Shown piece after piece: positions 1-64,000 of a stretch of DNA of 64,000 nucleotides. Positions within the stretch are counted from its first letter, which is position 1. The number at the start of each line of letters is the position of its first letter. Source of the stretch: Moorena sp. SIO3H5 (GTDB taxonomy: Bacteria; Cyanobacteriota; Cyanobacteriia; Cyanobacteriales; Coleofasciculaceae); the NCBI RefSeq assembly GCF_010692395.1, contig NZ_JAAHHS010000025.1, positions 1 to 64,000 of the forward strand, given 5' to 3'. A model generated the notes under the pieces. It was not told the origin of the DNA, did not search any database, and saw only the letters and a program-made list of their open reading frames with translations. A program made the position numbers and the translations under genes.

Positions 1-25
1 AGCATAACGATGTAATCAATAAAAT

Positions 26-47
26 CTACACGACGCTCTTCCGATCT
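26..47 (+). other. Illumina TruSeq-type adapter 3' segment (assembly/library artefact)
   Basis: Exact 22-nt string CTACACGACGCTCTTCCGATCT, the 3' end of the standard Illumina read-1 adapter ACACTCTTTCCCTACACGACGCTCTTCCGATCT. Confidence 0.97.
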
Positions 48-66
48 CACAGAAAAGGAATTTCCT

Positions 67-1161
67 TTGCCAGATTTAGGTGAATTACCTTTAGAAGAAT
101 TTGTGATTGACGGAGAGAATAAAATAGCGACTACAGCGATGGGAACGATAGTTGCTCATGTGGGGCAAAAAGACCCTAATTTTATTATTTCCAATGCTGA
201 TGGGAATGCTGCTTCTGGAATTAATAATATTAACCAAGCCCTAAAAATTATCCACCCCACCCCGGATGAAATCTACTTCCAAGGACCAAAAGGTCAGGTT
301 TACGAACCCTTGAGTGAAGATGCTTGTGCTGGATTAGCAGTAGGGTTAGCTTTGTTTGGCGCTCGTACCCTGTGGTGTTCTTATGAATCCTTTGCTATCA
401 ATGGGTTACCCATTTGGCAAACCGTTACCCAAGCCATGGCAGAATTGCGCCGTCCTACTCCCTCTACTATTACATTATTTACCGCTGGGGCACTGGAGCA
501 AGGACGCAATGGTTGGACTCACCAGCGTCCTGAAATTGAAAATTACTTTGCTGCTATGATGCGCAATGGCAATATTTTCCCCTTGTTTCCCTGTGATGCT
601 AATAGTATCCAAGTGTGTTATGAGTGGGCGCTGAGTACTAAGAATAAAGGAATTACCATTACTGCCAGTAAGTCACCCTTACCGGTGCGCACGACCTTTG
701 AGCAAACCCGTCAAGGCTTGCAAGATGGTGCAATAGTATTGCATGAAACTAAAGGCAGTAAAACCGTTGTGTTTGCGGTGATTGGGGATATGAGCCTGAT
801 ACCAGTGTTTGATGCTGCTTCCGATTTGGAAAACCAAGGGATTGGGGTGCGGATTGTTTCGGTAATCAGTCCCCGCCGCTTGTACCGTCCTGATGATACG
901 GCTTGGAAAACCTGTACTGACGCTGATGGCGGTTTCTTGGATGATCAGGGCTTTGAACAACTGTTTGGTGGAGATGGGTTGATTGGTGTTACTGGTGGTA
1001 CCAGTGCCATGCTCGAACCGATTATGTTACGTAGTACTTGCAAACGGGATGTGGTGGCTTGGAAGCGTGGTGAAACTACTGGCAGTGCTGGTCAAATTAT
1101 GGCATTTAATGGTTTGACTGCTGAGGCTTTGGCAAAACGAGCCACTGAGTTAGTTGGTTAA
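67..1161 (+). CDS. Phosphoketolase family protein, C-terminal portion; 5' end missing at the adapter junction
   Basis: Motifs 'LWCSYESFA', 'GRNGWTHQRPE', 'PCDANSIQV', 'ASKSPLP' resemble the Xfp core/C-terminal region; frame stays open upstream into the adapter and the N-terminal half is absent. Confidence 0.8.
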   Translation: MPDLGELPLEEFVIDGENKIATTAMGTIVAHVGQKDPNFIISNADGNAASGINNINQALKIIHPTPDEIYFQGPKGQVYEPLSEDACAGLAVGLALFGARTLWCSYESFAINGLPIWQTVTQAMAELRRPTPSTITLFTAGALEQGRNGWTHQRPEIENYFAAMMRNGNIFPLFPCDANSIQVCYEWALSTKNKGITITASKSPLPVRTTFEQTRQGLQDGAIVLHETKGSKTVVFAVIGDMSLIPVFDAASDLENQGIGVRIVSVISPRRLYRPDDTAWKTCTDADGGFLDDQGFEQLFGGDGLIGVTGGTSAMLEPIMLRSTCKRDVVAWKRGETTGSAGQIMAFNGLTAEALAKRATELVG

Positions 1162-1184
1162 AATTTAGTTGGCTAGCATTTTTT

Positions 1185-1219
1185 GGTGTAGCCTTATCTT
1201 TAAGGATGGGGCTACACTA
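1185..1219. terminator. Hairpin downstream of phosphoketolase
   Basis: GTGTAGCC-TTA-TCTT-TAAGGATGG-GGCTACAC inverted repeat just after the stop codon. Confidence 0.5.
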
Positions 1220-1378
1220 ATCAAGCCTTCCTGGACGAACCCAATAGTAAACGTTAATCGTTGTTAAACTGCAGCTACCTGTAGGGTGGGCAAGGTTTTG
1301 CCCACCCTACCCATGGATTGTGTGCTAATCAAGCCTTCCTGGACGAACCCAATAGTAAAAGTTAATAGTTGTTGAACT
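1217..1378 (+). repeat. Direct repeat pair (~53 bp) flanking a perfect hairpin
   Basis: CTAATCAAGCCTTCCTGGACGAACCCAATAGTAAA(A/C)GTTAAT... at 1217-1270 and 1325-1378; between them GTAGGGTGGGCAA-GGTT-TTGCCCACCCTAC at 1281-1310. Confidence 0.9.
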
Positions 1379-1389
1379 AAGGCGGATTC

Positions 1390-2964
1390 ATGTTCCAAGA
1401 GATTGCGGCTCAGATTGCTTTTTCCCCTTCCTTGCCCTATGTAGCCACAGCCCTAGGGGTGACTAGCATCGCGGGACTACTGGGCTGGCGCTGGTGGCAA
1501 CGAAAAAATACTTACAAATCCCTAGAGTCACTGCCCTGTCCTCCCAAACACTGGCTATTGGGAAATCTTCCTCAACTATTAGCAGCAGTAAAACAGAAGA
1601 AATTCTTCCAATTCTTGTTTGATTGGAGCAAGCAGCTAGGCCCGATTTATGTTTTGTGGCTTAACTCTCCAGTTCTGGTTTTGAGTCAACCAAAGGTGAT
1701 CGAAAACACCATTGTGAATGGCATCAAAGATGGCAGCTTGGTTAGGTCTGAGCGAATCTGCAAAGTTTGGAACGACCTTGGTGGTGCTCCAATTCTTATC
1801 GGCCAAAACGGGACTGAGTGGCAGTGGCGACGGAAGGCTTGGAATCCCGAATTCAACTCTAGTAGTCTGTCCAAATACTTTGACATTATTAACCTTGCCT
1901 GCGAACAAGTAATTGCCAGACTTCAGCAAGATAGAGCGCAAACAGAGGTAAAGGTAGATTCCCTGTTTGTGGAACTAACCATGAAGGTGATTTTCTGTTT
2001 AGTGATCGGAATTCCTGTGGATGGAAAATCCTCTAGTTCTGAAGGTCCAGCCCTCGATATTCTTAAGGCTGACGAGGCGATGTCTATTTTTGGCTATCGG
2101 GCCCTACGGTTAATTACTGGCGAGAAGAGATGGATGAAATATTTGCCCACTCAGGCTTCTCAAGATTACTGGAGAGCAAGGCGATATTTAGAGGGTGTGA
2201 TTGGTCCGCGAGTGGACTTAGCCTTGAAGATGAGAGCACAAAACCTGACTAATTGGAACCAGGTAAGTCCAATCTTCCAGGAATCGATGTTGGTGAAAAT
2301 AGCGGCTGGCGAAGGAAAATACACTCGGAAAACATTGATCGCAGAAGCAATTCAACTCTTAATGGCTGGTACTGATACCACAGCTCATACTTTATCCTTT
2401 GCAGTAGGAGCGTTAACCTTAAATCCAAGGGTTTTTCAGAAAGCACAGGCTGTGGTTGACCAGACTTGGGAAAGTCCAGGTGGCCTTAAGGGTGGGATTA
2501 ATACAGAAAGTCTGAAGAAATTGACTTACATCGGTGGGATTATTAAAGAGACTTTGCGCCTTTATTCAGTCACGTCAGGTTCCGCTTCCTTGGAGGCTCA
2601 ACGTGACACTGTGATTGAGGGCAATCTTATTCCTCGTGGCACCACAATCCGGTTGTCAATGCTTGCTGCTGGGCGAGACCCAGAGGTCTATGCCAACCCC
2701 GAAGAATTTTTGCCAGAGCGTTGGTTAGACCAGGGCAAGGGCAGCACCCCACTTCCCATGATAAATTTTGGCTCAGGTTTTCATCGTTGCTTGGGAGAGC
2801 ATCTGGCCATGCTGGAAGCAACGGTAATGCTAGCAATGCTGCTCCGTTATTTTGACTGGGAGTTGGTAAATGGTCGTTCATCCCTCGAAGAGTTAGAACA
2901 GAACCTTTTGATTTATCCCTCTGATGGCATGCCAGTGCGTTTTAAGGCTAGACCAACCTGCTGA
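1390..2964 (+). CDS. Cytochrome P450
   Basis: Heme-ligand motif FGSGFHRCLG, I-helix LMAGTDTTAHT, ExxR 'KETLRL', N-terminal hydrophobic anchor. Confidence 0.95.
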   Translation: MFQEIAAQIAFSPSLPYVATALGVTSIAGLLGWRWWQRKNTYKSLESLPCPPKHWLLGNLPQLLAAVKQKKFFQFLFDWSKQLGPIYVLWLNSPVLVLSQPKVIENTIVNGIKDGSLVRSERICKVWNDLGGAPILIGQNGTEWQWRRKAWNPEFNSSSLSKYFDIINLACEQVIARLQQDRAQTEVKVDSLFVELTMKVIFCLVIGIPVDGKSSSSEGPALDILKADEAMSIFGYRALRLITGEKRWMKYLPTQASQDYWRARRYLEGVIGPRVDLALKMRAQNLTNWNQVSPIFQESMLVKIAAGEGKYTRKTLIAEAIQLLMAGTDTTAHTLSFAVGALTLNPRVFQKAQAVVDQTWESPGGLKGGINTESLKKLTYIGGIIKETLRLYSVTSGSASLEAQRDTVIEGNLIPRGTTIRLSMLAAGRDPEVYANPEEFLPERWLDQGKGSTPLPMINFGSGFHRCLGEHLAMLEATVMLAMLLRYFDWELVNGRSSLEELEQNLLIYPSDGMPVRFKARPTC

Positions 2965-2971
2965 ATGTTTA

Positions 2972-3103
2972 TATAGCGGTTTTAAATTTGGTGAGGTACA
3001 GATTTTCTGCTTTTAGGGAACAGGGAACACAGAAGAGGCAAAAGGCAAAAGGCAAAAGGCAAGAGAAAAAAATTGTGTACCTCATTAGGCTATAAAGCGC
3101 TAT
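2972..3103. mobile_element. MITE-like element with imperfect terminal inverted repeats around a short tandem repeat core
   Basis: Left TATAGCGGTTTTAAATTTGGTGAGGTACA...; right arm reverse complement ATAGCGCTTTATAGCCTAATGAGGTACACAATTTTT; core gggaacagggaacac..aaaaggcaaaaggcaaaaggc. Confidence 0.6.
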
Positions 3104-3136
3104 CATAAACTTGACTATTAAGGAATTTCCGGATTT

Positions 3137-4474
3137 ATGAAATCACGTTCAACAGAAGAGTATGAATTATTTAGAAAACTTAAACGCTATCAAGGTCAGC
3201 TTGATCTGGGTCATTCAGATGCCCCTGAATATAAGAAGAAAGATTTAATGGTAGAAATGGAGAATTTATATGCATCTTACCCTGCCCAGTATTTAGTCGA
3301 TTCTCATAAGGTAACTGTCCCAGAAAGTCTTGCTAATCTAGGTGCAAAAAAGATTTTTGGGCTCATTCCATCGTTTCCTAACGTTGATCCGAAATCCGTA
3401 GTTATTTTCCCTAAGACTTCAACAATTCTTGTTAAAATGTCGATTCTAGCCTCCAAAGATAGATTATTACGGATGGGAGGAAATGTTAAACCTATTACAG
3501 TCATTTATCCAGAAGGTAACTTTCGCTACAACCATAATGTAGATATATTTTGTGGCACTACTCGGCATTTAGTAGAAGTTTGTCCCGCGAGTTTTAAGAT
3601 TAAGCCAGACAAATTAGAAGAAGTCATTTGTACTGCAAAAAAGAATGGATATCTAATTGCTGCTTTTATACTGGAAACCCCTAATAATCCCTGGTGCCAA
3701 ATTTATAGTCCAGATGAGTTAAAAGAATTAGCAGAGGTCGCCCATAAACATAATATCCTGATCATTAATGATATGTATTTTTCAGGAACTGAAGCAATAG
3801 AAAATGACCAAGTTTCAGTGGCTAGTGTCAGTAGTCGCTCAGATTTAGTTATCACAACCTGTGGAATGCGAAGACAATTTGGAATTGACGGTATTGGCAA
3901 AGTAGGTTTTTTGACGAGTCAGAATGAGGCGCTTGTGAAGGAAATTAAGCGCTTTGTTGTTGCAGCACATATTCGTTACACCAATGCAGAGGTAATTACA
4001 GCTTCTTGGGCTCTAAAGAAAAGAGACTTGAATCATCGTGAAGAATTGAGAAAAGAGTTAGAGAGATTGAGGGCTAATGCCGAAGCTTTTCTGATGAATT
4101 CTGATTTATTCGCTATGGGAATGAAGATTATCAAGAGCAGCTGTGCAGGGCCTTTTATCAATATTGGGTTTAACTCAGAAATAGAATCTATGATGAAGAG
4201 TTTAGGGATAGCAGATAGTTATAATTTGGGTGAATATTTTTCTCAAATTGGAAAGGTTACACTTTTACCTTTAAGCTCAATGTTTACCAATAAAATTGGC
4301 TTTCGGGTAAACGTGACAAATATTTCGGAGTATAAAGCAGGATTAGCCTGTATGCAGGCTACCATTGAAAAGATTAAGAAAGGAGTTTCTTATCTTTCTT
4401 TAGAGACAGAAATAAATAAAGAATATGAGATTTTGAGACAAGGTTATCGTCCTTGGGAAGGTATCCAGGTCTGA
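3137..4474 (+). CDS. PLP-dependent aminotransferase class I/II fold protein, apparently lacking the Schiff-base lysine
   Basis: ETPNNPWCQIY (NPxxP-type), IINDMYFSG (DxxY-type), conserved C-terminal 'GFRVNV'; the SxSK position reads TTCGMRRQFG. Confidence 0.75.
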   Translation: MKSRSTEEYELFRKLKRYQGQLDLGHSDAPEYKKKDLMVEMENLYASYPAQYLVDSHKVTVPESLANLGAKKIFGLIPSFPNVDPKSVVIFPKTSTILVKMSILASKDRLLRMGGNVKPITVIYPEGNFRYNHNVDIFCGTTRHLVEVCPASFKIKPDKLEEVICTAKKNGYLIAAFILETPNNPWCQIYSPDELKELAEVAHKHNILIINDMYFSGTEAIENDQVSVASVSSRSDLVITTCGMRRQFGIDGIGKVGFLTSQNEALVKEIKRFVVAAHIRYTNAEVITASWALKKRDLNHREELRKELERLRANAEAFLMNSDLFAMGMKIIKSSCAGPFINIGFNSEIESMMKSLGIADSYNLGEYFSQIGKVTLLPLSSMFTNKIGFRVNVTNISEYKAGLACMQATIEKIKKGVSYLSLETEINKEYEILRQGYRPWEGIQV

Positions 4475-4660
4475 AAGTATGGCGGTTCAGATATAGCGCT
4501 ACGCGCAATGGCAAGAGGCAAGAGGCAAAAGTTCACGTGCATTAGCTTTTCGGCTTCTATCAATGTCCTAACTTTAATGGGTAGTGCTATATCGATGATA
4601 TGTAAGCATATGCGCGTTGCGATTTACCTGCGTGTCAATCGCATTCCTGTCTTATTTAAT

Positions 4661-4703
4661 ACTGCCCACACTGCCCACACTGCCCACACTGCCCACACTG
4701 CCC
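4661..4703 (+). repeat. 9-bp tandem repeat ACTGCCCAC, about 4.8 copies
   Basis: Direct reading. Confidence 0.97.
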
Positions 4704-4725
4704 TAGGTTATGGCTATTCAACCAA

Positions 4726-4763
4726 ACTTGATATCACCCCTAACACTTGATATCACCCCTAAC
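4726..4763 (+). repeat. 19-bp perfect tandem duplication ACTTGATATCACCCCTAAC x2
   Basis: Direct reading. Confidence 0.97.
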
Positions 4764-4858
4764 AGGTGTCTTGAGCTTAACGCTAAGGTATGAAGAGCAT
4801 GCTAAGCTTATAGATTAAAAGGCTCCCGACCACTATCTAATCATAGGCACGGACAACT

Positions 4859-5386
4859 ATGCGACCTGATTTGCAGGACTTGGTGATTTCAGAGGACTAT
4901 CTAACCAATTTAGTTGGGGAGAAGCCAGAGCGAGTCAGAGGTTTTTTCCTAGAGAAACCAAAAGAACCAGGAGATTTCCTGATCAAATTGGGTAGAGGGT
5001 CCTTTCTATGGCTGAAATATAAGGCAGTTAGACGGCTAGTGAAAGAAGTGGATCGATACAATACCGTGATTAGAGCTGTACACATTAATGATCAACTGGA
5101 AGAAGCTGGTAATCCAGGTGTTGGTCTGAGTAATCGGGAGCGAGTGCTCGAAGCCCTTGGGGTGATGAAAACGGATTTAGTGCGTGCTTTGAAGACAGAA
5201 CGAATTCTCAGGGAGAATAAGCAGTTTATTACTAAGAATCCTCAGCTATTTACTACTAATTTAACTACCTTGACCGCCCTGCACTTGAGTGATCAGGCCA
5301 GTGAGTATGGACGAGTGCTAGACCAAGCCTTGCAGGTAGCAGTGGGGGTACAAGAGGAAATGAGAAAATTGCAGAATCAGCGTTAG
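4859..5386 (+). CDS. Conserved-looking hypothetical protein (175 aa)
   Basis: Long ORF, balanced composition, ATG start; no family recognised. Confidence 0.7.
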   Translation: MRPDLQDLVISEDYLTNLVGEKPERVRGFFLEKPKEPGDFLIKLGRGSFLWLKYKAVRRLVKEVDRYNTVIRAVHINDQLEEAGNPGVGLSNRERVLEALGVMKTDLVRALKTERILRENKQFITKNPQLFTTNLTTLTALHLSDQASEYGRVLDQALQVAVGVQEEMRKLQNQR

Positions 5387-5499
5387 GGTCTCTATTTTAG
5401 GGAGTCGGGAATCGGGAGTCGCGAATAGGGAACAGGGAATAGGGAATAGGGAAAAAATTCTTTGCATCGCTGGTTTTTTGAATATTGAGGATGATTGGG

Positions 5500-6066
5500 A
5501 TGACAACAGTATTAAATCTAGAGCCCATTACCACTCTGACCAGAGAGCAGTTTTATCGCTTATGTAAGGCGAATCCTGATTTACAACTTGAACGTTCACC
5601 CCAAGGTAATTTAATTATTATGACTCCCTTAGGGGGAGAAAGTGGAAGGATTGAAGCGAATCTGATTGGTGATTTAATTATTTGGAATCGTCAGACTCGG
5701 TTGGGGGTTGTCTTCAGTTCTCAGACTGTGTTTAGTTTACCAGGTGGTGGCGATCGCTCTCCCGATGTAGCTTGGGTAGCCCTGGAACGATGGACAGCAC
5801 TGAGTCAAAAAGAAAGAGAAGGTTTTCCACCGATTTGTCCCGATTTTGTGATTGAGTTGCGCTCACGGACAGATCGATTAAAGCCCCTACAGGATAAAAT
5901 GCAAGAATATTTAGCCAGTGGCTTGCGTTTGGGTTGGTTGATTAATCCCCAGGATAAACTGGTGGAAATTTATATGGCAAACCAACCTGTAAAAGTAATA
6001 ACAATGCCTGTAGTATTAACAGGAAATGAGGTGTTACCGGGGTTTAGTTTAGAAGTTAGAAGTTAG
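5500..6066 (+). CDS. Uma2 family endonuclease-like protein (DUF820)
   Basis: Pattern 'LTREQFYRLCKANPDLQLERSPQGNLIIMTPLGGESG...RSPDVAWV...CPDFVIELRSRTDRL'; in-frame ATG at 5500 seems more plausible than the upstream ATG at 5485. Confidence 0.85.
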   Translation: MTTVLNLEPITTLTREQFYRLCKANPDLQLERSPQGNLIIMTPLGGESGRIEANLIGDLIIWNRQTRLGVVFSSQTVFSLPGGGDRSPDVAWVALERWTALSQKEREGFPPICPDFVIELRSRTDRLKPLQDKMQEYLASGLRLGWLINPQDKLVEIYMANQPVKVITMPVVLTGNEVLPGFSLEVRS

Positions 6067-6137
6067 AATTAAGAATTTAGAATTTAAAATGAAGTTCGAT
6101 GAGACTTTTTGCTAAGTAACTGATGCCTTACGTTTAG

Positions 6138-6243
6138 AAAGTCGGGAGTCGGGAGTCGGGAGTCGGTAAAAACCCTATATTATATATATAATATTACTAT
6201 GAAAACAGCTATATAATATACCTTATTCTTTCTTCCCACACTC
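6138..6243 (+). repeat. Dispersed repeat copy 1 (tandem GGGAGTC + TATA-rich + GAAAACAGCTATATA)
   Basis: Extended similarity to 7997-8107. Confidence 0.8.
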
Positions 6244-6419
6244 TCCCATCGGGTGCATCTCCTAAAAGTTGTTTGACCCAGCAGTGGTGCGTTACGGGCA
6301 GCAACCTAATCCTGGCTACGAGGTGAAACATGCAAGCCCCTAACTTGTCAAAAATTATTTAGGGTTGCTATATTTTGTTCAAATAGATTTGATTCAATTT
6401 CAGTTCAGGGGTACAATAA

Positions 6420-7526
6420 ATGACGGTTCCACTCTCTTTGTCCAAACTACTAAGCCCTTTTGAATTAGGTGATTTATCTTTAAAAAACAGAGTAGTAATG
6501 CCTCCTTTAACTAGAGGTAGAGCAGTTAATCTGGGTATTCCCAATGATTTAATGGTGGAATATTATACTCAAAGAACTGGAGTAGGTCTAATTATCACTG
6601 AAGGTACTTTTATTTCCCCTCAAGCTAACGGTTGGGTAAATGCTCCTGGTATTTATACTCTGGAACAAACTGAAGGGTGGAAAAAAGTTGTTAGTAGTGT
6701 ACACTCTAAAAATACGCCATTATTTTTGCAGCTTTGGCACTGTGGTAGGGCTTCTCATAGTAGTTTCCATGATGGTAAGCTAGCTGTTGCTCCTTCAGCC
6801 ATTAAAATTAACGAAGAATATGTTCATACCCCTGAGGGAAAACAGCCTCACGAAACCCCACGAGCCCTGGAAACTGAAGAAATACCCCAAATCGTAGAAG
6901 ACTATAAAAAAGCGGCTGAAAATGCCAAACAGGCAGGTTTTGATGGGGTAGAAGTTCATTCAGCTAATGGTTATTTACTGGACTCTTTCCTGCAATCCAA
7001 AACCAACCAAAGAACAGATAACTATGGTGGGACTCTTGAAAATAGATATCGTTTACTCAAAGAAGTAATCGAAGCTGTAATAACTGTTTTTCCAGTCAAT
7101 CGAGTGGGGGTTCGTTTGTCTCCTAATGGTTTATTTAATGATATGGGGTCTGTGGATTATCGTGAAACCTTTCTTTATGTAGCTAAAGAGTTAAACAGTT
7201 ATGGGTTAGCTTATCTTCATGTATTAGATGGGTTAGCGTTTGGATTTCATGAATTAGGAGAACCGATAACTTTGGCTGAGCTTAGAAACGTTTTTGATGG
7301 TCCAATTATTGGTAATTGCGGCTATACTAAAGAAACAGCCGAAGCGGCAATTCAAGAAGGTTTGGCAGATTTAATTGCTTTCGGAAGACCGATTCTGAGT
7401 AATCCAGATTTGGTTGATCGCTTCGCTAATAATTGGCCTCTTAATCCTATTCCAGATGTGAAACTTTGGTATTCTCCAGGTAAAGAAGGTTATACTGACT
7501 TTCCTACTTATAAGACGGAAAACTAG
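6420..7526 (+). CDS. NADH:flavin oxidoreductase, Old Yellow Enzyme family (alkene reductase)
   Basis: 'FQLWHCGRASH', 'GFDGVEVHSANGYLLDSFLQSKTNQRTDNYGGTLENRYR', 'IAFGRPILSNPDLV'. Confidence 0.95.
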   Translation: MTVPLSLSKLLSPFELGDLSLKNRVVMPPLTRGRAVNLGIPNDLMVEYYTQRTGVGLIITEGTFISPQANGWVNAPGIYTLEQTEGWKKVVSSVHSKNTPLFLQLWHCGRASHSSFHDGKLAVAPSAIKINEEYVHTPEGKQPHETPRALETEEIPQIVEDYKKAAENAKQAGFDGVEVHSANGYLLDSFLQSKTNQRTDNYGGTLENRYRLLKEVIEAVITVFPVNRVGVRLSPNGLFNDMGSVDYRETFLYVAKELNSYGLAYLHVLDGLAFGFHELGEPITLAELRNVFDGPIIGNCGYTKETAEAAIQEGLADLIAFGRPILSNPDLVDRFANNWPLNPIPDVKLWYSPGKEGYTDFPTYKTEN

Positions 7527-7538
7527 CGAGGCTCTTAC

Positions 7539-7642
7539 GTAAGCATTCAGCTTAAGCGCTACGCGCACCCTGCGCGAACAGCTTTCAGCTAATGCGCGTA
7601 GCGCATTAGCTCACGGCTGACAGCTGACAGCTGAATGCTTAC
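7539..7642. mobile_element. Small palindromic/MITE-like element with perfect 14-bp terminal inverted repeats
   Basis: GTAAGCATTCAGCT (7539-7552) and AGCTGAATGCTTAC (7629-7642); internal near-palindrome CTAATGCGCGTAGCGCATTAG. Confidence 0.75.
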
Positions 7643-7769
7643 CAAGCTTGTACCACGAGTCATGGACTTTTCCCCAGACTTTCAATTCTCATTAATCTCG
7701 AACTATTAATTTTATCGTTCTAGGTTTATTTTAAGCACCGATCTAGTAGCGTGAGCTTTTAGCTGGCCC

Positions 7770-7994
7770 TCACTTAGCCAGCTCCCTCAAAGCATTTTCA
7801 TACCTCTTGCTGACTTTCTGATAAGCTGCCATTACCGTTTCAAACTCAGGGTCTTTCGTGGTGATTTCAACACCATCAGCGGTTTCTGTGATAAATACAG
7901 TATCTCCCTCACCAACATTCAGCTGTTGTAGGATCTCCTCAGGTAAGGTTATGCCTAGGGAATTACCAATTTTATTAATTGTGAGCTTGTACAT
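7770..7994 (-). CDS. AbrB/MazE-type (SpoVT-AbrB) antitoxin-like protein, apparently without partner toxin
   Basis: MYKLTINKIGNSLGITLPEEILQQLNVGEGDTVFITETADGVEIT. Confidence 0.9.
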   Translation of the reverse strand: MYKLTINKIGNSLGITLPEEILQQLNVGEGDTVFITETADGVEITTKDPEFETVMAAYQKVSKRYENALRELAK

Positions 7995-7996
7995 AG

Positions 7997-8107
7997 TGTA
8001 AAGGGAGTCGGGAGTCGCTCAAAATCCTATATCATATTATATATATCATTACTATGAAAACCGCTATATAGTATTCCCTATTCTTTCTGCCCACGCGCCC
8101 AAATCCC
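7997..8107 (+). repeat. Dispersed repeat copy 2 (direct orientation relative to 6138-6243)
   Basis: gggagtcgggagtcg...CTATATcATATTATATATATcATTACTATGAAAACCGCTATATAgTATtCC..TTCTTTCTgCCCAC. Confidence 0.8.
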
Positions 8108-8311
8108 ACACTCCCTTAAAAAAGCTATAATCCGCAATCACTAATGATTTGGGGACTTTGTAAAAGTTTTAGAGGTTAGTCCAGAACAGAAGAAGAAGGC
8201 AGTAAGTGCGATTGGGTACTGAAACCGAGGGCGGTGCAGAAGTTGGGGTTTTAGGAGGAGGGGCGATCGCATGCCTACACCGCCTTTTCGATACACCACC
8301 TGCTGAGGATA

Positions 8312-8740
8312 CTATTCTGCTTCCAGGAATCCCTTAACTGTCTCAACAGGAATAGAGACCACGGGATGATTAAATAATGCTTTTAATCCCTCAATTCCTC
8401 CTGCTTTTAAAGCACATGTTAGTCGCTGCTTAAGAGTAGGATTATCATTAATTTCTTCCATCACAATTGTAACAGCAACAGATTCTTTAGCAGTTCTGGG
8501 ATTTTCAGCAAGCTCGTTTAGTAATTGCTTAATTTCAGCTTTAGTATCAGCCATATCATCTGCTCTGATATCAATTGTTCCAGTTTTTAACTTAGCATCA
8601 TTGACCTCCTCTGTTATATCCATAGCTGTCTGATTTTCTTTATAAACTGAATCCTTAGTAGTGCTAATATCTCCAGTAGTAATTTGAGATCTGTTAACCT
8701 TACCACTAACATTCATTGACGTATTATTTTTCTTAGTCAT
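8312..8740 (-). CDS. Uncharacterised small protein with two VNxSxIxTGxI-type motifs
   Basis: 'SMNVSGKVNRSQITTGDIS' and 'AMDITEEVNDAKLKTGTID' followed by helical C-terminus; ATG at 8740 (MTKKNNTS) likely the true start; track ORF begins 8761. Confidence 0.65.
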   Translation of the reverse strand: MTKKNNTSMNVSGKVNRSQITTGDISTTKDSVYKENQTAMDITEEVNDAKLKTGTIDIRADDMADTKAEIKQLLNELAENPRTAKESVAVTIVMEEINDNPTLKQRLTCALKAGGIEGLKALFNHPVVSIPVETVKGFLEAE

Positions 8741-8782
8741 TTTTTTAACTCCTGTAATCAAAACTTAACAGACAGTGAATCT

Positions 8783-9100
8783 CCTACACTTCCCGATCGG
8801 GTAAGTGTAGGCTTCTAGCACCTCTTTTGGCTACTAGAACTTCCTTCTCCTTCTCAGACCCTAAGCGAACAAAGTACTTATATTCCCTCAGGGCAAGTTT
8901 TGTACTGAGGAACACCTCCAGCCCCACTCGCTTTAAATTGAGTATTGTTACTGCTCGCTGCTTTTTCAGCTATCTAGTCCAGTAACTGTTACTATTGTAG
9001 TCTACAGTAGACTAGCCAGTAGTTCCAGGAAGTGAGAGATAATTCCTCTCCCGCATTCAACGACCGCTCCCATATCGGCTAAGACGTCAGGCTTATGCGG
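8783..9100. mobile_element. Candidate non-autonomous element with hairpin ends (IS200/IS605-like remnant?)
   Basis: CCTACACTT-CCCGATCGGGT-AAGTGTAGG hairpin at 8783-8811, TAGTCTAC-A-GTAGACTA near 9000, and CCCGCATTCAAC...TATGCGGGTTGAAT near 9052-9105. Confidence 0.35.
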
Positions 9101-9108
9101 GTTGAATA

Positions 9109-11028
9109 CTAAACTTCGGTATTATTTTCATCTGACGACTCATCAGGCGATAAATTATCAGTAGAGGCTTGATCAATCTCTTCATTGTTATCTTCATCTT
9201 GTTCAGATTCTTCCCTTGAATTATCTTCGATATTACCTGTAACAATTGAACTGTCATTCACTTCACCTGAAATATTCATAGAGGAATTCTTTTCCACCTT
9301 CTTACCACTAGATTCTGCCGTTGCATAGGTATTTACGATAAATTGAGCACCTTCCTTAGAAAGATTAGATATGACAGCAACTGGAGAAGTATTACCAGAA
9401 ATTATTTTTAAAAAAGATTGTCTATCAATCTGTATTTCTCCATCAATATTTGGACTCCACTCAATGCAATCAAAGGTGCAACTGCTATCCAAAAGTACTT
9501 CCTTCTGACTCTGGCTATTATCTCCATTTTTATCCTCCTTTGTAGTTTTCAGATTGATTCCACCCCGTTTAGTTTGGAAAAAGTTAGCACTATTAAGATG
9601 ACACTTATCTAGAGTTAGCCGAGTTAAATCAGCATATCTAAAGTCTGCGCCTGTTAAGTCGCTGCTTATAAACTGACTACCCCTCAAATTACCCGAGTGA
9701 AAACTAGCTCGAATTAACTGACAATCATTGAACGTAACACCTATCATTTTGGCTTGAGCAAAAATTACTTCTGTAAGATTACATTTTTGGGTAAAACTAC
9801 TATTGGAAAGGGAAACTTCTATTAGAGAAGCTGCTTCAGACGTTGCCCTTTTAAAACTAGTGTTAATGAAATGACAATTGTAGAGATTTGCTCTATACAA
9901 GTCAGTAGCTTCAAAATTAGTGTTATTAATAAGGTTATTGCTTAAATCAACATGCTGCATCGAGGCATTGTCAAATTTGCAATCGCTAATTGTTGGTTTT
10001 TGTTCTTCATGAGCACCATTTAACATTTTTTTATTGCTATTTTTTTTATTACTAATACAACAAATCACATCTAAATTATTTGAAGATTTGGTTCTAAATG
10101 ACTGAAAAATAGCTCTAGTAAATATAGTACTTATCAATGTGCAGTCATAAAACTTACAAGCTACTAATTTCGCATCTGAGAAGTTAGCTCTTGATAAGTT
10201 TGCCTTTTCAAATTTACTGCTAAACGATGCATTTACAAAACTAGAATCAGTTAAATCGCAATCATTATTGAACAATAGATATCCATCATTATCTATTCTA
10301 GATTTACTATAATTTGAAGGATAATGATGATCACGACAATTATCAAAAATTGAATTGATTAGCTTAACATTATCAAATTTAATTTGCAAAAATCTGGCGT
10401 TATCAAACCTTGAATTATTCAGAACAGAGTTAACAAATTTAACATTACTGAGATAAGAGTTACAAAAGTTTGCTCCTTCAATCCTAGCATCATAAAATTC
10501 AACATTAACTAATTGACAATCAGGACAGGCAAGTCCATAGGGTACATTTAAATTTAAAAACTTAGTATCTACTACTCTGATTCCAAATTGACTACACTTT
10601 TCAAGAAATACTTTTGAGTCTATATTACCTAAGTCTTCTTGATTTACCTCGACTTTAAATGTTATATTTACTAAATTTTTATTGATTTTTATTATATCTC
10701 CACCTTTTATTTTGCCTGTAGTAGAGATAAGAGAATTAGTAATTTGTTTGCCTGTAGTAGAACTAAGAGAAGTAGTAATTTCTGGATCGGTGTACTGAGT
10801 GAATTTGAATCCATTTATCCTTGACCAATAAATACTGATAAAAAACCAGTATTTTGAATCCAAAGGTAATGATGATTCTCCAGGAGACACTAGCTTTATT
10901 TCCGGTTGGTTTATGTTGCCATAAACTATTACACTGCCAAGGTGACCTTCATACAAGTATGACTTCTCAAATGGTTCTGGATCAGGAACCTTTTTTTGTT
11001 TAATTTTAATATATATACTGATTTTCAT
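9109..11028 (-). CDS. Pentapeptide-repeat-rich protein with C-terminal MNISGEVNDSSIVTGNI motif and acidic tail
   Basis: Many A(N/D)LxxxxF-type pentads such as 'KANLSRANFSDAKLVACKF', 'GSQFISSDLTGADFRYADLTRLTLDKC'. Confidence 0.8.
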   Translation of the reverse strand: MKISIYIKIKQKKVPDPEPFEKSYLYEGHLGSVIVYGNINQPEIKLVSPGESSLPLDSKYWFFISIYWSRINGFKFTQYTDPEITTSLSSTTGKQITNSLISTTGKIKGGDIIKINKNLVNITFKVEVNQEDLGNIDSKVFLEKCSQFGIRVVDTKFLNLNVPYGLACPDCQLVNVEFYDARIEGANFCNSYLSNVKFVNSVLNNSRFDNARFLQIKFDNVKLINSIFDNCRDHHYPSNYSKSRIDNDGYLLFNNDCDLTDSSFVNASFSSKFEKANLSRANFSDAKLVACKFYDCTLISTIFTRAIFQSFRTKSSNNLDVICCISNKKNSNKKMLNGAHEEQKPTISDCKFDNASMQHVDLSNNLINNTNFEATDLYRANLYNCHFINTSFKRATSEAASLIEVSLSNSSFTQKCNLTEVIFAQAKMIGVTFNDCQLIRASFHSGNLRGSQFISSDLTGADFRYADLTRLTLDKCHLNSANFFQTKRGGINLKTTKEDKNGDNSQSQKEVLLDSSCTFDCIEWSPNIDGEIQIDRQSFLKIISGNTSPVAVISNLSKEGAQFIVNTYATAESSGKKVEKNSSMNISGEVNDSSIVTGNIEDNSREESEQDEDNNEEIDQASTDNLSPDESSDENNTEV

Positions 11029-11033
11029 AGCTA

Positions 11034-12410
11034 TTAAAACCCATGATAAATTCTGCTATCAATAGCATTTTTTATCTGTTCTGATATTTTTGACGGATGA
11101 CTCATTATTTCCTGGGAACTGAATACCAAAGTATGTATCCCCATGCTGCTTTGCTGATCATTTAGCTTGGACTTAAAATTAATATCATCTTCAGTAGTCC
11201 ATTGTGACCCTTCTTCTTTTAATTCTTCATCTCGGCAATAGACAACAACACCATAATCATCAAAATCTAGCACTAAGCATTTTGACAAACCCTCTATTGG
11301 TGAGTATTGCCTCACACGAGGTCGTGGCAACTTTTGTTCTTGTATGGCTTGTAAAATAACATGCCCGACAGGAGATAATTTTGATGGTAGTTCTGATTTG
11401 TCAGAGTTTTCCCAAACCCAATAATATGTAGGTTTTTCGATGACGTTATCCTGGGTATCTGAACTGATATCTACTTTAGGAGGTGAAGGAAAGCTAAGTT
11501 CTTTAACCGACTCATCTAGAGTAGATATTTTTTCAAAACTGCTTAAAAAACTTTTACTTTGATTAGCAAAATCTACAATCGTTTTTTTTACTTTATTAAA
11601 TTTTGTCTTTAACTTACTCACAGAATCTGAGTATTCTTTATAAGATTCAAGTCTACCCTCAAGCTTTTGAACTTTTTGAGTATGTTCTGCTTTTTGATAT
11701 TTCAGTTGATCCTCGTATCTAGCTTTTTCTTTATTAAGTTTTTGTCTAGCTTCTTCAGCTTCTTGCTTTGCCGCTTCCTTTTCTTCACTTAGCTTGATTT
11801 GCTCTGCATCTTTATACAAAGGTTGAGGATCAATACCATATAAACTAACTGTTTTTATATCAATTCTTGCTTTTTTCCATTTATAGAAGTTTCTAACTAT
11901 TGCTTGACTTATCCATAAAGAAGAAGTAGACAATACTGCTGCTATGACAAAAGCTGTAACGGGTATAAAGCTATTTTTATCAACTGCTTGACTAACATTG
12001 AAAAGAGCGGTGAAGGTCAAATAGATATCTGCTAAAAATAAAACCCATATCCAAGGTATTACTATAATACCGAAAACAGAAATTTTTAATCTTTCTAGTA
12101 GTATTTTAGACGCATCTATTATTGAAGCAATAGGCAAAAATCCTGTGACTAGCAAGCTAATTAAAGTTTTAATAGGAATATTAAATACTTGTTCATAGCT
12201 GTCTAGATAAAATATAATTTCTAAAGCATAGTCTAGTATGGCAAACTGAGATATGCTAGAAATTAGTAAAATTCCTGTCAATGAACAAATCCAAAAAAAG
12301 TTTGTTTGTTCTTGATTGCGATATCTATCTTCAAGTTGTTCGCGATACTCCGGCTTGTTTACTATTTTTGGATTATAAATTTCCTGGCTTTCTGGCCTAC
12401 TATCATTCAT
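11034..12410 (-). CDS. Membrane protein with several N-terminal TM segments, central coiled coil and C-terminal domain of unknown function
   Basis: Hydrophobic segments 'TNFFWICSLTGILLISSISQFAIL', 'VFGIIVIPWIWVLFLADIYLTF'; heptad-rich 'LSEEKEAAKQEAEEARQKLNKEKARYEDQLKYQKAEHTQKVQKLEGRLE'. Confidence 0.75.
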   Translation of the reverse strand: MNDSRPESQEIYNPKIVNKPEYREQLEDRYRNQEQTNFFWICSLTGILLISSISQFAILDYALEIIFYLDSYEQVFNIPIKTLISLLVTGFLPIASIIDASKILLERLKISVFGIIVIPWIWVLFLADIYLTFTALFNVSQAVDKNSFIPVTAFVIAAVLSTSSLWISQAIVRNFYKWKKARIDIKTVSLYGIDPQPLYKDAEQIKLSEEKEAAKQEAEEARQKLNKEKARYEDQLKYQKAEHTQKVQKLEGRLESYKEYSDSVSKLKTKFNKVKKTIVDFANQSKSFLSSFEKISTLDESVKELSFPSPPKVDISSDTQDNVIEKPTYYWVWENSDKSELPSKLSPVGHVILQAIQEQKLPRPRVRQYSPIEGLSKCLVLDFDDYGVVVYCRDEELKEEGSQWTTEDDINFKSKLNDQQSSMGIHTLVFSSQEIMSHPSKISEQIKNAIDSRIYHGF

Positions 12411-12449
12411 GATGCATAAAACAAATCTGTATATTTTTTACAATTTTTA

Positions 12450-13304
12450 TTATGAAGTCCAATCCTTTGGTATAGCACAACTAGAAGGAAGTTGATCGGG
12501 GTCATACTTATCTTTTTTACCTTGAAAATCTGAAAGCTTACCATTAACAACATATTTTTCTATATATACACCACCTTGATCTACCAATTTAACTAGTTCA
12601 CTTGAAAGATTTTTGCTGACTTTGTCCCCGCTAGTAAAATCATAAATTTGATTATTTTTATATTTATCATTTTCTTTCAAAGCTACCGCAAAATTTGGAT
12701 ATTCTCTAAGTTGAAAAATCTCTTGAGCTCCCGCTCTATCCCAGGTATACCTATGAATTAAAATCTTCGGTTTAGTTTCTCTCATCTCAGCTGGAAGAGA
12801 CACTATAAAAATAATACCTTTAATATCTGGATCATTAATTAGCAAATTCCTTTCTATGCTTACATGAAGAATTGCTTGCTCTTGCTCACTAGACCATTTA
12901 GCAGCAGAACAACTATCTTTAGCACTGAAATGCAGACCATCTTTAAGCTGATCTATACGTCTTATGTAAAAAGTTTCAGGTTGATGAGAAAAAGTAAGTA
13001 TTGTTGAAATTTTGGGAGTATGTCGCTGATTTTTAAAGCTATTTTCGCCTTGGCTTTTTATTATGGCATTTGCAGGGAATCTTAAGATTAGCCTGTGCGG
13101 TGAACAGTTCCGCTCTCCAAATATTTCGCGATAGATAGAATCATTGGGCTGTACACTGATGGAAATGGGAAATGGTTTCTCACTCGGAACCTCGCAAAAG
13201 TTTTTTCCCTTTACCCTTTCTGACAGCGTCGGCAATAAAAAAAGACCAACAATGGCGAATGGAATCATCAAAAATAAATAGTGATAGCCATGGCTGATTT
13301 TCAT
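12450..13304 (-). CDS. Uncharacterised membrane-anchored protein
   Basis: Single N-terminal TM 'YHYLFLMIPFAIVGLFLLPTL' followed by soluble domain; same strand and 39 nt from the next gene. Confidence 0.7.
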   Translation of the reverse strand: MKISHGYHYLFLMIPFAIVGLFLLPTLSERVKGKNFCEVPSEKPFPISISVQPNDSIYREIFGERNCSPHRLILRFPANAIIKSQGENSFKNQRHTPKISTILTFSHQPETFYIRRIDQLKDGLHFSAKDSCSAAKWSSEQEQAILHVSIERNLLINDPDIKGIIFIVSLPAEMRETKPKILIHRYTWDRAGAQEIFQLREYPNFAVALKENDKYKNNQIYDFTSGDKVSKNLSSELVKLVDQGGVYIEKYVVNGKLSDFQGKKDKYDPDQLPSSCAIPKDWTS

Positions 13305-13684
13305 AAGAAAGCGTATTCATTAACTAATTAATAAAAAAGATTATATCAACTAAAGGCAGAACCACTACTGCAGCATTACGGATTTACCAAAGTCTTTTTG
13401 CACGGAATTTTCTCTCTAATTACCCTATAACCTCTTAAAAACCAGGACAATTTCCTATGTGACACTTCGTAAAGTGTCGTATTTGTCTCATAAGAATTCA
13501 AGAGGGTACTTGACATAGCTAATGTTGATATGAGAGCCCCCTGAGGGGACGATATGAGCCTTCCAAATATTATATAAGGTTTGAGGTCAATGTTATTATA
13601 CGCGATACAGTAGCAATCCAACTTCTGTCTTACCTGCTCTGTGATCGCTACTCCCTGCTCCCTGCTCCCTAAAACCCAGAACTT

Positions 13685-13713
13685 TGTACCTTAGCCAATT
13701 GAGAACCGCTATA
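13685..13713 (-). repeat. Solo arm of the TATAGCRGTTYTCAATT...GGTAC repeat family next to a CTCCCTG tandem tract
   Basis: TGTACCTTAGCCAATTGAGAACCGCTATA. Confidence 0.7.
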
Positions 13714-13742
13714 ACTAATAAAAACGATTAACCGAAATACTT

Positions 13743-14720
13743 ATGAAAGCAATTCTCTACACACAATACGGATCACCCGATGTTCTGCAGCTCAAAGAAA
13801 TAGAAAAACCCATCCCAAAGGAGGATGAAGTATTAGTAAAAATTCATAGCGCATCCGCCAATGCAGGTGACTGGCATTTACTCAGAGGAAAACCCTTCTT
13901 GATCCGCATGATGGGCTTTGGGCTAGTAAAACCAAAAAACCAGATACTGGGAGCAGACATAGCAGGGCGAGTTGAAGCCGTTGGCAAAAACGTAGAGCAG
14001 TTTCAGCCAGGTGATGAAGTATTCGGGAACTTATCGGAGGGTGGTTTTGGGGGTTTTGCCGAGTATGTATGTGCTAAGGAAAATGCATTAGTCTTGAAAC
14101 CCGCCAGTATCACCTTCGAGGAAGTGGCAGCAGTACCGGCAGCAGCACTGACCGCCCTGCAAGGTCTTCGAGACCAAGGACAGATTCAGCCAGGGCAAAA
14201 GGTTTTGATTAATGGTGCCTCTGGTGGTGTGGGTACCTTTGCCGTCCAGATTGCCAAATCCTTCGGAGCCGAAGTGACTGGGGTGTGTAGTACCAGGAAT
14301 TTAGACATGGTGCGCTCCATTGGTGCAGACCATGTGATTGATTACACTAAAGAAGATGTCACCAAAAATGGCCAGCATTATGACCTAATTCTTGATGCTG
14401 CCGCTTATCGTTCCATATTGGATTACAAGGGTATATTAACTCCCAACGGAATTTATGTCTTTGTCGGAGGTTCCACAGCTCAACTTTTCCAACTTATGTT
14501 CCTAGGCTCATGGATTTCCATGACCGGAAGTAATAAAATCGTGTCCCTGTTTATGGAACCAAACAAGAAAGATTTGGTGTTTATCAAGGAGCTTCTTGAA
14601 ACCGGCAAAATAGCACCTGTTATCGATAGACGATACAGTTTAAGTGAAGTCCCTGAAGCTATCAGATATCTTGAACAAGGACACGCGAGAGGTAAAGTTG
14701 TAATAACGTTGGAAGAGTAG
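13743..14720 (+). CDS. NAD(P)-dependent alcohol dehydrogenase / quinone oxidoreductase family (MDR)
   Basis: 'AGDWHLLRGKPF', 'GADIAGRVEAVGKNVEQFQPGDEVFG', 'VLINGASGGVGTFAVQIAKSFGAEVTGVCS'. Confidence 0.93.
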   Translation: MKAILYTQYGSPDVLQLKEIEKPIPKEDEVLVKIHSASANAGDWHLLRGKPFLIRMMGFGLVKPKNQILGADIAGRVEAVGKNVEQFQPGDEVFGNLSEGGFGGFAEYVCAKENALVLKPASITFEEVAAVPAAALTALQGLRDQGQIQPGQKVLINGASGGVGTFAVQIAKSFGAEVTGVCSTRNLDMVRSIGADHVIDYTKEDVTKNGQHYDLILDAAAYRSILDYKGILTPNGIYVFVGGSTAQLFQLMFLGSWISMTGSNKIVSLFMEPNKKDLVFIKELLETGKIAPVIDRRYSLSEVPEAIRYLEQGHARGKVVITLEE

Positions 14721-14831
14721 GGAATCGGGAATCGGGAATCGGGAATCGGATTTTACATCTCAAATGAAAATGCGATATATCCCAGTACCCTATTGCTAGC
14801 ATGCCTATTGCCTATTGCCTAAAGTAAAACC

Positions 14832-15026
14832 CTAGGATTCCTCCTCCACCGGATTATTAGCGACATCAAAAACAATCACAAACTTAGCATCCGGCATCAA
14901 CCGTTTAAGAGCTTTCAAATGACCCTCGGCATCAGAGCGATTGCGGAACCGACCAACAACGACTCGCTGCATTTCGGGTAATAGCCGCATGATCACCCAT
15001 GGATGAAGGCGTTCAGAATAAGTCAT
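14832..15026 (-). CDS. Conserved-looking small hypothetical protein (64 aa from preferred start)
   Basis: Shine-Dalgarno AAAGGAG precedes the ATG at 15026 (MTYSERL...); the track start at 15047 would place that SD inside the coding region. Confidence 0.75.
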   Translation of the reverse strand: MTYSERLHPWVIMRLLPEMQRVVVGRFRNRSDAEGHLKALKRLMPDAKFVIVFDVANNPVEEES

Positions 15027-15058
15027 AATAAAAGTATCTCCTTTCATAGGGGAGCCAA

Positions 15059-15095
15059 AGCTAGCCCGCAGATTTGCACGTTTCCCGGGCTAGCT
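15059..15095 (-). promoter_or_regulatory. 5' UTR hairpin upstream of the 64-aa gene
   Basis: Perfect 10-bp arms AGCTAGCCCG / CGGGCTAGCT, 17-nt loop. Confidence 0.6.
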
Positions 15096-15703
15096 ATTGA
15101 CGCGGATGTTTTACCAACCACTCTTTTATAATAGCACAAATAATCTTTAATTGTAGCATATTTTGAAAATATTTGTAACAAGTGTGTAGGGAGTAGGTAA
15201 CAGGGAGTATGGTCAAGAGATATGAGAACTTTTTTGGGTTTTGGTGATATCGTGATCTAGTGAGAGGTGGTATAAAAAAAATGCGATCGCTCTTTTAGAG
15301 CTTACTTATTTATAGCCATTACAATCGTACTGAGTTAACCTTGATAGAGGGCTAAAATAGAGATGAATAAGCGATCGCAGTATTTGGATTTTCTGCAATC
15401 AGGATAACTGAACTAACAAATGCTTGGGGAGTCTCTGCTCAGGTGAATGTGCTTCCGGGAGTAATAGATTTTAGTGTAGATGGGTCAATTCCTAAGTAGA
15501 TGGGCTTAATTATCCGTAAAATAGCGATTGAGATTCAAAATGCTGAAAACCCCTTTAATAAAGGCTTTCAGCTTCATTTTAGTATTTTGATTTTTAACGT
15601 TTATTTATGCCCACCTACTTAGTTGTTTCAGAACTGAATCACAAAGGGTAAGAGTTCTTTTTGGAGGGCTTGTTTATTTACAGTGGGTAAATTAGTGACA
15701 TGG

Positions 15704-17743
15704 TTAATCATTATTTGGTAATTGTTTCATTAAGTCTTGACATTCTTGTGCTAAAGGAAGTTGTAATTCTGTAGCGATCGCTAAAGCTTGAGTGCAATAG
15801 TCATTAGCCAAATGATAATTACCTAATTTTTGATGTACTTTAGCTAAGTTATTGAGAACTTCGGCTTGGGCAGAAGGATCGCCAATATTTATAAAAATCT
15901 CTAGCCCTTTTTTGAAATTTTCCAAAGCTTCTGAATACTGCTCAAGTTTTATTAAACTTTCTCCCAAATTACACAACACTGCTCCTTCTCTCCAGTTATC
16001 TCCCATCTCCTGTGCAATAACTAGATATTGCTGATAGTAATCAACGGCTTGGATATAGTCTCCTAGTGAACTATAGGCACAACCTAGACCGCTTAGTGCT
16101 GTCATTTTTCCCTTTCGGTAGTCACTTTCTTCTGCAATAATCAAACTTTGCTTAAGGTATTCAGTTACTCGTCCGTAATTTCCCAGGGAATCGTAGACAA
16201 GTCCGAGACCGCTTAATGCAGAGCTTTCTCCCTGTCGGTCGCCAATTTCCCTAGCCATAAGCAAACTCTGCGAAAAATATTCAATGGCCTCGTCATAATT
16301 TCTTAAAGAATCGTAGGCAACTCCAAGAGAGCCATAAGCTACGAATTCTCCCTTTTTATAGCCTGTCTCTCTTGCAATAAGCAAATTATATTTATAGCAA
16401 TTAATAGCCTTTTGATAGTTTCCGATGGAATGGTAATATTGCCCTAGAGAATGGTAAAAACTATCCAAATTCTCCAAACCCTTCAAAGCCTTACCTTTAA
16501 ACTCCTGATGATTTATCTCTTGTGCAATTATCAAACTCTGCCTGAAATAATCAATAGCTTTGTCATAGTTTTTTAGGTAATAGTAGGTACTACCTAAATT
16601 GCATAGAGCGCCACATTCTCCCCATCTGCTACCAATTTTACGTGCTATAGCTAAATCCTGCTCATGGTAATTACTTGCTTGTTTGTATTCTCCTATAAAA
16701 TCATAGGCAAGACCCAATCCTCCCAAGGCTATTGCTTCTCCTTCCTGGTTTCCAATTTCTCGTGCAATAACTAAACTTTGTTGATAATAATTAATAGCTT
16801 GTTCAAAATATTTTTGGGAATAGTAAACATTGCCAAGGTTGCCTAATACTGAACCTTTTCCTCGCCTGTAACCAATTTCTTGTACTAACCTTAAAGCCTG
16901 GTTATAGTAATCAATGGCTTGCTCATAATCTTGCATCAAATAGTAAGAACTGCCTAAATTTACCAGTATTTCACTTTCTATTTCTCTGTTTTCAATCTTC
17001 TGTATCAACACCAAGGCTTGCTGATAGTAATCAATAGCTTGGTTATAATCTCCTCGAAAATAGCAGACACTACCCAAATCTCTTATAGTCTCAGCTTCTC
17101 CTTTTAGATCATTAATCTCTCGTGCGACTGTCAAACTCTGCTGTTGATAATCAAAGGCTTTGTCATAGATTCCTAATAAACTGTAGACATTTCCCAAATT
17201 TCCCAATGCCTCACCTTCTCTCTGTCTGTCGCCAATTTCCAGTGCTAACGCCAACGCTTGCTGATAGTAATCAATGGCTTGGTCATAATCTGCTCGAAAA
17301 TAGTAAGTATTTCCTATACAATTACAAAAAATAATATCCAAGTCAGGATTTAACTTGCCTAAAACTCTAATGTATAGGTTAAATTGTTGACCATAGTAAC
17401 CCCAGGTATCAAGTTGAGCGTGCAATTCTTGATTAGTAGAAGTATTAATAGAAGTAAAAATAATTTTGTTAGCTCGCTTCCAATCTTCTACTTCACACAG
17501 ATGAAAAAACGCCTCTAATAACCCTTTAACTTTATCTAAATTAGAAGCTTCAGGTAATGCTTGATATTTGGTTAGCCAGTTAATAACCGCTCTGTACTGA
17601 GTACGTTTCCATCGAGTTTTGATAGATTTGATAGTCGATGGATCAATTGATAAGTGCTCTAAAATTGATTTACCAGATGGTAAGAGTTCTATTTGAGAAG
17701 TTTCTTGTTTTATAGTGTTTGGATTAGCTTCGTTATTTGTCAT
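15704..17743 (-). CDS. TPR protein with conserved N-terminal pre-TPR module (sensor-like)
   Basis: ~40-aa TPR units (GNLGNVYYSQKYFEQAINYYQQSLVIAREIG...); N-terminal 'TQYRAVINWLTKYQ...SNLDKVKGLLEAFFHLCEVEDW'. Confidence 0.92.
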   Translation of the reverse strand: MTNNEANPNTIKQETSQIELLPSGKSILEHLSIDPSTIKSIKTRWKRTQYRAVINWLTKYQALPEASNLDKVKGLLEAFFHLCEVEDWKRANKIIFTSINTSTNQELHAQLDTWGYYGQQFNLYIRVLGKLNPDLDIIFCNCIGNTYYFRADYDQAIDYYQQALALALEIGDRQREGEALGNLGNVYSLLGIYDKAFDYQQQSLTVAREINDLKGEAETIRDLGSVCYFRGDYNQAIDYYQQALVLIQKIENREIESEILVNLGSSYYLMQDYEQAIDYYNQALRLVQEIGYRRGKGSVLGNLGNVYYSQKYFEQAINYYQQSLVIAREIGNQEGEAIALGGLGLAYDFIGEYKQASNYHEQDLAIARKIGSRWGECGALCNLGSTYYYLKNYDKAIDYFRQSLIIAQEINHQEFKGKALKGLENLDSFYHSLGQYYHSIGNYQKAINCYKYNLLIARETGYKKGEFVAYGSLGVAYDSLRNYDEAIEYFSQSLLMAREIGDRQGESSALSGLGLVYDSLGNYGRVTEYLKQSLIIAEESDYRKGKMTALSGLGCAYSSLGDYIQAVDYYQQYLVIAQEMGDNWREGAVLCNLGESLIKLEQYSEALENFKKGLEIFINIGDPSAQAEVLNNLAKVHQKLGNYHLANDYCTQALAIATELQLPLAQECQDLMKQLPNND

Positions 17744-19865
17744 TACTCTTTATTTTTTTGATTAATTCTTGACATTCTTGGACTAAAGGAAGTTCTAATT
17801 CTGTGGCGATCGCTAAAGCTTGATTACAATATTCATGAGCAAGATGATAATTACCTAATTTTTGGTGAACTTCTGCCAAATTATAAAGAGTGATAGCTTC
17901 ATGATATATATCATCAATTTTTCTAAAAATTTCTAGAGTTTTATACAAAAAATTTAAGCCTTTTAAATTCTGTTCCAGTTTGATGAGAGTTGAACCTAAA
18001 TTACCAAGTATTGAAGCTTCTTGCTGAAGATTACAAAATTTATTGACTATAGTTAAACTTTGCTGATAAGATTTAAGAGCTTGGCGATAATCTCCTAACT
18101 TATAATAAGCATTACCTATATTGTTCAGTACTGTATCAAGGTTGTTCGGTTCCCCAATTTCTTTACCAATAACTAAACTTTGCTTATAAGATTTAAGAGC
18201 TTGGTGATAATCTTCTAGCTTATAGTAAGCATTCCCAATATTGCTCAACGACTTATATTCCCCCTGTTGATCGCTAATTTCTTTAGTAAGAAACAAACGC
18301 TGTTTATGGTATTCAATTGCCTGTTGATAGTTTTCTTGGGCATAGTATGCAGAGCCTAGATTAAACAGTGCATCCGATTCTCCTCTTCGATCGCCTATGG
18401 TTTGTGTAATAGCTAAATCTTTCTCAAAGTATGAAATGGCTTGGGTATAGTTTCCCAAAGAATAATAAGTAAGACCAAGACTAACCAAGGCGGCTCCTTC
18501 TCCAGCAAGATCGCCAATAGCTTTTGCACTTGCTAACCACTGCTGGAGATAATCAATGGCTTGGTCATTCTTTCCTAGAGAACAGTAAGCATTACCTAGA
18601 CCTCCTAGAGCTTTTCCTACCAACTGCTGATTACCAATAGTCTGGGCAATAGCCAACTCCTGCTCATAATAATCAATGGCTCGATGATTTTCTCTTAGAT
18701 GAAGATAAACATTACCCAGATTACCTAGTGTTGTAGCTTCTCCAGCAGGATCTCCAATTTTCCGCGCAATGTTTAGACTCTGTTGTTGATATTTAATCCC
18801 TTGATTACTCTCCCCTAGAGCAAAGTAGGCAATGCCTAAACCACTAAGTGCTGCTGCTTCTCCTTGGCGATCGCTAATTTCCCGTGCAATAGTCAAATTT
18901 TGCTCGAAGTATGAAATGGCTTTAGAATAGTCTCCCAATGAATGATAAACATTTCCCAAATTACATAAAGCCGTTTCTTCCCCGGCACGTTCATCAAGTT
19001 TCTGTGTAATTGTCAAACACTGCTCGAAATACAAAATCGCACGATGGTAATTTCCTAGTGAATAGTAGGCTATACCTAAACCATTCAGTGCTTCTGTTGC
19101 TTCTTCTCTATCTCCTATTTCTTGTATAATGGATAAACACTGCTTAAAATATGTAATAGCACGAGTGTAATTTCCCAGTGAATTATAGATATTACCTAAA
19201 CCAACTAACGCACCGTATTTACTAACCAATTCTTCAGTTTTTTGTGTAATACACAAAGATTGCTCAAAATATGAAATAGCACGGGAATAGTCTCCTAGCG
19301 AAATGTGACTATTACCCAAATTAATCAAAGCATTTGCTTCCCATTGCCAGTAGTCAACTTCTCGTACATTGGTCAAAACTTGCTCATGGCAATGAATCGC
19401 TTCGTGATAGTTGCAAAGTTCATTGTAGACATTGCCTAAACCATCAAAACAAAAAGTATCTAAACTAGAATTTAAGTTGCCAAGAAGTTTGCTATACAAA
19501 TTAACCAGTTCTCGATAGTAACTCCAATGGTACAGTTGGTTATATAACTCCTTATGAGGAGACGTATTAAGGCTAATAAAAAGAATGTTACTTGCTCTTT
19601 GATAATCTTCTAATTCACACAAATGGTAAAACGTTTCTAATAATCCTTTGACTTTCTCTAAATTAGAAGCATCTCCATTAGGCTGATATTTCGTCAGCCA
19701 ATTTATAATTGCTCGATACTGACTTCTTTTACTACGCGGTTTGATTAATTTTACCTTAGCTGAATCAATATCAATGTTTTTCAAAATTGACTCACCATAA
19801 GGTACAAGTTTGACCTGGTCTGAAGCATTTTTTTCTTTATTATCTACCTCTAGTTGATTATTCAT
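17733..19865 (-). CDS. TPR protein with conserved N-terminal pre-TPR module (paralog)
   Basis: 'SQYRAIINWLTKYQPNGDASNLEKVKGLLETFYHLCELEDY' + TPR units; ATG at 19865 gives an ATGA overlap with the upstream gene (track start 19892). Confidence 0.92.
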   Translation of the reverse strand: MNNQLEVDNKEKNASDQVKLVPYGESILKNIDIDSAKVKLIKPRSKRSQYRAIINWLTKYQPNGDASNLEKVKGLLETFYHLCELEDYQRASNILFISLNTSPHKELYNQLYHWSYYRELVNLYSKLLGNLNSSLDTFCFDGLGNVYNELCNYHEAIHCHEQVLTNVREVDYWQWEANALINLGNSHISLGDYSRAISYFEQSLCITQKTEELVSKYGALVGLGNIYNSLGNYTRAITYFKQCLSIIQEIGDREEATEALNGLGIAYYSLGNYHRAILYFEQCLTITQKLDERAGEETALCNLGNVYHSLGDYSKAISYFEQNLTIAREISDRQGEAAALSGLGIAYFALGESNQGIKYQQQSLNIARKIGDPAGEATTLGNLGNVYLHLRENHRAIDYYEQELAIAQTIGNQQLVGKALGGLGNAYCSLGKNDQAIDYLQQWLASAKAIGDLAGEGAALVSLGLTYYSLGNYTQAISYFEKDLAITQTIGDRRGESDALFNLGSAYYAQENYQQAIEYHKQRLFLTKEISDQQGEYKSLSNIGNAYYKLEDYHQALKSYKQSLVIGKEIGEPNNLDTVLNNIGNAYYKLGDYRQALKSYQQSLTIVNKFCNLQQEASILGNLGSTLIKLEQNLKGLNFLYKTLEIFRKIDDIYHEAITLYNLAEVHQKLGNYHLAHEYCNQALAIATELELPLVQECQELIKKIKSNDK

Positions 19866-21550
19866 TTTATTAATTTTAGTAATTCTAAACATTTTTCAGG
19901 ACAAGGAATATTTAGCCATTGAGATAATCTTAAAACTTTTGAAAATAATGATTTTGCTTTTTCAAAGTAGCCATAGTCATAAAAAAATTGAGCTAAATAA
20001 TAAAAACAAATAGCTTCATTATACCTATCATTAATTTCTTGACAAATTTTTAGGGCTGATTCTAGAGTTTGACAGGCTTTTGAATGTTCCAAAAAGTAAG
20101 TTTGAGCTTTTCCCAAGTTACGAAGAGAAGTTGCTTCACTTTGACGGTAGCCAATCTCACGAGCAATAGTTAACTGTTGTTGTGAATATTCAACTGTATG
20201 CTCATAATCATTTTGTTGAAGATAGAAAATTGCTAAACCTTCTAATGCCATTGCTTGTCCAATTTTATTATCATTTGACTGTGCAATATGTAAACTTTTT
20301 TCAAGATAAAAAAGTGCTTTTTTATTATCTTCAATAGCACTATAAGTAACACCTAAATCACTCATAACCAAGCCTTCACCTATTCGATCTCCAATTTTTT
20401 TGGCAATGCTTAAACTCTCAAGATGAGCTTGAAGTGCATTAGAGTCATTACCTAGAAAGTGATAAGTTTTTCCTAAATTACTTAATGCATTTCTTTCTGA
20501 TTGTAGATCTCCTATTTGTTTAGTAATATTTTGGGAATTTTTAAAGTAGTGAATAGCTTGATTAAAATCGCCTATAGCATTAGATATTTTACCAATGCCT
20601 GTTAAAGAAGTTGCTTCCCATCGAGCATCTAATTTTCCCAAAAGCCTCTGATATAAACCAATCGTTTCTTCATAAAAACCCCAAGTTTGTAATTGTTCAT
20701 GTAACTCTTCATTTGTGGGTGTATTTATACGAATTAGCATTATTGCCTTAGCTTCTAACCATGCTTCTACCTCGCATAAATGAAAAAAAGCTTCTAGCAA
20801 CCCTTTCAATTTAGCAAGATCGGAAGTCTCTTGATTAGCTTGATATTTTGTCACCCAATTAATAACTGCTCGATACTGACTTTTTTGTGGAATATGTTTA
20901 ATTAACTTTACTTTCTTTGAATCAATAAGAGCAGCTAAAACTAAATCGCCTGGAAAATCATCTAAATTAATACCTAAACTACATAAGGCTTTTCCTTCTT
21001 CTTTTTTATCTTTAATGTCCTGTGCAAGTTGTCTCCATTGCTGACGATAATTAATTGCTTTGTCGTAATTTCCTAAAGCATCATAAGCATTACCAAGACC
21101 TTCTAAAAACCGGCAATTCCATTTATCATCTATCTTTCCTAGCAAACTACTATAAATACTAATTTGTTGTTTATAAAGTCCCCAAACTCCCAGTTGGTAA
21201 TGAAATTTATAATTACTAAAATTCTGATTAGCATTAATATCAATAGATAAAATTTTCTTAACTTTATCCCAATCTTCAACTTGACATATATGATATAAAG
21301 CTTCTATATATCCCGTTACTTTTTCTAAATTTGATGGATTATTACCTACTGGTTTATATTTCAACAGCCAGTTTTTGATTGCTTTGTAATGAGCTTTTTT
21401 CCAAGGATAAAGATTAGAATTATTTTGTTTCATTAAAATACGATCAATTCCAGCTATTAGCTGTTTTACATGAATTCTATTAATTGAAATATCTAATAGC
21501 TGAAAACCAGATTTATGAGATTTTTTTAAGTTTTCAATATTCTTGCTCAT
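19862..21550 (-). CDS. TPR protein containing two copies of the pre-TPR module
   Basis: Copies 'AHYKAIKNWLLKYKP...SNLEKVTGYIEALYHICQVEDW' and 'SQYRAVINWVTKYQ...SDLAKLKGLLEAFFHLCEVEAW' in one ORF. Confidence 0.9.
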   Translation of the reverse strand: MSKNIENLKKSHKSGFQLLDISINRIHVKQLIAGIDRILMKQNNSNLYPWKKAHYKAIKNWLLKYKPVGNNPSNLEKVTGYIEALYHICQVEDWDKVKKILSIDINANQNFSNYKFHYQLGVWGLYKQQISIYSSLLGKIDDKWNCRFLEGLGNAYDALGNYDKAINYRQQWRQLAQDIKDKKEEGKALCSLGINLDDFPGDLVLAALIDSKKVKLIKHIPQKSQYRAVINWVTKYQANQETSDLAKLKGLLEAFFHLCEVEAWLEAKAIMLIRINTPTNEELHEQLQTWGFYEETIGLYQRLLGKLDARWEATSLTGIGKISNAIGDFNQAIHYFKNSQNITKQIGDLQSERNALSNLGKTYHFLGNDSNALQAHLESLSIAKKIGDRIGEGLVMSDLGVTYSAIEDNKKALFYLEKSLHIAQSNDNKIGQAMALEGLAIFYLQQNDYEHTVEYSQQQLTIAREIGYRQSEATSLRNLGKAQTYFLEHSKACQTLESALKICQEINDRYNEAICFYYLAQFFYDYGYFEKAKSLFSKVLRLSQWLNIPCPEKCLELLKLIK

Positions 21551-23490
21551 AGTTTTCTTAAGTGTTCAAGTGAAACTGCCCTAATCAAATTATGTTGCCT
21601 TAATAAATATTCATTATTGTCATCAACACTTTCCTCAACTAAATAACGATCTCTCAACGCATCCAAAGCCCTTTGTTGAGCATCTTCATCAATATCCCAA
21701 TCTTCTAAATGACTTAACCAAAAATCTTCTGGTACTTCACAGCGATAAACAGAAGACTCACACAACAATAAATAAGCTTCACGAACTCCCTCTTTTAGCC
21801 GATTAAACGCCTTCTCAAGTCTAACTTTTACATTGCGGCGTAATTGGCGAGTGTATTTATGTAAATTAAACTGATCATCTGCAGATGCGGTAATTCCTTT
21901 AGTTTTTGCTTCTTCAATGGCTTTTTCAACTTCTTCTACTTCCTTTCCATACTTATTCCAATATCCTATAACATTGCCATAAAAAGGACGAGTAACAATT
22001 TCACCAGCTATTACCCGTAAAGCTAAAGGATGACCTTCATAAGCTCGTCCAATACGTTCTAAATAAGGTTTACCTTCTGCTTCTTCAGTAACATCTAATC
22101 CGGTCTTACCAAATAAGGCTAACTGTTCCGGTTCATCTAATCCGCTTAAAGCTTGACAATACCAAAAATTTTGAGAACGAGTCCCGATAATCGGAATTTG
22201 TGCTGGTAAATCCTGTGACGTTAAAATAAAACAACTTTCACAAGTATCAACATTTAACCAAGTTTGAAAGAACTTCACCCAGAACTCATCTATAAAATCA
22301 CTCCATCCTTCTTCTTCATTCCCCTGTAAAATTCTTTCTAAAGAATCAATTTGAATTAAATAACGATTCTCTTGTAAATGCCTTACCAAACGATACATTA
22401 AGCGTTGAGTGTCCTTACGGTCATCAGGAGTCACTACTTCACCACATTTTTCTAGTAATCTGGCAGCCACACTCCCAAAATCAGCAGTTTGTTCCTCATT
22501 ATCAAAATTTTCTTGGAGATAAGAATTCCAATCTTCAAACCAATCTTCTAGTTCAACGGCTAATCTTTCCCCTAAAGCGGTTTTACCAATTCCTGTAATC
22601 CCTACTAAAATCAACAAGCGACATGACCCTTTAAGTTTATTCGTTAAGTCATTGATTAGACTTTTACGACCTACCCAAGCCTCATCATAAGCAAAAAACT
22701 TAGGGGTTTTCGTCTTGTTTATAGGTTCTGTAGTAGTAAGTGTCTGAGCTGGTGAATTTAACTCAAGCTTGCCCAAAACCTCAAACGCAAAAGCACTAGC
22801 ATGACCAGCAGCTATTTCTTGATACCCCCCTTCATCTGCTTCACTCTTCCCATCAATTAAATCAGAAATACCCCGAATAATTAACGCTGAAACCTGTTGA
22901 TTAGCATGGGCAGCTTGTAAAATACCACGCCCTTCCATTTCCACAGCTAAAGCATCACCATAATTATGCTGAAGAAACTTAAACAAATCTGACTCCTTAT
23001 TCGCAACTACCTTTTCTCCCGCAGCAATAGGAGCAACAAATACCTTAGGGCTTGCTGAAGAAGAAACTCTAGCTAACCAGTCTGTTTTTTTAGCTTCAGC
23101 CCTTGCCCGTTGAATCATCTTATAAGTTGAAATACCTACATCCGGTCTAGGTCTAAAGGTCTCGGCTACCTTACCAGACTCATAACCATAAACCTTAGTA
23201 GCAGCTACCACATCCCCCAGTTTGACATCCTTAATGCCTCCAGCTACCCCCACAAACAGAATCACATCAGGATTAAAATAAGCGATCGCCCTTTCTGCTT
23301 CCACCGCTGCGGGGGAATTTCCTGCACCTGTCTCCACAATACCCACCTCCCACTCCTGACCATGACTAGAAAATTTCCCCCTCTCATAAATAGTCCCTTG
23401 GGGGTGCATCTCCTCCTTCAAGTCAGTGAGATGAGCACGTACTGCCATGTATTCACTCGGAATTGCTGTGAGGATAACCGCACAAGACAT
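21547..23490 (-). CDS. Nucleoside phosphorylase/nucleosidase (PNP_UDP-type) domain fused to STAND (NB-ARC-like) NTPase and winged-helix region
   Basis: N-terminal 'VGVAGGIKDVKLGDVVAATKVYGYESG', 'AVEMEGRGILQAA', 'IIRGISDLIDGK'; P-loop 'GITGIGKTAL'; Walker-B-like 'LIQIDSLE'; 'GHPLALRVIAGEI'; ends after winged-helix-like segment. Confidence 0.92.
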   Translation of the reverse strand: MSCAVILTAIPSEYMAVRAHLTDLKEEMHPQGTIYERGKFSSHGQEWEVGIVETGAGNSPAAVEAERAIAYFNPDVILFVGVAGGIKDVKLGDVVAATKVYGYESGKVAETFRPRPDVGISTYKMIQRARAEAKKTDWLARVSSSASPKVFVAPIAAGEKVVANKESDLFKFLQHNYGDALAVEMEGRGILQAAHANQQVSALIIRGISDLIDGKSEADEGGYQEIAAGHASAFAFEVLGKLELNSPAQTLTTTEPINKTKTPKFFAYDEAWVGRKSLINDLTNKLKGSCRLLILVGITGIGKTALGERLAVELEDWFEDWNSYLQENFDNEEQTADFGSVAARLLEKCGEVVTPDDRKDTQRLMYRLVRHLQENRYLIQIDSLERILQGNEEEGWSDFIDEFWVKFFQTWLNVDTCESCFILTSQDLPAQIPIIGTRSQNFWYCQALSGLDEPEQLALFGKTGLDVTEEAEGKPYLERIGRAYEGHPLALRVIAGEIVTRPFYGNVIGYWNKYGKEVEEVEKAIEEAKTKGITASADDQFNLHKYTRQLRRNVKVRLEKAFNRLKEGVREAYLLLCESSVYRCEVPEDFWLSHLEDWDIDEDAQQRALDALRDRYLVEESVDDNNEYLLRQHNLIRAVSLEHLRKL

Positions 23491-23595
23491 ACCTTAAACC
23501 TGTTACTTGAATTGATTTCCCTTATTTTAGATGATTTCTTTAGATATAGCCTTTGTCCTACTTATAGGGAGCAGGGAGCAGGCAAAAAATCGATC

Positions 23596-23628
23596 TGTGT
23601 ACTTGATTAATATGAAAACTGCTGTATA
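23596..23628 (-). repeat. Solo arm of the TATAGCRGTTYTC...GTAC repeat family next to GGGAGCA tract
   Basis: TGTGTACTTGATTAATATGAAAACTGCTGTATA. Confidence 0.55.
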
Positions 23629-23675
23629 AATGAGATAAAAAAGATGACAGGTAAGCATTCAGCAACGAAAGGGCT

Positions 23676-24224
23676 ATGGACGACCAACAGATACTCCAAG
23701 TATTTATGCTCGAATACGAAAAATTGAAAGAAGAGCAAGCCCAGCGTATTGGCTTCCGAGACCAGATGATTTATATAACCCTAGGAATCTTTGGTGGCGT
23801 TCTCTCCTTCGCCCTCTCCAATAAAACTAATTCCTATGCCCTTCTAGTTATTCCTTGGGTTTGTCTGATTCTAGGATGGACTTACTTAGTCAACGATGAA
23901 AAAATTTCCGCCATTGGCAAATATCTCCGCCTAACTCTAACTGAAAAAATCAAAGCCCACACCGGCCATCCCGACCTTGAGTCTATCTTTGGCTGGGAAA
24001 TTGCTCATAGAAGCGATCGACGCCGAGAAAGACGAAAAATAGAGCAATTAATTATTGACGAAATTACCTTTGTTTGCTCAGGTTTACTCGCATTATTTAC
24101 CTTCTGGTTTTCTGGAACTACTCTCCCCTGGATAGTTCATTTCATCTGCGCTGTTGAGTTTATCCTATTGCTAATCTTAGGTATAGAAATTGTCATTTAT
24201 GCTGACTTAGATAAAGGTCGATAG
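23676..24224 (+). CDS. Small membrane protein (182 aa), four predicted TM segments, divergent from the STAND operon
   Basis: 'QMIYITLGIFGGVLSFAL', 'YALLVIPWVCLILGWTYL', 'FVCSGLLALFTFWFSG', 'FICAVEFILLLILGIEIVIYADL'. Confidence 0.75.
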   Translation: MDDQQILQVFMLEYEKLKEEQAQRIGFRDQMIYITLGIFGGVLSFALSNKTNSYALLVIPWVCLILGWTYLVNDEKISAIGKYLRLTLTEKIKAHTGHPDLESIFGWEIAHRSDRRRERRKIEQLIIDEITFVCSGLLALFTFWFSGTTLPWIVHFICAVEFILLLILGIEIVIYADLDKGR

Positions 24225-24230
24225 GCAGTC

Positions 24231-24273
24231 GGGAACAGGGAACAGGGAACAGGGAACAGGGAACAGGGAACAG
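24231..24273 (+). repeat. 7-bp tandem repeat (GGGAACA)x6
   Basis: Direct reading. Confidence 0.98.
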
Positions 24274-24546
24274 AGCCTCGTAGGGTGTGTTAGGGACGGA
24301 TGCTGCTGGCGAATTCGTGAAACCCTTATTCTTCCGTAATCTGCTCCCCTCTCCCAAGGTTGGGAGAGGGGCTGGGGGTGAGGGCTGATGGGGCTTCTTG
24401 GAATGTTCACGAAATATTTCGCCAACAGCATCGTCCCGTAACGCACCGTCAGAGTTGGCATAGCTATAATAATCAGTATTCTGATAATCAGCATCTCCTC
24501 TTCTTGTCTAACTAATTTGCCACCCTAGCAGAGCCATCTTCTCAAA

Positions 24547-25485
24547 ATGTCAAATCGAACTTATGGAATTATCGGCACCGGAGCTATTGGCGGATTCTAC
24601 GGTGCCAAACTGCAAAAAGCCGGTCATAAAGTCAGCTTTTTACTCCGTAGCGACTACCACCATGTCGCGGAAAACGGTTTAATTATCAAATCAGTAGATG
24701 GTGATTTTACTCTGCCGGAAGTCGATGCCTATAACGATGTTAAAAAAATGCCCAATTGCGATGTGATTGTAGTGGCATTAAAAGCAACGCAAAATCATGT
24801 TTTGGCAGACCTATTACCGCCATTAATAAACAAAAATACCATAGTATTGCTCTTACAAAACGGTATCAATTTCGAACCAGAAATTGCCAACATCATAGAA
24901 AATAATACCCTAATCAGTGGGTTGTGTGTTATTTGTTCTAATAAAGTAGGGCAAGGCCAGATTAACCACATCGACTATGGTAGTATTATCCTAGGGCAAT
25001 ATGCGGCTAACTATCAAGCGGCTGGCATTACAGAACAAATGAGCGAAATCGCTAGGGATTTTGAAACCGCAGGAATTCCTATTGAGTTGAACGAAGATTT
25101 GCTCTTAGCTAGGTGGAAGAAGTTAGTTTGGAATATTCCTTATAATAGTCTTTCCGTAATTTTAAATGCCAGAACAGATGAAATCATGGCCAATGCCGAT
25201 ACGCGGCTTCTAGCAGAACAAATAATGCAGGAAGTGCTAGCAGGGGCAAAGAGTTGTGCGCGGATAATAAGCGATCGCTTTATCCAAAAAATGCTCGACC
25301 ATACCGAAAACATGAAACCTTATTTAACCAGCATGAAACTGGATTTTGATGGAAAAAGACCCTTGGAAGTTGAGGCAATTGTCGGCAATCCTTTGGGGAT
25401 GGCAAAGAAAGCAGGAGTTGATTTGCCCATGATTTCTATGCTTTATCGACAGTTGAAGTTTTTGGATATTAGGAATCGGCTATAG
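24547..25485 (+). CDS. 2-dehydropantoate 2-reductase family protein (ApbA/PanE-like)
   Basis: 'GIIGTGAIGGFYGAKLQKAGHKVSFLLRSD', 'LLLQNGINFEPEI', 'ARWKKLVWNIPYN'. Confidence 0.9.
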   Translation: MSNRTYGIIGTGAIGGFYGAKLQKAGHKVSFLLRSDYHHVAENGLIIKSVDGDFTLPEVDAYNDVKKMPNCDVIVVALKATQNHVLADLLPPLINKNTIVLLLQNGINFEPEIANIIENNTLISGLCVICSNKVGQGQINHIDYGSIILGQYAANYQAAGITEQMSEIARDFETAGIPIELNEDLLLARWKKLVWNIPYNSLSVILNARTDEIMANADTRLLAEQIMQEVLAGAKSCARIISDRFIQKMLDHTENMKPYLTSMKLDFDGKRPLEVEAIVGNPLGMAKKAGVDLPMISMLYRQLKFLDIRNRL

Positions 25486-25728
25486 TGCATCTCATAGTCA
25501 GTCAATGTAGGGTGGGCAGTGGATCACACAGATTCCAAACCTTGCCATTGGATTGATAGGCACTGCCCACCATAGGATGAATCACTTAACCCAGATTTAC
25601 TAATCAAAAAAAAGTAGAGACTGCATCAATAAAATCTCTACCAAATCGGATAGTTTTGAACACAAATGATTAAGGCAATAGGCAATAGACATCCTAGCAA
25701 TAGTAAAGAGGGTTTTAAGGTAATCATA

Positions 25729-25760
25729 TCCCCCCCTTATTAAGGGGGGCTAGGGGGGAT
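25729..25760. repeat. GATCCCCCC / CCCCCCTTATTAAGGGGGG hairpin repeat
   Basis: ATCCCCCCCTTATTAAGGGGGGCTAGGGGGGAT, 3' of the minus-strand glycosyltransferase gene. Confidence 0.8.
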
Positions 25761-25763
25761 CTC

Positions 25764-25849
25764 TACTCCCTGTTCCCTACTCCCTACTCCCTACTCCCTA
25801 CTCCCTACTCCCTACTCCCTGTTCCCTATTCCCTATTCCCTTTTCCCTA
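25764..25849 (-). repeat. CTCCCTA/TTCCCTA 7-bp tandem tract (~12 units)
   Basis: Direct reading; contains TAG stop of the following minus-strand CDS. Confidence 0.95.
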
Positions 25850-26941
25850 AACAGTCACCGAAGGTTTACTACTTATATTTTCCACTAAATTGTCAGCAAT
25901 CCCAGTCTCAGGAAATGCGCGCTTAATCACATAGGATTCTAACAGTGTGCGCAGCCAACTTGGGCACCAGCGACGCTGACAGAAATCCAATAACTTTCTC
26001 TCGAAACTACCTTCTTGAGTTGACCACTTAGCCGGGAGTTGACGATTCTCAATCACCCACCTCCAAATCGACCACATTGAAGGATCATCTTTTGCCAAAT
26101 TCCACTTTTTGACTTGACGAGAGAACACATCTCGTACAGACTGTTCATTCCATTTAAATACATAAAATGGCACATCATCCTGGTCAAACCGAGTGATCTG
26201 TCGAGGATTGAGGAAAGTGATTCTAGAGTTTGGTTCCAGGAAAATTTTCTCTCCTAAATTCGTTGCCTGCATACATAAATCGGTATGACTTGCCAAGCTA
26301 TCAAAGACTTCATCGAGTTCAATAGACTTGATCAGAGAATGACGAGCTAGGATACAATGAAACTCAATAGAATCTACTGGGGTACGATGTAAATCCTGCT
26401 CAACATCCCGTAATTTAGTAGCGTAGAGCAACTGCTTTTGCTCAAACCACTTTTTACCATGCTTTCTTTGGTGAAACTTGGTTTTAATCCCAGCAACATG
26501 TACCTCAATATCAGGGGACCCTGGTTGCCCTTGTAAAATTAGGGGAGCAACGATACCAGCTTGCTCTTGTTCAGCACACTCAACCAAACCTTTTAACCAA
26601 CCAGGCTCTACAATCACATCATTGTCAATAAAAACAATGTAATCCGCATCCTTAACAAACGGTAGAGCTATGTTACGAGCAACATTTGATCTCAAATAGC
26701 GTCCCCGATGGATCAAAGTCATGAATTCATGTTTATCTGCCTGCTGTTGCAGATACTCATGCACAGATGATGGAGCATTGCCATCTACATAGATTAGCTC
26801 AAAAGGATAAGAAGAATAATCAGCAATAATACTGTCTAAGGAAGGCTTTGTTAAACTAAACCGCTCCCTCTGAGTCACGATTAATGTTACCTTAGATAAA
26901 CCCATAAGCTGATAGATTAACCACGTTATGATGTGCTTCAA
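25847..26941 (-). CDS. Glycosyltransferase family 2
   Basis: 'VTLIVTQRERFSLTKPSLDSIIADYSSYPFELIYVDGNAP', 'ADYIVFIDNDVIVEPGWLKGLV'. Confidence 0.88.
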   Translation of the reverse strand: MKHIITWLIYQLMGLSKVTLIVTQRERFSLTKPSLDSIIADYSSYPFELIYVDGNAPSSVHEYLQQQADKHEFMTLIHRGRYLRSNVARNIALPFVKDADYIVFIDNDVIVEPGWLKGLVECAEQEQAGIVAPLILQGQPGSPDIEVHVAGIKTKFHQRKHGKKWFEQKQLLYATKLRDVEQDLHRTPVDSIEFHCILARHSLIKSIELDEVFDSLASHTDLCMQATNLGEKIFLEPNSRITFLNPRQITRFDQDDVPFYVFKWNEQSVRDVFSRQVKKWNLAKDDPSMWSIWRWVIENRQLPAKWSTQEGSFERKLLDFCQRRWCPSWLRTLLESYVIKRAFPETGIADNLVENISSKPSVTV

Positions 26942-27054
26942 GTCTATCAGTTACAAGCAAAAAAAGCCCACTACTTTAGTATTACTAAATCAAGAATTCT
27001 GGATAATTATCGCCGTTCTTAAGCAATGCTAAATTAATTGAGAGAATTTTGTTC

Positions 27055-27253
27055 CCGACTCCCGACTCCCGACTCCCTAAAACCTGTGACTCCCCATCTC
27101 CCCATCTCCCCATTTCCCCATCTCCCCATCTCCCCACACCTCCCACACTTCCCTCTCTTTCCCTATTCCCTACTCCCTATCTCCCCATCTCCCCACACTT
27201 CCCACACCTCCCACACTTCCCTCTCTTTCCCTATTCCCTATCTCCCTACTCCA
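27055..27253 (-). repeat. Compound tandem repeat (CTCCCCAT, CCCACACTTC, TTCCCTA units), including a ~60-bp higher-order duplication
   Basis: 27121-27180 and 27181-27241 are near-copies. Confidence 0.93.
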
Positions 27254-29400
27254 CTAGTAACTTTATGGTTCTTTGCTGGGGTTTGATCCACAGGAGTATC
27301 TACCGCTGAATACCCCCTGCCAGTATCCACAGGAACAGGAGGTTGTAGCTGCTTGATATCGTTGATAACTGCTCCCAACAGTACCTCGTTTTCATCTAAC
27401 TCTTCGATTACCTGAGATAAAATACTTCCCTGGGTATAGCCTGGTCGAGTAACTAACACAATCCCATCAGTAAATGGTTGTAGTAATAGGGCATCATTAC
27501 AACGGGACAGACTAGGAGAATCAACCACAACAAAATCAAAGCGACCACGAGCATCTTCCAGCAAATGCTTCATTTCACTCGATTCTAGGATTCCCGCAGC
27601 TTTGCGCTGGGGACCGAGACTAGGGAGAATATAGAGATTTTCAAAATCTTGGGCTAAATGAATACATTCACTCTTAGAGCCATAGAAGCGCAAAGGTTCC
27701 AGTGGCGCGTCCATTAGGTGAATCACTTCTTGAGATTGAGCGACAGAATGCGATCGCAAATCCCCTTCTACCAACAGAGTACGCATACCGGCCTGGGCAG
27801 ATGCGATCGCTAAATTGTAAGCCACGATCGTCTTTCCTTCATTCCCTGCCGTACTAGTCACCAACACCACTTTTACCGCAGGTTCCTCCCGCAGACGAAG
27901 ATTAGTGCGGAACCGTTCGTAGAACTCCAACTCCAAAGCCTCTGGTCGAGTTATTATAGCAGCTTCACCCCGGTAGGACTTGATACCGATTGTCGGTAAA
28001 TCCCCCAATAATGGCACACCATTGTCCCGAAGTATGGGCTTAACATCCTCTGGCGTGTATAAAGTATTATCCAGGGTTGATAGCAGCAGAATCACACCAG
28101 CACCTACAACAATACCGATTACACCACCTATTGCCAAAGTAACGATCGGATTACTTGCTGTCTGGGCCTGAAGTGCTCTCGGTTCTGCAATCCCAGCGAT
28201 CGCAAGACTACTCTCAGTCTCCGCCTCAGCTATTTTGGTATCTGCTAATGCCGCCTGCAACCGATTGTAAAATTCCTGCTTAAAAGCCACTTGCTGAGCC
28301 AGTCGCCCTCGCTCCAGCTGCTTATTGGGCAGCTGCTGATATTGCTGTCTTAGTTCCTGTTCCGTTTTTTCGGTAGCTACCAACTGCCGTTGAAGTGATT
28401 CCCGCTGGGTTTGCAGAGCTACCAGCTGATTAGCCAGTGCCTGCCGTGCCGGGTCGAGGGTACTGTCTTGGCGGATTTGACTGGGCAATGGAGAGGTAAA
28501 CCCATTACCACCGAGAACTTCACCAGCACGTTCTTGAAGTAAAGTCTCGTAAGTCTGTTGCTGTTTGCGCAACTCAATCATAGTTGGATGTTGCGGACGC
28601 AACTGCCCCTTTAGCAGTTCCATCTGTGTCTCAGTATCCAGAATCTGAGCTCGCAGACTAGCAATGATCGGGTCAGCACTAAGGGCAGAAGACGTATAAG
28701 CTTGGTCAGGGGTCAAACCTAGCCGTTCGATTAAGCTAGAATATTGAGCCTCAACCCCCTCTAGCTGTATCTCAAGACTACGTTGTTGTTGTTGGCTACC
28801 AGTAATCCCACCCACTAACGTCCCATCTTGAGCAGCAAATAAAGCTGGTCCTTGTACACGGTCATACTGTTCCAGTTTTTGTTCCGCTTCCCTTAGTTCC
28901 TGCTCCGCCTTAGGCAAACGTTCTTCTATCGCTTCAATAATCCGTCTTAGTTGTGCTGTGTTGATAAAACGGCTCTGTTCCACCATTTTCTCCATCAGCA
29001 TTTGGACGATGGTTGCAGAAATTTCCTTATTCTTATCCCTATAGACTACCGAAATAAATTGTGGTCCTTCTGGTTTTGGCAATTTCACCACTGTATTTTT
29101 AACAATGTCTTTGGAGCTGACTTGCATCCCAGCTGCTACTTCCTTAACCACATTGTCTGCCAGAAGCGTTTCCGGTGTCGCCCTTTGTTTACCTTGTTCT
29201 GAAATCTGTACCCCTGTCTGGGAAAATACCTTCACAGGAGTGGTATATATCAAGCGACCTTCAGCTCGGTAAATCGGAGCTGGCGTTGGCTGTATAGCCA
29301 CAATGCCGGATATGCCAGTAATCAGGAAAAACGTGGCAAAGCCGATTAACTTATGCTGATTGAGAGCAATCAGGTAACGTGTGACAAAAGGGGGAGTCAT
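27238..29400 (-). CDS. Polysaccharide co-polymerase / BY-kinase-like (GumC/Wzc family)
   Basis: N-terminal Wzz-type TM, long coiled coil, 'ATASNPIV' TM region, P-loop 'STAGNEGKTIVAYNLA', 'FDFVVVDSPSL'. Confidence 0.92.
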   Translation of the reverse strand: MTPPFVTRYLIALNQHKLIGFATFFLITGISGIVAIQPTPAPIYRAEGRLIYTTPVKVFSQTGVQISEQGKQRATPETLLADNVVKEVAAGMQVSSKDIVKNTVVKLPKPEGPQFISVVYRDKNKEISATIVQMLMEKMVEQSRFINTAQLRRIIEAIEERLPKAEQELREAEQKLEQYDRVQGPALFAAQDGTLVGGITGSQQQQRSLEIQLEGVEAQYSSLIERLGLTPDQAYTSSALSADPIIASLRAQILDTETQMELLKGQLRPQHPTMIELRKQQQTYETLLQERAGEVLGGNGFTSPLPSQIRQDSTLDPARQALANQLVALQTQRESLQRQLVATEKTEQELRQQYQQLPNKQLERGRLAQQVAFKQEFYNRLQAALADTKIAEAETESSLAIAGIAEPRALQAQTASNPIVTLAIGGVIGIVVGAGVILLLSTLDNTLYTPEDVKPILRDNGVPLLGDLPTIGIKSYRGEAAIITRPEALELEFYERFRTNLRLREEPAVKVVLVTSTAGNEGKTIVAYNLAIASAQAGMRTLLVEGDLRSHSVAQSQEVIHLMDAPLEPLRFYGSKSECIHLAQDFENLYILPSLGPQRKAAGILESSEMKHLLEDARGRFDFVVVDSPSLSRCNDALLLQPFTDGIVLVTRPGYTQGSILSQVIEELDENEVLLGAVINDIKQLQPPVPVDTGRGYSAVDTPVDQTPAKNHKVTSGVGR

Positions 29401-29632
29401 AAGTAGTTTCCGCTATTGTTAAGGCAGCAGTCATAGAAAAATCCTGTAGCCTATTCCTATTTTTAGCGCTGAGTCAACAGGGACTCTGAGCACCAGTTAC
29501 AAACCAAGACAGCTAGTGGAGTTTTCTGTCCATTCATTAAGGTATCCGGAGATTTTTGTCCTGTCGATGGAAAAGCTAACCCCCTAGGGGAGAGGTGCCA
29601 TCGATTTCTTGTCCCGTCATACCCAAAGCTTT

Positions 29633-31042
29633 TCAAAACAGGTCTTGTATTTCCTCAAAAAAGTTCTGGAATCCCAGAAAATCACTAAAGGGTCGAGTCA
29701 CCAGACTCAGAGCGGCAGAAATCTTAGCAACAAGACTTCGACCCACCACGATCACATCGTCATTTTGAAGTGGCACATTTTGGGAAACATCACCCTTTAG
29801 TAGCTTTTCCCCATCTAGTTTTTGAGTAACTGCTTTGCCCTGTTCTGGATCAAAACGAATTAAGGCAATGCTATCCAAATCAGCATTATCTGGGTTAGGA
29901 GAAATTGCTGTTAAAGCATCAATAAACGTACTACCATTAGCTAATGTCAAGTTACCAATTGTGCCATTAGGATAGCTCAACACTCGAATGCTGATTTGTT
30001 GTTGAGCTAGATTAGAACGAGCTACCAGCTGCCGATCATAATCGGTAGTATTACCCACCTCCAACTTTCGCACAATAATAGCATCCCCATCCCGGAGGTT
30101 CAATTCCGATGGAGTTGTCCCATTTTGCAGCGGTGTCAGCAAATCAATTTCTCGCTCAATGATGGAATTATTCACCACCGACTTACGACGAATCAAAATA
30201 GTCCGCAAATCAGCAATCGTAGTCGTACCACCCGCAGCAGTTAGGGCTTGATTCGGTTGAGTTCCTGGTGCCAGGGGGTAATAGCCTGGTCGAAACACCT
30301 CACCACTCACCGTAATCTGAACCTGTGGTGTACTCAGTAGGCTCACAACTACTTCAGGATCAATCACAAATTCATTTAAGACATTTTGAATTATATCTTG
30401 AGCCGCCTCTAGAGTAAGTCCCACCACTCGTAGCTTACCGAACAGCGGTACCACAATATTTCCGTCAGAATCAATAGCACTTTGAAAAGCCAGATTCGGA
30501 AAATTTGTCACACTCACTGCGATTACATCTTCTCGCCCTAGGTAGTGGCGATTAAATTCATCAGATGGACTCACCTGTGACAGAGTCTCTGGGTAGCCCA
30601 AAGGAGGTAATATTTCCTCCAACTGTTCTAATCGATTCTCCTCTGAGACCGGTTCAGGGTTGCTCAACGGTGGTGGAGGTGGCAACGTTTCCGTTACCTC
30701 TATGGTCTCAGGGGTTGTCTCAGGGGTTGTCTTAGGGGTTGTCTCAGGGGTTGTCTTAGGGGTTTCCAGTTCAGTCCTTTCCCTTTCCCCTGATTCAACA
30801 GTTTCCCTTGTTTCCCGTTCCATGGAACTAAACGTAGGCAACTGAGCGCGATCGCTAATCCCATCGCCAAGATTTTGAACTGATGTCGGTAAATTTCCGA
30901 CAAGCTTAGCCAAACCAGGGCTGACCCAAACTCCAGAACTAACCAGCCAGAATAATACGGTACCCCCAAACAAAGATAAATTCAGAACTTGGTTACCAAA
31001 CCTGTGGGTGTCAGTTGTCATTTTCCAATGGTCACGTATCAT
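29633..31042 (-). CDS. Polysaccharide export protein (Wza-like, SLBB)
   Basis: 'YLGREDVIAVSVTNFPNLAFQSAIDSDGNIVVPLFGKLRVVGLTLEAAQDII', 'VTVSGEVFRPGYYPL', 'LRDGDAIIV'. Confidence 0.92.
   Translation of the reverse strand: MIRDHWKMTTDTHRFGNQVLNLSLFGGTVLFWLVSSGVWVSPGLAKLVGNLPTSVQNLGDGISDRAQLPTFSSMERETRETVESGERERTELETPKTTPETTPKTTPETTPETIEVTETLPPPPPLSNPEPVSEENRLEQLEEILPPLGYPETLSQVSPSDEFNRHYLGREDVIAVSVTNFPNLAFQSAIDSDGNIVVPLFGKLRVVGLTLEAAQDIIQNVLNEFVIDPEVVVSLLSTPQVQITVSGEVFRPGYYPLAPGTQPNQALTAAGGTTTIADLRTILIRRKSVVNNSIIEREIDLLTPLQNGTTPSELNLRDGDAIIVRKLEVGNTTDYDRQLVARSNLAQQQISIRVLSYPNGTIGNLTLANGSTFIDALTAISPNPDNADLDSIALIRFDPEQGKAVTQKLDGEKLLKGDVSQNVPLQNDDVIVVGRSLVAKISAALSLVTRPFSDFLGFQNFFEEIQDLF
30706..30765 (-). 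repeat. 12-bp coding tandem repeat x5 encoding (TTPE/TTPK)n
   Basis: TCT(C/T)AGGGGTTG repeated; translates to TTPETTPKTTPETTPET. Confidence 0.95.
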
Positions 31043-31223
31043 CTCAAGTCTGAAATCTCAAGTCTGAAGTGGGAAGTATAAAGTCTGAAGTGGTAAGTCT
31101 GAAGAGGCAACTCTGACGTTTAACTTCTAGTTGTCGATAAACGTTTTAGTCAACCCTAAGTGTTTCAGCAATAAACCCATTTCACCCTTGATCCTTTATT
31201 CCTCATCCTTGAGCCTTCATCCT

Positions 31224-32051
31224 TCATCCTTGAGCCTTCATCTTTGAGCCTTGATCCTTGATACTTTCAATACTACTAGCTTCCTCCGCAAAAGGATCGC
31301 TCATCAAAGCAGTCTGAACCATTTTACTGAGAGATTCGGCTATTGGCCTAGAATTTTCCAGATCACCCAAAGGTTCTATGGGAATTTGGATATTCACCGC
31401 AACCCAAGGCACCCGTTTCCGGTGTAACTGAGCCAATTGATCAGCCCAGAACCAACGGCTAGGAGCAGGATTACCACCTTCTCGCCAGGCATACCATTGT
31501 ACTATTGCGAAGGTTTGCCGCTGATTCCACGCACGAAAGAAACGCGCGTTAACCACACTTTTGGGGTGGCTTTTGGGCTGGGTTGTGATGGTCGGATCAG
31601 CCTCGGTCTTCCCCTCAACATCAGATCCGTTGACCACAAACTTGATTTGACTATAAGAATCCGTCTTCCATTGTCCCAATCGTTGTCTCATAAATCCGCT
31701 AATATCTTCCCATTCTACCTGTGGCTGGGATTTAGGACCATTTTGGGGAAGCAAAAATAACCACACTGGTTTTTGCTGATCCTGCTCTATGAACTGCAAA
31801 GACCATTTATGGCCGCCAATCCTTATGGTTTGTTGCTCAACAGTTTGCCAGTCAGATAGTTCTATTCCCGTCTTGCGGATAACTTTTATCTGTTGGAGGT
31901 TAGTCACTGGTGGCAGTTTTGCCCAAGGCCAGTTTCCTGTCAAGTAACCTGGTACTGCTCCGATTATTACCAAGACTAACAGCAACACCAGTAAGACTCC
32001 CCTGGAGATTTGCCAGGGCTGGATTAACTTAATTAAACTTACTGATTTCAT
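31224..32051 (-). CDS. Cyanoexosortase-associated protein (EpsI-like)
   Basis: Single N-terminal TM, 'VPWVAVNIQIPIEPLGDLENSRPIAESLSKMVQTAL', adjacent to exosortase; start at 32051 (MKSVSLIK) preferred since the 32090 start lies in a repeat arm. Confidence 0.75.
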   Translation of the reverse strand: MKSVSLIKLIQPWQISRGVLLVLLLVLVIIGAVPGYLTGNWPWAKLPPVTNLQQIKVIRKTGIELSDWQTVEQQTIRIGGHKWSLQFIEQDQQKPVWLFLLPQNGPKSQPQVEWEDISGFMRQRLGQWKTDSYSQIKFVVNGSDVEGKTEADPTITTQPKSHPKSVVNARFFRAWNQRQTFAIVQWYAWREGGNPAPSRWFWADQLAQLHRKRVPWVAVNIQIPIEPLGDLENSRPIAESLSKMVQTALMSDPFAEEASSIESIKDQGSKMKAQG

Positions 32052-32056
32052 GATTC

Positions 32057-32230
32057 TATAGCGTTTCTCAGACTTATGAGGTACCTTCAAGTTTCTTACC
32101 CCGTCTTGATGCAGTCGCTCATGGGGGAAACCCCCGCGTGAAGGCGCTGCATCGCTATTCCCTACTCCCTACTCCCTATTCCCTAAAATCCTGAATTTTT
32201 TATCTCACCCCATTGAGAACTGCTATATAA
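32057..32230. mobile_element. MITE-like element: inverted TATAGCRGTTYTCA...TGAGGTAC arms enclosing a hairpin repeat and a tandem tract
   Basis: Left TATAGCGTTTCTCAGACTTATGAGGTAC; right (reverse complement) TATAGCAGTTCTCAATGGGGTGAGATA; core CTTGATGCAGTCGCTCATGGGGGAAACCCCC + (CTCCCTA)n. Confidence 0.6.
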
Positions 32231-32246
32231 CGTTTAATCTTGATGC

Positions 32247-33134
32247 TTAGCCAAGGGAGTCAAGTTGGCTGTCTGAGGGCAAGTATTTTTCAATGAACTT
32301 CATTAATAGAACCAACATCACTAACATCATCGCTGAATACAGGTCGCCGCCCCAGCTTTCATGGAGCCAATGAAATGCGTTATCTTGCCCACTGCCATGG
32401 AAAAACGTAAGCACACTATTGCGGACAATATTCGCACTAACACTGATAAGCACCGCACCGGATAACAGCCAAATAGTCTTTAGACGTGACTCAATAGCAC
32501 CGCTCCAGTAAAGCAACATCAAACTCACATACAGGCAAGTAAATAACATCTTAAGACCAGCACAGTGGGGGGCTACCTCCACAATTCGGTCACTTACGAA
32601 CAAGTTAATCCCTTCGAGTCTGACATTCATCCCAAACTGAGTCAGAATAAAGGCAGCCATGGCAGCAATAAAGCGTTGTAGGGGCAAGATATAAGGTTCA
32701 ATCAAATAGGGAACTGCTGTTGGAGTTGCCAAAGCCACTAGCAGCAAAGGAAAACTTTGTAGCTTAAAGCCACCAATCCCTTTTAACCATAGGCTCATAC
32801 CAGCTAAAACTATTGGAAACGATAAATTTACCAGTTCTGATTGACCGCTAAGATAGCTTACTGCTCCAATGATCAGTAAGACTACACCAAAGGGATGCGC
32901 TGTATCAGTAAGCTTATGCCACCGTCGTCGGTTCATCCACACAATATTGGCAGCAAACGGTAGCCCAATCAAACCATGGCTAAAGTATTCATGGGTAATG
33001 CTGATACTTTTGTTGAGCCAGCCATCATACCAATGCATCAGCACAGGACCATAAATAATGACTAGCAAAGCGATGATCAAACCGTCCAGTAGATAGCGAT
33101 CAATGGCAATAGGAATTTTGCGTCCAATTTGCAT
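32247..33134 (-). CDS. Cyanoexosortase (exosortase/archaeosortase family)
   Basis: Multi-TM; putative catalytic Cys in 'APHCAGLKMLFTCLYVSLML', Arg in 'VRNSVLTFFHG', His in 'FHWLHESWGG'. Confidence 0.92.
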   Translation of the reverse strand: MQIGRKIPIAIDRYLLDGLIIALLVIIYGPVLMHWYDGWLNKSISITHEYFSHGLIGLPFAANIVWMNRRRWHKLTDTAHPFGVVLLIIGAVSYLSGQSELVNLSFPIVLAGMSLWLKGIGGFKLQSFPLLLVALATPTAVPYLIEPYILPLQRFIAAMAAFILTQFGMNVRLEGINLFVSDRIVEVAPHCAGLKMLFTCLYVSLMLLYWSGAIESRLKTIWLLSGAVLISVSANIVRNSVLTFFHGSGQDNAFHWLHESWGGDLYSAMMLVMLVLLMKFIEKYLPSDSQLDSLG

Positions 33135-33137
33135 AGT

Positions 33138-34307
33138 TTAATGATTAATAACTAATGGCTCAAGCACGCCTAATAAATTAGCTAACCCATCAACAACCTG
33201 CTCAATCTGCTCCTTGCTCAAGTTGGGATAAATTGGTAGAGATAAAATCTCATTGCACAGAGCTTCCGCATGGGGAAAGTCACCGGCTTGATATCCCAAG
33301 TACTTGTAAGCTGGCTGGAGATGGCAAGGAATTGGATAATGAATACCGGTTTGAATTCCCACTGAGGCCAGAGCATCCTGGATACTCTCTCGGTTAAAAG
33401 GACATTGTTGACCCACCCGAATCACATAAAGGTGGTAGACATGACCTGGCCCGCTGTGGTTTTCTATGGGCACAATCCCCTGATCTTCCAAAGCCTTGAG
33501 TAGATTGTCGTACTGCCCAGCTGCCCAGTACCGTGACTGGTTCCACTCAGTCAAATAAGGCAGTTTAACATTGAGAATAGCAGCTTGTAACGTATCTAAA
33601 CGGCTATTTTTGCCGATGTCGGTATGAAAATATTTGCGAGGTGCTCCGTAATTGCGAAGCGATCGCACTTTTTCTGCCACAGTAGCATCATTAGTGATTA
33701 CCATGCCACCGTTACCAAAGGCACCCAAGTTTTTACTGGGGTAGAAACTAAATGCTGCCGCCTTGCCCACAGAACCAGCATAATAATCCTCTCGCTTTGC
33801 TAAGTGAGCTTGTGCTGCATCTTCAAAAATTAGTAAGTTGTGGGCATCAGCAAATGCCATTAACTCACTCGGAGATACCATCTGACCGTAAAGGTGCACA
33901 GGGACAATTGCCTTGGTTTTGGCTGTAATTGCTTGTTTGGCACTATCGAGATCAATTAGAGCAGTACGAGGGTTGCAATCCACCAAAATTGGCGTAGCAC
34001 CAGCAGCTATGATGCCCATCACTGTAGCGATAAAGGTGTTAGCAGGACAAATCACTTCATCCCCAGCCCTAATGCCACAGGCTTGTAATCCAAGTGCGAT
34101 CGCATCGGTGCCAGACCCCACTCCGATACCGTATTCGACACCAGAAGCAGCCGCAAACGCCTCCTCAAAATTGATCAACGCTTTACCTAGAACAAAATCT
34201 CCCTGCTGCACTACAGCTTGAATTGCCTGGTTTAGCTCGGTTTGAATAGGTTCGTGTTGTTGAGCTAGTGAAACGAAGGGAACTTTGACCGGAACTTGGT
34301 AACTCAT
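33138..34307 (-). CDS. DegT/DnrJ/EryC1/StrS family sugar aminotransferase
   Basis: 'GVGSGTDAIALGLQA', 'LIFEDAAQAHLAK', 'AAAFSFYPSKNLGAFGNGGMVITND'. Confidence 0.96.
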   Translation of the reverse strand: MSYQVPVKVPFVSLAQQHEPIQTELNQAIQAVVQQGDFVLGKALINFEEAFAAASGVEYGIGVGSGTDAIALGLQACGIRAGDEVICPANTFIATVMGIIAAGATPILVDCNPRTALIDLDSAKQAITAKTKAIVPVHLYGQMVSPSELMAFADAHNLLIFEDAAQAHLAKREDYYAGSVGKAAAFSFYPSKNLGAFGNGGMVITNDATVAEKVRSLRNYGAPRKYFHTDIGKNSRLDTLQAAILNVKLPYLTEWNQSRYWAAGQYDNLLKALEDQGIVPIENHSGPGHVYHLYVIRVGQQCPFNRESIQDALASVGIQTGIHYPIPCHLQPAYKYLGYQAGDFPHAEALCNEILSLPIYPNLSKEQIEQVVDGLANLLGVLEPLVINH

Positions 34308-34678
34308 CTATTTTGTATAGGACTTGATAGTACACTGTATCGGTATTAACAGCACAGATTCACATCATTATTCTCTTCTTGAATGTATGTTGAATCTACA
34401 TGAGTTAACACCTTATAACTGTCAAGATTTGGTAAAGTTTTAGCCACTGGTAGGAGTGAGTTATTGGGGCTTTGACCATAGCAGAATATAACTGACTCTC
34501 GGAAAATTGTATATAAATAAAGCGATCAGCTAATGAAGTGTAAACTTAGTTAGCAGTTTTGGTGGTTTGTCCGCCATTGTCCCATCCCCGGTTTACCCAT
34601 CCCTACCGTTCTTGATTACAATTACAGCGTTCCCAAAACCACTGTGGCATGACACATCATTACCAAAACCCCTCAAAC

Positions 34679-34730
34679 ATCTTACCCAAAAGTGGGCTTT
34701 TCCTTTACTTTAGGGGGAATTGGGTAAGAT
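34679..34730. repeat. Long-stem inverted repeat ATCTTACCCAA / TTGGGTAAGAT
   Basis: 11-bp perfect arms, 30-nt spacer. Confidence 0.7.
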
Positions 34731-35131
34731 TTTAGGGTTCTGAATTCCTCTGGTTTACCAAACTTAGTCATTAAGGAGTGCTGAGTACAGAGTGTGCTGA
34801 ATATCTCCTGCTGACCAATCCGGTAAATGCTTCGCGCTTATTCGTGTTCTCTAAGAACTATGCTGTTGCGATCGCTTATTTTTGTAAGCCTTACTGGGTC
34901 TTATCTTCCATTTTCTTTACCATTTCTTCACAAAATTCTTCACAAAGTCTTTACTGATTTTTTATTTTGGGCTAACCACTTAAGGCAAGATAATTAGAAG
35001 AGCCCTTCCCTTGATAGCCTGATTCCAAATCCACGTTTATAACTCCCTGTAAGCCATGCAAAGCGCGAGTGGGGGTTTCTAGGCCAGCACGGTCTTCGGG
35101 AGGGGCTGCGTAGTTCACCTGCGTCCGCACC

Positions 35132-35207
35132 TGTCTTGATGCAGTCCCTCATCGGGGCAACACCCAAGACCCCACTGGCTCCTGAATATCGGCCTGCATC
35201 ACTTTGC
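35132..35207 (+). repeat. Copy of dispersed TCTTGATGCAGTCnCTCAT repeat (degenerate)
   Basis: tgtcttgatgcagtccctcatcggggcaacacccaagacccc...ctgcatcac. Confidence 0.6.
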
Positions 35208-36144
35208 TGAAGTTTGGAGGTAATTCGCCAACACTATTAATTTGGAAACACCGTTAGAGCAGCGGCTATAGCCTTAAAAGAATTGCTTCTCATTTTTTCC
35301 TAAACAGCTTATAAATTCTATAGCTGATTAATCCAGTATTATGTGCCAAAACTAGCTCCTAGCTAATTAAGGATTTCAGATTTACCCATAGAGTGTTATA
35401 ATACATATATATTTTTACATTTAATTCACACAATCTTTAAAATTAAATTATTGAAAATTAACAGCTGTTTTTGATAAGCTTTCCGGTAGTTCCTTTATAA
35501 AAACAGGTAGTGGGGCATAGTAGCATGGCTGGACCCAATATTTTGGTATAGTCCTATGGTGTTTACATTTGAGTTATGAACAAAGCACCCTTTTGAAATA
35601 ATACTTTCAGCTAGTTTGAATTTCACGACTCATTTATAAACTTTATCTATAAAATAGATACTCTTATACTATATAGATAATTTTGATACAACCAGCAACA
35701 CCATTAGCGTTATCTAAAATAACAGATAGAGACCTATAAAGCTTAGGTATCTATTAATTATCTGCCTTTATCAAGAAATTTTTTATGCAGAAATCAACAC
35801 TTAAAAAACTATCTAAGATTACAGCAGTAGTGGAATTGATAGTTTTTATAGCTATATGAATAAAACCAATGAAAGGGAATGAACAGCAGGAGATACTCTA
35901 ATTGTTAGGACTAATTATTGCCTGGTGCAAAAGGTCAGATGAATTTAGTTTTTTTGTCTGTATTATTAGAGATAATAGCGCCTAAGCACGTCTGTCTAAC
36001 CTACTGCTCTATGGAGATTAATAGCTTTTGGTATATTCGTTGTTGCTTCAGTCCATAAGCATTAACATACAAAGCAGATTGACTATCTAGTCATCAACGC
36101 TATAACGTCAAAAGTTAAACCAAACTCTTTGAATTAGTAAAGAG

Positions 36145-36194
36145 AAAATTTTTCTCTTAAAAGTGAAAATTTTTCTCTTAAAAGTGAAAATTCA
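36145..36194 (+). repeat. 21-bp tandem repeat GAAAATTTTTCTCTTAAAAGT
   Basis: gaaaatttttctcttaaaagt twice in tandem plus partial third copy. Confidence 0.85.
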
Positions 36195-36292
36195 AACACT
36201 AAACTATCTAGGATAATTAGACACCAGTTCCTAAGTAACTGATAGAGCTAACTAACTAGATATAGGTCTTTCGTTCGTGTAGCAATTGTAAA

Positions 36293-36336
36293 AAGCGATG
36301 CATCGCTTGTCCACCTGTCAAAGGTTAACTTGACAG
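36293..36336. promoter_or_regulatory. Palindromes just upstream of the WcaI-like gene
   Basis: AAGCGATGCATCGCTT (36293-36308) and CTGTCAA-8nt-TTGACAG (36315-36336), within 70 nt of the start codon. Confidence 0.4.
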
Positions 36337-36361
36337 ACTACTCGCTCTACCAATAACATTC

Positions 36362-37636
36362 ATGCGCATATTAATCTACTCCTATAATTATCATCCTGAA
36401 CCGATAGGCATTGCCCCATTAATGACAGAACTAGCAGAAGGTTTGGTCAAAGCAGGGCATCAAGTACGAGTCGTCACTAGTATGCCGAACTATCCCCAGC
36501 GTTGTATCTATGATAAATATCAGGGTAAGTGGTATCTGACTGAAGAAAAAAAGGGAGTAATAATTCAACGCTCCTATGTCTGGATTAGACCAAAACCTGG
36601 TGTGATGACACGGATACTACTGGATGGTAGCTTCGTCGTGACCAGTTTTATTCAGGCTCTGAGGGGCTGGCGACCTGATGTGATTCTACTGACAGTACCC
36701 TCCCTGGCGGTTAGTGTACCAGCTGCTTTACTCGCTTGGTTCTACAACTGCCCAATATTACTGAATTTACAGGATATTTTGCCAGAAGCTGCTGTACAGG
36801 TTGGTCTAATTAGAAACAAACTAGCTATCCGTATCTTTGAAGCTTTAGAGAAGTTTGCCTACCACACTGCTCATAAAATTAGTGTGATTTCTGAGGGATT
36901 CGTTGACAATTTAGTCAGTAAAGGAGTACCATCAGACAAAATTACCTGTATCCCCAACTGGGCGAATGTTAATGTTATCCGTCCCTTACCGAAAGAAGGT
37001 AATTCCTTTCGCACTGCTTACCATCTTGATGACAAGTTCGTAGTACTTTATTCCGGTAATATTGCCCTGACTCAGGGACTGGAAACAGTAGTAAAGGCGG
37101 CTACTCTGGTCAGGCATATTCCAGAAATTGTCTTCGTCATTGTTGGAGAATCTAAGGCTATACAGCAGCTACAGCAAGACTGTCAGACTTGCAACGCTAG
37201 TAATGTCAAGCTTTTACCCTTCCAACCCCGAGAGAAGTTACCAGAAATGTTGGCAGCAGCAGATATAGGTTTAGTTGTGCAAAAGCGTAACGTTGTTTCC
37301 TTTAATATGCCCTCAAAAATTCAAGTGCTATTGGCTTGCGGACGACCCATCATTGCTTCTGTGCCTTTGAATGGAACTGCAGCACGAGTTGTTCGGAAAA
37401 GTGGTGGCGGTGTGGTGGTACCACCACAAAAGCCCCAGGCTTTAGCATCTGCAATTGTCGAATTGTATGAAAACCCTGAGCAGGGGGTATCTCTAGGTAA
37501 ACAAGGTAGAAAATTTGCTCTGAATCACTTCGCCTATCAAAAGGCTCTTAACCGTTATGAAGCACTATTAACTCAAATTACTAAGAAGCCTCACCATAAT
37601 TCATTGATTGAATTACAGCAGTTTTCAGATTTATAA
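36362..37636 (+). CDS. WcaI-type glycosyltransferase (GT4 family)
   Basis: 'MRILIYSYNYHPEPIGIAPLMTELAEGLVKAGHQVRVVTSMPNYPQ', 'VVLYSGNIALTQGLETVVKAA', 'NMPSKIQVLLACGRPIIASVPLNGTAA'. Confidence 0.95.
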   Translation: MRILIYSYNYHPEPIGIAPLMTELAEGLVKAGHQVRVVTSMPNYPQRCIYDKYQGKWYLTEEKKGVIIQRSYVWIRPKPGVMTRILLDGSFVVTSFIQALRGWRPDVILLTVPSLAVSVPAALLAWFYNCPILLNLQDILPEAAVQVGLIRNKLAIRIFEALEKFAYHTAHKISVISEGFVDNLVSKGVPSDKITCIPNWANVNVIRPLPKEGNSFRTAYHLDDKFVVLYSGNIALTQGLETVVKAATLVRHIPEIVFVIVGESKAIQQLQQDCQTCNASNVKLLPFQPREKLPEMLAAADIGLVVQKRNVVSFNMPSKIQVLLACGRPIIASVPLNGTAARVVRKSGGGVVVPPQKPQALASAIVELYENPEQGVSLGKQGRKFALNHFAYQKALNRYEALLTQITKKPHHNSLIELQQFSDL

Positions 37637-37745
37637 CCTAGGTGAGACCAGATACATCAAATCAAATCCTGTCCCGTGGTACGTGGTAATTTTCACTGAT
37701 ACTACCGGACTGGATATCATAACCCAATTTAGAACTTCCATATAT

Positions 37746-40394
37746 TTAGATGTTTTCCCCTTTGGCTTTTCCACTCAAACCTTTTGACTTATTTCGTGCT
37801 GCTTCCAAGAGTAAACGTTGCTCAGCACGGGTAATTGCTTGGTAAGTAGCTTCCACATCTTTAACATCAACAGAAATCGAAGTAATTCCCCACTCCACCA
37901 ACAGATCAATCAGTTCCGGATCCTGAACCGTAGCTTGACCACAAATTGAGCAAGGAATACCAGCTTCTTTTGCCATTTCGATTAGTTGCTGAATTGCTTG
38001 CGTGACCACTGGATGGCACCCTGCCACCAGTGTTTCCAACTGCCTCTGCTCCCGATCAGCTCCTAGTAAAAGTTGCGTCAAATCATTAGTACCAATAGAA
38101 ATTCCTTGAACACCTGCTTTAACATAGTCTGGTAGCAGAAACAACACAGATGGCACTTCTGCCATAATCCAAAGTTGAAAATCAGGATTATCAGTAAGTC
38201 CTACCTGTTCTACCCGACGGCGGCAAAAGGTAAACTCTTCCACAGTACGTACAAAGGGCAAAATCAGCCGTAAATTCCTGCAGCCGTAAGCATAAACCTC
38301 CTGTAAAGCTGCCAGTTCCAGATCAAAGCTAGCTGGGTCACTCAGATAGCGACGAGTGCCACGTAGACCGAGCATCGGGTTAACTTCCGCTTCCGTTACC
38401 AGGTGATCTCCACTCAGGGATGGAAATTCATGGGAGCGCCAATCCGTGGAGCGATAAAATACAGGACGTGGTGCCAAGGTAACCGTAAATTGAACAATTA
38501 ACTGAGCCAAGCGTTCTACCAACTCACGCTCATTACCCTGTCTGTGCCACTGACTGGGGTGCACATTATTCAAAATCTCCAACATCATCAGTTCTGAACG
38601 CAATAACCCCACTCCATCCACTGGCAAACCCACAATTTTTTCTAGGGAGTCCGGCTGGCTAAGATTAACCAATAATTTAGTAGCAATGGGGAAAGTATTT
38701 TGAAAGTTGAAGGGATGAAAGTTGACTTTTGCTTCCCTTTTTCTTAATCCTGAGTCATGCAACTTTTGAACCGGAAACCCTTGCTTAGCTCCTAGTCGAT
38801 AAACTTCTCCCTGTCCCCCATCCACAAGTAGAGACTCACCAGTTTCGATGATTTGGGTAATACCAGCCGCACCCACAACACAGGGAATACCAAGTTCTCT
38901 AGCAATAATCCCAGCATGACTAGTTATCCCTCCTTGTTCAGTAATAATAGCGGCTACGTGCTTGAGCCCAGGTAGCCAGTCAGGAGAAACACTTTGGGCA
39001 ACCAAAATTCTACCAGATAGAATTGCTGAGACGTTTTTGCCCTCACCCGATATCACATGAGCAGTGGCTGTAACTCTTCCTGGTGCTGCGGGTAATCCTC
39101 TCACAAGCATAGGCGTGATGGATGGGTTGACAGTGTGTTCACTAAAGTTGCTCCCAATGGAGTCCGATGAGGCTTCAAGCACATTGGGTCGGCTACCCAC
39201 TTGTAGAGACGTAAACAGCTTGCCGTAGGAAGTAGTAGAACCAACAGAGTAAGCTAGTTTGGAAGCATGATGTGACGGTTCAACCCTCAACTGGCTAGCA
39301 TCCCACTTTTGCCCAGTTTGAGGACTAAATTTCGTAATTTGTAACTCTGGTTCTGAGTTTTCTGAGGTTTGCCATAGTGTCCATTCTAGGGAAAAGGTAG
39401 GACTAATATCAGCAACTAGACGCTGACTGATAGTAATTAGCTCTTGGAGGTATTTATCCTTTAGGGTGTACTGTTTTTGTTGCTCCTCACTGAGTAGATA
39501 GGGTTGCACAGTGTTCTCAGTTCGTGATAATGAGTCTGGTTGCAGACACAATCCATAGGCACGGGTTTTACGACCGAGTCGTGAGGCTAGAACAATACCA
39601 GTTTCGATCTCAATTTGGTAATAGTCTGGCACTACTTCCCCCTTCGCCAATGCAGTACCTAACCCCCAAGTCGCTTGGATGTAACCCTCACCTTGGTTAA
39701 TCTGGAGTGTACCAGAAGCGATCGCATCCCACATGGGTTGTATCAAGACTCCCAAATTGAGCTGCTGGAGACCAATACTATGCCGTTGCCAGTAAAATAG
39801 ACTTCTAGCGCGAAATAGTTCTGCCCAAACCTGTTTTAAAGACACTTCCATTGCTAGTGGTTGCCTAGGGCAAATATAGGATCCCAAAATTTTATCTGGT
39901 AAGGTTGAAAAAATCTGGGGTTGATCTAATCTTGCCACTCCAGTTTCCCCAGTGTCCTCTTCCATTCCCGACCTTGGTGATGTCATGGATAAGGAAGGGT
40001 GAAAAATTGCTGCTGGGGCGAGTGTAGTTTCTGATATTTCCGATAGCGTTGATGCCAACACCGAAGGTAAAGTCGCCCCTTGAATTTTGTGACGAATTTG
40101 CTGAGCCACTTGCTGTAGCTGGCGAGGATTGTCTACATCTACGTAAAGATAAGAAGAAGGTAAATCAGCTAACAGGGGTTCAGACTCACCTAGAATTGCG
40201 ATAAATTCCCACAATGCCTTTGCACTTACCACAAAGCCAGGTACAACAGGATAATCCCGTTGCAAGAGCTGACTTAAGTTAAAGGCTTCATTGCCCACGA
40301 AGGGATACTCTGAAGGTTGAATCAGATCAAGAGAGTAAAGATTATCCACAAATCGCCGCCTAATCCTGTTATTGCTCCGGGATTTTGGCATCAT
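37746..40394 (-). CDS. PEP synthase/PPDK-like PEP-utilising enzyme
   Basis: 'GGITSHAGIIARELGIPCVVGA' phosphohistidine motif; 'MLGLRGTRRYLSDP'; 'SIGTNDLTQLLLGADRE'; 'CSICGQA'. Confidence 0.93.
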   Translation of the reverse strand: MMPKSRSNNRIRRRFVDNLYSLDLIQPSEYPFVGNEAFNLSQLLQRDYPVVPGFVVSAKALWEFIAILGESEPLLADLPSSYLYVDVDNPRQLQQVAQQIRHKIQGATLPSVLASTLSEISETTLAPAAIFHPSLSMTSPRSGMEEDTGETGVARLDQPQIFSTLPDKILGSYICPRQPLAMEVSLKQVWAELFRARSLFYWQRHSIGLQQLNLGVLIQPMWDAIASGTLQINQGEGYIQATWGLGTALAKGEVVPDYYQIEIETGIVLASRLGRKTRAYGLCLQPDSLSRTENTVQPYLLSEEQQKQYTLKDKYLQELITISQRLVADISPTFSLEWTLWQTSENSEPELQITKFSPQTGQKWDASQLRVEPSHHASKLAYSVGSTTSYGKLFTSLQVGSRPNVLEASSDSIGSNFSEHTVNPSITPMLVRGLPAAPGRVTATAHVISGEGKNVSAILSGRILVAQSVSPDWLPGLKHVAAIITEQGGITSHAGIIARELGIPCVVGAAGITQIIETGESLLVDGGQGEVYRLGAKQGFPVQKLHDSGLRKREAKVNFHPFNFQNTFPIATKLLVNLSQPDSLEKIVGLPVDGVGLLRSELMMLEILNNVHPSQWHRQGNERELVERLAQLIVQFTVTLAPRPVFYRSTDWRSHEFPSLSGDHLVTEAEVNPMLGLRGTRRYLSDPASFDLELAALQEVYAYGCRNLRLILPFVRTVEEFTFCRRRVEQVGLTDNPDFQLWIMAEVPSVLFLLPDYVKAGVQGISIGTNDLTQLLLGADREQRQLETLVAGCHPVVTQAIQQLIEMAKEAGIPCSICGQATVQDPELIDLLVEWGITSISVDVKDVEATYQAITRAEQRLLLEAARNKSKGLSGKAKGENI

Positions 40395-40627
40395 ATCTCG
40401 AAGGCATAATATCTCTTACCATTAATCACGTCCTATTCACATAAATCGTTAATTAAAAATTGAGTCTCAACCAAGAATGATAAGTAGTCAACTGGACATG
40501 ATATTATTAATCCTTCCTGTGCTTTGCATCACGGTCTTAGAGGCAGAAAACGGTAAAAATACTGAGGGATTCTCATTGTCAGTATTGGCATCTTGAGAAA
40601 TATCATGCCAAATAAATCCCCAAAATT

Positions 40628-41344
40628 ATGTTACAGGGAATTGAGACCCTGAAAAAGGGTCTATTAAGTCTCTTTCTGAAATCGAACTGTCCCCTATGTG
40701 AGCGCCCTGCCACTGATGAATTGTGTGATTATTGCGAGCAGCAGTTACTCCGCTGCCAACTTGACAAAAATCAATTTTTATGTAATCAAAATCTCCCACT
40801 GTTTGTCTGGGGCAATTACGGTGGTCCATTAAAACGAGTACTCGCTGCCCTAAAATATGAAAACCAACCCCAGCTAGCACATCCCTTGGGCCATTGGCTG
40901 GGTAAAGCTTGGTTAAAATCCTCAGCCACCCCTAGCCAAAAGCAAAAATTAATAGTAGTTCCCATTCCCATGCACCCTACAAAACAGCAACAAAGAGGTT
41001 ACAACCAGGCAGAGCTGATTGCCCAAAGTTTTTGTGAATTAACTGGTTACAAACAAGCACCACTGGGTTTAGAAAGAGTCCGGGCAACTCAACCTCAGTT
41101 TAGTTTATCTGTCCAAGAGCGAGCGCAAAACCTAGCAGATGCCTTTATTATTGGTAAACACTTTCTCAGACATCATAGCACCTCACCCGTACTAATCCTA
41201 GATGATATCTACACCAGCGGAGCTACAGTCCAATCAGCCACCACTACCCTGAGAAAGCATGGAATAACCGTATATGGGTCAGTTGCGATCGCCTTTGCCG
41301 CGCCAAAGGCGATCGCAACACCTAGACCATCGGTAAAGTCATGA
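40628..41344 (+). CDS. comF: ComF family protein (phosphoribosyltransferase fold)
   Basis: Zn-ribbon 'CPLCERPATDELCDYCEQQL'; PRPP motif 'VLILDDIYTSGAT'. Confidence 0.93.
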   Translation: MLQGIETLKKGLLSLFLKSNCPLCERPATDELCDYCEQQLLRCQLDKNQFLCNQNLPLFVWGNYGGPLKRVLAALKYENQPQLAHPLGHWLGKAWLKSSATPSQKQKLIVVPIPMHPTKQQQRGYNQAELIAQSFCELTGYKQAPLGLERVRATQPQFSLSVQERAQNLADAFIIGKHFLRHHSTSPVLILDDIYTSGATVQSATTTLRKHGITVYGSVAIAFAAPKAIATPRPSVKS

Positions 41345-41501
41345 CAAAATGTGGGTCAGTTGATGATGGGATAATAGGGTGATGGGATAATAGGGTGATC
41401 CGGTGATGAAAATTTATAGATTTTCCGTCAAATTTGATTACTGAAGCAATGCTCTAGAAACAACAAAGCCTGACAGTACCAAAGTTCTCAGTCACAGAGT
41501 C

Positions 41502-42107
41502 TTACTGAGCAGTTAGTACTAACTGCTCAGTACTTACTGGTTTGAAATGCTTCACAATTTGCTGGGGATTCCCAATAACTACCACACCGGGAGGGACAGA
41601 CTTACGAACCACGCTGCCTAAACCTACCACACTATTTTCTCCAATGTGTACCCCTTTCATAACCGTAGCTCTGGCTCCAATCCAGACATTTCGCTCAATC
41701 ACAATCTCAGCTGAAACCTTTGGTCCTCGAGGACAGTGACGCAGGTGGGGTTCTAGGTTATGGTAATCGCTATCAGCAAGAAACCAGTCAGAAATTAGAC
41801 ATTCATCTCCCACGGTAATTGATTACTCGCAACCTATACAAGACCCATTTAGTAGTACATTTGAACCAATAGTGACTTCACCAGAACCATAGATAAATAC
41901 CTCTTTACCCAAGCGAGAACCTGAGCCAATCACTACCTTAACACTACCTGCTACCTCAAGAGAGCCTTTGATCTGCACTCCTTTGGCAAGGGTTAGATTG
42001 GGGTATCGAAACTGATAGTATAAACGCTTAGCCTCAAAATAAAGATTAGCGAGAAATGTGAAAAATGGGTGATTAATCTGCTGCATGACACGAAATTGGT
42101 GAATCAA
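41502..42107 (-). pseudogene. Hexapeptide-repeat acyltransferase interrupted by one in-frame TAA
   Basis: ORFs 42107-41823 and 41813-41502 share a frame; readthrough gives ...NGSCIGCE*SITVGDECLISDWFLADSDYHN... Confidence 0.85.
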
Positions 42108-42304
42108 AATAACTAGTACTCTGTCAACCTAGTTTTGATAGTTAGAGCAAGCTGTTAGGTGTTAATTTTCAGTTTAATGGTGTTCGATTAAGTGGAATAA
42201 GGCTTCGGTGAATCTTTTTCACTAAATCTTTTTCAGTTCTGTTGTCTAATACTTCTGGTACTTAATACCTAGTGCTATCATGCCTAATCGCTAATCCCTA
42301 ATCA

Positions 42305-43702
42305 CTAATTACTCAAACGCAGTAACACAAGAGAGTAAGGATTCAATCTCACCGATGAGTACTTCAGTAGCCTTGTTGCTAGGGTACTGCTCTTGACACC
42401 GTTGGCATCTAAAGAAAACATGGGTAGCCTTCGAGTCTTGGCCACATCGATTGTTCCCTCAATCCTGATTCTGGCAAGTTTGGCTGATTTATTGATCAAC
42501 AATAGCGATCGCTGTTGATTGGACTGCTCTATTGCCATAGCCTCCACAAACTTATGGCCGCTCTGGGTATACATCACCTTCCCAGTCAGGTACTTGATCG
42601 CCCAGCGAAATACAGTTGCAGCTGGTCGCAGATTATTCATGTGGTCGATCATGCCGTAATACTGATCCTTGAGATGCCAGGAGGTCGCCATGTCAATTCC
42701 AGCGTCAGCTAAATGTTTGAATACTGAAGCAAACCAAACCGCTCCGACATGGGTATTTTGACGATCTTCACCAGAGTTCCATGAGTAGTTGATGTTATAT
42801 TCTCCCAATAACAATGGTACTTTTCGGTCCCGAATGTATTTTGCTGTTAGTTTGCGAAAATTCTCCACCTGCCTCCGATACTCTGGTGTGTAGGACATCA
42901 GTTTGTCTGTGGACTCCTTGGGATTGCCACTGGCGTAACGATGCCAGGAAATGAAGTCTACATTGGAAGCACATTTCTTCAGAAAATCTTCTAGTCGTTT
43001 AGGTTCATCCCAAGTCAAGACTGGTCCTCCCACCTTAATTGAGGGGTCTACTGCTTTCATTGCCATTGCCACTTTGTTGTAGATCACCCACAGCTGATTC
43101 AACTTACCCGCTTTTTGATAAGCAACATCTTGTTCATTTAAAGGTTCCCAGTACTTAATCTGTCGTTGCTGGCGTCCATTGAGAATCTCCACCAGTTGAG
43201 CACAGAAGGTAGCATAGTTGTCATACTCCTTTCTCGACAGTAGACCACCCCGATCTGTAGCCATCCAACTAGGCCAGCGGGGAATGTTTTGGATAATGGT
43301 AGGCTGTTGGGGATAAGAGGCATCGTAGCAGGCTTTAATTTTTGCCTCGTCCCAGGTTTTGGTAGCTCGGTTCGTCCAACGTTCGCATAGATCGATATGG
43401 TGAATCCGGATTAACCTGATATCCAGTTCCGCCAGATGCTCCTGGAAATCCGAGTCTGATGCCTTTTCGAGAATAGTAATTTCGTAGTCGTTGGAGCCAA
43501 AGGTGAAGGGTGTAGTTTGTGCGACTGGCTTTGTCCAATCCACCCTAACTTTAGTGTTAATTGACTTTCCGGACAACCACAAATTTTGTATTGGTGATGC
43601 TCTTACCGAATTAGTAGCGGTTTCCTCCTCAAAGAGTCTTGGTAAGAGGAATGCGATCGCAGCGCCAGATACTGCTAGCTGGAGTAATGTTCTACGTTTC
43701 AT
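42305..43702 (-). CDS. Glycoside hydrolase-like (beta/alpha)8 protein with N-terminal signal/anchor
   Basis: 'YWEPLNEQD' and 'LLLGEYNIN' fit the clan GH-A acid/base and nucleophile glutamates; 'MKRRTLLQLAVSGAAIAFLL' N-terminus. Confidence 0.8.
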   Translation of the reverse strand: MKRRTLLQLAVSGAAIAFLLPRLFEEETATNSVRASPIQNLWLSGKSINTKVRVDWTKPVAQTTPFTFGSNDYEITILEKASDSDFQEHLAELDIRLIRIHHIDLCERWTNRATKTWDEAKIKACYDASYPQQPTIIQNIPRWPSWMATDRGGLLSRKEYDNYATFCAQLVEILNGRQQRQIKYWEPLNEQDVAYQKAGKLNQLWVIYNKVAMAMKAVDPSIKVGGPVLTWDEPKRLEDFLKKCASNVDFISWHRYASGNPKESTDKLMSYTPEYRRQVENFRKLTAKYIRDRKVPLLLGEYNINYSWNSGEDRQNTHVGAVWFASVFKHLADAGIDMATSWHLKDQYYGMIDHMNNLRPAATVFRWAIKYLTGKVMYTQSGHKFVEAMAIEQSNQQRSLLLINKSAKLARIRIEGTIDVAKTRRLPMFSLDANGVKSSTLATRLLKYSSVRLNPYSLVLLRLSN

Positions 43703-43705
43703 CGC

Positions 43706-45733
43706 TTATGACTTCACTAAAGTATCACTGGATCTGTACAAGTAGGGTTTGGACTTAGTTTCTACCCCATTCACCACTAAACCCAACAGTTGAGCATTGT
43801 GCTGAGCCAGTTGTTCCAAGCTGTCACTGACAAAGTCACGCTTACTAATCTCAGGTCGAACAACAAACAACAAATTACCGATGACAGCAGCCATCAGGGC
43901 AGTTTCACTGGTCATACTGACCGGAGCACTGTCAATCAAAACATAGTCATAGTCACCCGATTCCTCCGCAGTAGCTAGGCTCTGCTCAAATTTCCCCTGA
44001 GTCACCAGCTCCACAATTTTGCCTTTTTTGTGGGAGGTAGGCAGTAAGTCAAGACTCGGTTGAATCTTCACCGGCTGTCCGGGTTTGAGGGGATCATGGT
44101 GATGACCTAAGCGTTGAGAAAGGGTTGCCTGTCGGAAATCTCCATCTACTACCAAGACCCGAAACCCTAAATCTACCAGAGCTCTCGCCAATCCCAGAGT
44201 GACAGTAGTTTTGCCTTCTGAGACCATCGCGCTAGTAATCAAGATGCGACGGTCCTCTCCAGAGCGTAAGCTAATCACCGATGCTAGTCGCTGAAACTCT
44301 ACATCCGTTTCTGTACCCAGCTCTAATCCCATACCAGCGTGTCTCAGATGAGGGATATTGACCACCATCGGGAACTTGATTGCCTGTAGATCTTTCGGGC
44401 TCAGCAGTGGGTTGCGCCGTTCTAGCAGCAATACCAGCGCTATACTACCCACTGCCGATGCCAGAAAACCATTAGCTATGATTAACAACTTCTTTGGACC
44501 AGCAGGCTTCTCGTCAACAGTGGGAGGGTCAAGCACCTGTACATTGGGATAAGCACTAAAAGCATCAAGATTGACTTGCTCCATTTGAGCAACTAAACCG
44601 TTATAGACTCCCGCAGCCACATTGTACTGTCGCTTTAGTTCCAGCAGCCTAGACTGATGGACAGGAATCACCGTTAAAGTACTTTTGATCTGGTCAATCT
44701 GCTGCTGTAATTGCTCAGCCTGTTGTTGTTGACCACTAGCAGCACTTTCCTCCAGAATCAGTTGCTGGATTAACATTGCTCTTCCTTGAGCACTATCAGT
44801 AAGCGTCGGGTCTACTAACGTATCACCAGCTCCTAGAAAGATGTACTGCTGAATCTGCTGCTGCAACTGCTCACGTTGTAGCAGCAGATTTTGGATCTCG
44901 GGATGAGCATAGGTATAAGTAGTTTGAGCTTTGACCAAAGTCGCTTCCAGTTCAGTCAACTGCTGCCGCACAAACTGGTAATCCCGGTTTTCTGCCAGAC
45001 CTAAAGAGCGGATTGCTTGTTTAGGAGTAAGACCCAAACGAGTCGATAGGATTTGAAGCTGATGTTGACTGGCTTGAGCTTGAGCTTGAGCCTGAGCTTG
45101 GCTAATACTCAGATCAGTAATTGCCCTCACCAGTCCTTCAGTTTGGGCTTTGCTATTCACTAAACCAGAGGATTCCTGAAACTTTGCTAATGCCTCCTGA
45201 GACTGATCCAATTTTTGCTTAGCTCGCTCCAGCGCTTTCTTATTAAACTCAACCCTAGTGGTACCATCTGCTTGACGTAGTTCATTCAGACGCTCCTGAT
45301 ACGCACTGATCAGTGCCTTGACTCGATCTCTTGCTAATTTTGGACTATCCCCAGTGGCATTCAACCAGATCGTAGTCGATTCCTCGTCAGGAGATACCGC
45401 GAACAACTTCTTGTATTGAACCAGCCTTTTAAAATCCGTTTTCTCTGGGTCAGACTCCAACAAGCGCCTCATCAAAGCATCACTGTTTAGAATCGATGCC
45501 TGCATATTCAGAGGATGACTCTTAGTCGCCAATTTAGAATCCCCCTTAGTTAATGACCCAAGGGTTCCTAAACTAGCTTGTAACTTGCCTGTTTCTGGTA
45601 GAATTAGCTGTGCTTTAGCAATCCAAAAAGGCTTTAATAAAGAAAAGGCTCCAAAGCTAGCTCCCAGCACCAACAAATTAAAAACTAATAAAATTGTCCA
45701 ATGTCTATTCAGGATAGCAGCTACTTTTTTCAT
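43706..45733 (-). CDS. Polysaccharide co-polymerase / BY-kinase-like (second copy in locus)
   Basis: Wzz-type N-terminus, coiled coil with QAQAQAQAQ, P-loop 'SAMVSEGKTTVTLGLA', 'VLVVDGDFR', 'YDYVLIDSAPV'. Confidence 0.93.
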   Translation of the reverse strand: MKKVAAILNRHWTILLVFNLLVLGASFGAFSLLKPFWIAKAQLILPETGKLQASLGTLGSLTKGDSKLATKSHPLNMQASILNSDALMRRLLESDPEKTDFKRLVQYKKLFAVSPDEESTTIWLNATGDSPKLARDRVKALISAYQERLNELRQADGTTRVEFNKKALERAKQKLDQSQEALAKFQESSGLVNSKAQTEGLVRAITDLSISQAQAQAQAQASQHQLQILSTRLGLTPKQAIRSLGLAENRDYQFVRQQLTELEATLVKAQTTYTYAHPEIQNLLLQREQLQQQIQQYIFLGAGDTLVDPTLTDSAQGRAMLIQQLILEESAASGQQQQAEQLQQQIDQIKSTLTVIPVHQSRLLELKRQYNVAAGVYNGLVAQMEQVNLDAFSAYPNVQVLDPPTVDEKPAGPKKLLIIANGFLASAVGSIALVLLLERRNPLLSPKDLQAIKFPMVVNIPHLRHAGMGLELGTETDVEFQRLASVISLRSGEDRRILITSAMVSEGKTTVTLGLARALVDLGFRVLVVDGDFRQATLSQRLGHHHDPLKPGQPVKIQPSLDLLPTSHKKGKIVELVTQGKFEQSLATAEESGDYDYVLIDSAPVSMTSETALMAAVIGNLLFVVRPEISKRDFVSDSLEQLAQHNAQLLGLVVNGVETKSKPYLYRSSDTLVKS

Positions 45734-45895
45734 AATATATATTCCTAGAAATTACAATGTTACTTAGATAAACTATAAATTTATATCAATTAATTAATAC
45801 TAAAAATTAATCTAAATCAACGTTTTTATAAATAAAAAATAAATTTATTTAAATAAATAAAAGTCTAATTTTTTTCAATTTTACCTTTTCCATTT

Positions 45896-47224
45896 TCAAG
45901 TTCTGCCAGATAAGTGCTCCCATCGAGAGACAAACTGCTCATTTCGCTGTATTTCGGCAAGAATTGCCCCTAACCAGACCCAAAAATACCACAAATACAC
46001 TGTCATCCAGCTCAAGGGTGTTCCGTTGAGAAGCATGTACAAAGCCACCAGACTTGCAAATGCCCACTGGCAATGATGGTTACCACGAATCGCTGGAGTC
46101 CAAGTATTCCAAAGGGTTGAACCTAGGGCAGCTAGAAAAAAGATAAAGCCAATGATGCCGTGCAAATAAAGAATTGAGGCGTAAGTTGAAAAGGAACCCA
46201 AAGCAATGTCGTAGATATACCATTTGACTGAGCCTTGTATAATTCCCCATCCCATCCAGGGGCGTTCTTGCCAAGCCTCAAGGGTTTTAGTAACCACCAG
46301 TTCGCGGTCTTTCGAGGATGCGGCACGAGCACTATCGAAGATTTCTAGGGGCTTTTTCAGTAAATCACTTAAGGTCAGACCTCCCAAAAAAGCACAAAGT
46401 AATGAGCTTAATGAACCAATCCATAAAGAACCTTGACGAGCCAAACTGCTGCGGAAGCAAGCTGTAATGACCAATGCCATCACAAAGGAAATCCAGGATA
46501 AACGACTAAAACTAATTAGCAGAGCGGTTAAACAACCCGCTACGGATACTTGACGTAAGCGCCGGTTTTCTTCACCCAAGCAAATGAAAAAACTTAGAAT
46601 CGAACACACCCCTACAATCGGGGGGTCCGGGGTGTAAAGAACTGTCCTGGGTAACGGGATACCAAAAAAAGGTTGGAACTCAGCAAATGTAACTAGCAAA
46701 CTCATAGCACCTCCGGGAATCAGACGCGCTAAGGGCGGTACAAAAGGTTCTTTGCCTAATCCCACTACCAGCATGACCATCTCAATGGCGATAGTCACTA
46801 AATATCCTGTTGCCATCCAAGCTACAGCACGGGTGACCACCTTAACCCTGATGACATGCCAAAACGGTAGGAGCAGTGCGGCAACAATTAAACAATAGCT
46901 CTTGAAAAAAGTTACGAAGGTAGCAGCAATTCTCTGCAAGGCAAATCCTACGTCATTGAGACCAAACGTAGCAGTCCAGACCATGACTAGAGCCATACCT
47001 AACCAACCCCAGATACAAACGGGTATTGATACCCTAGTGAGTTTATCGATATCAAAGTTTACTGCTAACAAACCAACAACTACCGCTGGGTAGAAGAGTG
47101 TTTGTATTCCCGACAACCACCAGAGCGGTGTTAGCACAATCACCCAGTAAATAACTTTTTCTGGAAATGACATGGCACCCAGTTTAAAGTTTCTGGTCTG
47201 GAAATCTGGTATGCTAGAAGTCAT
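45896..47224 (-). CDS. O-antigen ligase/polymerase-like membrane protein (Wzy/WaaL family)
   Basis: Poly-TM; 'AWQERPWMGWGIIQGS' near C-terminus; EPS locus context. Confidence 0.82.
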   Translation of the reverse strand: MTSSIPDFQTRNFKLGAMSFPEKVIYWVIVLTPLWWLSGIQTLFYPAVVVGLLAVNFDIDKLTRVSIPVCIWGWLGMALVMVWTATFGLNDVGFALQRIAATFVTFFKSYCLIVAALLLPFWHVIRVKVVTRAVAWMATGYLVTIAIEMVMLVVGLGKEPFVPPLARLIPGGAMSLLVTFAEFQPFFGIPLPRTVLYTPDPPIVGVCSILSFFICLGEENRRLRQVSVAGCLTALLISFSRLSWISFVMALVITACFRSSLARQGSLWIGSLSSLLCAFLGGLTLSDLLKKPLEIFDSARAASSKDRELVVTKTLEAWQERPWMGWGIIQGSVKWYIYDIALGSFSTYASILYLHGIIGFIFFLAALGSTLWNTWTPAIRGNHHCQWAFASLVALYMLLNGTPLSWMTVYLWYFWVWLGAILAEIQRNEQFVSRWEHLSGRT

Positions 47225-47572
47225 ATTTAACAGTCCATACTTTGATATTTTAGAGCACGTTCATTCTATGAGAGTGATTCAAATTTGCTAGCTTCGTTCG
47301 TTTATAGTGTTGTTTTGGTTGTTATTTGTCATTTTTTATTTCTATTGATCGCTCCTCCGGTGTGCTTTCCGTATTAAGAATTAAATTCGCCACGGGTCGC
47401 ACCGCTCCCTACAATCAATGACTTTTTACATCACTCAAGTGATAATTGCTATATATTAGCAGCCACAATAACATTGTGCCTATTGAATGCCTTAATTTAG
47501 ATTAGAGAAATTACCGATTAAAAAGTGAATTCGGTTAACCTAACCTTCAGTAAATTTACTGAATTTATGAGC

Positions 47573-49042
47573 TTATAACTGACTTTTGCCTAACTTTGTC
47601 AGCTGATTAGCCAATTTCCCTAGTAGAGACTGGTAACTAAAAAATTGTTTGGCAGCGATGAGGCGAATAAAGACGATATAGAGACTCATAAATAGGAAGG
47701 GCTTCAGGATTGTTGGTAAACCTAGACAACTCACAATTGCTAGCAGTACAATCAGAGCAGCTTTAAAGCACGGAAGTAAAAACTTCATTAATGGCCAACC
47801 TAGTGCTCGGCAAGCAACCCACCACCAGTAAACTGTCCAGACAATTCCTAGCACGAAAGTAACTGCAATTCCCACCCCAATTATTCCTGCTTGCTCAGCA
47901 CCAATGATAAAGCTCAAGAACGCTACGGGAGCAATCAAGAGGTTAACCTTGGCATTAATCCCAGTTCTGCCTTTTGCTGCAAGCATATTAATCAGTGAAT
48001 TATTGATCAGCCTAAAGTAAGCAAACACGAGTAACCAGGGAATCACCTGGCAGGCTGGCACCCACTTCTGGCCAAATATCATAGAGATGACCTGATCGTC
48101 TACCACTAAAAAAAATAAGGCGTATAGAGGAGCCCCTAGGAAAGCCATTTGTTCAACCATGGTTACTAGAACACTTTGCTGCTGTTCGTCATTCTCTAAC
48201 TGGGCGAAGGAGGACATTCCTACCTGATTAATCACCTCACCCATTACAGTGTTAATTGTCTGGGTCAATTGGTAAGCAAAGTTGTAGTATCCCAAATTAG
48301 TATTACCCAGCAGTTTACCAATGACAAAGTTGTCACCATTGGCATTTACATAAAATCCCAAACTCGAGCCAGTGGCACCAAAACAGAACGACAAAACTTC
48401 TGAGCTAGCTTGTGGATCAATCTCTAAGCGGAATTTGTGTTCTACATCACGACGACTAATCCAATACTCTATAACCCGAAAAGCAGCATCTCCCACCGCA
48501 AATGACCAATAGCTCAAACCGATAAAGGCGCAACCAGTAGTAGAGACTACTCGCACTAAGGAGGCGATTATGGTAGCATGAGCTATTTCCCGATACCTCA
48601 TCTGTCTAGTGAGTACTCCCTGATAAACAGACTGGATAGAAGCCACCAGCAGATTAAAGGCGAACACGATCAGAATCCAGACCAGGTCTGGTACACCGAA
48701 AAAGTTAGCCGCTAGGGGGGATATCGCCACCATTGCCACTGCCAAAATCAATCCCCTGGCAATAGCAATTGTGTATGTTGTATTTAAATAACGCTGGTCT
48801 TCAATGCCCTTGTAGACAATAAAAGAGTTGATGGTGCCTTGGGTGAACAAATTTAGGAAAGACCAAAAAATATAGGCAACGCTAATCACCCCAAATTCAG
48901 ATGGCAACAGCAACCTTGCTAGTATCAGGTTACTTAGCAATACCAGCAGACGTGTCCCGAGGGCTCCGTATGTTGTCCAGAAGCCACTTGTGAGTAACGA
49001 CGAGCTGAGTTTCATTAGGTTAGCAAGGTTTGGAAGGGACAA
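47573..49042 (-). CDS. Lipopolysaccharide/exopolysaccharide flippase (Wzx-like, MOP superfamily)
   Basis: Poly-TM, 'YGALGTRLLVLLSNLILARLLLPSEFGVISVAYIF'. Confidence 0.93.
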   Translation of the reverse strand: MSLPNLANLMKLSSSLLTSGFWTTYGALGTRLLVLLSNLILARLLLPSEFGVISVAYIFWSFLNLFTQGTINSFIVYKGIEDQRYLNTTYTIAIARGLILAVAMVAISPLAANFFGVPDLVWILIVFAFNLLVASIQSVYQGVLTRQMRYREIAHATIIASLVRVVSTTGCAFIGLSYWSFAVGDAAFRVIEYWISRRDVEHKFRLEIDPQASSEVLSFCFGATGSSLGFYVNANGDNFVIGKLLGNTNLGYYNFAYQLTQTINTVMGEVINQVGMSSFAQLENDEQQQSVLVTMVEQMAFLGAPLYALFFLVVDDQVISMIFGQKWVPACQVIPWLLVFAYFRLINNSLINMLAAKGRTGINAKVNLLIAPVAFLSFIIGAEQAGIIGVGIAVTFVLGIVWTVYWWWVACRALGWPLMKFLLPCFKAALIVLLAIVSCLGLPTILKPFLFMSLYIVFIRLIAAKQFFSYQSLLGKLANQLTKLGKSQL

Positions 49043-49111
49043 AAGGCTTGCATGTCAAAGGCTTACATGTCAAAGGCAAATGAACAATGACTGATGACTA
49101 ATACAAAATTT

Positions 49112-50074
49112 TTAGTTGTTTCCTGTGTATTCTACGGAGCCAAGTGATCGCTTAATCACCAACTTGGCTAGTGGTGCCAGACGTACAGCTACCAGCGTCA
49201 GAAGCGATCGCGGATCGCGATAGAAGATTGAGCTATTGGCAACTAACGCTTGGTTGATAAAGTGAACAGCTTTAGCTACATCACCAGCAGTTAGGGATAA
49301 TCGAGCTAGATAGCGATACATATAGGCGTAAGCCGTCGGCAATATTTTCTCTACCAATTCTGGAGAGCGTTCATAAGCTGATTTAAGTACCTGTTCATGA
49401 GAATGCTGCATTTGTGTTATGTTAAAAGACAGTCCAGAAGGACGAACTCGATAGCAACACAGGACTCTTGGCTCCCGATAAAAACGCCAGTGTCTCGTAG
49501 CGGCAATTCTTAACCAGAAATCTATATCTTCTGAACTGCGTAACCCTTCGTCAAATTCCCCGACTTCATCCACTAGACAGCTTCGGAATACACCATTAGA
49601 ACCATGACCAATGAAATTTTTACACAGTAGCGCTAGGAGTGGGTCAGACATAACTGGCTTACCACTCAGACGAATTATCGTGGGACTTCCATCATCACTG
49701 ATTGCTTGTGAGGCACTGTAGACAACCCCTACCTCTGGTTCCCGATCCAGTACAGCCACATGCTTAGCTAGTTTGTCTGGCTTGTAAACATCATCTGCAT
49801 CAAGTAGAGCGATGTAGCTAGCATGAGCATGACGGATGCCATAGTTACGAGCCGATGACAGTCCTCCATTGGACTTCTGCAATAACTGAAAGCGTGAATC
49901 TCGCCGACAAAACGTTTTAACCAGTTCAGCGGTATCATCAGTAGAGCCGTCGTCAACAATCAGGACTTCAAATTCTTGATAAGACTGACGCTCAAGAGAA
50001 ACTAGCGCTTCCGAAATGTAGGAACGAACGTTATAAGCAGGAACGACAACACTGACTTTTGGTGAAGTAATCAT
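49112..50074 (-). CDS. Glycosyltransferase family 2
   Basis: 'KVSVVVPAYNVRSYISEALVSLERQSYQEFEVLIVDDGSTDDT', 'IALLDADDVY', 'SSEDIDFWLRIA'. Confidence 0.95.
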   Translation of the reverse strand: MITSPKVSVVVPAYNVRSYISEALVSLERQSYQEFEVLIVDDGSTDDTAELVKTFCRRDSRFQLLQKSNGGLSSARNYGIRHAHASYIALLDADDVYKPDKLAKHVAVLDREPEVGVVYSASQAISDDGSPTIIRLSGKPVMSDPLLALLCKNFIGHGSNGVFRSCLVDEVGEFDEGLRSSEDIDFWLRIAATRHWRFYREPRVLCCYRVRPSGLSFNITQMQHSHEQVLKSAYERSPELVEKILPTAYAYMYRYLARLSLTAGDVAKAVHFINQALVANSSIFYRDPRSLLTLVAVRLAPLAKLVIKRSLGSVEYTGNN

Positions 50075-51233
50075 TCAAAACTCCTATCCCTAATATTTAT
50101 TTCATTTATTAAAACTACAAATCATGAAGTGATGGGGTTAAAAATATATTTTTCAATCTCTCATTACCCAGTCAAATCCTACTGACTTATTTTCGTTAAA
50201 TTTTACTATCTATAGCAAAACTAAATAGACCATGAAACCCAATGCTAATTTATCATCAAACAAAACAATGCTTGTTTTTTTTACTGTTTACTATTGGCTT
50301 TTAACATCAATTATAGTTTCAAATTATATTTGAAAATCATATAATTATTGATTTGGTAATTTATAGTTATTTGCTAAATATAATTAGGGATTTACTTTAT
50401 GAAAAACACTTAGCTCAATTTAATTATCTTGACGTAAAAAAAACTTACTTATAATAATAATTAATAAGCACCTAAACAAAATTAATTTCCTACTACCAAT
50501 CTCTGTACCCCTTACATCGTAAGGCTTTGAGTTTTGGATAATGTGTAATTAATTTTGTGCACCTGCTTATATAGCAGTCCTAAATGATTCGTGAAATATA
50601 TTGGCTAAAGTGATGGCTATAACCCTTGCCCAGCAATGATTCCATATTTTGCTGATTTTACAAATGATTGAGGATTGCTATAACTCAATTATAGTGTCAA
50701 TAATTAAAAATATTTTCCGAAATATTTCCGATTTTTTATAGTAACTTTTAATTAAGTAAAATCTCGCAAAAATCCGTATAATTGCGGTCTAAACAATAGA
50801 TATAAAATACATAATTTGGCTAAAATTTATATAAAGTTTTATTTTGCTTGCCTCACTTGATAAGGGCGGTAAGGGTGGGATTGCTTTTAGATTTTGCCTT
50901 CATCAATCAAGTTATACTAATTCGTAAAATTACAGCTAAACATTAATTTCATCTCCCCATCTCACCATCTCACCATCTGCATCGGTAGTCTAGCTTTGAA
51001 GAATTGGTATTAATTGATGACCCACATTCTGCACTACATTGTGTAGTTCTAAAAGATTACTAATTTTCGGGATTTTGCCATGGGGCTTACGCCGCCTGAA
51101 GGGCTAATCGCAAATTGTTGACTAATTTTGAGTATTTATACTTATTATAAAAAATTCAGATAATATATTAATATGTTATTTAATGCATTAAATGCTAAAA
51201 TATATTCAAAAATAAACGGTGCTACATTAAGAA

Positions 51234-51485
51234 ATGCTAAAAAATACCCCATCCTTGCTCCAACCAGATGGGATAAAAAGTTACAAAAATTTACATAGTT
51301 ATAAAAACTTTGGTTCAACTACTGATCAGCGAAGGGTTATAACCAAATGGGCTGATCAGCAACACGCTGATAGCGTCCGCCAAAAGCTCAGGTCCCAATT
51401 CAGTCACCTTCCCTGGTTTATCGAGATTTGGGGCTATAATGAAACGGTTATGAGGGGGGAGGCCACAGATGAGGAGTGGGTATGA
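51234..51485 (+). CDS. Hypothetical small protein (83 aa)
   Basis: ORF only; C-terminal half has natural-looking composition; no family recognised. Confidence 0.4.
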   Translation: MLKNTPSLLQPDGIKSYKNLHSYKNFGSTTDQRRVITKWADQQHADSVRQKLRSQFSHLPWFIEIWGYNETVMRGEATDEEWV

Positions 51486-51725
51486 AAAATTTTTTCAAAA
51501 CTGGCAACTATGCAATTAAAATGCATAACACCTTAAATTGCACAACTTAATTGCACAACCCAAGTAGGAGGTTAGTCACCTTAATGTCTATGTTATCATA
51601 AAAAGCGAGTATAGGTATCGGTTGCAGTTTTTGTTTTCAGTGTTGACAGGTTTCTTCTGTTTCATATTGCTAAGCATGCCTCCGAAATTTCTATCTCTAC
51701 ATAAATCAAATTTTGGAGATATTGT

Positions 51726-52031
51726 ATGTCTGTCTACGTTGGTAACCTTGCACGTGAGGTGACAGAAGAGGATCTGAAATCTGTGTTTGAAGAGTATGGC
51801 AAAATCAAGCGAATTCACATGCCCACCGATCGCGAGACAGGTAAATTAAGGGGCTTTGCTTTTGTGGAAATGAACACAGAGGAGGAAGAAGCGAAGGCCA
51901 TTGAAGAGCTTGATCGAGCTGAATGGATGGGGCGTGAGCTCAAAGTAAATAAAGCCAAACCTCGGGAAAAAAGAAACTCATTTGGGGGGGGTCGCGGCAG
52001 AGGTGATAACTTCGGCGCTCGTCACTACTAA
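51726..52031 (+). CDS. Cyanobacterial RNA-binding protein, RRM type with Gly-rich tail
   Basis: 'SVYVGNLAREVTEEDLKSVFEEYGKI', 'LRGFAFVEM', C-terminal GGGRGRGDNFG. Confidence 0.97.
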   Translation: MSVYVGNLAREVTEEDLKSVFEEYGKIKRIHMPTDRETGKLRGFAFVEMNTEEEEAKAIEELDRAEWMGRELKVNKAKPREKRNSFGGGRGRGDNFGARHY

Positions 52032-52411
52032 GCTCGCTTTGATCTAAATCAAAACCCAATTCTCAGGTCTGAGGGCAGGGCAGGGGTTTTACCCCTGTCA
52101 AGTTCTGCGCTGCGCGTCAGAATTTAGGAAGTAATCCTGGTAGGGTAAAGCAAACCCGAACTATAGTTGAAAGATACTAGTGTGCTTAGGATTGCTGTCT
52201 ATAAGTGGATTGAAGGCATCTTAAACTCTTTGATTCAGACAAGTATGAACGTTTAAGACCTAGAGTAGGAAAACCAAAATAGGTAGTGTTCAGATCGAGA
52301 ATCACACTAGTTTTAGTGTGTGAGTTAAGCAACAATATCGTTAACTCGGTATTGCTGAATCAAGGAATGAATATGAGTGGGGTCGGCATCCTGGCTGCCC
52401 GAAAATATTGA

Positions 52412-52432
52412 GAACGGGCATCTTGCCCGTTC
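52412..52432. repeat. Perfect hairpin GAACGGGCA-TCT-TGCCCGTTC between rbp and rpsU
   Basis: 9-bp stem, 3-nt loop. Confidence 0.85.
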
Positions 52433-52852
52433 CAAATAACTATTCAAATCATTCCATTATTAAGCAAGGCCATTAATTCCACGGCTCATAGCTAAAGTCA
52501 GTTTTAAGCGATATATTGTAGCAAACTCTGTAGGCTGAAGCGTGGAAATAAACCATCACAGTTCCCTTGACAAGGAGTAAGGAAAAAATAAGGAGTTTGA
52601 GAGCTTGCTTTTGGCAGGCTTAATTCGGATTTCCTTGCCATAGACGAGTGCAGGCTATCCAGGTGCAATATTATGATTTTTAACGGACTTTAGATATGAG
52701 CCATTCGTTTTAAAAACTGGCCGGATGCCAACACCTTCCGTCAGTTGTAGGAGTTTTGTCAGTCAATCAGAGGTTTGCCCTGTCCTGTTCTTATGGGATG
52801 AATGATGACTTGTTATTCGACCACGGAAGCGATCAAAACAGGAGGACATTGA

Positions 52853-53053
52853 ATGACCCAAGTGGTGGTTGGTGAAAATGAGCACTTAGAATCAGCCCTA
52901 CGTCGATTTAAGCGAAAAGTCTCCCAAGCTGGCATCTTTGCTGATATGAAAAAGAATCGTCATTTTGAGACATTTGCACAAAAACGCAAACGTAAAGAAA
53001 TTGCGAGACATCGGGAACGTCGAAGACTCCGAAACCGTAGAAGACGGTTCTAG
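52853..53053 (+). CDS. rpsU: 30S ribosomal protein S21
   Basis: '[39 protein letters not shown]' and [11 protein letters not shown] tail. Confidence 0.96.
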
Positions 53054-53282
53054 CAGGGTAGATTGCTATATTAATTTTTTGGATCCACTCCGGTAGCATC
53101 GTTATTGTAAGGCGTGGGTAATAGGTAATAGGTAATAGGTAATTGGCAATTGTGATTACTCCTTTACCATTACCTGTTACCCGTTGCCTATTCCCGTTAC
53201 CCATTATCCAAAACAACCTTAGATTATGAACACTACAAATCACAAACGATAAAAGTGGACTTGATGTAACCTGATTTTTTGC

Positions 53283-54224
53283 TCAAGTTGTTAATGGCTG
53301 AGGATTCTTAGTCAGTAAATTTCGCAACCAGCGTCGAGTATTGGGAGAGAGTAGCCACATACCGAAGTACAAACCTATATCCATAGGTAGGGGTTTGCCA
53401 TGGCGAATGGCTTCCCACAGAAGGGGAAAAAATGCCTTCCACTCACCAGCAAAAGCAGCTCTTGAACTTACCTCTGTCAAGATAAAGGATGCGTAAGCAC
53501 GGGGTGTGACTAAGTCTTGTACTTTTTGAATCCAGTTTAATGAATTCCGCCATTTAGTAGTTCTACTCATACTAGAACGGTTGTCTCCTAAATACCACAC
53601 TGACAATGGTTCAGTCACAAACTCAATTCCTACCTCTTCCAAAGTAGTCGCCCGTAACAGCCAGTCCCAATCTTCGTGAACCTCACCGCTGATCCTGGGG
53701 GGGATTTTTTGCAATAACTCTTTGGATGTAAAAATAGTTGAAGCTTGAATTACTGCTTCTCCCTGGAAGAAGGTATTACGAACAAACAGATATTCACTCA
53801 TTGGTTCTGATTTAGAGGGAATTCTTCTCGGCCAAATGGAATCGTCTTGGGGAGTCCGAGCAATTAGGTAACAGCTGACAATAGGGTATTTGTATTGGGA
53901 GCGATTAGCAGCTTCCAGTTGCAGTTCCAGTTTTTGGGGCATCCATTCGTCATCATCATCTAGATGAGCAATCCATGGGGCTTGAGCTGCAGCAACCCCC
54001 GCCCTCCGAGCGGCGGTGCAACCTTGATTGGTGGGCAGTTCAATCACCCTTAGCCGGGAGTCATCCACTTCTGCTAGTGAGGCACAAGTACCTTCATTCG
54101 GACCATCTATAACAACAATGACTTCAATTTGACTAAGGGTTTGAGCCAGAGCGCTTTGAACAGCTCGTTTAACTAATTTTGGTCTGCGATAGGTAGGTAT
54201 TACGACACTAACTAAGGGTTTCAA
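53283..54224 (-). CDS. Glycosyltransferase family 2
   Basis: 'PLVSVVIPTYRRPKLVKRAVQSALAQTLSQIEVIVVIDGPNEGT', 'WIAHLDDDDEWMPQKLE'. Confidence 0.95.
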   Translation of the reverse strand: MKPLVSVVIPTYRRPKLVKRAVQSALAQTLSQIEVIVVIDGPNEGTCASLAEVDDSRLRVIELPTNQGCTAARRAGVAAAQAPWIAHLDDDDEWMPQKLELQLEAANRSQYKYPIVSCYLIARTPQDDSIWPRRIPSKSEPMSEYLFVRNTFFQGEAVIQASTIFTSKELLQKIPPRISGEVHEDWDWLLRATTLEEVGIEFVTEPLSVWYLGDNRSSMSRTTKWRNSLNWIQKVQDLVTPRAYASFILTEVSSRAAFAGEWKAFFPLLWEAIRHGKPLPMDIGLYFGMWLLSPNTRRWLRNLLTKNPQPLTT

Positions 54225-54389
54225 GGTTATATCCTCCTGATGATATGTTAAATGAAAACTGTCTGCTGATTATAAATCCTATGATTAGCCAGATTTTGGA
54301 AAAAAAATAACCAGTTTAAGGGACTAATTAAGCATTGCTTCCCATATTTGAGTCGTTAGGGGGGCGAAATCAACTAAAATTCGTAAGTC

Positions 54390-56372
54390 TTAAAAGGAAT
54401 AAATATTAGCTAACAACCTCTTTATATAGCCCCTACGCCAATAGGATGATTTGAATGAACTGAATAATTTATCAAATCTCAATAGTAGTAGGGGTATATC
54501 AGTGGGAGGTTTAGCAATATACCGTTTATCGTTAATATTTCCAAAACTTTCAGAATGCTCAATATCACCTAATTTTTCTGCTTCATAAAGAGTAGGATTT
54601 TTGAGAACTCTATACAAAGGTTGAGTTGCCATTTTTTTGAGGGGCTTAATGAAGGGATAGTTTTGGATATATTTTTGGTATTGACTAATGAATTCTAAAG
54701 CACCCTTTTGAATAAGTAAAGCTTTTTTTCTATCCTGTAAGCTGAGGTCATGTTCATCAAGTACTGGCTTAACCTCTTGTCCTATACAAGCATAATTATG
54801 AACACTGCCATGGGGAGCAGCATGGATAAATTCCAAAAATGGTAAGCATAGCTTTACTAGATTTTTGTAATATTTAGGCTTGCCTAAATCAATTATATAA
54901 CTAGACATATCCATTCCTTGTTTGCGATTTTTTTTTGCCTGTTTAAGTATTCCAAAGTAGTATCCCTTAATTTCTATATTTTTCTCTATTTTTTTGAGCA
55001 GTGTAGATAGAGAATACTGCATTGTTCCATTCCACCCTATATCTACTATTGCTATTCTTTTTTTATCTAATAAACCAATAGATTTTAGATAATTTAAAAG
55101 ATTTATTCGTTCAGAGCATGCTAACTGTAAAATTTCACTAGCTAGTAATTTATACAACTTATTTAAGTTGATATAATCTTCTTGAGTTTTTACTTTTTGA
55201 TGACTATCTACAAAACCAGCGCTTTGAATTTCTTGCCGATATTGGTTAGGGTCAAGATCAATTCGCTCTAAAAACTGTGAAACTGTTAAGATACTCGTTC
55301 CACTCGCTAAAAAATCCATGGCTACATCGTTTAATTCAAAGATGCTAGGAATATTGAGAGCTCTTCTTGAGGCATACATATAGTCTGCCCTTGGACTATT
55401 ATCTCTATATCCGGCTAGTAGGTAATAAACCTTATGCATGATATAACCATCACGGGATAAGAAGAAAATTTTGTCTATGCCATCTTTAGTGGTTGCATCT
55501 AGCAACCAATTCATGAAACTCAAAAAAAGTATCCCAACATTCTTAAAACCGAAGTTATACCAAAAATCCTCTTCGTCAGTAGTTTGGTTATCCTGAGGAG
55601 CACAATAATACTGATTGATAATGGTTGCTAGATAAAATGAACTATCAATAGATTTTTTTTTGTTAACAAGCTTATGAAATTTTTCCTTTTGAAACCAATA
55701 ACTATTAATAGCTCTGTCTCTTGGTTTTTTATAAAAATAACTTAATAACCCATTGGCTTTGGCATTCAAAACATCGGACTGATAATTATCACCAATGTGA
55801 AGAATATCTTCTGGATTACATCCTAGCTGTTTAACAACATATGGATAAATATCTCCCACAAATTTAGTTTTACCTATAGCACAAGACAAAAATAGCTTGT
55901 CACTCTGATCATAGCCTGCGGCATTAATAATTTTATTAATCACCGATAGGGGGAGATACATATCTGAGATAAAAATAATCTGTTTCTGATTTTCTCGGCA
56001 ATAGTTATAGACCGAAAAAATAAATTCATTACGTCTGCAAACCTCCCTTTCGGTTTCTATTTCAATTTTTTTTAGTATTTGTGAGGTTTGGTTATTAAGT
56101 CCAAAATCTTCTACCAAACACTCAAATATGTCATCCAAGGTAACTTCTGAACCCTGTTCTCGTCTCCAGAGTTTTTCCCTAGATTTTTTTTCAGCTTTTT
56201 GCCTAAGCTTAGGATAATTTGGTAATAACTCGGAATGACAATGCTCATACTGTTTTTGAACCAGTGTAAAAACATCACTTGGCTCTAAAACATTGCGTAT
56301 AATTGCGGTATCAAAGATATCAAAGGATACGTATTGGGATGTATTGATGATCTTGGCTAGTGTGTGATCCAT
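54390..56372 (-). CDS. HAD-superfamily hydrolase domain protein with large C-terminal region (polysaccharide-locus type)
   Basis: 'YVSFDIFDTAIIRNVL', 'IIFISDMYLPLSVI', 'ILHIGDNYQSDVLNAKANG'. Confidence 0.82.
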   Translation of the reverse strand: MDHTLAKIINTSQYVSFDIFDTAIIRNVLEPSDVFTLVQKQYEHCHSELLPNYPKLRQKAEKKSREKLWRREQGSEVTLDDIFECLVEDFGLNNQTSQILKKIEIETEREVCRRNEFIFSVYNYCRENQKQIIFISDMYLPLSVINKIINAAGYDQSDKLFLSCAIGKTKFVGDIYPYVVKQLGCNPEDILHIGDNYQSDVLNAKANGLLSYFYKKPRDRAINSYWFQKEKFHKLVNKKKSIDSSFYLATIINQYYCAPQDNQTTDEEDFWYNFGFKNVGILFLSFMNWLLDATTKDGIDKIFFLSRDGYIMHKVYYLLAGYRDNSPRADYMYASRRALNIPSIFELNDVAMDFLASGTSILTVSQFLERIDLDPNQYRQEIQSAGFVDSHQKVKTQEDYINLNKLYKLLASEILQLACSERINLLNYLKSIGLLDKKRIAIVDIGWNGTMQYSLSTLLKKIEKNIEIKGYYFGILKQAKKNRKQGMDMSSYIIDLGKPKYYKNLVKLCLPFLEFIHAAPHGSVHNYACIGQEVKPVLDEHDLSLQDRKKALLIQKGALEFISQYQKYIQNYPFIKPLKKMATQPLYRVLKNPTLYEAEKLGDIEHSESFGNINDKRYIAKPPTDIPLLLLRFDKLFSSFKSSYWRRGYIKRLLANIYSF

Positions 56373-56760
56373 CTGACCTATCTTGAAACTAAGCTGCTGA
56401 AAACCTAATCCAGTGTTGGGTTTTCCTTGCTATATCTATGTGTTCTTAACTACTCTGATTTTCCTATTCAAGGGAAAAGTAAGGATAGATAAGGAGTTAA
56501 GGGGACTAGCATTGAAAAGAGTAATTAAAAAACGGGCAATAAAAGCATTGCCCTGGCTAAGTGAGAAATCTCAGACTATCTAATCACAGCATTCCCATTA
56601 GTGAAGAAAAAGTAACACTATTACTCTAAAGCATAAAAATTATCGATCATCAAAGCAGTGTATTTGTGAAAACTCTAAAAGTCTCTCCCGATCTTGGAAG
56701 GTTGGTGAATTACCTCTGTTGTGCCTATACAATTGGGATACAAACATACACTACATAAGA

Positions 56761-56808
56761 CCCCCAGTTAGCCTACAGCTAAGCTGGGGGAATACTGCCA
56801 AGGTATTC
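56761..56808. repeat. Two consecutive hairpins in the HAD-wecG intergenic region
   Basis: CCCCCAG-TTAGC-CTACA-GCTAA-G-CTGGGGG (56761-56790) then GAATAC-TGCCAAG-GTATTC (56790-56808). Confidence 0.7.
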
Positions 56809-57154
56809 ACAGCATTTTGCTTATGTCAATAGTGATCAGTGAACCGACACTCTCAAATACCGAAATATACCTGAAACATACCAAGTGTTTTTTAAACGTC
56901 AAGGGTAGCTAATGGGAAAGTTATACTAAGTTGGGATCAAAGATAGTATTTTCCTCAAAAGGTGATGGGGTGATGAAGTGATGGGATGAAAGTGCTAACT
57001 ATGAATGCAACTTAGTATCACTTGGTATGAATCACGATCATGGTGGTTTTGCACCATGACTGAGACTAAATTAATAAAATTAATTTTTTCAGTTATTCTG
57101 AGTTGACTAGCTAGAACTTACTAAAAGCTGCAGATCAGGTGCATCCTGATTTTC

Positions 57155-58045
57155 CTAGTTCATTCCCTGAGGTAATGGTGAAAGAAGGCTTACAGGCTCG
57201 TCTAAACTGTGTTTTTGTCCATTTAGCATGTACCCCATCTTCTCTACTCTCAAAGGTTGTGCATAAAATTTAGCTAGAGCAAGTTGAAAGAAAAAGGCTG
57301 GATTACCGAGTAAGTAGCGAGCTGCGAGACGTTTGGGTTCACGGGATAGGCGATAAAGCCACTCTCCACCAAGATTGGAAATAAATTCTGGACAGTCAGG
57401 AACCAAACCTGCCAATCGGTCGATTACTGCACCACCAGGCATGAAGACATTGACATTAAGACGACTACCATGCTGCCAAATCCATTTTTCTTGAATTGGC
57501 ATACCCATGCCTACCAATAAAAGATTAGGTTTTGCCTGGTTGATTTTATTAATTATCTCTTCATTTTGTCTGGGGTCTTCTTTATCAAAATATCCATGGT
57601 GACCATCGACAACAATATTGGGGTATTGTTCTTTGAGGTTATTAAGGGCTGTTTCTAGATGCTTAGGCTTTGACCCCAACAGAAATATTGAAAAACTATT
57701 TTGGTTAAAATTATCCAGTAATTTGGGCATTAATAGTGTGTAAGAGGCGCGGTATTTTTGCGATAAATTGTACCCCATAAACTGAAGGGCTTTTAAGATA
57801 CCCATACCGTCACAATGGGCGATTTCTGCACTTTGGATAAATTCATAAAACCAGGGGAGCTGCATCGAAAGATTAAAACTATGTACGTTGTAGTTAGCTA
57901 CGGTTATTTTTCTGTCTTCAACGCAAGCGGCATGAATGGCGTCTACAATCCTAGGGACGGTTACACAAGATATTCTACGCTCTAGCAAATGTACATTAAT
58001 AGCAGGTAAATAATCTAATTCATTCAGTTTATTTTTTATTGCCAT
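57155..58045 (-). CDS. WecG/TagA/CpsF family glycosyltransferase
   Basis: 'ITVANYNVHSFNLS', 'AHCDGMGILKALQFMG', 'LLLVGMGMPIQEKWI', 'GGEWLYRLSREPKRLAARYLLGN'. Confidence 0.95.
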   Translation of the reverse strand: MAIKNKLNELDYLPAINVHLLERRISCVTVPRIVDAIHAACVEDRKITVANYNVHSFNLSMQLPWFYEFIQSAEIAHCDGMGILKALQFMGYNLSQKYRASYTLLMPKLLDNFNQNSFSIFLLGSKPKHLETALNNLKEQYPNIVVDGHHGYFDKEDPRQNEEIINKINQAKPNLLLVGMGMPIQEKWIWQHGSRLNVNVFMPGGAVIDRLAGLVPDCPEFISNLGGEWLYRLSREPKRLAARYLLGNPAFFFQLALAKFYAQPLRVEKMGYMLNGQKHSLDEPVSLLSPLPQGMN

Positions 58046-58401
58046 TGCCGTAATAGTTAGAGTAGTGATTAATTACAGTATTGCTACCGGTTGTCCGCGA
58101 TCGCGTTTTCACGATGTCCAAATTATGAATAAGTTATGTGTGTCTATCACAAGTAGGACTTACGCAGCTGCTAATCGAAATTAAGGTTTTAGGCAATAGG
58201 TAACTTCGGCTCTGGCAACAGAGCACCGGCAATAGGGAATTACAGCAGTTTTACAGATCTGATTTTACAGATCTGAGTGGATAAGTCTTGAGGAGGTAAA
58301 AACCTTGTATGCTTGGATGGTATCCCCCCATTACCCCCCTAAAAAAGGCGGGTACACAAGAGGCTTACATCCATGGTCTTGACAAATGACAAATGACTAA
58401 C

Positions 58402-58770
58402 TTATCTTTTCCAAATTACCAACATTACACCGCAGATAATCACACCCAACCCCACGGCACGACTAAGGGGGATGGTTTCCTTAAAGAAAAAATAGCCCAT
58501 CAGTACGGAGAAGATGTAAGTCAAGGATACTGAAGGACCAGCAACGCTAAGATTTACCCTGGTCAGCAACAAAATGTATGCGAGTGCCCCTAAACCATAA
58601 CAACATAACCCTGCTATAATCTCTGGGGTCTTGGGTATACTGAAAATTTGATCTAGCCAATTGCTAGCGTTAACTTTTTCCAGCTTTTCGGCTCCAGTTT
58701 TGAGCAAGAACTGTCCAGTAGCACTGGTTAGGACTGACATTAAGAAAAGAATAAATTCTGCTAGAGTCAC
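58402..58770 (-). CDS. SMR/EamA-like small membrane transporter
   Basis: 4-TM; 'LSVAGPSVSLTYIFSVLMGYFFFKETIPLSRAVGLGVIICGVMLV'. Confidence 0.85.
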   Translation of the reverse strand: MTLAEFILFLMSVLTSATGQFLLKTGAEKLEKVNASNWLDQIFSIPKTPEIIAGLCCYGLGALAYILLLTRVNLSVAGPSVSLTYIFSVLMGYFFFKETIPLSRAVGLGVIICGVMLVIWKR

Positions 58771-58906
58771 GAATATCTCAGAATTACAAGTGGTCGATGC
58801 TTCTTAATCCGATTGCTAGTTTGATGTTATAGGCTTCAAGCTTATGGAGCGATTAGTTATTGTGATTGCTCCTAAAATAGTGTTAGGAGATTGATTTTAA
58901 GTATTT

Positions 58907-59608
58907 ATGGCTATTTCTAGCTCTGCTACCTACACCGAAGAACAAATTTCAGCTTGGCTGCGGGGTTTATTTGCCGTTGCCTGGGCTGATGGTCACTTTG
59001 ACCCAGAAGAACAAGAGGTTATGGCTCAAATCACCCAAGAGACATTGGCTCCTGGCACTGATTTGCAGTCTTTCGATAAACCCATTACTCCTGAAGAACT
59101 GGCAGCAGCTTTAGGTAAGGATAACACAACCGCAGAGAATTTTCTACGAACTGCTGTAATGGTAGCCTTGGCAGATGGGGTGTACTCTGCGACTGAAGCT
59201 GATGTTCTAGACCAGTTCTGTGAAGCACTAGGTCATAAGGTTGAGGCTCTTGAATCACTGCAGGTAACTCTTTATGACGGTAAGGCAAGTGAGCAAAGGG
59301 ATTCTGTTGATGCGTTAGCTCAAGAACCAGGAAGTTCTGACCATCCCCATTCGGATATTCTACAGCCAATGCGGGATTGGTTAGATGGTATGGATGTTAA
59401 TGACCCACGGGTCGCTCGATTTATGTGCAAACTGATTCCTTCTCAGTGTCCGTTTGAACGGGACGTAAAGCTATTTAATCACAAAATCGTCCACATCCCA
59501 CCGATGTGTAAGCTTAATCCTCTCTATGATCAGTTAGTTGGCTTGCGCTTCCGGGCTTTATCTTATTTAGCCGATGATTGTGGTGAAGATGTTTCAGCTT
59601 ATTTATAA
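58907..59608 (+). CDS. TerB-like N-terminal domain + Mo-dependent nitrogenase C-terminal-like domain protein
   Basis: N-terminal 'LRGLFAVAWADGHFDPEEQEVM'; C-terminal 'RFMCKLIPSQCPFERDVKLFNHKIVHIPPMCKLNPLYDQL'. Confidence 0.85.
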   Translation: MAISSSATYTEEQISAWLRGLFAVAWADGHFDPEEQEVMAQITQETLAPGTDLQSFDKPITPEELAAALGKDNTTAENFLRTAVMVALADGVYSATEADVLDQFCEALGHKVEALESLQVTLYDGKASEQRDSVDALAQEPGSSDHPHSDILQPMRDWLDGMDVNDPRVARFMCKLIPSQCPFERDVKLFNHKIVHIPPMCKLNPLYDQLVGLRFRALSYLADDCGEDVSAYL

Positions 59609-59754
59609 GTGGTGATTAGTGGTTGGTGATTGGTGATTAGTCATAAGTCATTGGTGACTAGTCATTAGTCATTGGTGATTCTTAGTTAGATTAATTAAGG
59701 GAAATGGGTTCAACTGACTGATGTCAAGAAAAAACTAAGGACTAAAAACTAATT

Positions 59755-60783
59755 ATGCAATTTATCGACCAAGCAGAAATTGAAGTTGTCGCTGGTAACG
59801 GGGGCGATGGAATTGTGGCGTTTCGGCGGGAAAAGTATGTTCCTGCTGGAGGACCGGCGGGGGGTAATGGTGGTCGGGGGGGTAGCGTGATTTTCAATGC
59901 TATAGAGCATCTGCAAACGTTGCTAGATTTCAAATACGCCCATTGCTTTCGAGCTGAGAATGGGGGTCGGGGAGGCCCTAATAATCGGACGGGAAAAAAT
60001 GGTAGCGATCGCATTATTGAAGTTCCCTGTGGCACGGTTGTCTACAATGCTGACACGGGAGAACTGCTGGGGGATTTGGTGAAACCTAGGCAAATGCTGT
60101 GTGTTGCCAAAGGTGGTAAAGGAGGTTTGGGAAATCGGCATTTCCTGAGTAATCACAATCGCGCACCAGAGCATGCGTTACCTGGACTACCAGGAGAGGA
60201 ATTGAGGTTACGCTTGGAGTTGAAGTTACTGGCGGAGGTGGGCATTATTGGTCTACCTAATGCTGGTAAGTCTACTCTGATTTCAGCACTCTCAGCGGCA
60301 CGACCCAAGATAGCCAATTACCCCTTTACCACTTTGATTCCGAATTTAGGTGTGGTTCGTAAACCAACTGGGGATGGTACTGTATTTGCTGACATTCCTG
60401 GGTTGATTGCTGGAGCTCATCAAGGTATTGGTCTGGGTCACGACTTCCTACGTCATATCGAACGCACTCGCTTGTTACTCCATTTGATTGATATTACTGC
60501 TGCTGACCCGATTGCTGATTATCAAACCATTCAACAGGAATTACAAGCCTATGGGAGAGAATTGCCAGAGCGTCCCCAAATTCTTGCCCTTAATAAGGTA
60601 GATGCGGTTGATCAAGACATGATCGATGAGGTGTCTACTTACCTAAATCAGCTTACTCAGGTACCAGTTTTTTCGATTTCAGCTGTTGCTAAAATCGGCT
60701 TGGATGCTTTGTTATCGAAAATCTGGCAATCTCTAGATCAGTTGTCAGTGGCAGATTCCTCAAAGGCAACAGTCAACCTTTAA
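59755..60783 (+). CDS. obgE: GTPase ObgE/CgtA
   Basis: Gly-rich Obg domain '[30 protein letters not shown]'; G1 '[28 protein letters not shown]'; '[16 protein letters not shown]'; 'LNKVD'. Confidence 0.99.
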
Positions 60784-60836
60784 CAGTGAACTTTCAAGGT
60801 TTAACCGGTAATTAAGAAATGACTAATTATTAATGG

Positions 60837-62309
60837 CTAATTATTCAAGTAGTCATAGACTTGTCGAGAAATTGTGCGAATCAGTTTTTCGGCACTGCTA
60901 TCATTAAAGGGGCGTTTGACCATTACGGTGATAATGTAACGCTTGCCGTTGGGCATTTTGACTAAACCGACATCGGCCAGTAGTCGGCCAAGGGTGCCAG
61001 TTTTATGGGCAATGGTGGCACCATTACCTAGTCCTTGGGGTAATAGTGTGTTGGTCTTGGTTTTGATCATGATATCGATCAGGTCAGTACGAGATTGGGG
61101 AGAAATCCACTTACCTTGCTCAAGGTTAAAAATCAAACTAGCTAGTTCTCTTGGGCTAGTGGTGTTTGTTCCTGGCAAATCTGGTAGGGGGTTGCGCAGT
61201 ACAGTTTTTTTCAACCCCCAAGAGCGGAATCGTTGATTGAGAACTTCGATGCCACCAAGACGTTCAATCAGCATATTTGTAGCCGTGTTATCACTAATGG
61301 TGATCATTTTGGTTGCTACTTCCAGAGCTTTGTACTGTTTGCCTGGTTTTTGATATTTCATGTTTCCAGAACCACCAGCAATCATCTCTGGTTTCATGGT
61401 TATATATTCATCTAAGAAAACTTTGCCTGCATCTACATCCTGAAAGAAAGCAATTAGAATTGGTAACTTAATGGTGCTAGCAGCCGAAAAAATGAGACGG
61501 CTATTTGATTCTAGGAAAGCACCAGTATCAAGATCATGAATGAAGATTCCAGGTTGCAATTGGGGGTGTTGCTTTACTAGAGTTTGAATTTGTTTTTGTA
61601 AGGGAGATTTGTTGAGCAGCAGGGGTGTCAATTGAGAACTAATTGTCTGACTCAAAGTCTGCTGGACTTCAATTGGAGCATTGTCTGTGGTTTTGGTAGA
61701 TGGTTGGCTAGCAGTACCCAAGCTGGATAATACGGTACCTGCGATCGCTGCGAGACCAATGCCTACAATCAGCAAACGGATAATCAAAATCCATAGCCTG
61801 GTAGAGGAGTTTTCGGAACGGCGCTCTCGGCGAGTTCTCCGAATTTGTACAGATTGGTGATTCGGGGTATTGGAGAGGGGTAGTCTAGCCTTTAGCTGGT
61901 GTGCTCTGGAGGAGTTAGGGGATAAATCAGCAACCAATTGTGGCTGAGGACGTTGCCGAATTGGATTACGAGCATTGGTTATGGTGGGCAAGGATGAGGA
62001 CGCTGGTGTAGCAAAGGGATTGAGTCTTCTACGAAGGTTTGGTAACTGGGGTGTTCGGTATGCTACCCTCAGCTGGGATTGACTGGAGCGAATTGTAGAA
62101 GGTTTTGGTGAACGGGATAGACGAGCACGGGTACGGGGGGTAGGTGGCGGGGTTGACCGAGATTTATTTGATTTGGCGGATGAGCTTTGGCGGCGCGTTT
62201 TCTGTTTTGGTTGGGATTTGGAGGGTTTAATTTCCTTAGTTTGTGGCTGTTTGGTAAGGTGGCGACGCGGGCGGCGGCGGGAGGAGGTTGGTTTCTTTTG
62301 TTTTTCCAC
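60837..62309 (-). CDS. Serine hydrolase (class A beta-lactamase-like) with long basic N-terminal region and one TM
   Basis: SxxK 'STIK', 'SDNTATN', 'HKTGTLG'; ~165-aa R/K/S/P-rich N-terminus before the TM. Confidence 0.9.
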   Translation of the reverse strand: MEKQKKPTSSRRRPRRHLTKQPQTKEIKPSKSQPKQKTRRQSSSAKSNKSRSTPPPTPRTRARLSRSPKPSTIRSSQSQLRVAYRTPQLPNLRRRLNPFATPASSSLPTITNARNPIRQRPQPQLVADLSPNSSRAHQLKARLPLSNTPNHQSVQIRRTRRERRSENSSTRLWILIIRLLIVGIGLAAIAGTVLSSLGTASQPSTKTTDNAPIEVQQTLSQTISSQLTPLLLNKSPLQKQIQTLVKQHPQLQPGIFIHDLDTGAFLESNSRLIFSAASTIKLPILIAFFQDVDAGKVFLDEYITMKPEMIAGGSGNMKYQKPGKQYKALEVATKMITISDNTATNMLIERLGGIEVLNQRFRSWGLKKTVLRNPLPDLPGTNTTSPRELASLIFNLEQGKWISPQSRTDLIDIMIKTKTNTLLPQGLGNGATIAHKTGTLGRLLADVGLVKMPNGKRYIITVMVKRPFNDSSAEKLIRTISRQVYDYLNN

Positions 62310-62541
62310 TGCTGAATCTTAGGCTGAGGTTTACCAGATACATAAAACCCGAAACAATCTGCTAGTTCTCGGAATTTTCTGAGTATGGTCTAATGATAAG
62401 GGAGAGAACTTTAATGGATGTAGCGCTATCAAGCTTCCCTTTCAGTTTTTCTTGAGTCTTCCGATTACAGAGTTTTGATCTAGTACCAACAGTTGAAGCG
62501 CCCATATATCACACCTCCAATAAAACCTATGCAAGCCTATT

Positions 62542-63342
62542 TTAGGACTGGTTTGGTTTTGATGGATCATCTACCCCAGACTTTGGTAAAAATTCTAGCG
62601 CCCATTCTACCTGGCGGAGCATTCCTCTGAGCATGTTGATCTCTTCTGTGGTGGGGGTTGCTCGGTTTAATAGACGTCGCAGCTTTTCCATCCGTGCTGC
62701 TTTGGTATGGGGATAAAGATAACCAATTTTCAATAATAAGGCTTCTAGATGCTTAGAGTAGCGTTCTATCTGGTCCAAAAGAGCAGCATCTTGGTAGGGG
62801 AGAGCGGGGGATAAGGGTTGAGTTGGGATGGGTGATGGCTGGTGTGTACTTTGATCAAGTTGATATTGATAAAGTTCATAACAGCACACTGTTACGGCTT
62901 GGGCTAGGTTTAAGACTGGATAGGTGGAACTAGTGGGAATCCGGACAAACCGCTGAGCATGATTGAGTTCATCATTGCTCAATCCCCTAGATTCAGGGCC
63001 AAAAATCAGGGCAGAGGTTACGCCAGGTGACAATAACCAGGGTAAGGCGGTTCTGGGATGTTCGAGAGTAGTGGGGATGGCGCGGCTACGAGCAGTGGTT
63101 GCGATCGCTCTTTGACACCCGACTAAGCCATCTGCTATGGTTGCTACGACTTGGGCTTTTTCTAAGATATCTACCCCATGCACTGCCATCTGCTGTGCTT
63201 CTTGGCTGAGATGGTCACACTGAGGATTCACTAGCACCAGCTGCGATAACCCCATATTTTTCATCACTCGCGCTACAGAACCCACATTCAATGGACCAGC
63301 GGGTTCTACTAAAACAATCCTGACTCCGATATACATTTTCAA
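62542..63342 (-). CDS. trmJ: tRNA (cytidine/uridine-2'-O-)-methyltransferase TrmJ-like (SPOUT)
   Basis: 'VEPAGPLNVGSVARVMKNMGLSQLVLVNP', 'ALIFGPESRGLSNDEL', 'YPVLNLAQAVTVCCYELY'. Confidence 0.93.
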   Translation of the reverse strand: MKMYIGVRIVLVEPAGPLNVGSVARVMKNMGLSQLVLVNPQCDHLSQEAQQMAVHGVDILEKAQVVATIADGLVGCQRAIATTARSRAIPTTLEHPRTALPWLLSPGVTSALIFGPESRGLSNDELNHAQRFVRIPTSSTYPVLNLAQAVTVCCYELYQYQLDQSTHQPSPIPTQPLSPALPYQDAALLDQIERYSKHLEALLLKIGYLYPHTKAARMEKLRRLLNRATPTTEEINMLRGMLRQVEWALEFLPKSGVDDPSKPNQS

Positions 63343-63540
63343 GGTTTAAGAAGGTTGTTCTTGCCCAGGCTTCCCTTTTAGGGTAGGTTGAAAGTCACCG
63401 TTCCAGCACAAAACAGTTGCACCATTTGTGCAAGTTCAGGACTTAGGCAAAACTGGGCAACAAACGCGCTGATGGTATAGAGTGCGTTATTAAGGCACCC
63501 TACAGGTAGAGTCGCTGCTTCAGTCCTGCTCCCTCTTCTG

Positions 63541-63568
63541 CTGATGGGGAAGCGACTGCATCAAGACA
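63541..63568 (-). repeat. Copy of the dispersed TCTTGATGCAGTCGC repeat
   Basis: Reverse complement TGTCTTGATGCAGTCGCTTCCCCATCAG. Confidence 0.6.
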
Positions 63569-63627
63569 TGGTGCTATCTTTGAGGGCAACTTTGGTATTC
63601 ACCACTTGATATTAACCTGAGTTGGAC

Positions 63628-63975
63628 TCAAGTCTGGACTAAAAATTCCTCTGGATCAGTATCCCAATTTACCCAGCGAATTGCTTCACGGGCTGATTCT
63701 ACATGAGGCGGCACTCGTATAATGTGAACAAAGTTGGTGCTAGGACAAGTCATCTTGAGTAGAAAAATTGGCTCGATATCGATATCGTTATTAATTGTTA
63801 ATAGGGTGTATTCTTGCCAGGAATCCAATCGCTGTGCTTCTAGGTCTTGGCAAATTCGGGCGTAACCAATTCCTTCAATGAGGATTCGCCTAAGTTCAGC
63901 GTTGGGTTCTTCTAAAAGCCACCCAGCTTGCCACTGGTTGGGGTTGACTGTCCCGTATTTTTCTGGTAGCGTCAC
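63628..63975 (-). CDS. Conserved-looking hypothetical protein (115 aa)
   Basis: 'LLKMTCPSTNFVHIIRVPPHVESAREAIRWVNWDTDPEEFLVQT' resembles C-termini of a cyanobacterial uncharacterised family. Confidence 0.7.
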   Translation of the reverse strand: MTLPEKYGTVNPNQWQAGWLLEEPNAELRRILIEGIGYARICQDLEAQRLDSWQEYTLLTINNDIDIEPIFLLKMTCPSTNFVHIIRVPPHVESAREAIRWVNWDTDPEEFLVQT

Positions 63976-64000
63976 GCCGTGATAGGAGTATAAGCTGAAA

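Follow-up and report, generated by a model that had tools for sequence, protein, structure and literature searches.

The question raised by this locus, which lies in a window of 64,000 nucleotides from Moorena sp. SIO3H5, is whether a STAND ATPase can have its sensor on a separate polypeptide. Sensor repeats on the STAND chain are usual, without being strictly defining. An earlier note described a PNP-NTPase gene followed by three overlapping TPR genes, and read them as a STAND with separate, duplicated sensors and an effector directed at nucleotides or nucleosides. The four-gene operon is confirmed: all four open reading frames lie on the - strand, and the three junctions are as reported, namely ATGA at 21547-21550, ATGA at 19862-19865 (if sensor 2 begins at its inner start) and an overlap of 11 nt at 17733-17743 (Table 1). 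The ORF of sensor 2 has an alternative start at 19892, which would give 719 aa. Since the arrangement is conserved across loci, a chance origin of the layout is excluded. The interpretation placed upon it is, overall, partly supported.

Table 1. Features of the PNP-NTPase locus in window coordinates.
Feature	Position	Strand	Details and basis
PNP-NTPase, effector + STAND NOD	21547..23490	-	647 aa; ORF, Pfam, family alignment, profile search
PNP/MTAN-like nucleosidase domain, aa 3-242	22765..23484	-	PNP_UDP_1 E=5e-27; MTAN alignment
NOD (P-loop NTPase, helical domain, winged helix), aa 267-644	21559..22692	-	NB-ARC/AP-ATPase type
Sensor 1, 562 aa	19862..21550	-	Two arms (~21122-21400, ~20615-20941), short TPR array
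Sensor 2, 710 aa	17733..19865	-	Inner start; arm (~19506-19763), 14 TPR-like 40-aa repeats
Sensor 3, 679 aa	15704..17743	-	Arm (~17324-17722), TPR array
Variable sensor slot	15288..21580	-	2.1-kb one-sensor segment instead in another Moorena strain
TM4, 182 aa, ~four predicted TM segments	23676..24224	+	Divergently transcribed; hydropathy, homologs

The domain assignments of the first gene, an N-terminal nucleosidase-like domain, a P-loop NTPase and a winged-helix-like end without repeats, held up on each count. Residues 5-231 match Pfam PNP_UDP_1 (E=5e-27), and alignment with MTANs places active-site residues at E13, E186, R206, S209 and D210; fold and residues together assign the domain to the PNP/MTAN nucleosidase superfamily. 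The residues are kept in 12/12 relatives, E186 being replaced by D in one. MTANs with the same active-site residues are the closest solved structures, no defence-type PNP was found among the PDB sequence matches of the domain, and the PADLOC model of PN-superfamily effectors matches it with E=7e-17. An AF2 model of the PNP-NTPase was rejected as too poor for use on the PNP domain (mean pLDDT 61). The proposal of a nucleotide- or nucleoside-targeting effector is thus favoured as far as the conserved active site goes; as to the substrate, our best guess is a purine nucleoside or nucleotide, with ATP favoured.

Pfam matches to AAA_16/NB-ARC are weak in this chain and begin at aa 272; scored as a single sequence against NB-ARC it reaches 22.5 bits, as compared with a gathering threshold of 23.5 that several relatives exceed. 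The family alignment has an invariant Walker A (GxTGxGKT), Walker B (D..E) and GHPLAL motif (G-H-(P)-L columns). The NOD is classed as a STAND NTPase by its winged helix, its GxP motif and a P-loop bearing the motifs of that class. The plant NLR Roq1 (E=6e-9) is a best PDB profile match, and PH0952 is among the top. A winged-helix pattern of secondary structure spans aa 588-646 in the same low-confidence model, the chain ends 3 aa past the NOD (aa 644), and Pfam detects no repeats in it. Nor did Pfam detect any EAD or death-like domain in the window proteins.

That the three downstream genes all encode TPR arrays, as had been proposed, is borne out by Pfam matches with E-values down to 1e-103. 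Each of the three proteins begins with a conserved, helical, non-canonical domain of ~100 aa, hereafter the arm, which the earlier note did not mention. Sensor 1 contains two arms, a layout also found at loci L083 and L105. The PADLOC model PDLC01169 'TPR' strongly matches the arm-TPR proteins (E down to 1e-117). NCBIfam TPR matches (HaaT and others) fall far under their cut-offs and the NsdA_fam_reg cut-off is passed by two arrays; we read these matches as probably reflecting generic TPR similarity. The TPR repeats contain variable positions. Recent shuffling of repeats within genes is not evident, as repeat nucleotide identity is modest (mean 0.47-0.60), and neither is locus-wide homogenisation of arms, those of the same locus being only slightly more alike than those of different loci.

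The split layout was assessed over 83 NTPase matches, drawn from the window and 79 named loci. An arm-TPR gene lies directly downstream of the NTPase gene in 62 of these, overlapping it in 30, and in a further nine the arm is on the NTPase's own chain. Of the 24 NTPase loci in 292 independently sampled cyanobacterial genomes, 23 were adjacent or fused to an arm-TPR gene. The contingency that PNP-NTPase and TPR genes are never adjacent, on which the earlier reading could have foundered, is thereby set aside. No arm-TPR gene was found near the NTPase at a few loci (L114, L171, L174, L181). The two genes are mostly spaced by -44 to +30 nt, the NTPase ending a few residues past its winged helix, and the sensor repeats, usually part of the STAND chain, are on separate proteins at 62 loci including that of the window. 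Duplication of the sensors is real, with two to five sensor genes at some split loci and six arm matches on a plasmid of Nostoc NIES-3756, but it is not the rule, a single sensor gene being present at 55/62.

The search for single-chain fusions returned the nine NTPase-arm chains noted above. Eight fused proteins (L079 included) could be placed on the NTPase tree, where they group as a single derived clade nested in the split family. Modelled by AF2, one natural fusion (mean pLDDT 77) contains the NOD, helical hairpins at 455-533 and TPRs from 539, and hence a helical module between winged helix and TPRs, as in the arm of TPR-STANDs; domain orientation in the model, and with it the arm-WHD interface, is unreliable given a pTM of 0.52. 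The top PDB match of this model is the TPR-STAND PH0952 (6mfv, E=4e-14, 757 columns). The chain break is the point at which single-chain TPR STANDs run from winged helix into arm and sensor. NTPase and arm distances are correlated (Mantel r=0.53, 0/2000 permutations), a correlation that shared ancestry also predicts. Other STANDs of the Moorena sp. SIO3H5 genome that were examined in full, mostly HTH-NB-ARC-WD40 proteins, contain neither PNP nor arm. With gene order conserved, overlaps frequent and one clade naturally fused, comparative genomics supports the predicted STAND whose sensor is on a separate polypeptide.

Both ends of this architecture are subject to exchange. The N-terminal effectors found on the NTPase family include PNP, PNP-SEFIR, SEFIR, caspase, CHAT, trypsin and HTH domains, and EAD8 or bDLD1 occurs on the relatives L106, L108 and L140. 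PNP is absent from most relatives and, at the search threshold used, from one Moorena genome. The commonest N-terminus is HTH-like, and because most members have this in place of a toxic enzyme, some of them may be transcriptional regulators. Between Moorena strains the PNP-NTPase DNA is 92-95% identical, while the sensor genes differ and the break falls at the gene junction; the flanks of the sensor slot are ~92% identical and its content is replaced. At a fixed site in Okeania, NTPase and sensor are replaced and PNP is conserved. The sensor swaps at the fixed Moorena locus fit what would be expected of interchangeable sensors, without proving that several act simultaneously.

Beside the operon lies a gene for a four-TM protein (TM4), whose membership of the system was likewise not mentioned in the earlier note. 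Its homologs are 62-95% identical. Among the 292 cyanobacterial genomes TM4 occurs only in the four that carry the same PNP subfamily (4/4; hypergeometric p=3e-9), and it occurs in 6/72,556 plasmids, each with a nearby PNP gene, proximity in L. boryana IU 594 being judged by near-identical coordinates. In Calothrix NIES-4105 a TM4-PNP pair is flanked on one side by a pPIWI_RE gene and on the other by a PNP-SAVED gene that has a ThiF gene in its vicinity. Judged by this co-occurrence, TM4 is a partner of the window's PNP subfamily, and it may act as a second effector or regulator at the membrane. Two identities for TM4 were rejected: no SLATT family was matched in Pfam at E up to 5 by any of 13 members, and the PADLOC match to PDC-M50A (E~1e-3) is too weak.

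We therefore consider it reasonably probable that the locus is a split STAND conflict system, in which the PNP-NTPase chain unites an effector domain with a nucleotide switch made up of NBD, helical domain and winged helix, and the arm-TPR proteins would provide the autoinhibitory arm and TPR sensor in trans. At rest, the arm of one sensor would be docked on the winged helix and NBD and keep the switch closed in its ADP form. Binding of a ligand, probably a phage product, to the TPR array would draw off the arm, whereupon the NOD would exchange nucleotide and oligomerise. The clustered PNP domains would then hydrolyse a purine nucleoside or nucleotide and the infected cell would stop, with TM4 as a putative membrane partner of the PNP output; phage defence through nucleotide depletion is the likely role. 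More tentatively, the arm might be a standard docking plug for which co-expressed sensors compete on one effector-NOD, with cassette swaps at one chromosomal site renewing specificity and the PNP product gating TM4.

Competing accounts deserve weight in unequal measure. PH0952 and MalT, both TPR STANDs, owe their autoinhibition mainly to the arm that comes after the WHD (PMC6468293). Provided in trans, such an arm would make a natural lock, and the arm-TPR proteins could be regulators or chaperones, akin to antitoxins, with the trigger sensed by the NOD or, under a guard logic, through disappearance of the TPR protein. The overlapping genes would secure stoichiometry for such a lock. We nevertheless think this rather unlikely: the TPR array is long, arm-TPR genes are exchanged between strains while the NOD is retained, as expected for ligand recognition, and most of the mechanism is in any case shared with the split-STAND model. 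The prevalence of HTH-like N-termini similarly invites comparison with MalT, and a role in transcription control or development instead of immunity; this appears improbable when PNP, SEFIR, caspase, CHAT or trypsin takes the place of the HTH in the PNP-NTPase studied here and in its relatives, death-like EAD8/bDLD1 domains are present in the family, the TM4-PNP pair adjoins other defence-type genes and sensors are exchanged between strains.

The resemblance of the PNP domain to MTANs, down to identical active-site residues, would also suit a housekeeping MTA/SAH nucleosidase fused by accident, with the TPR genes as unrelated neighbours. We find this very hard to reconcile with an NTPase that can bear various effector domains instead of PNP, with the lack of PNP in most relatives and, at the threshold of the search, in one Moorena genome, and with the arm-TPR genes that trail the NTPase family almost everywhere. 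Least credible of all is a single-chain STAND broken by frameshift or assembly error. Single-chain relatives do exist, and a Moorena PNP-NB-ARC gene (L187) has an in-frame stop ahead of its TPR part, but 62 loci from many genera are split at the same point, the sensor genes have their own starts, multiple copies and an N-terminal extension missing from fused proteins, and the latter are derived within the split family. For the family as a whole, the conserved break rules out a frameshift artefact.

Several described systems are comparable. PH0952 and MalT (PMC6468293) share the order NOD (NBD-HD-WHD), arm and TPR sensor, and the natural fusion matches PH0952 over its length; the Moorena-type chain, in contrast, is cut between WHD and arm, with arm and sensor in separate, often overlapping and sometimes several genes. 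Avs, bNACHT and CARD-NLR LypABC follow a similar logic of effector, STAND NTPase and repeat sensor with exchangeable effectors, whereas the antiviral STANDs and bacterial NLRs described in PMC13236601 (LypB) and PMC10907252 have NTPase and repeats on a single polypeptide. Fungal PNP_UDP NLRs (PMC9815663) also place a phosphorylase-type effector ahead of an NLR NTPase, yet on a single chain and with a different NTPase subfamily. A PNP-superfamily effector is further shared with Detocs and CBASS, whose PNP effectors are ATP nucleosidases. Those of CBASS are activated by a cyclic-nucleotide system and not by a STAND. The Detocs PNP, which cleaves ATP, is activated through a two-component system instead of a STAND (PMC11249213). 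The ternary and EAD conflict systems of Kaur et al. (PMC7159879, PMC8195603) resemble ours, in the portions of those papers considered here, in effector palette, in EAD8/bDLD1 in some members and in multicellular hosts, and in one type the TPRs belong to a vWA protein and the AP-ATPase is encoded separately; the two-gene core of NOD and arm-TPR pair is, in the same portions, undescribed. Searches of open-licence papers found no split or two-gene STAND.

STAND/NLR switches are mostly treated as one-chain receptors. Arm-sensor proteins that are separate, sometimes duplicated and exchangeable make the coupling of sensor to switch testable by subunit mixing, and the sensor swaps between sister strains are ready-made natural test pairs. 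The PNP effector, for its part, gives the previously unannotated TM4 a partner. As the parts are labelled 'AAA family ATPase', 'MTA/SAH nucleosidase' and 'tetratricopeptide repeat protein', homology-based defence annotation may be missing split systems. Were the arm indeed a docking plug, these cyanobacteria would have a bacterial receptor repertoire in which signalling and ligand-binding chains are separate genes.

Four minus-strand reading frames, described with their overlaps in the earlier note, are present in the window (coordinates of these and other features are tabulated below). The PNP-NTPase chain indeed ends without repeats: it comprises a nucleosidase-like PNP_UDP_1 domain (Pfam, E=5e-27) and a P-loop NTPase that matches NB-ARC/AAA weakly, while the other three proteins are, as had been claimed, TPR arrays in a Pfam search. 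Each of the three carries a conserved N-terminal stretch of ~100 aa, around 'YRAIINWLTKY..NLEKVKGLLEAFYHLCEVEDW', which we term the arm; the 562-aa protein has two copies, and none was found elsewhere in the Moorena genome at the search sensitivity used.

Features of the window and of related loci (L-numbers, loci from other genomes or plasmids).
Locus	Coordinates	Strand	Feature
Window	21547-23490	-	PNP-NTPase, 647 aa
Window	19862-21550	-	arm-TPR protein, 562 aa
Window	17733-19865/19892	-	arm-TPR protein, 710/719 aa
Window	15704-17743	-	arm-TPR protein, 679 aa
Window	9109-13304	-	beyond operon, three genes: one for a pentapeptide-repeat protein, one for a coiled-coil protein whose N-terminal part has hydrophobic segments, one for a protein lacking Pfam matches
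Window	23676-24224	+	TM4, divergent from PNP-NTPase
Window	24221-24275		short repeated element adjoining TM4 stop; dozens of copies across Moorena genomes
L187 (Moorena genome G294)	861-3812		PNP-NB-ARC gene of different kind; in-frame stop ahead of same-frame TPR part
L106	4941-7337		PNP/SEFIR-NTPase, EAD8 adaptor at C-terminus
L108	9383-11632		PNP/SEFIR-NTPase, EAD8 adaptor at C-terminus
L140	3761-5995		PNP/SEFIR-NTPase, EAD8 together with bDLD1 at N-terminus
L110	4053-4514		small EAD8-like gene (judged by eye) between NTPase and sensor
L084 (same as L116)	4194-6296		arm-TPR protein, second PNP-like domain, C-terminal
L107	11178-13589		arm-TPR protein, second PNP-like domain
L083	4053-8204		PNP-TPR-GreAB-C-PIN protein directly upstream of PNP-NTPase; different known conflict system; its PNP 46% identical to window PNP
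L204	7486-11646		PNP-TPR-GreAB-C-PIN protein directly upstream of PNP-NTPase; different known conflict system

The NTPase is of the NB-ARC/AP-ATPase type. Walker A, the D..E of Walker B and the GH(P)L motif are invariant in its alignment, the best solved relatives in a profile search against the PDB are plant NLRs and the STAND protein PH0952, and the chain stops a few residues past the predicted winged helix (WHD). In the AF2 model of a natural fusion, L163, the STAND switch (NOD) is followed by helical hairpins at 455-533 and by TPRs from 539 (pLDDT 77 on average, mostly >80 in the arm and TPRs, poor in parts of the winged helix), and the model's best match in the PDB is PH0952 (6mfv, E=4e-14, 757 columns). 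In TPR STANDs the arm, itself TPR-like, comes after the winged helix and is chiefly responsible for autoinhibition (PMC6468293). This position, together with the fusion order and PH0952 match of L163, places the chain break of the split proteins at the WHD/arm border. The arm's docking interface on the NOD is a putative one, since domain orientation in the L163 model is unreliable (pTM 0.52).

The NTPase and arm-TPR genes travel together. Among 292 cyanobacterial genomes, 21 had a match to the NTPase query at E up to 1e-40 (G167 by the PNP part only) and 19 had a match to the arm; an arm-TPR gene adjoined or was fused to the NTPase at 22/24 loci in a first table and 23/24 in a profile-based one. 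Named genomes, searched independently by pattern, contributed 79 loci, in Moorena, Okeania, Oscillatoria, Symploca, Leptolyngbya, Planktothrix, Microcystis, Anabaena and others, as well as in the giant sulfur gammaproteobacteria Thiomargarita and Parabeggiatoa (L120, L125). These and the window yielded 83 NTPase hits: an arm-TPR gene lay directly downstream in 62, the arm was fused in 9, and the remaining 12 had neither, several standing at a contig end or with an arm gene within ~2 kb; four (L114, L171, L174, L181) apparently lack an arm gene near the NTPase. Counted from longest-ORF starts, 30 of the 62 adjacent pairs overlap, 11 by exactly 4 nt. All nine arm-bearing records of the plasmid collection also carry the NTPase, at neighbouring coordinates. 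Split loci hold one sensor gene in 55 cases and two to five in 7, an undercount where the genes are more widely spaced; on a Leptolyngbya boryana plasmid the NTPase is followed by five TPR genes, and a Nostoc plasmid shows six arm matches.

Modules are exchanged naturally at fixed sites. Two other Moorena strains (L103, L104) carry PNP-NTPase at the same site, with 92-95% nucleotide identity to the window across the flank, TM4 and PNP-NTPase, short indels aside, before identity drops to ~50% inside the last bases of the PNP-NTPase gene. Past the sensors L103 returns to 91.5%, such that where the window has a 6.3-kb segment encoding three sensors, L103 has 2.1 kb encoding one of 591 aa. The single arm-TPR protein of L104 is 415 aa long, and the right flank of that locus could not be compared with the window's. 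Two Okeania genomes are ~90% identical in the flanks and PNP, with protein identity of ~45% from about residue 260 on and a different sensor as well. These patterns point to effector, NOD and arm-TPR as the natural units. Moorena genome G293 gave no PNP-NTPase match, its left-flank match ending near 24530, beside TM4. The stop in L187 reflects either a broken single-chain relative or a sequencing error.

On a quick tree of 85 NTPase cores, with a long outgroup branch, the fused state needs one change and fused proteins nest within the split family, while effector labels require at least 18 changes, the 'HTH-like' label being based partly on N-terminal length. L120 and L125 pair inside the cyanobacterial members, a placement likely reflecting horizontal transfer between large or filamentous bacteria. 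N-termini include PNP, PNP-SEFIR, SEFIR, caspase, CHAT, trypsin and HTH. Some of the NTPases end in EAD8, and in one EAD8-bDLD1 precedes PNP. The PNP-like domains on arm-TPR proteins of L084 and L107 indicate that effectors can sit on both subunits. NTPase and arm distances are correlated (Mantel r=0.53; 0/2000 permutations as high), as would be expected of partners and also of common descent.

The PNP domain aligns with MTA/SAH nucleosidases. The active-site residues E13, E186, R206, S209 and D210, whose counterparts function in MTAN, are kept in 12/12 relatives, save E186 to D in one. PADLOC's PN-superfamily effector model also matches (E=7e-17). The PNP effector of Detocs cleaves ATP (PMC11249213), and we propose ATP as the substrate here.

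TM4 has about four hydrophobic segments by hydropathy and no credible family in a Pfam search; its homologs share 62-95% identity. Within the 292-genome sample it is confined to the four genomes having the window-type PNP (p=3e-9), and among 72,556 plasmids in six: five cyanobacterial, with that PNP, and one from Streptomyces, with a PNP gene two genes upstream and NUDIX nearby. It is unannotated in the window and at plasmid loci L204-L206, L208 and L209. On two plasmids TM4 adjoins PNP with the NTPase absent, which argues that it goes with PNP. It was seen at 8/11 named PNP-type loci, and so not at every one. In Calothrix NIES-4105 the TM4-PNP pair has on one side a PNP-SAVED gene, close to a ThiF gene, and on the other a pPIWI_RE gene, a defence-type neighbourhood.

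The searched open-licence literature yielded no account of a STAND family that is divided at the WHD/arm border and has exchangeable sensor genes; PADLOC's 'TPR' model matches the arm-TPR proteins, so individual components had been gathered before in a defence setting. What is established for the system is its composition, the adjacency of its genes, their natural fusion, the exchange of modules, the active-site residues and the association with TM4. In the strongest rival to a sensor model, the arm-TPR proteins act as an antitoxin-like lock; the two differ mainly in the outcome expected of deleting all sensors. Under the sensor model, the arm would dock in trans and lock the NOD, and the TPR array would bind a trigger that is probably phage-derived. 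The NOD would then oligomerise, switching on PNP, with TM4 as a possible downstream actor or regulator, and the cell may be arrested through nucleotide depletion.
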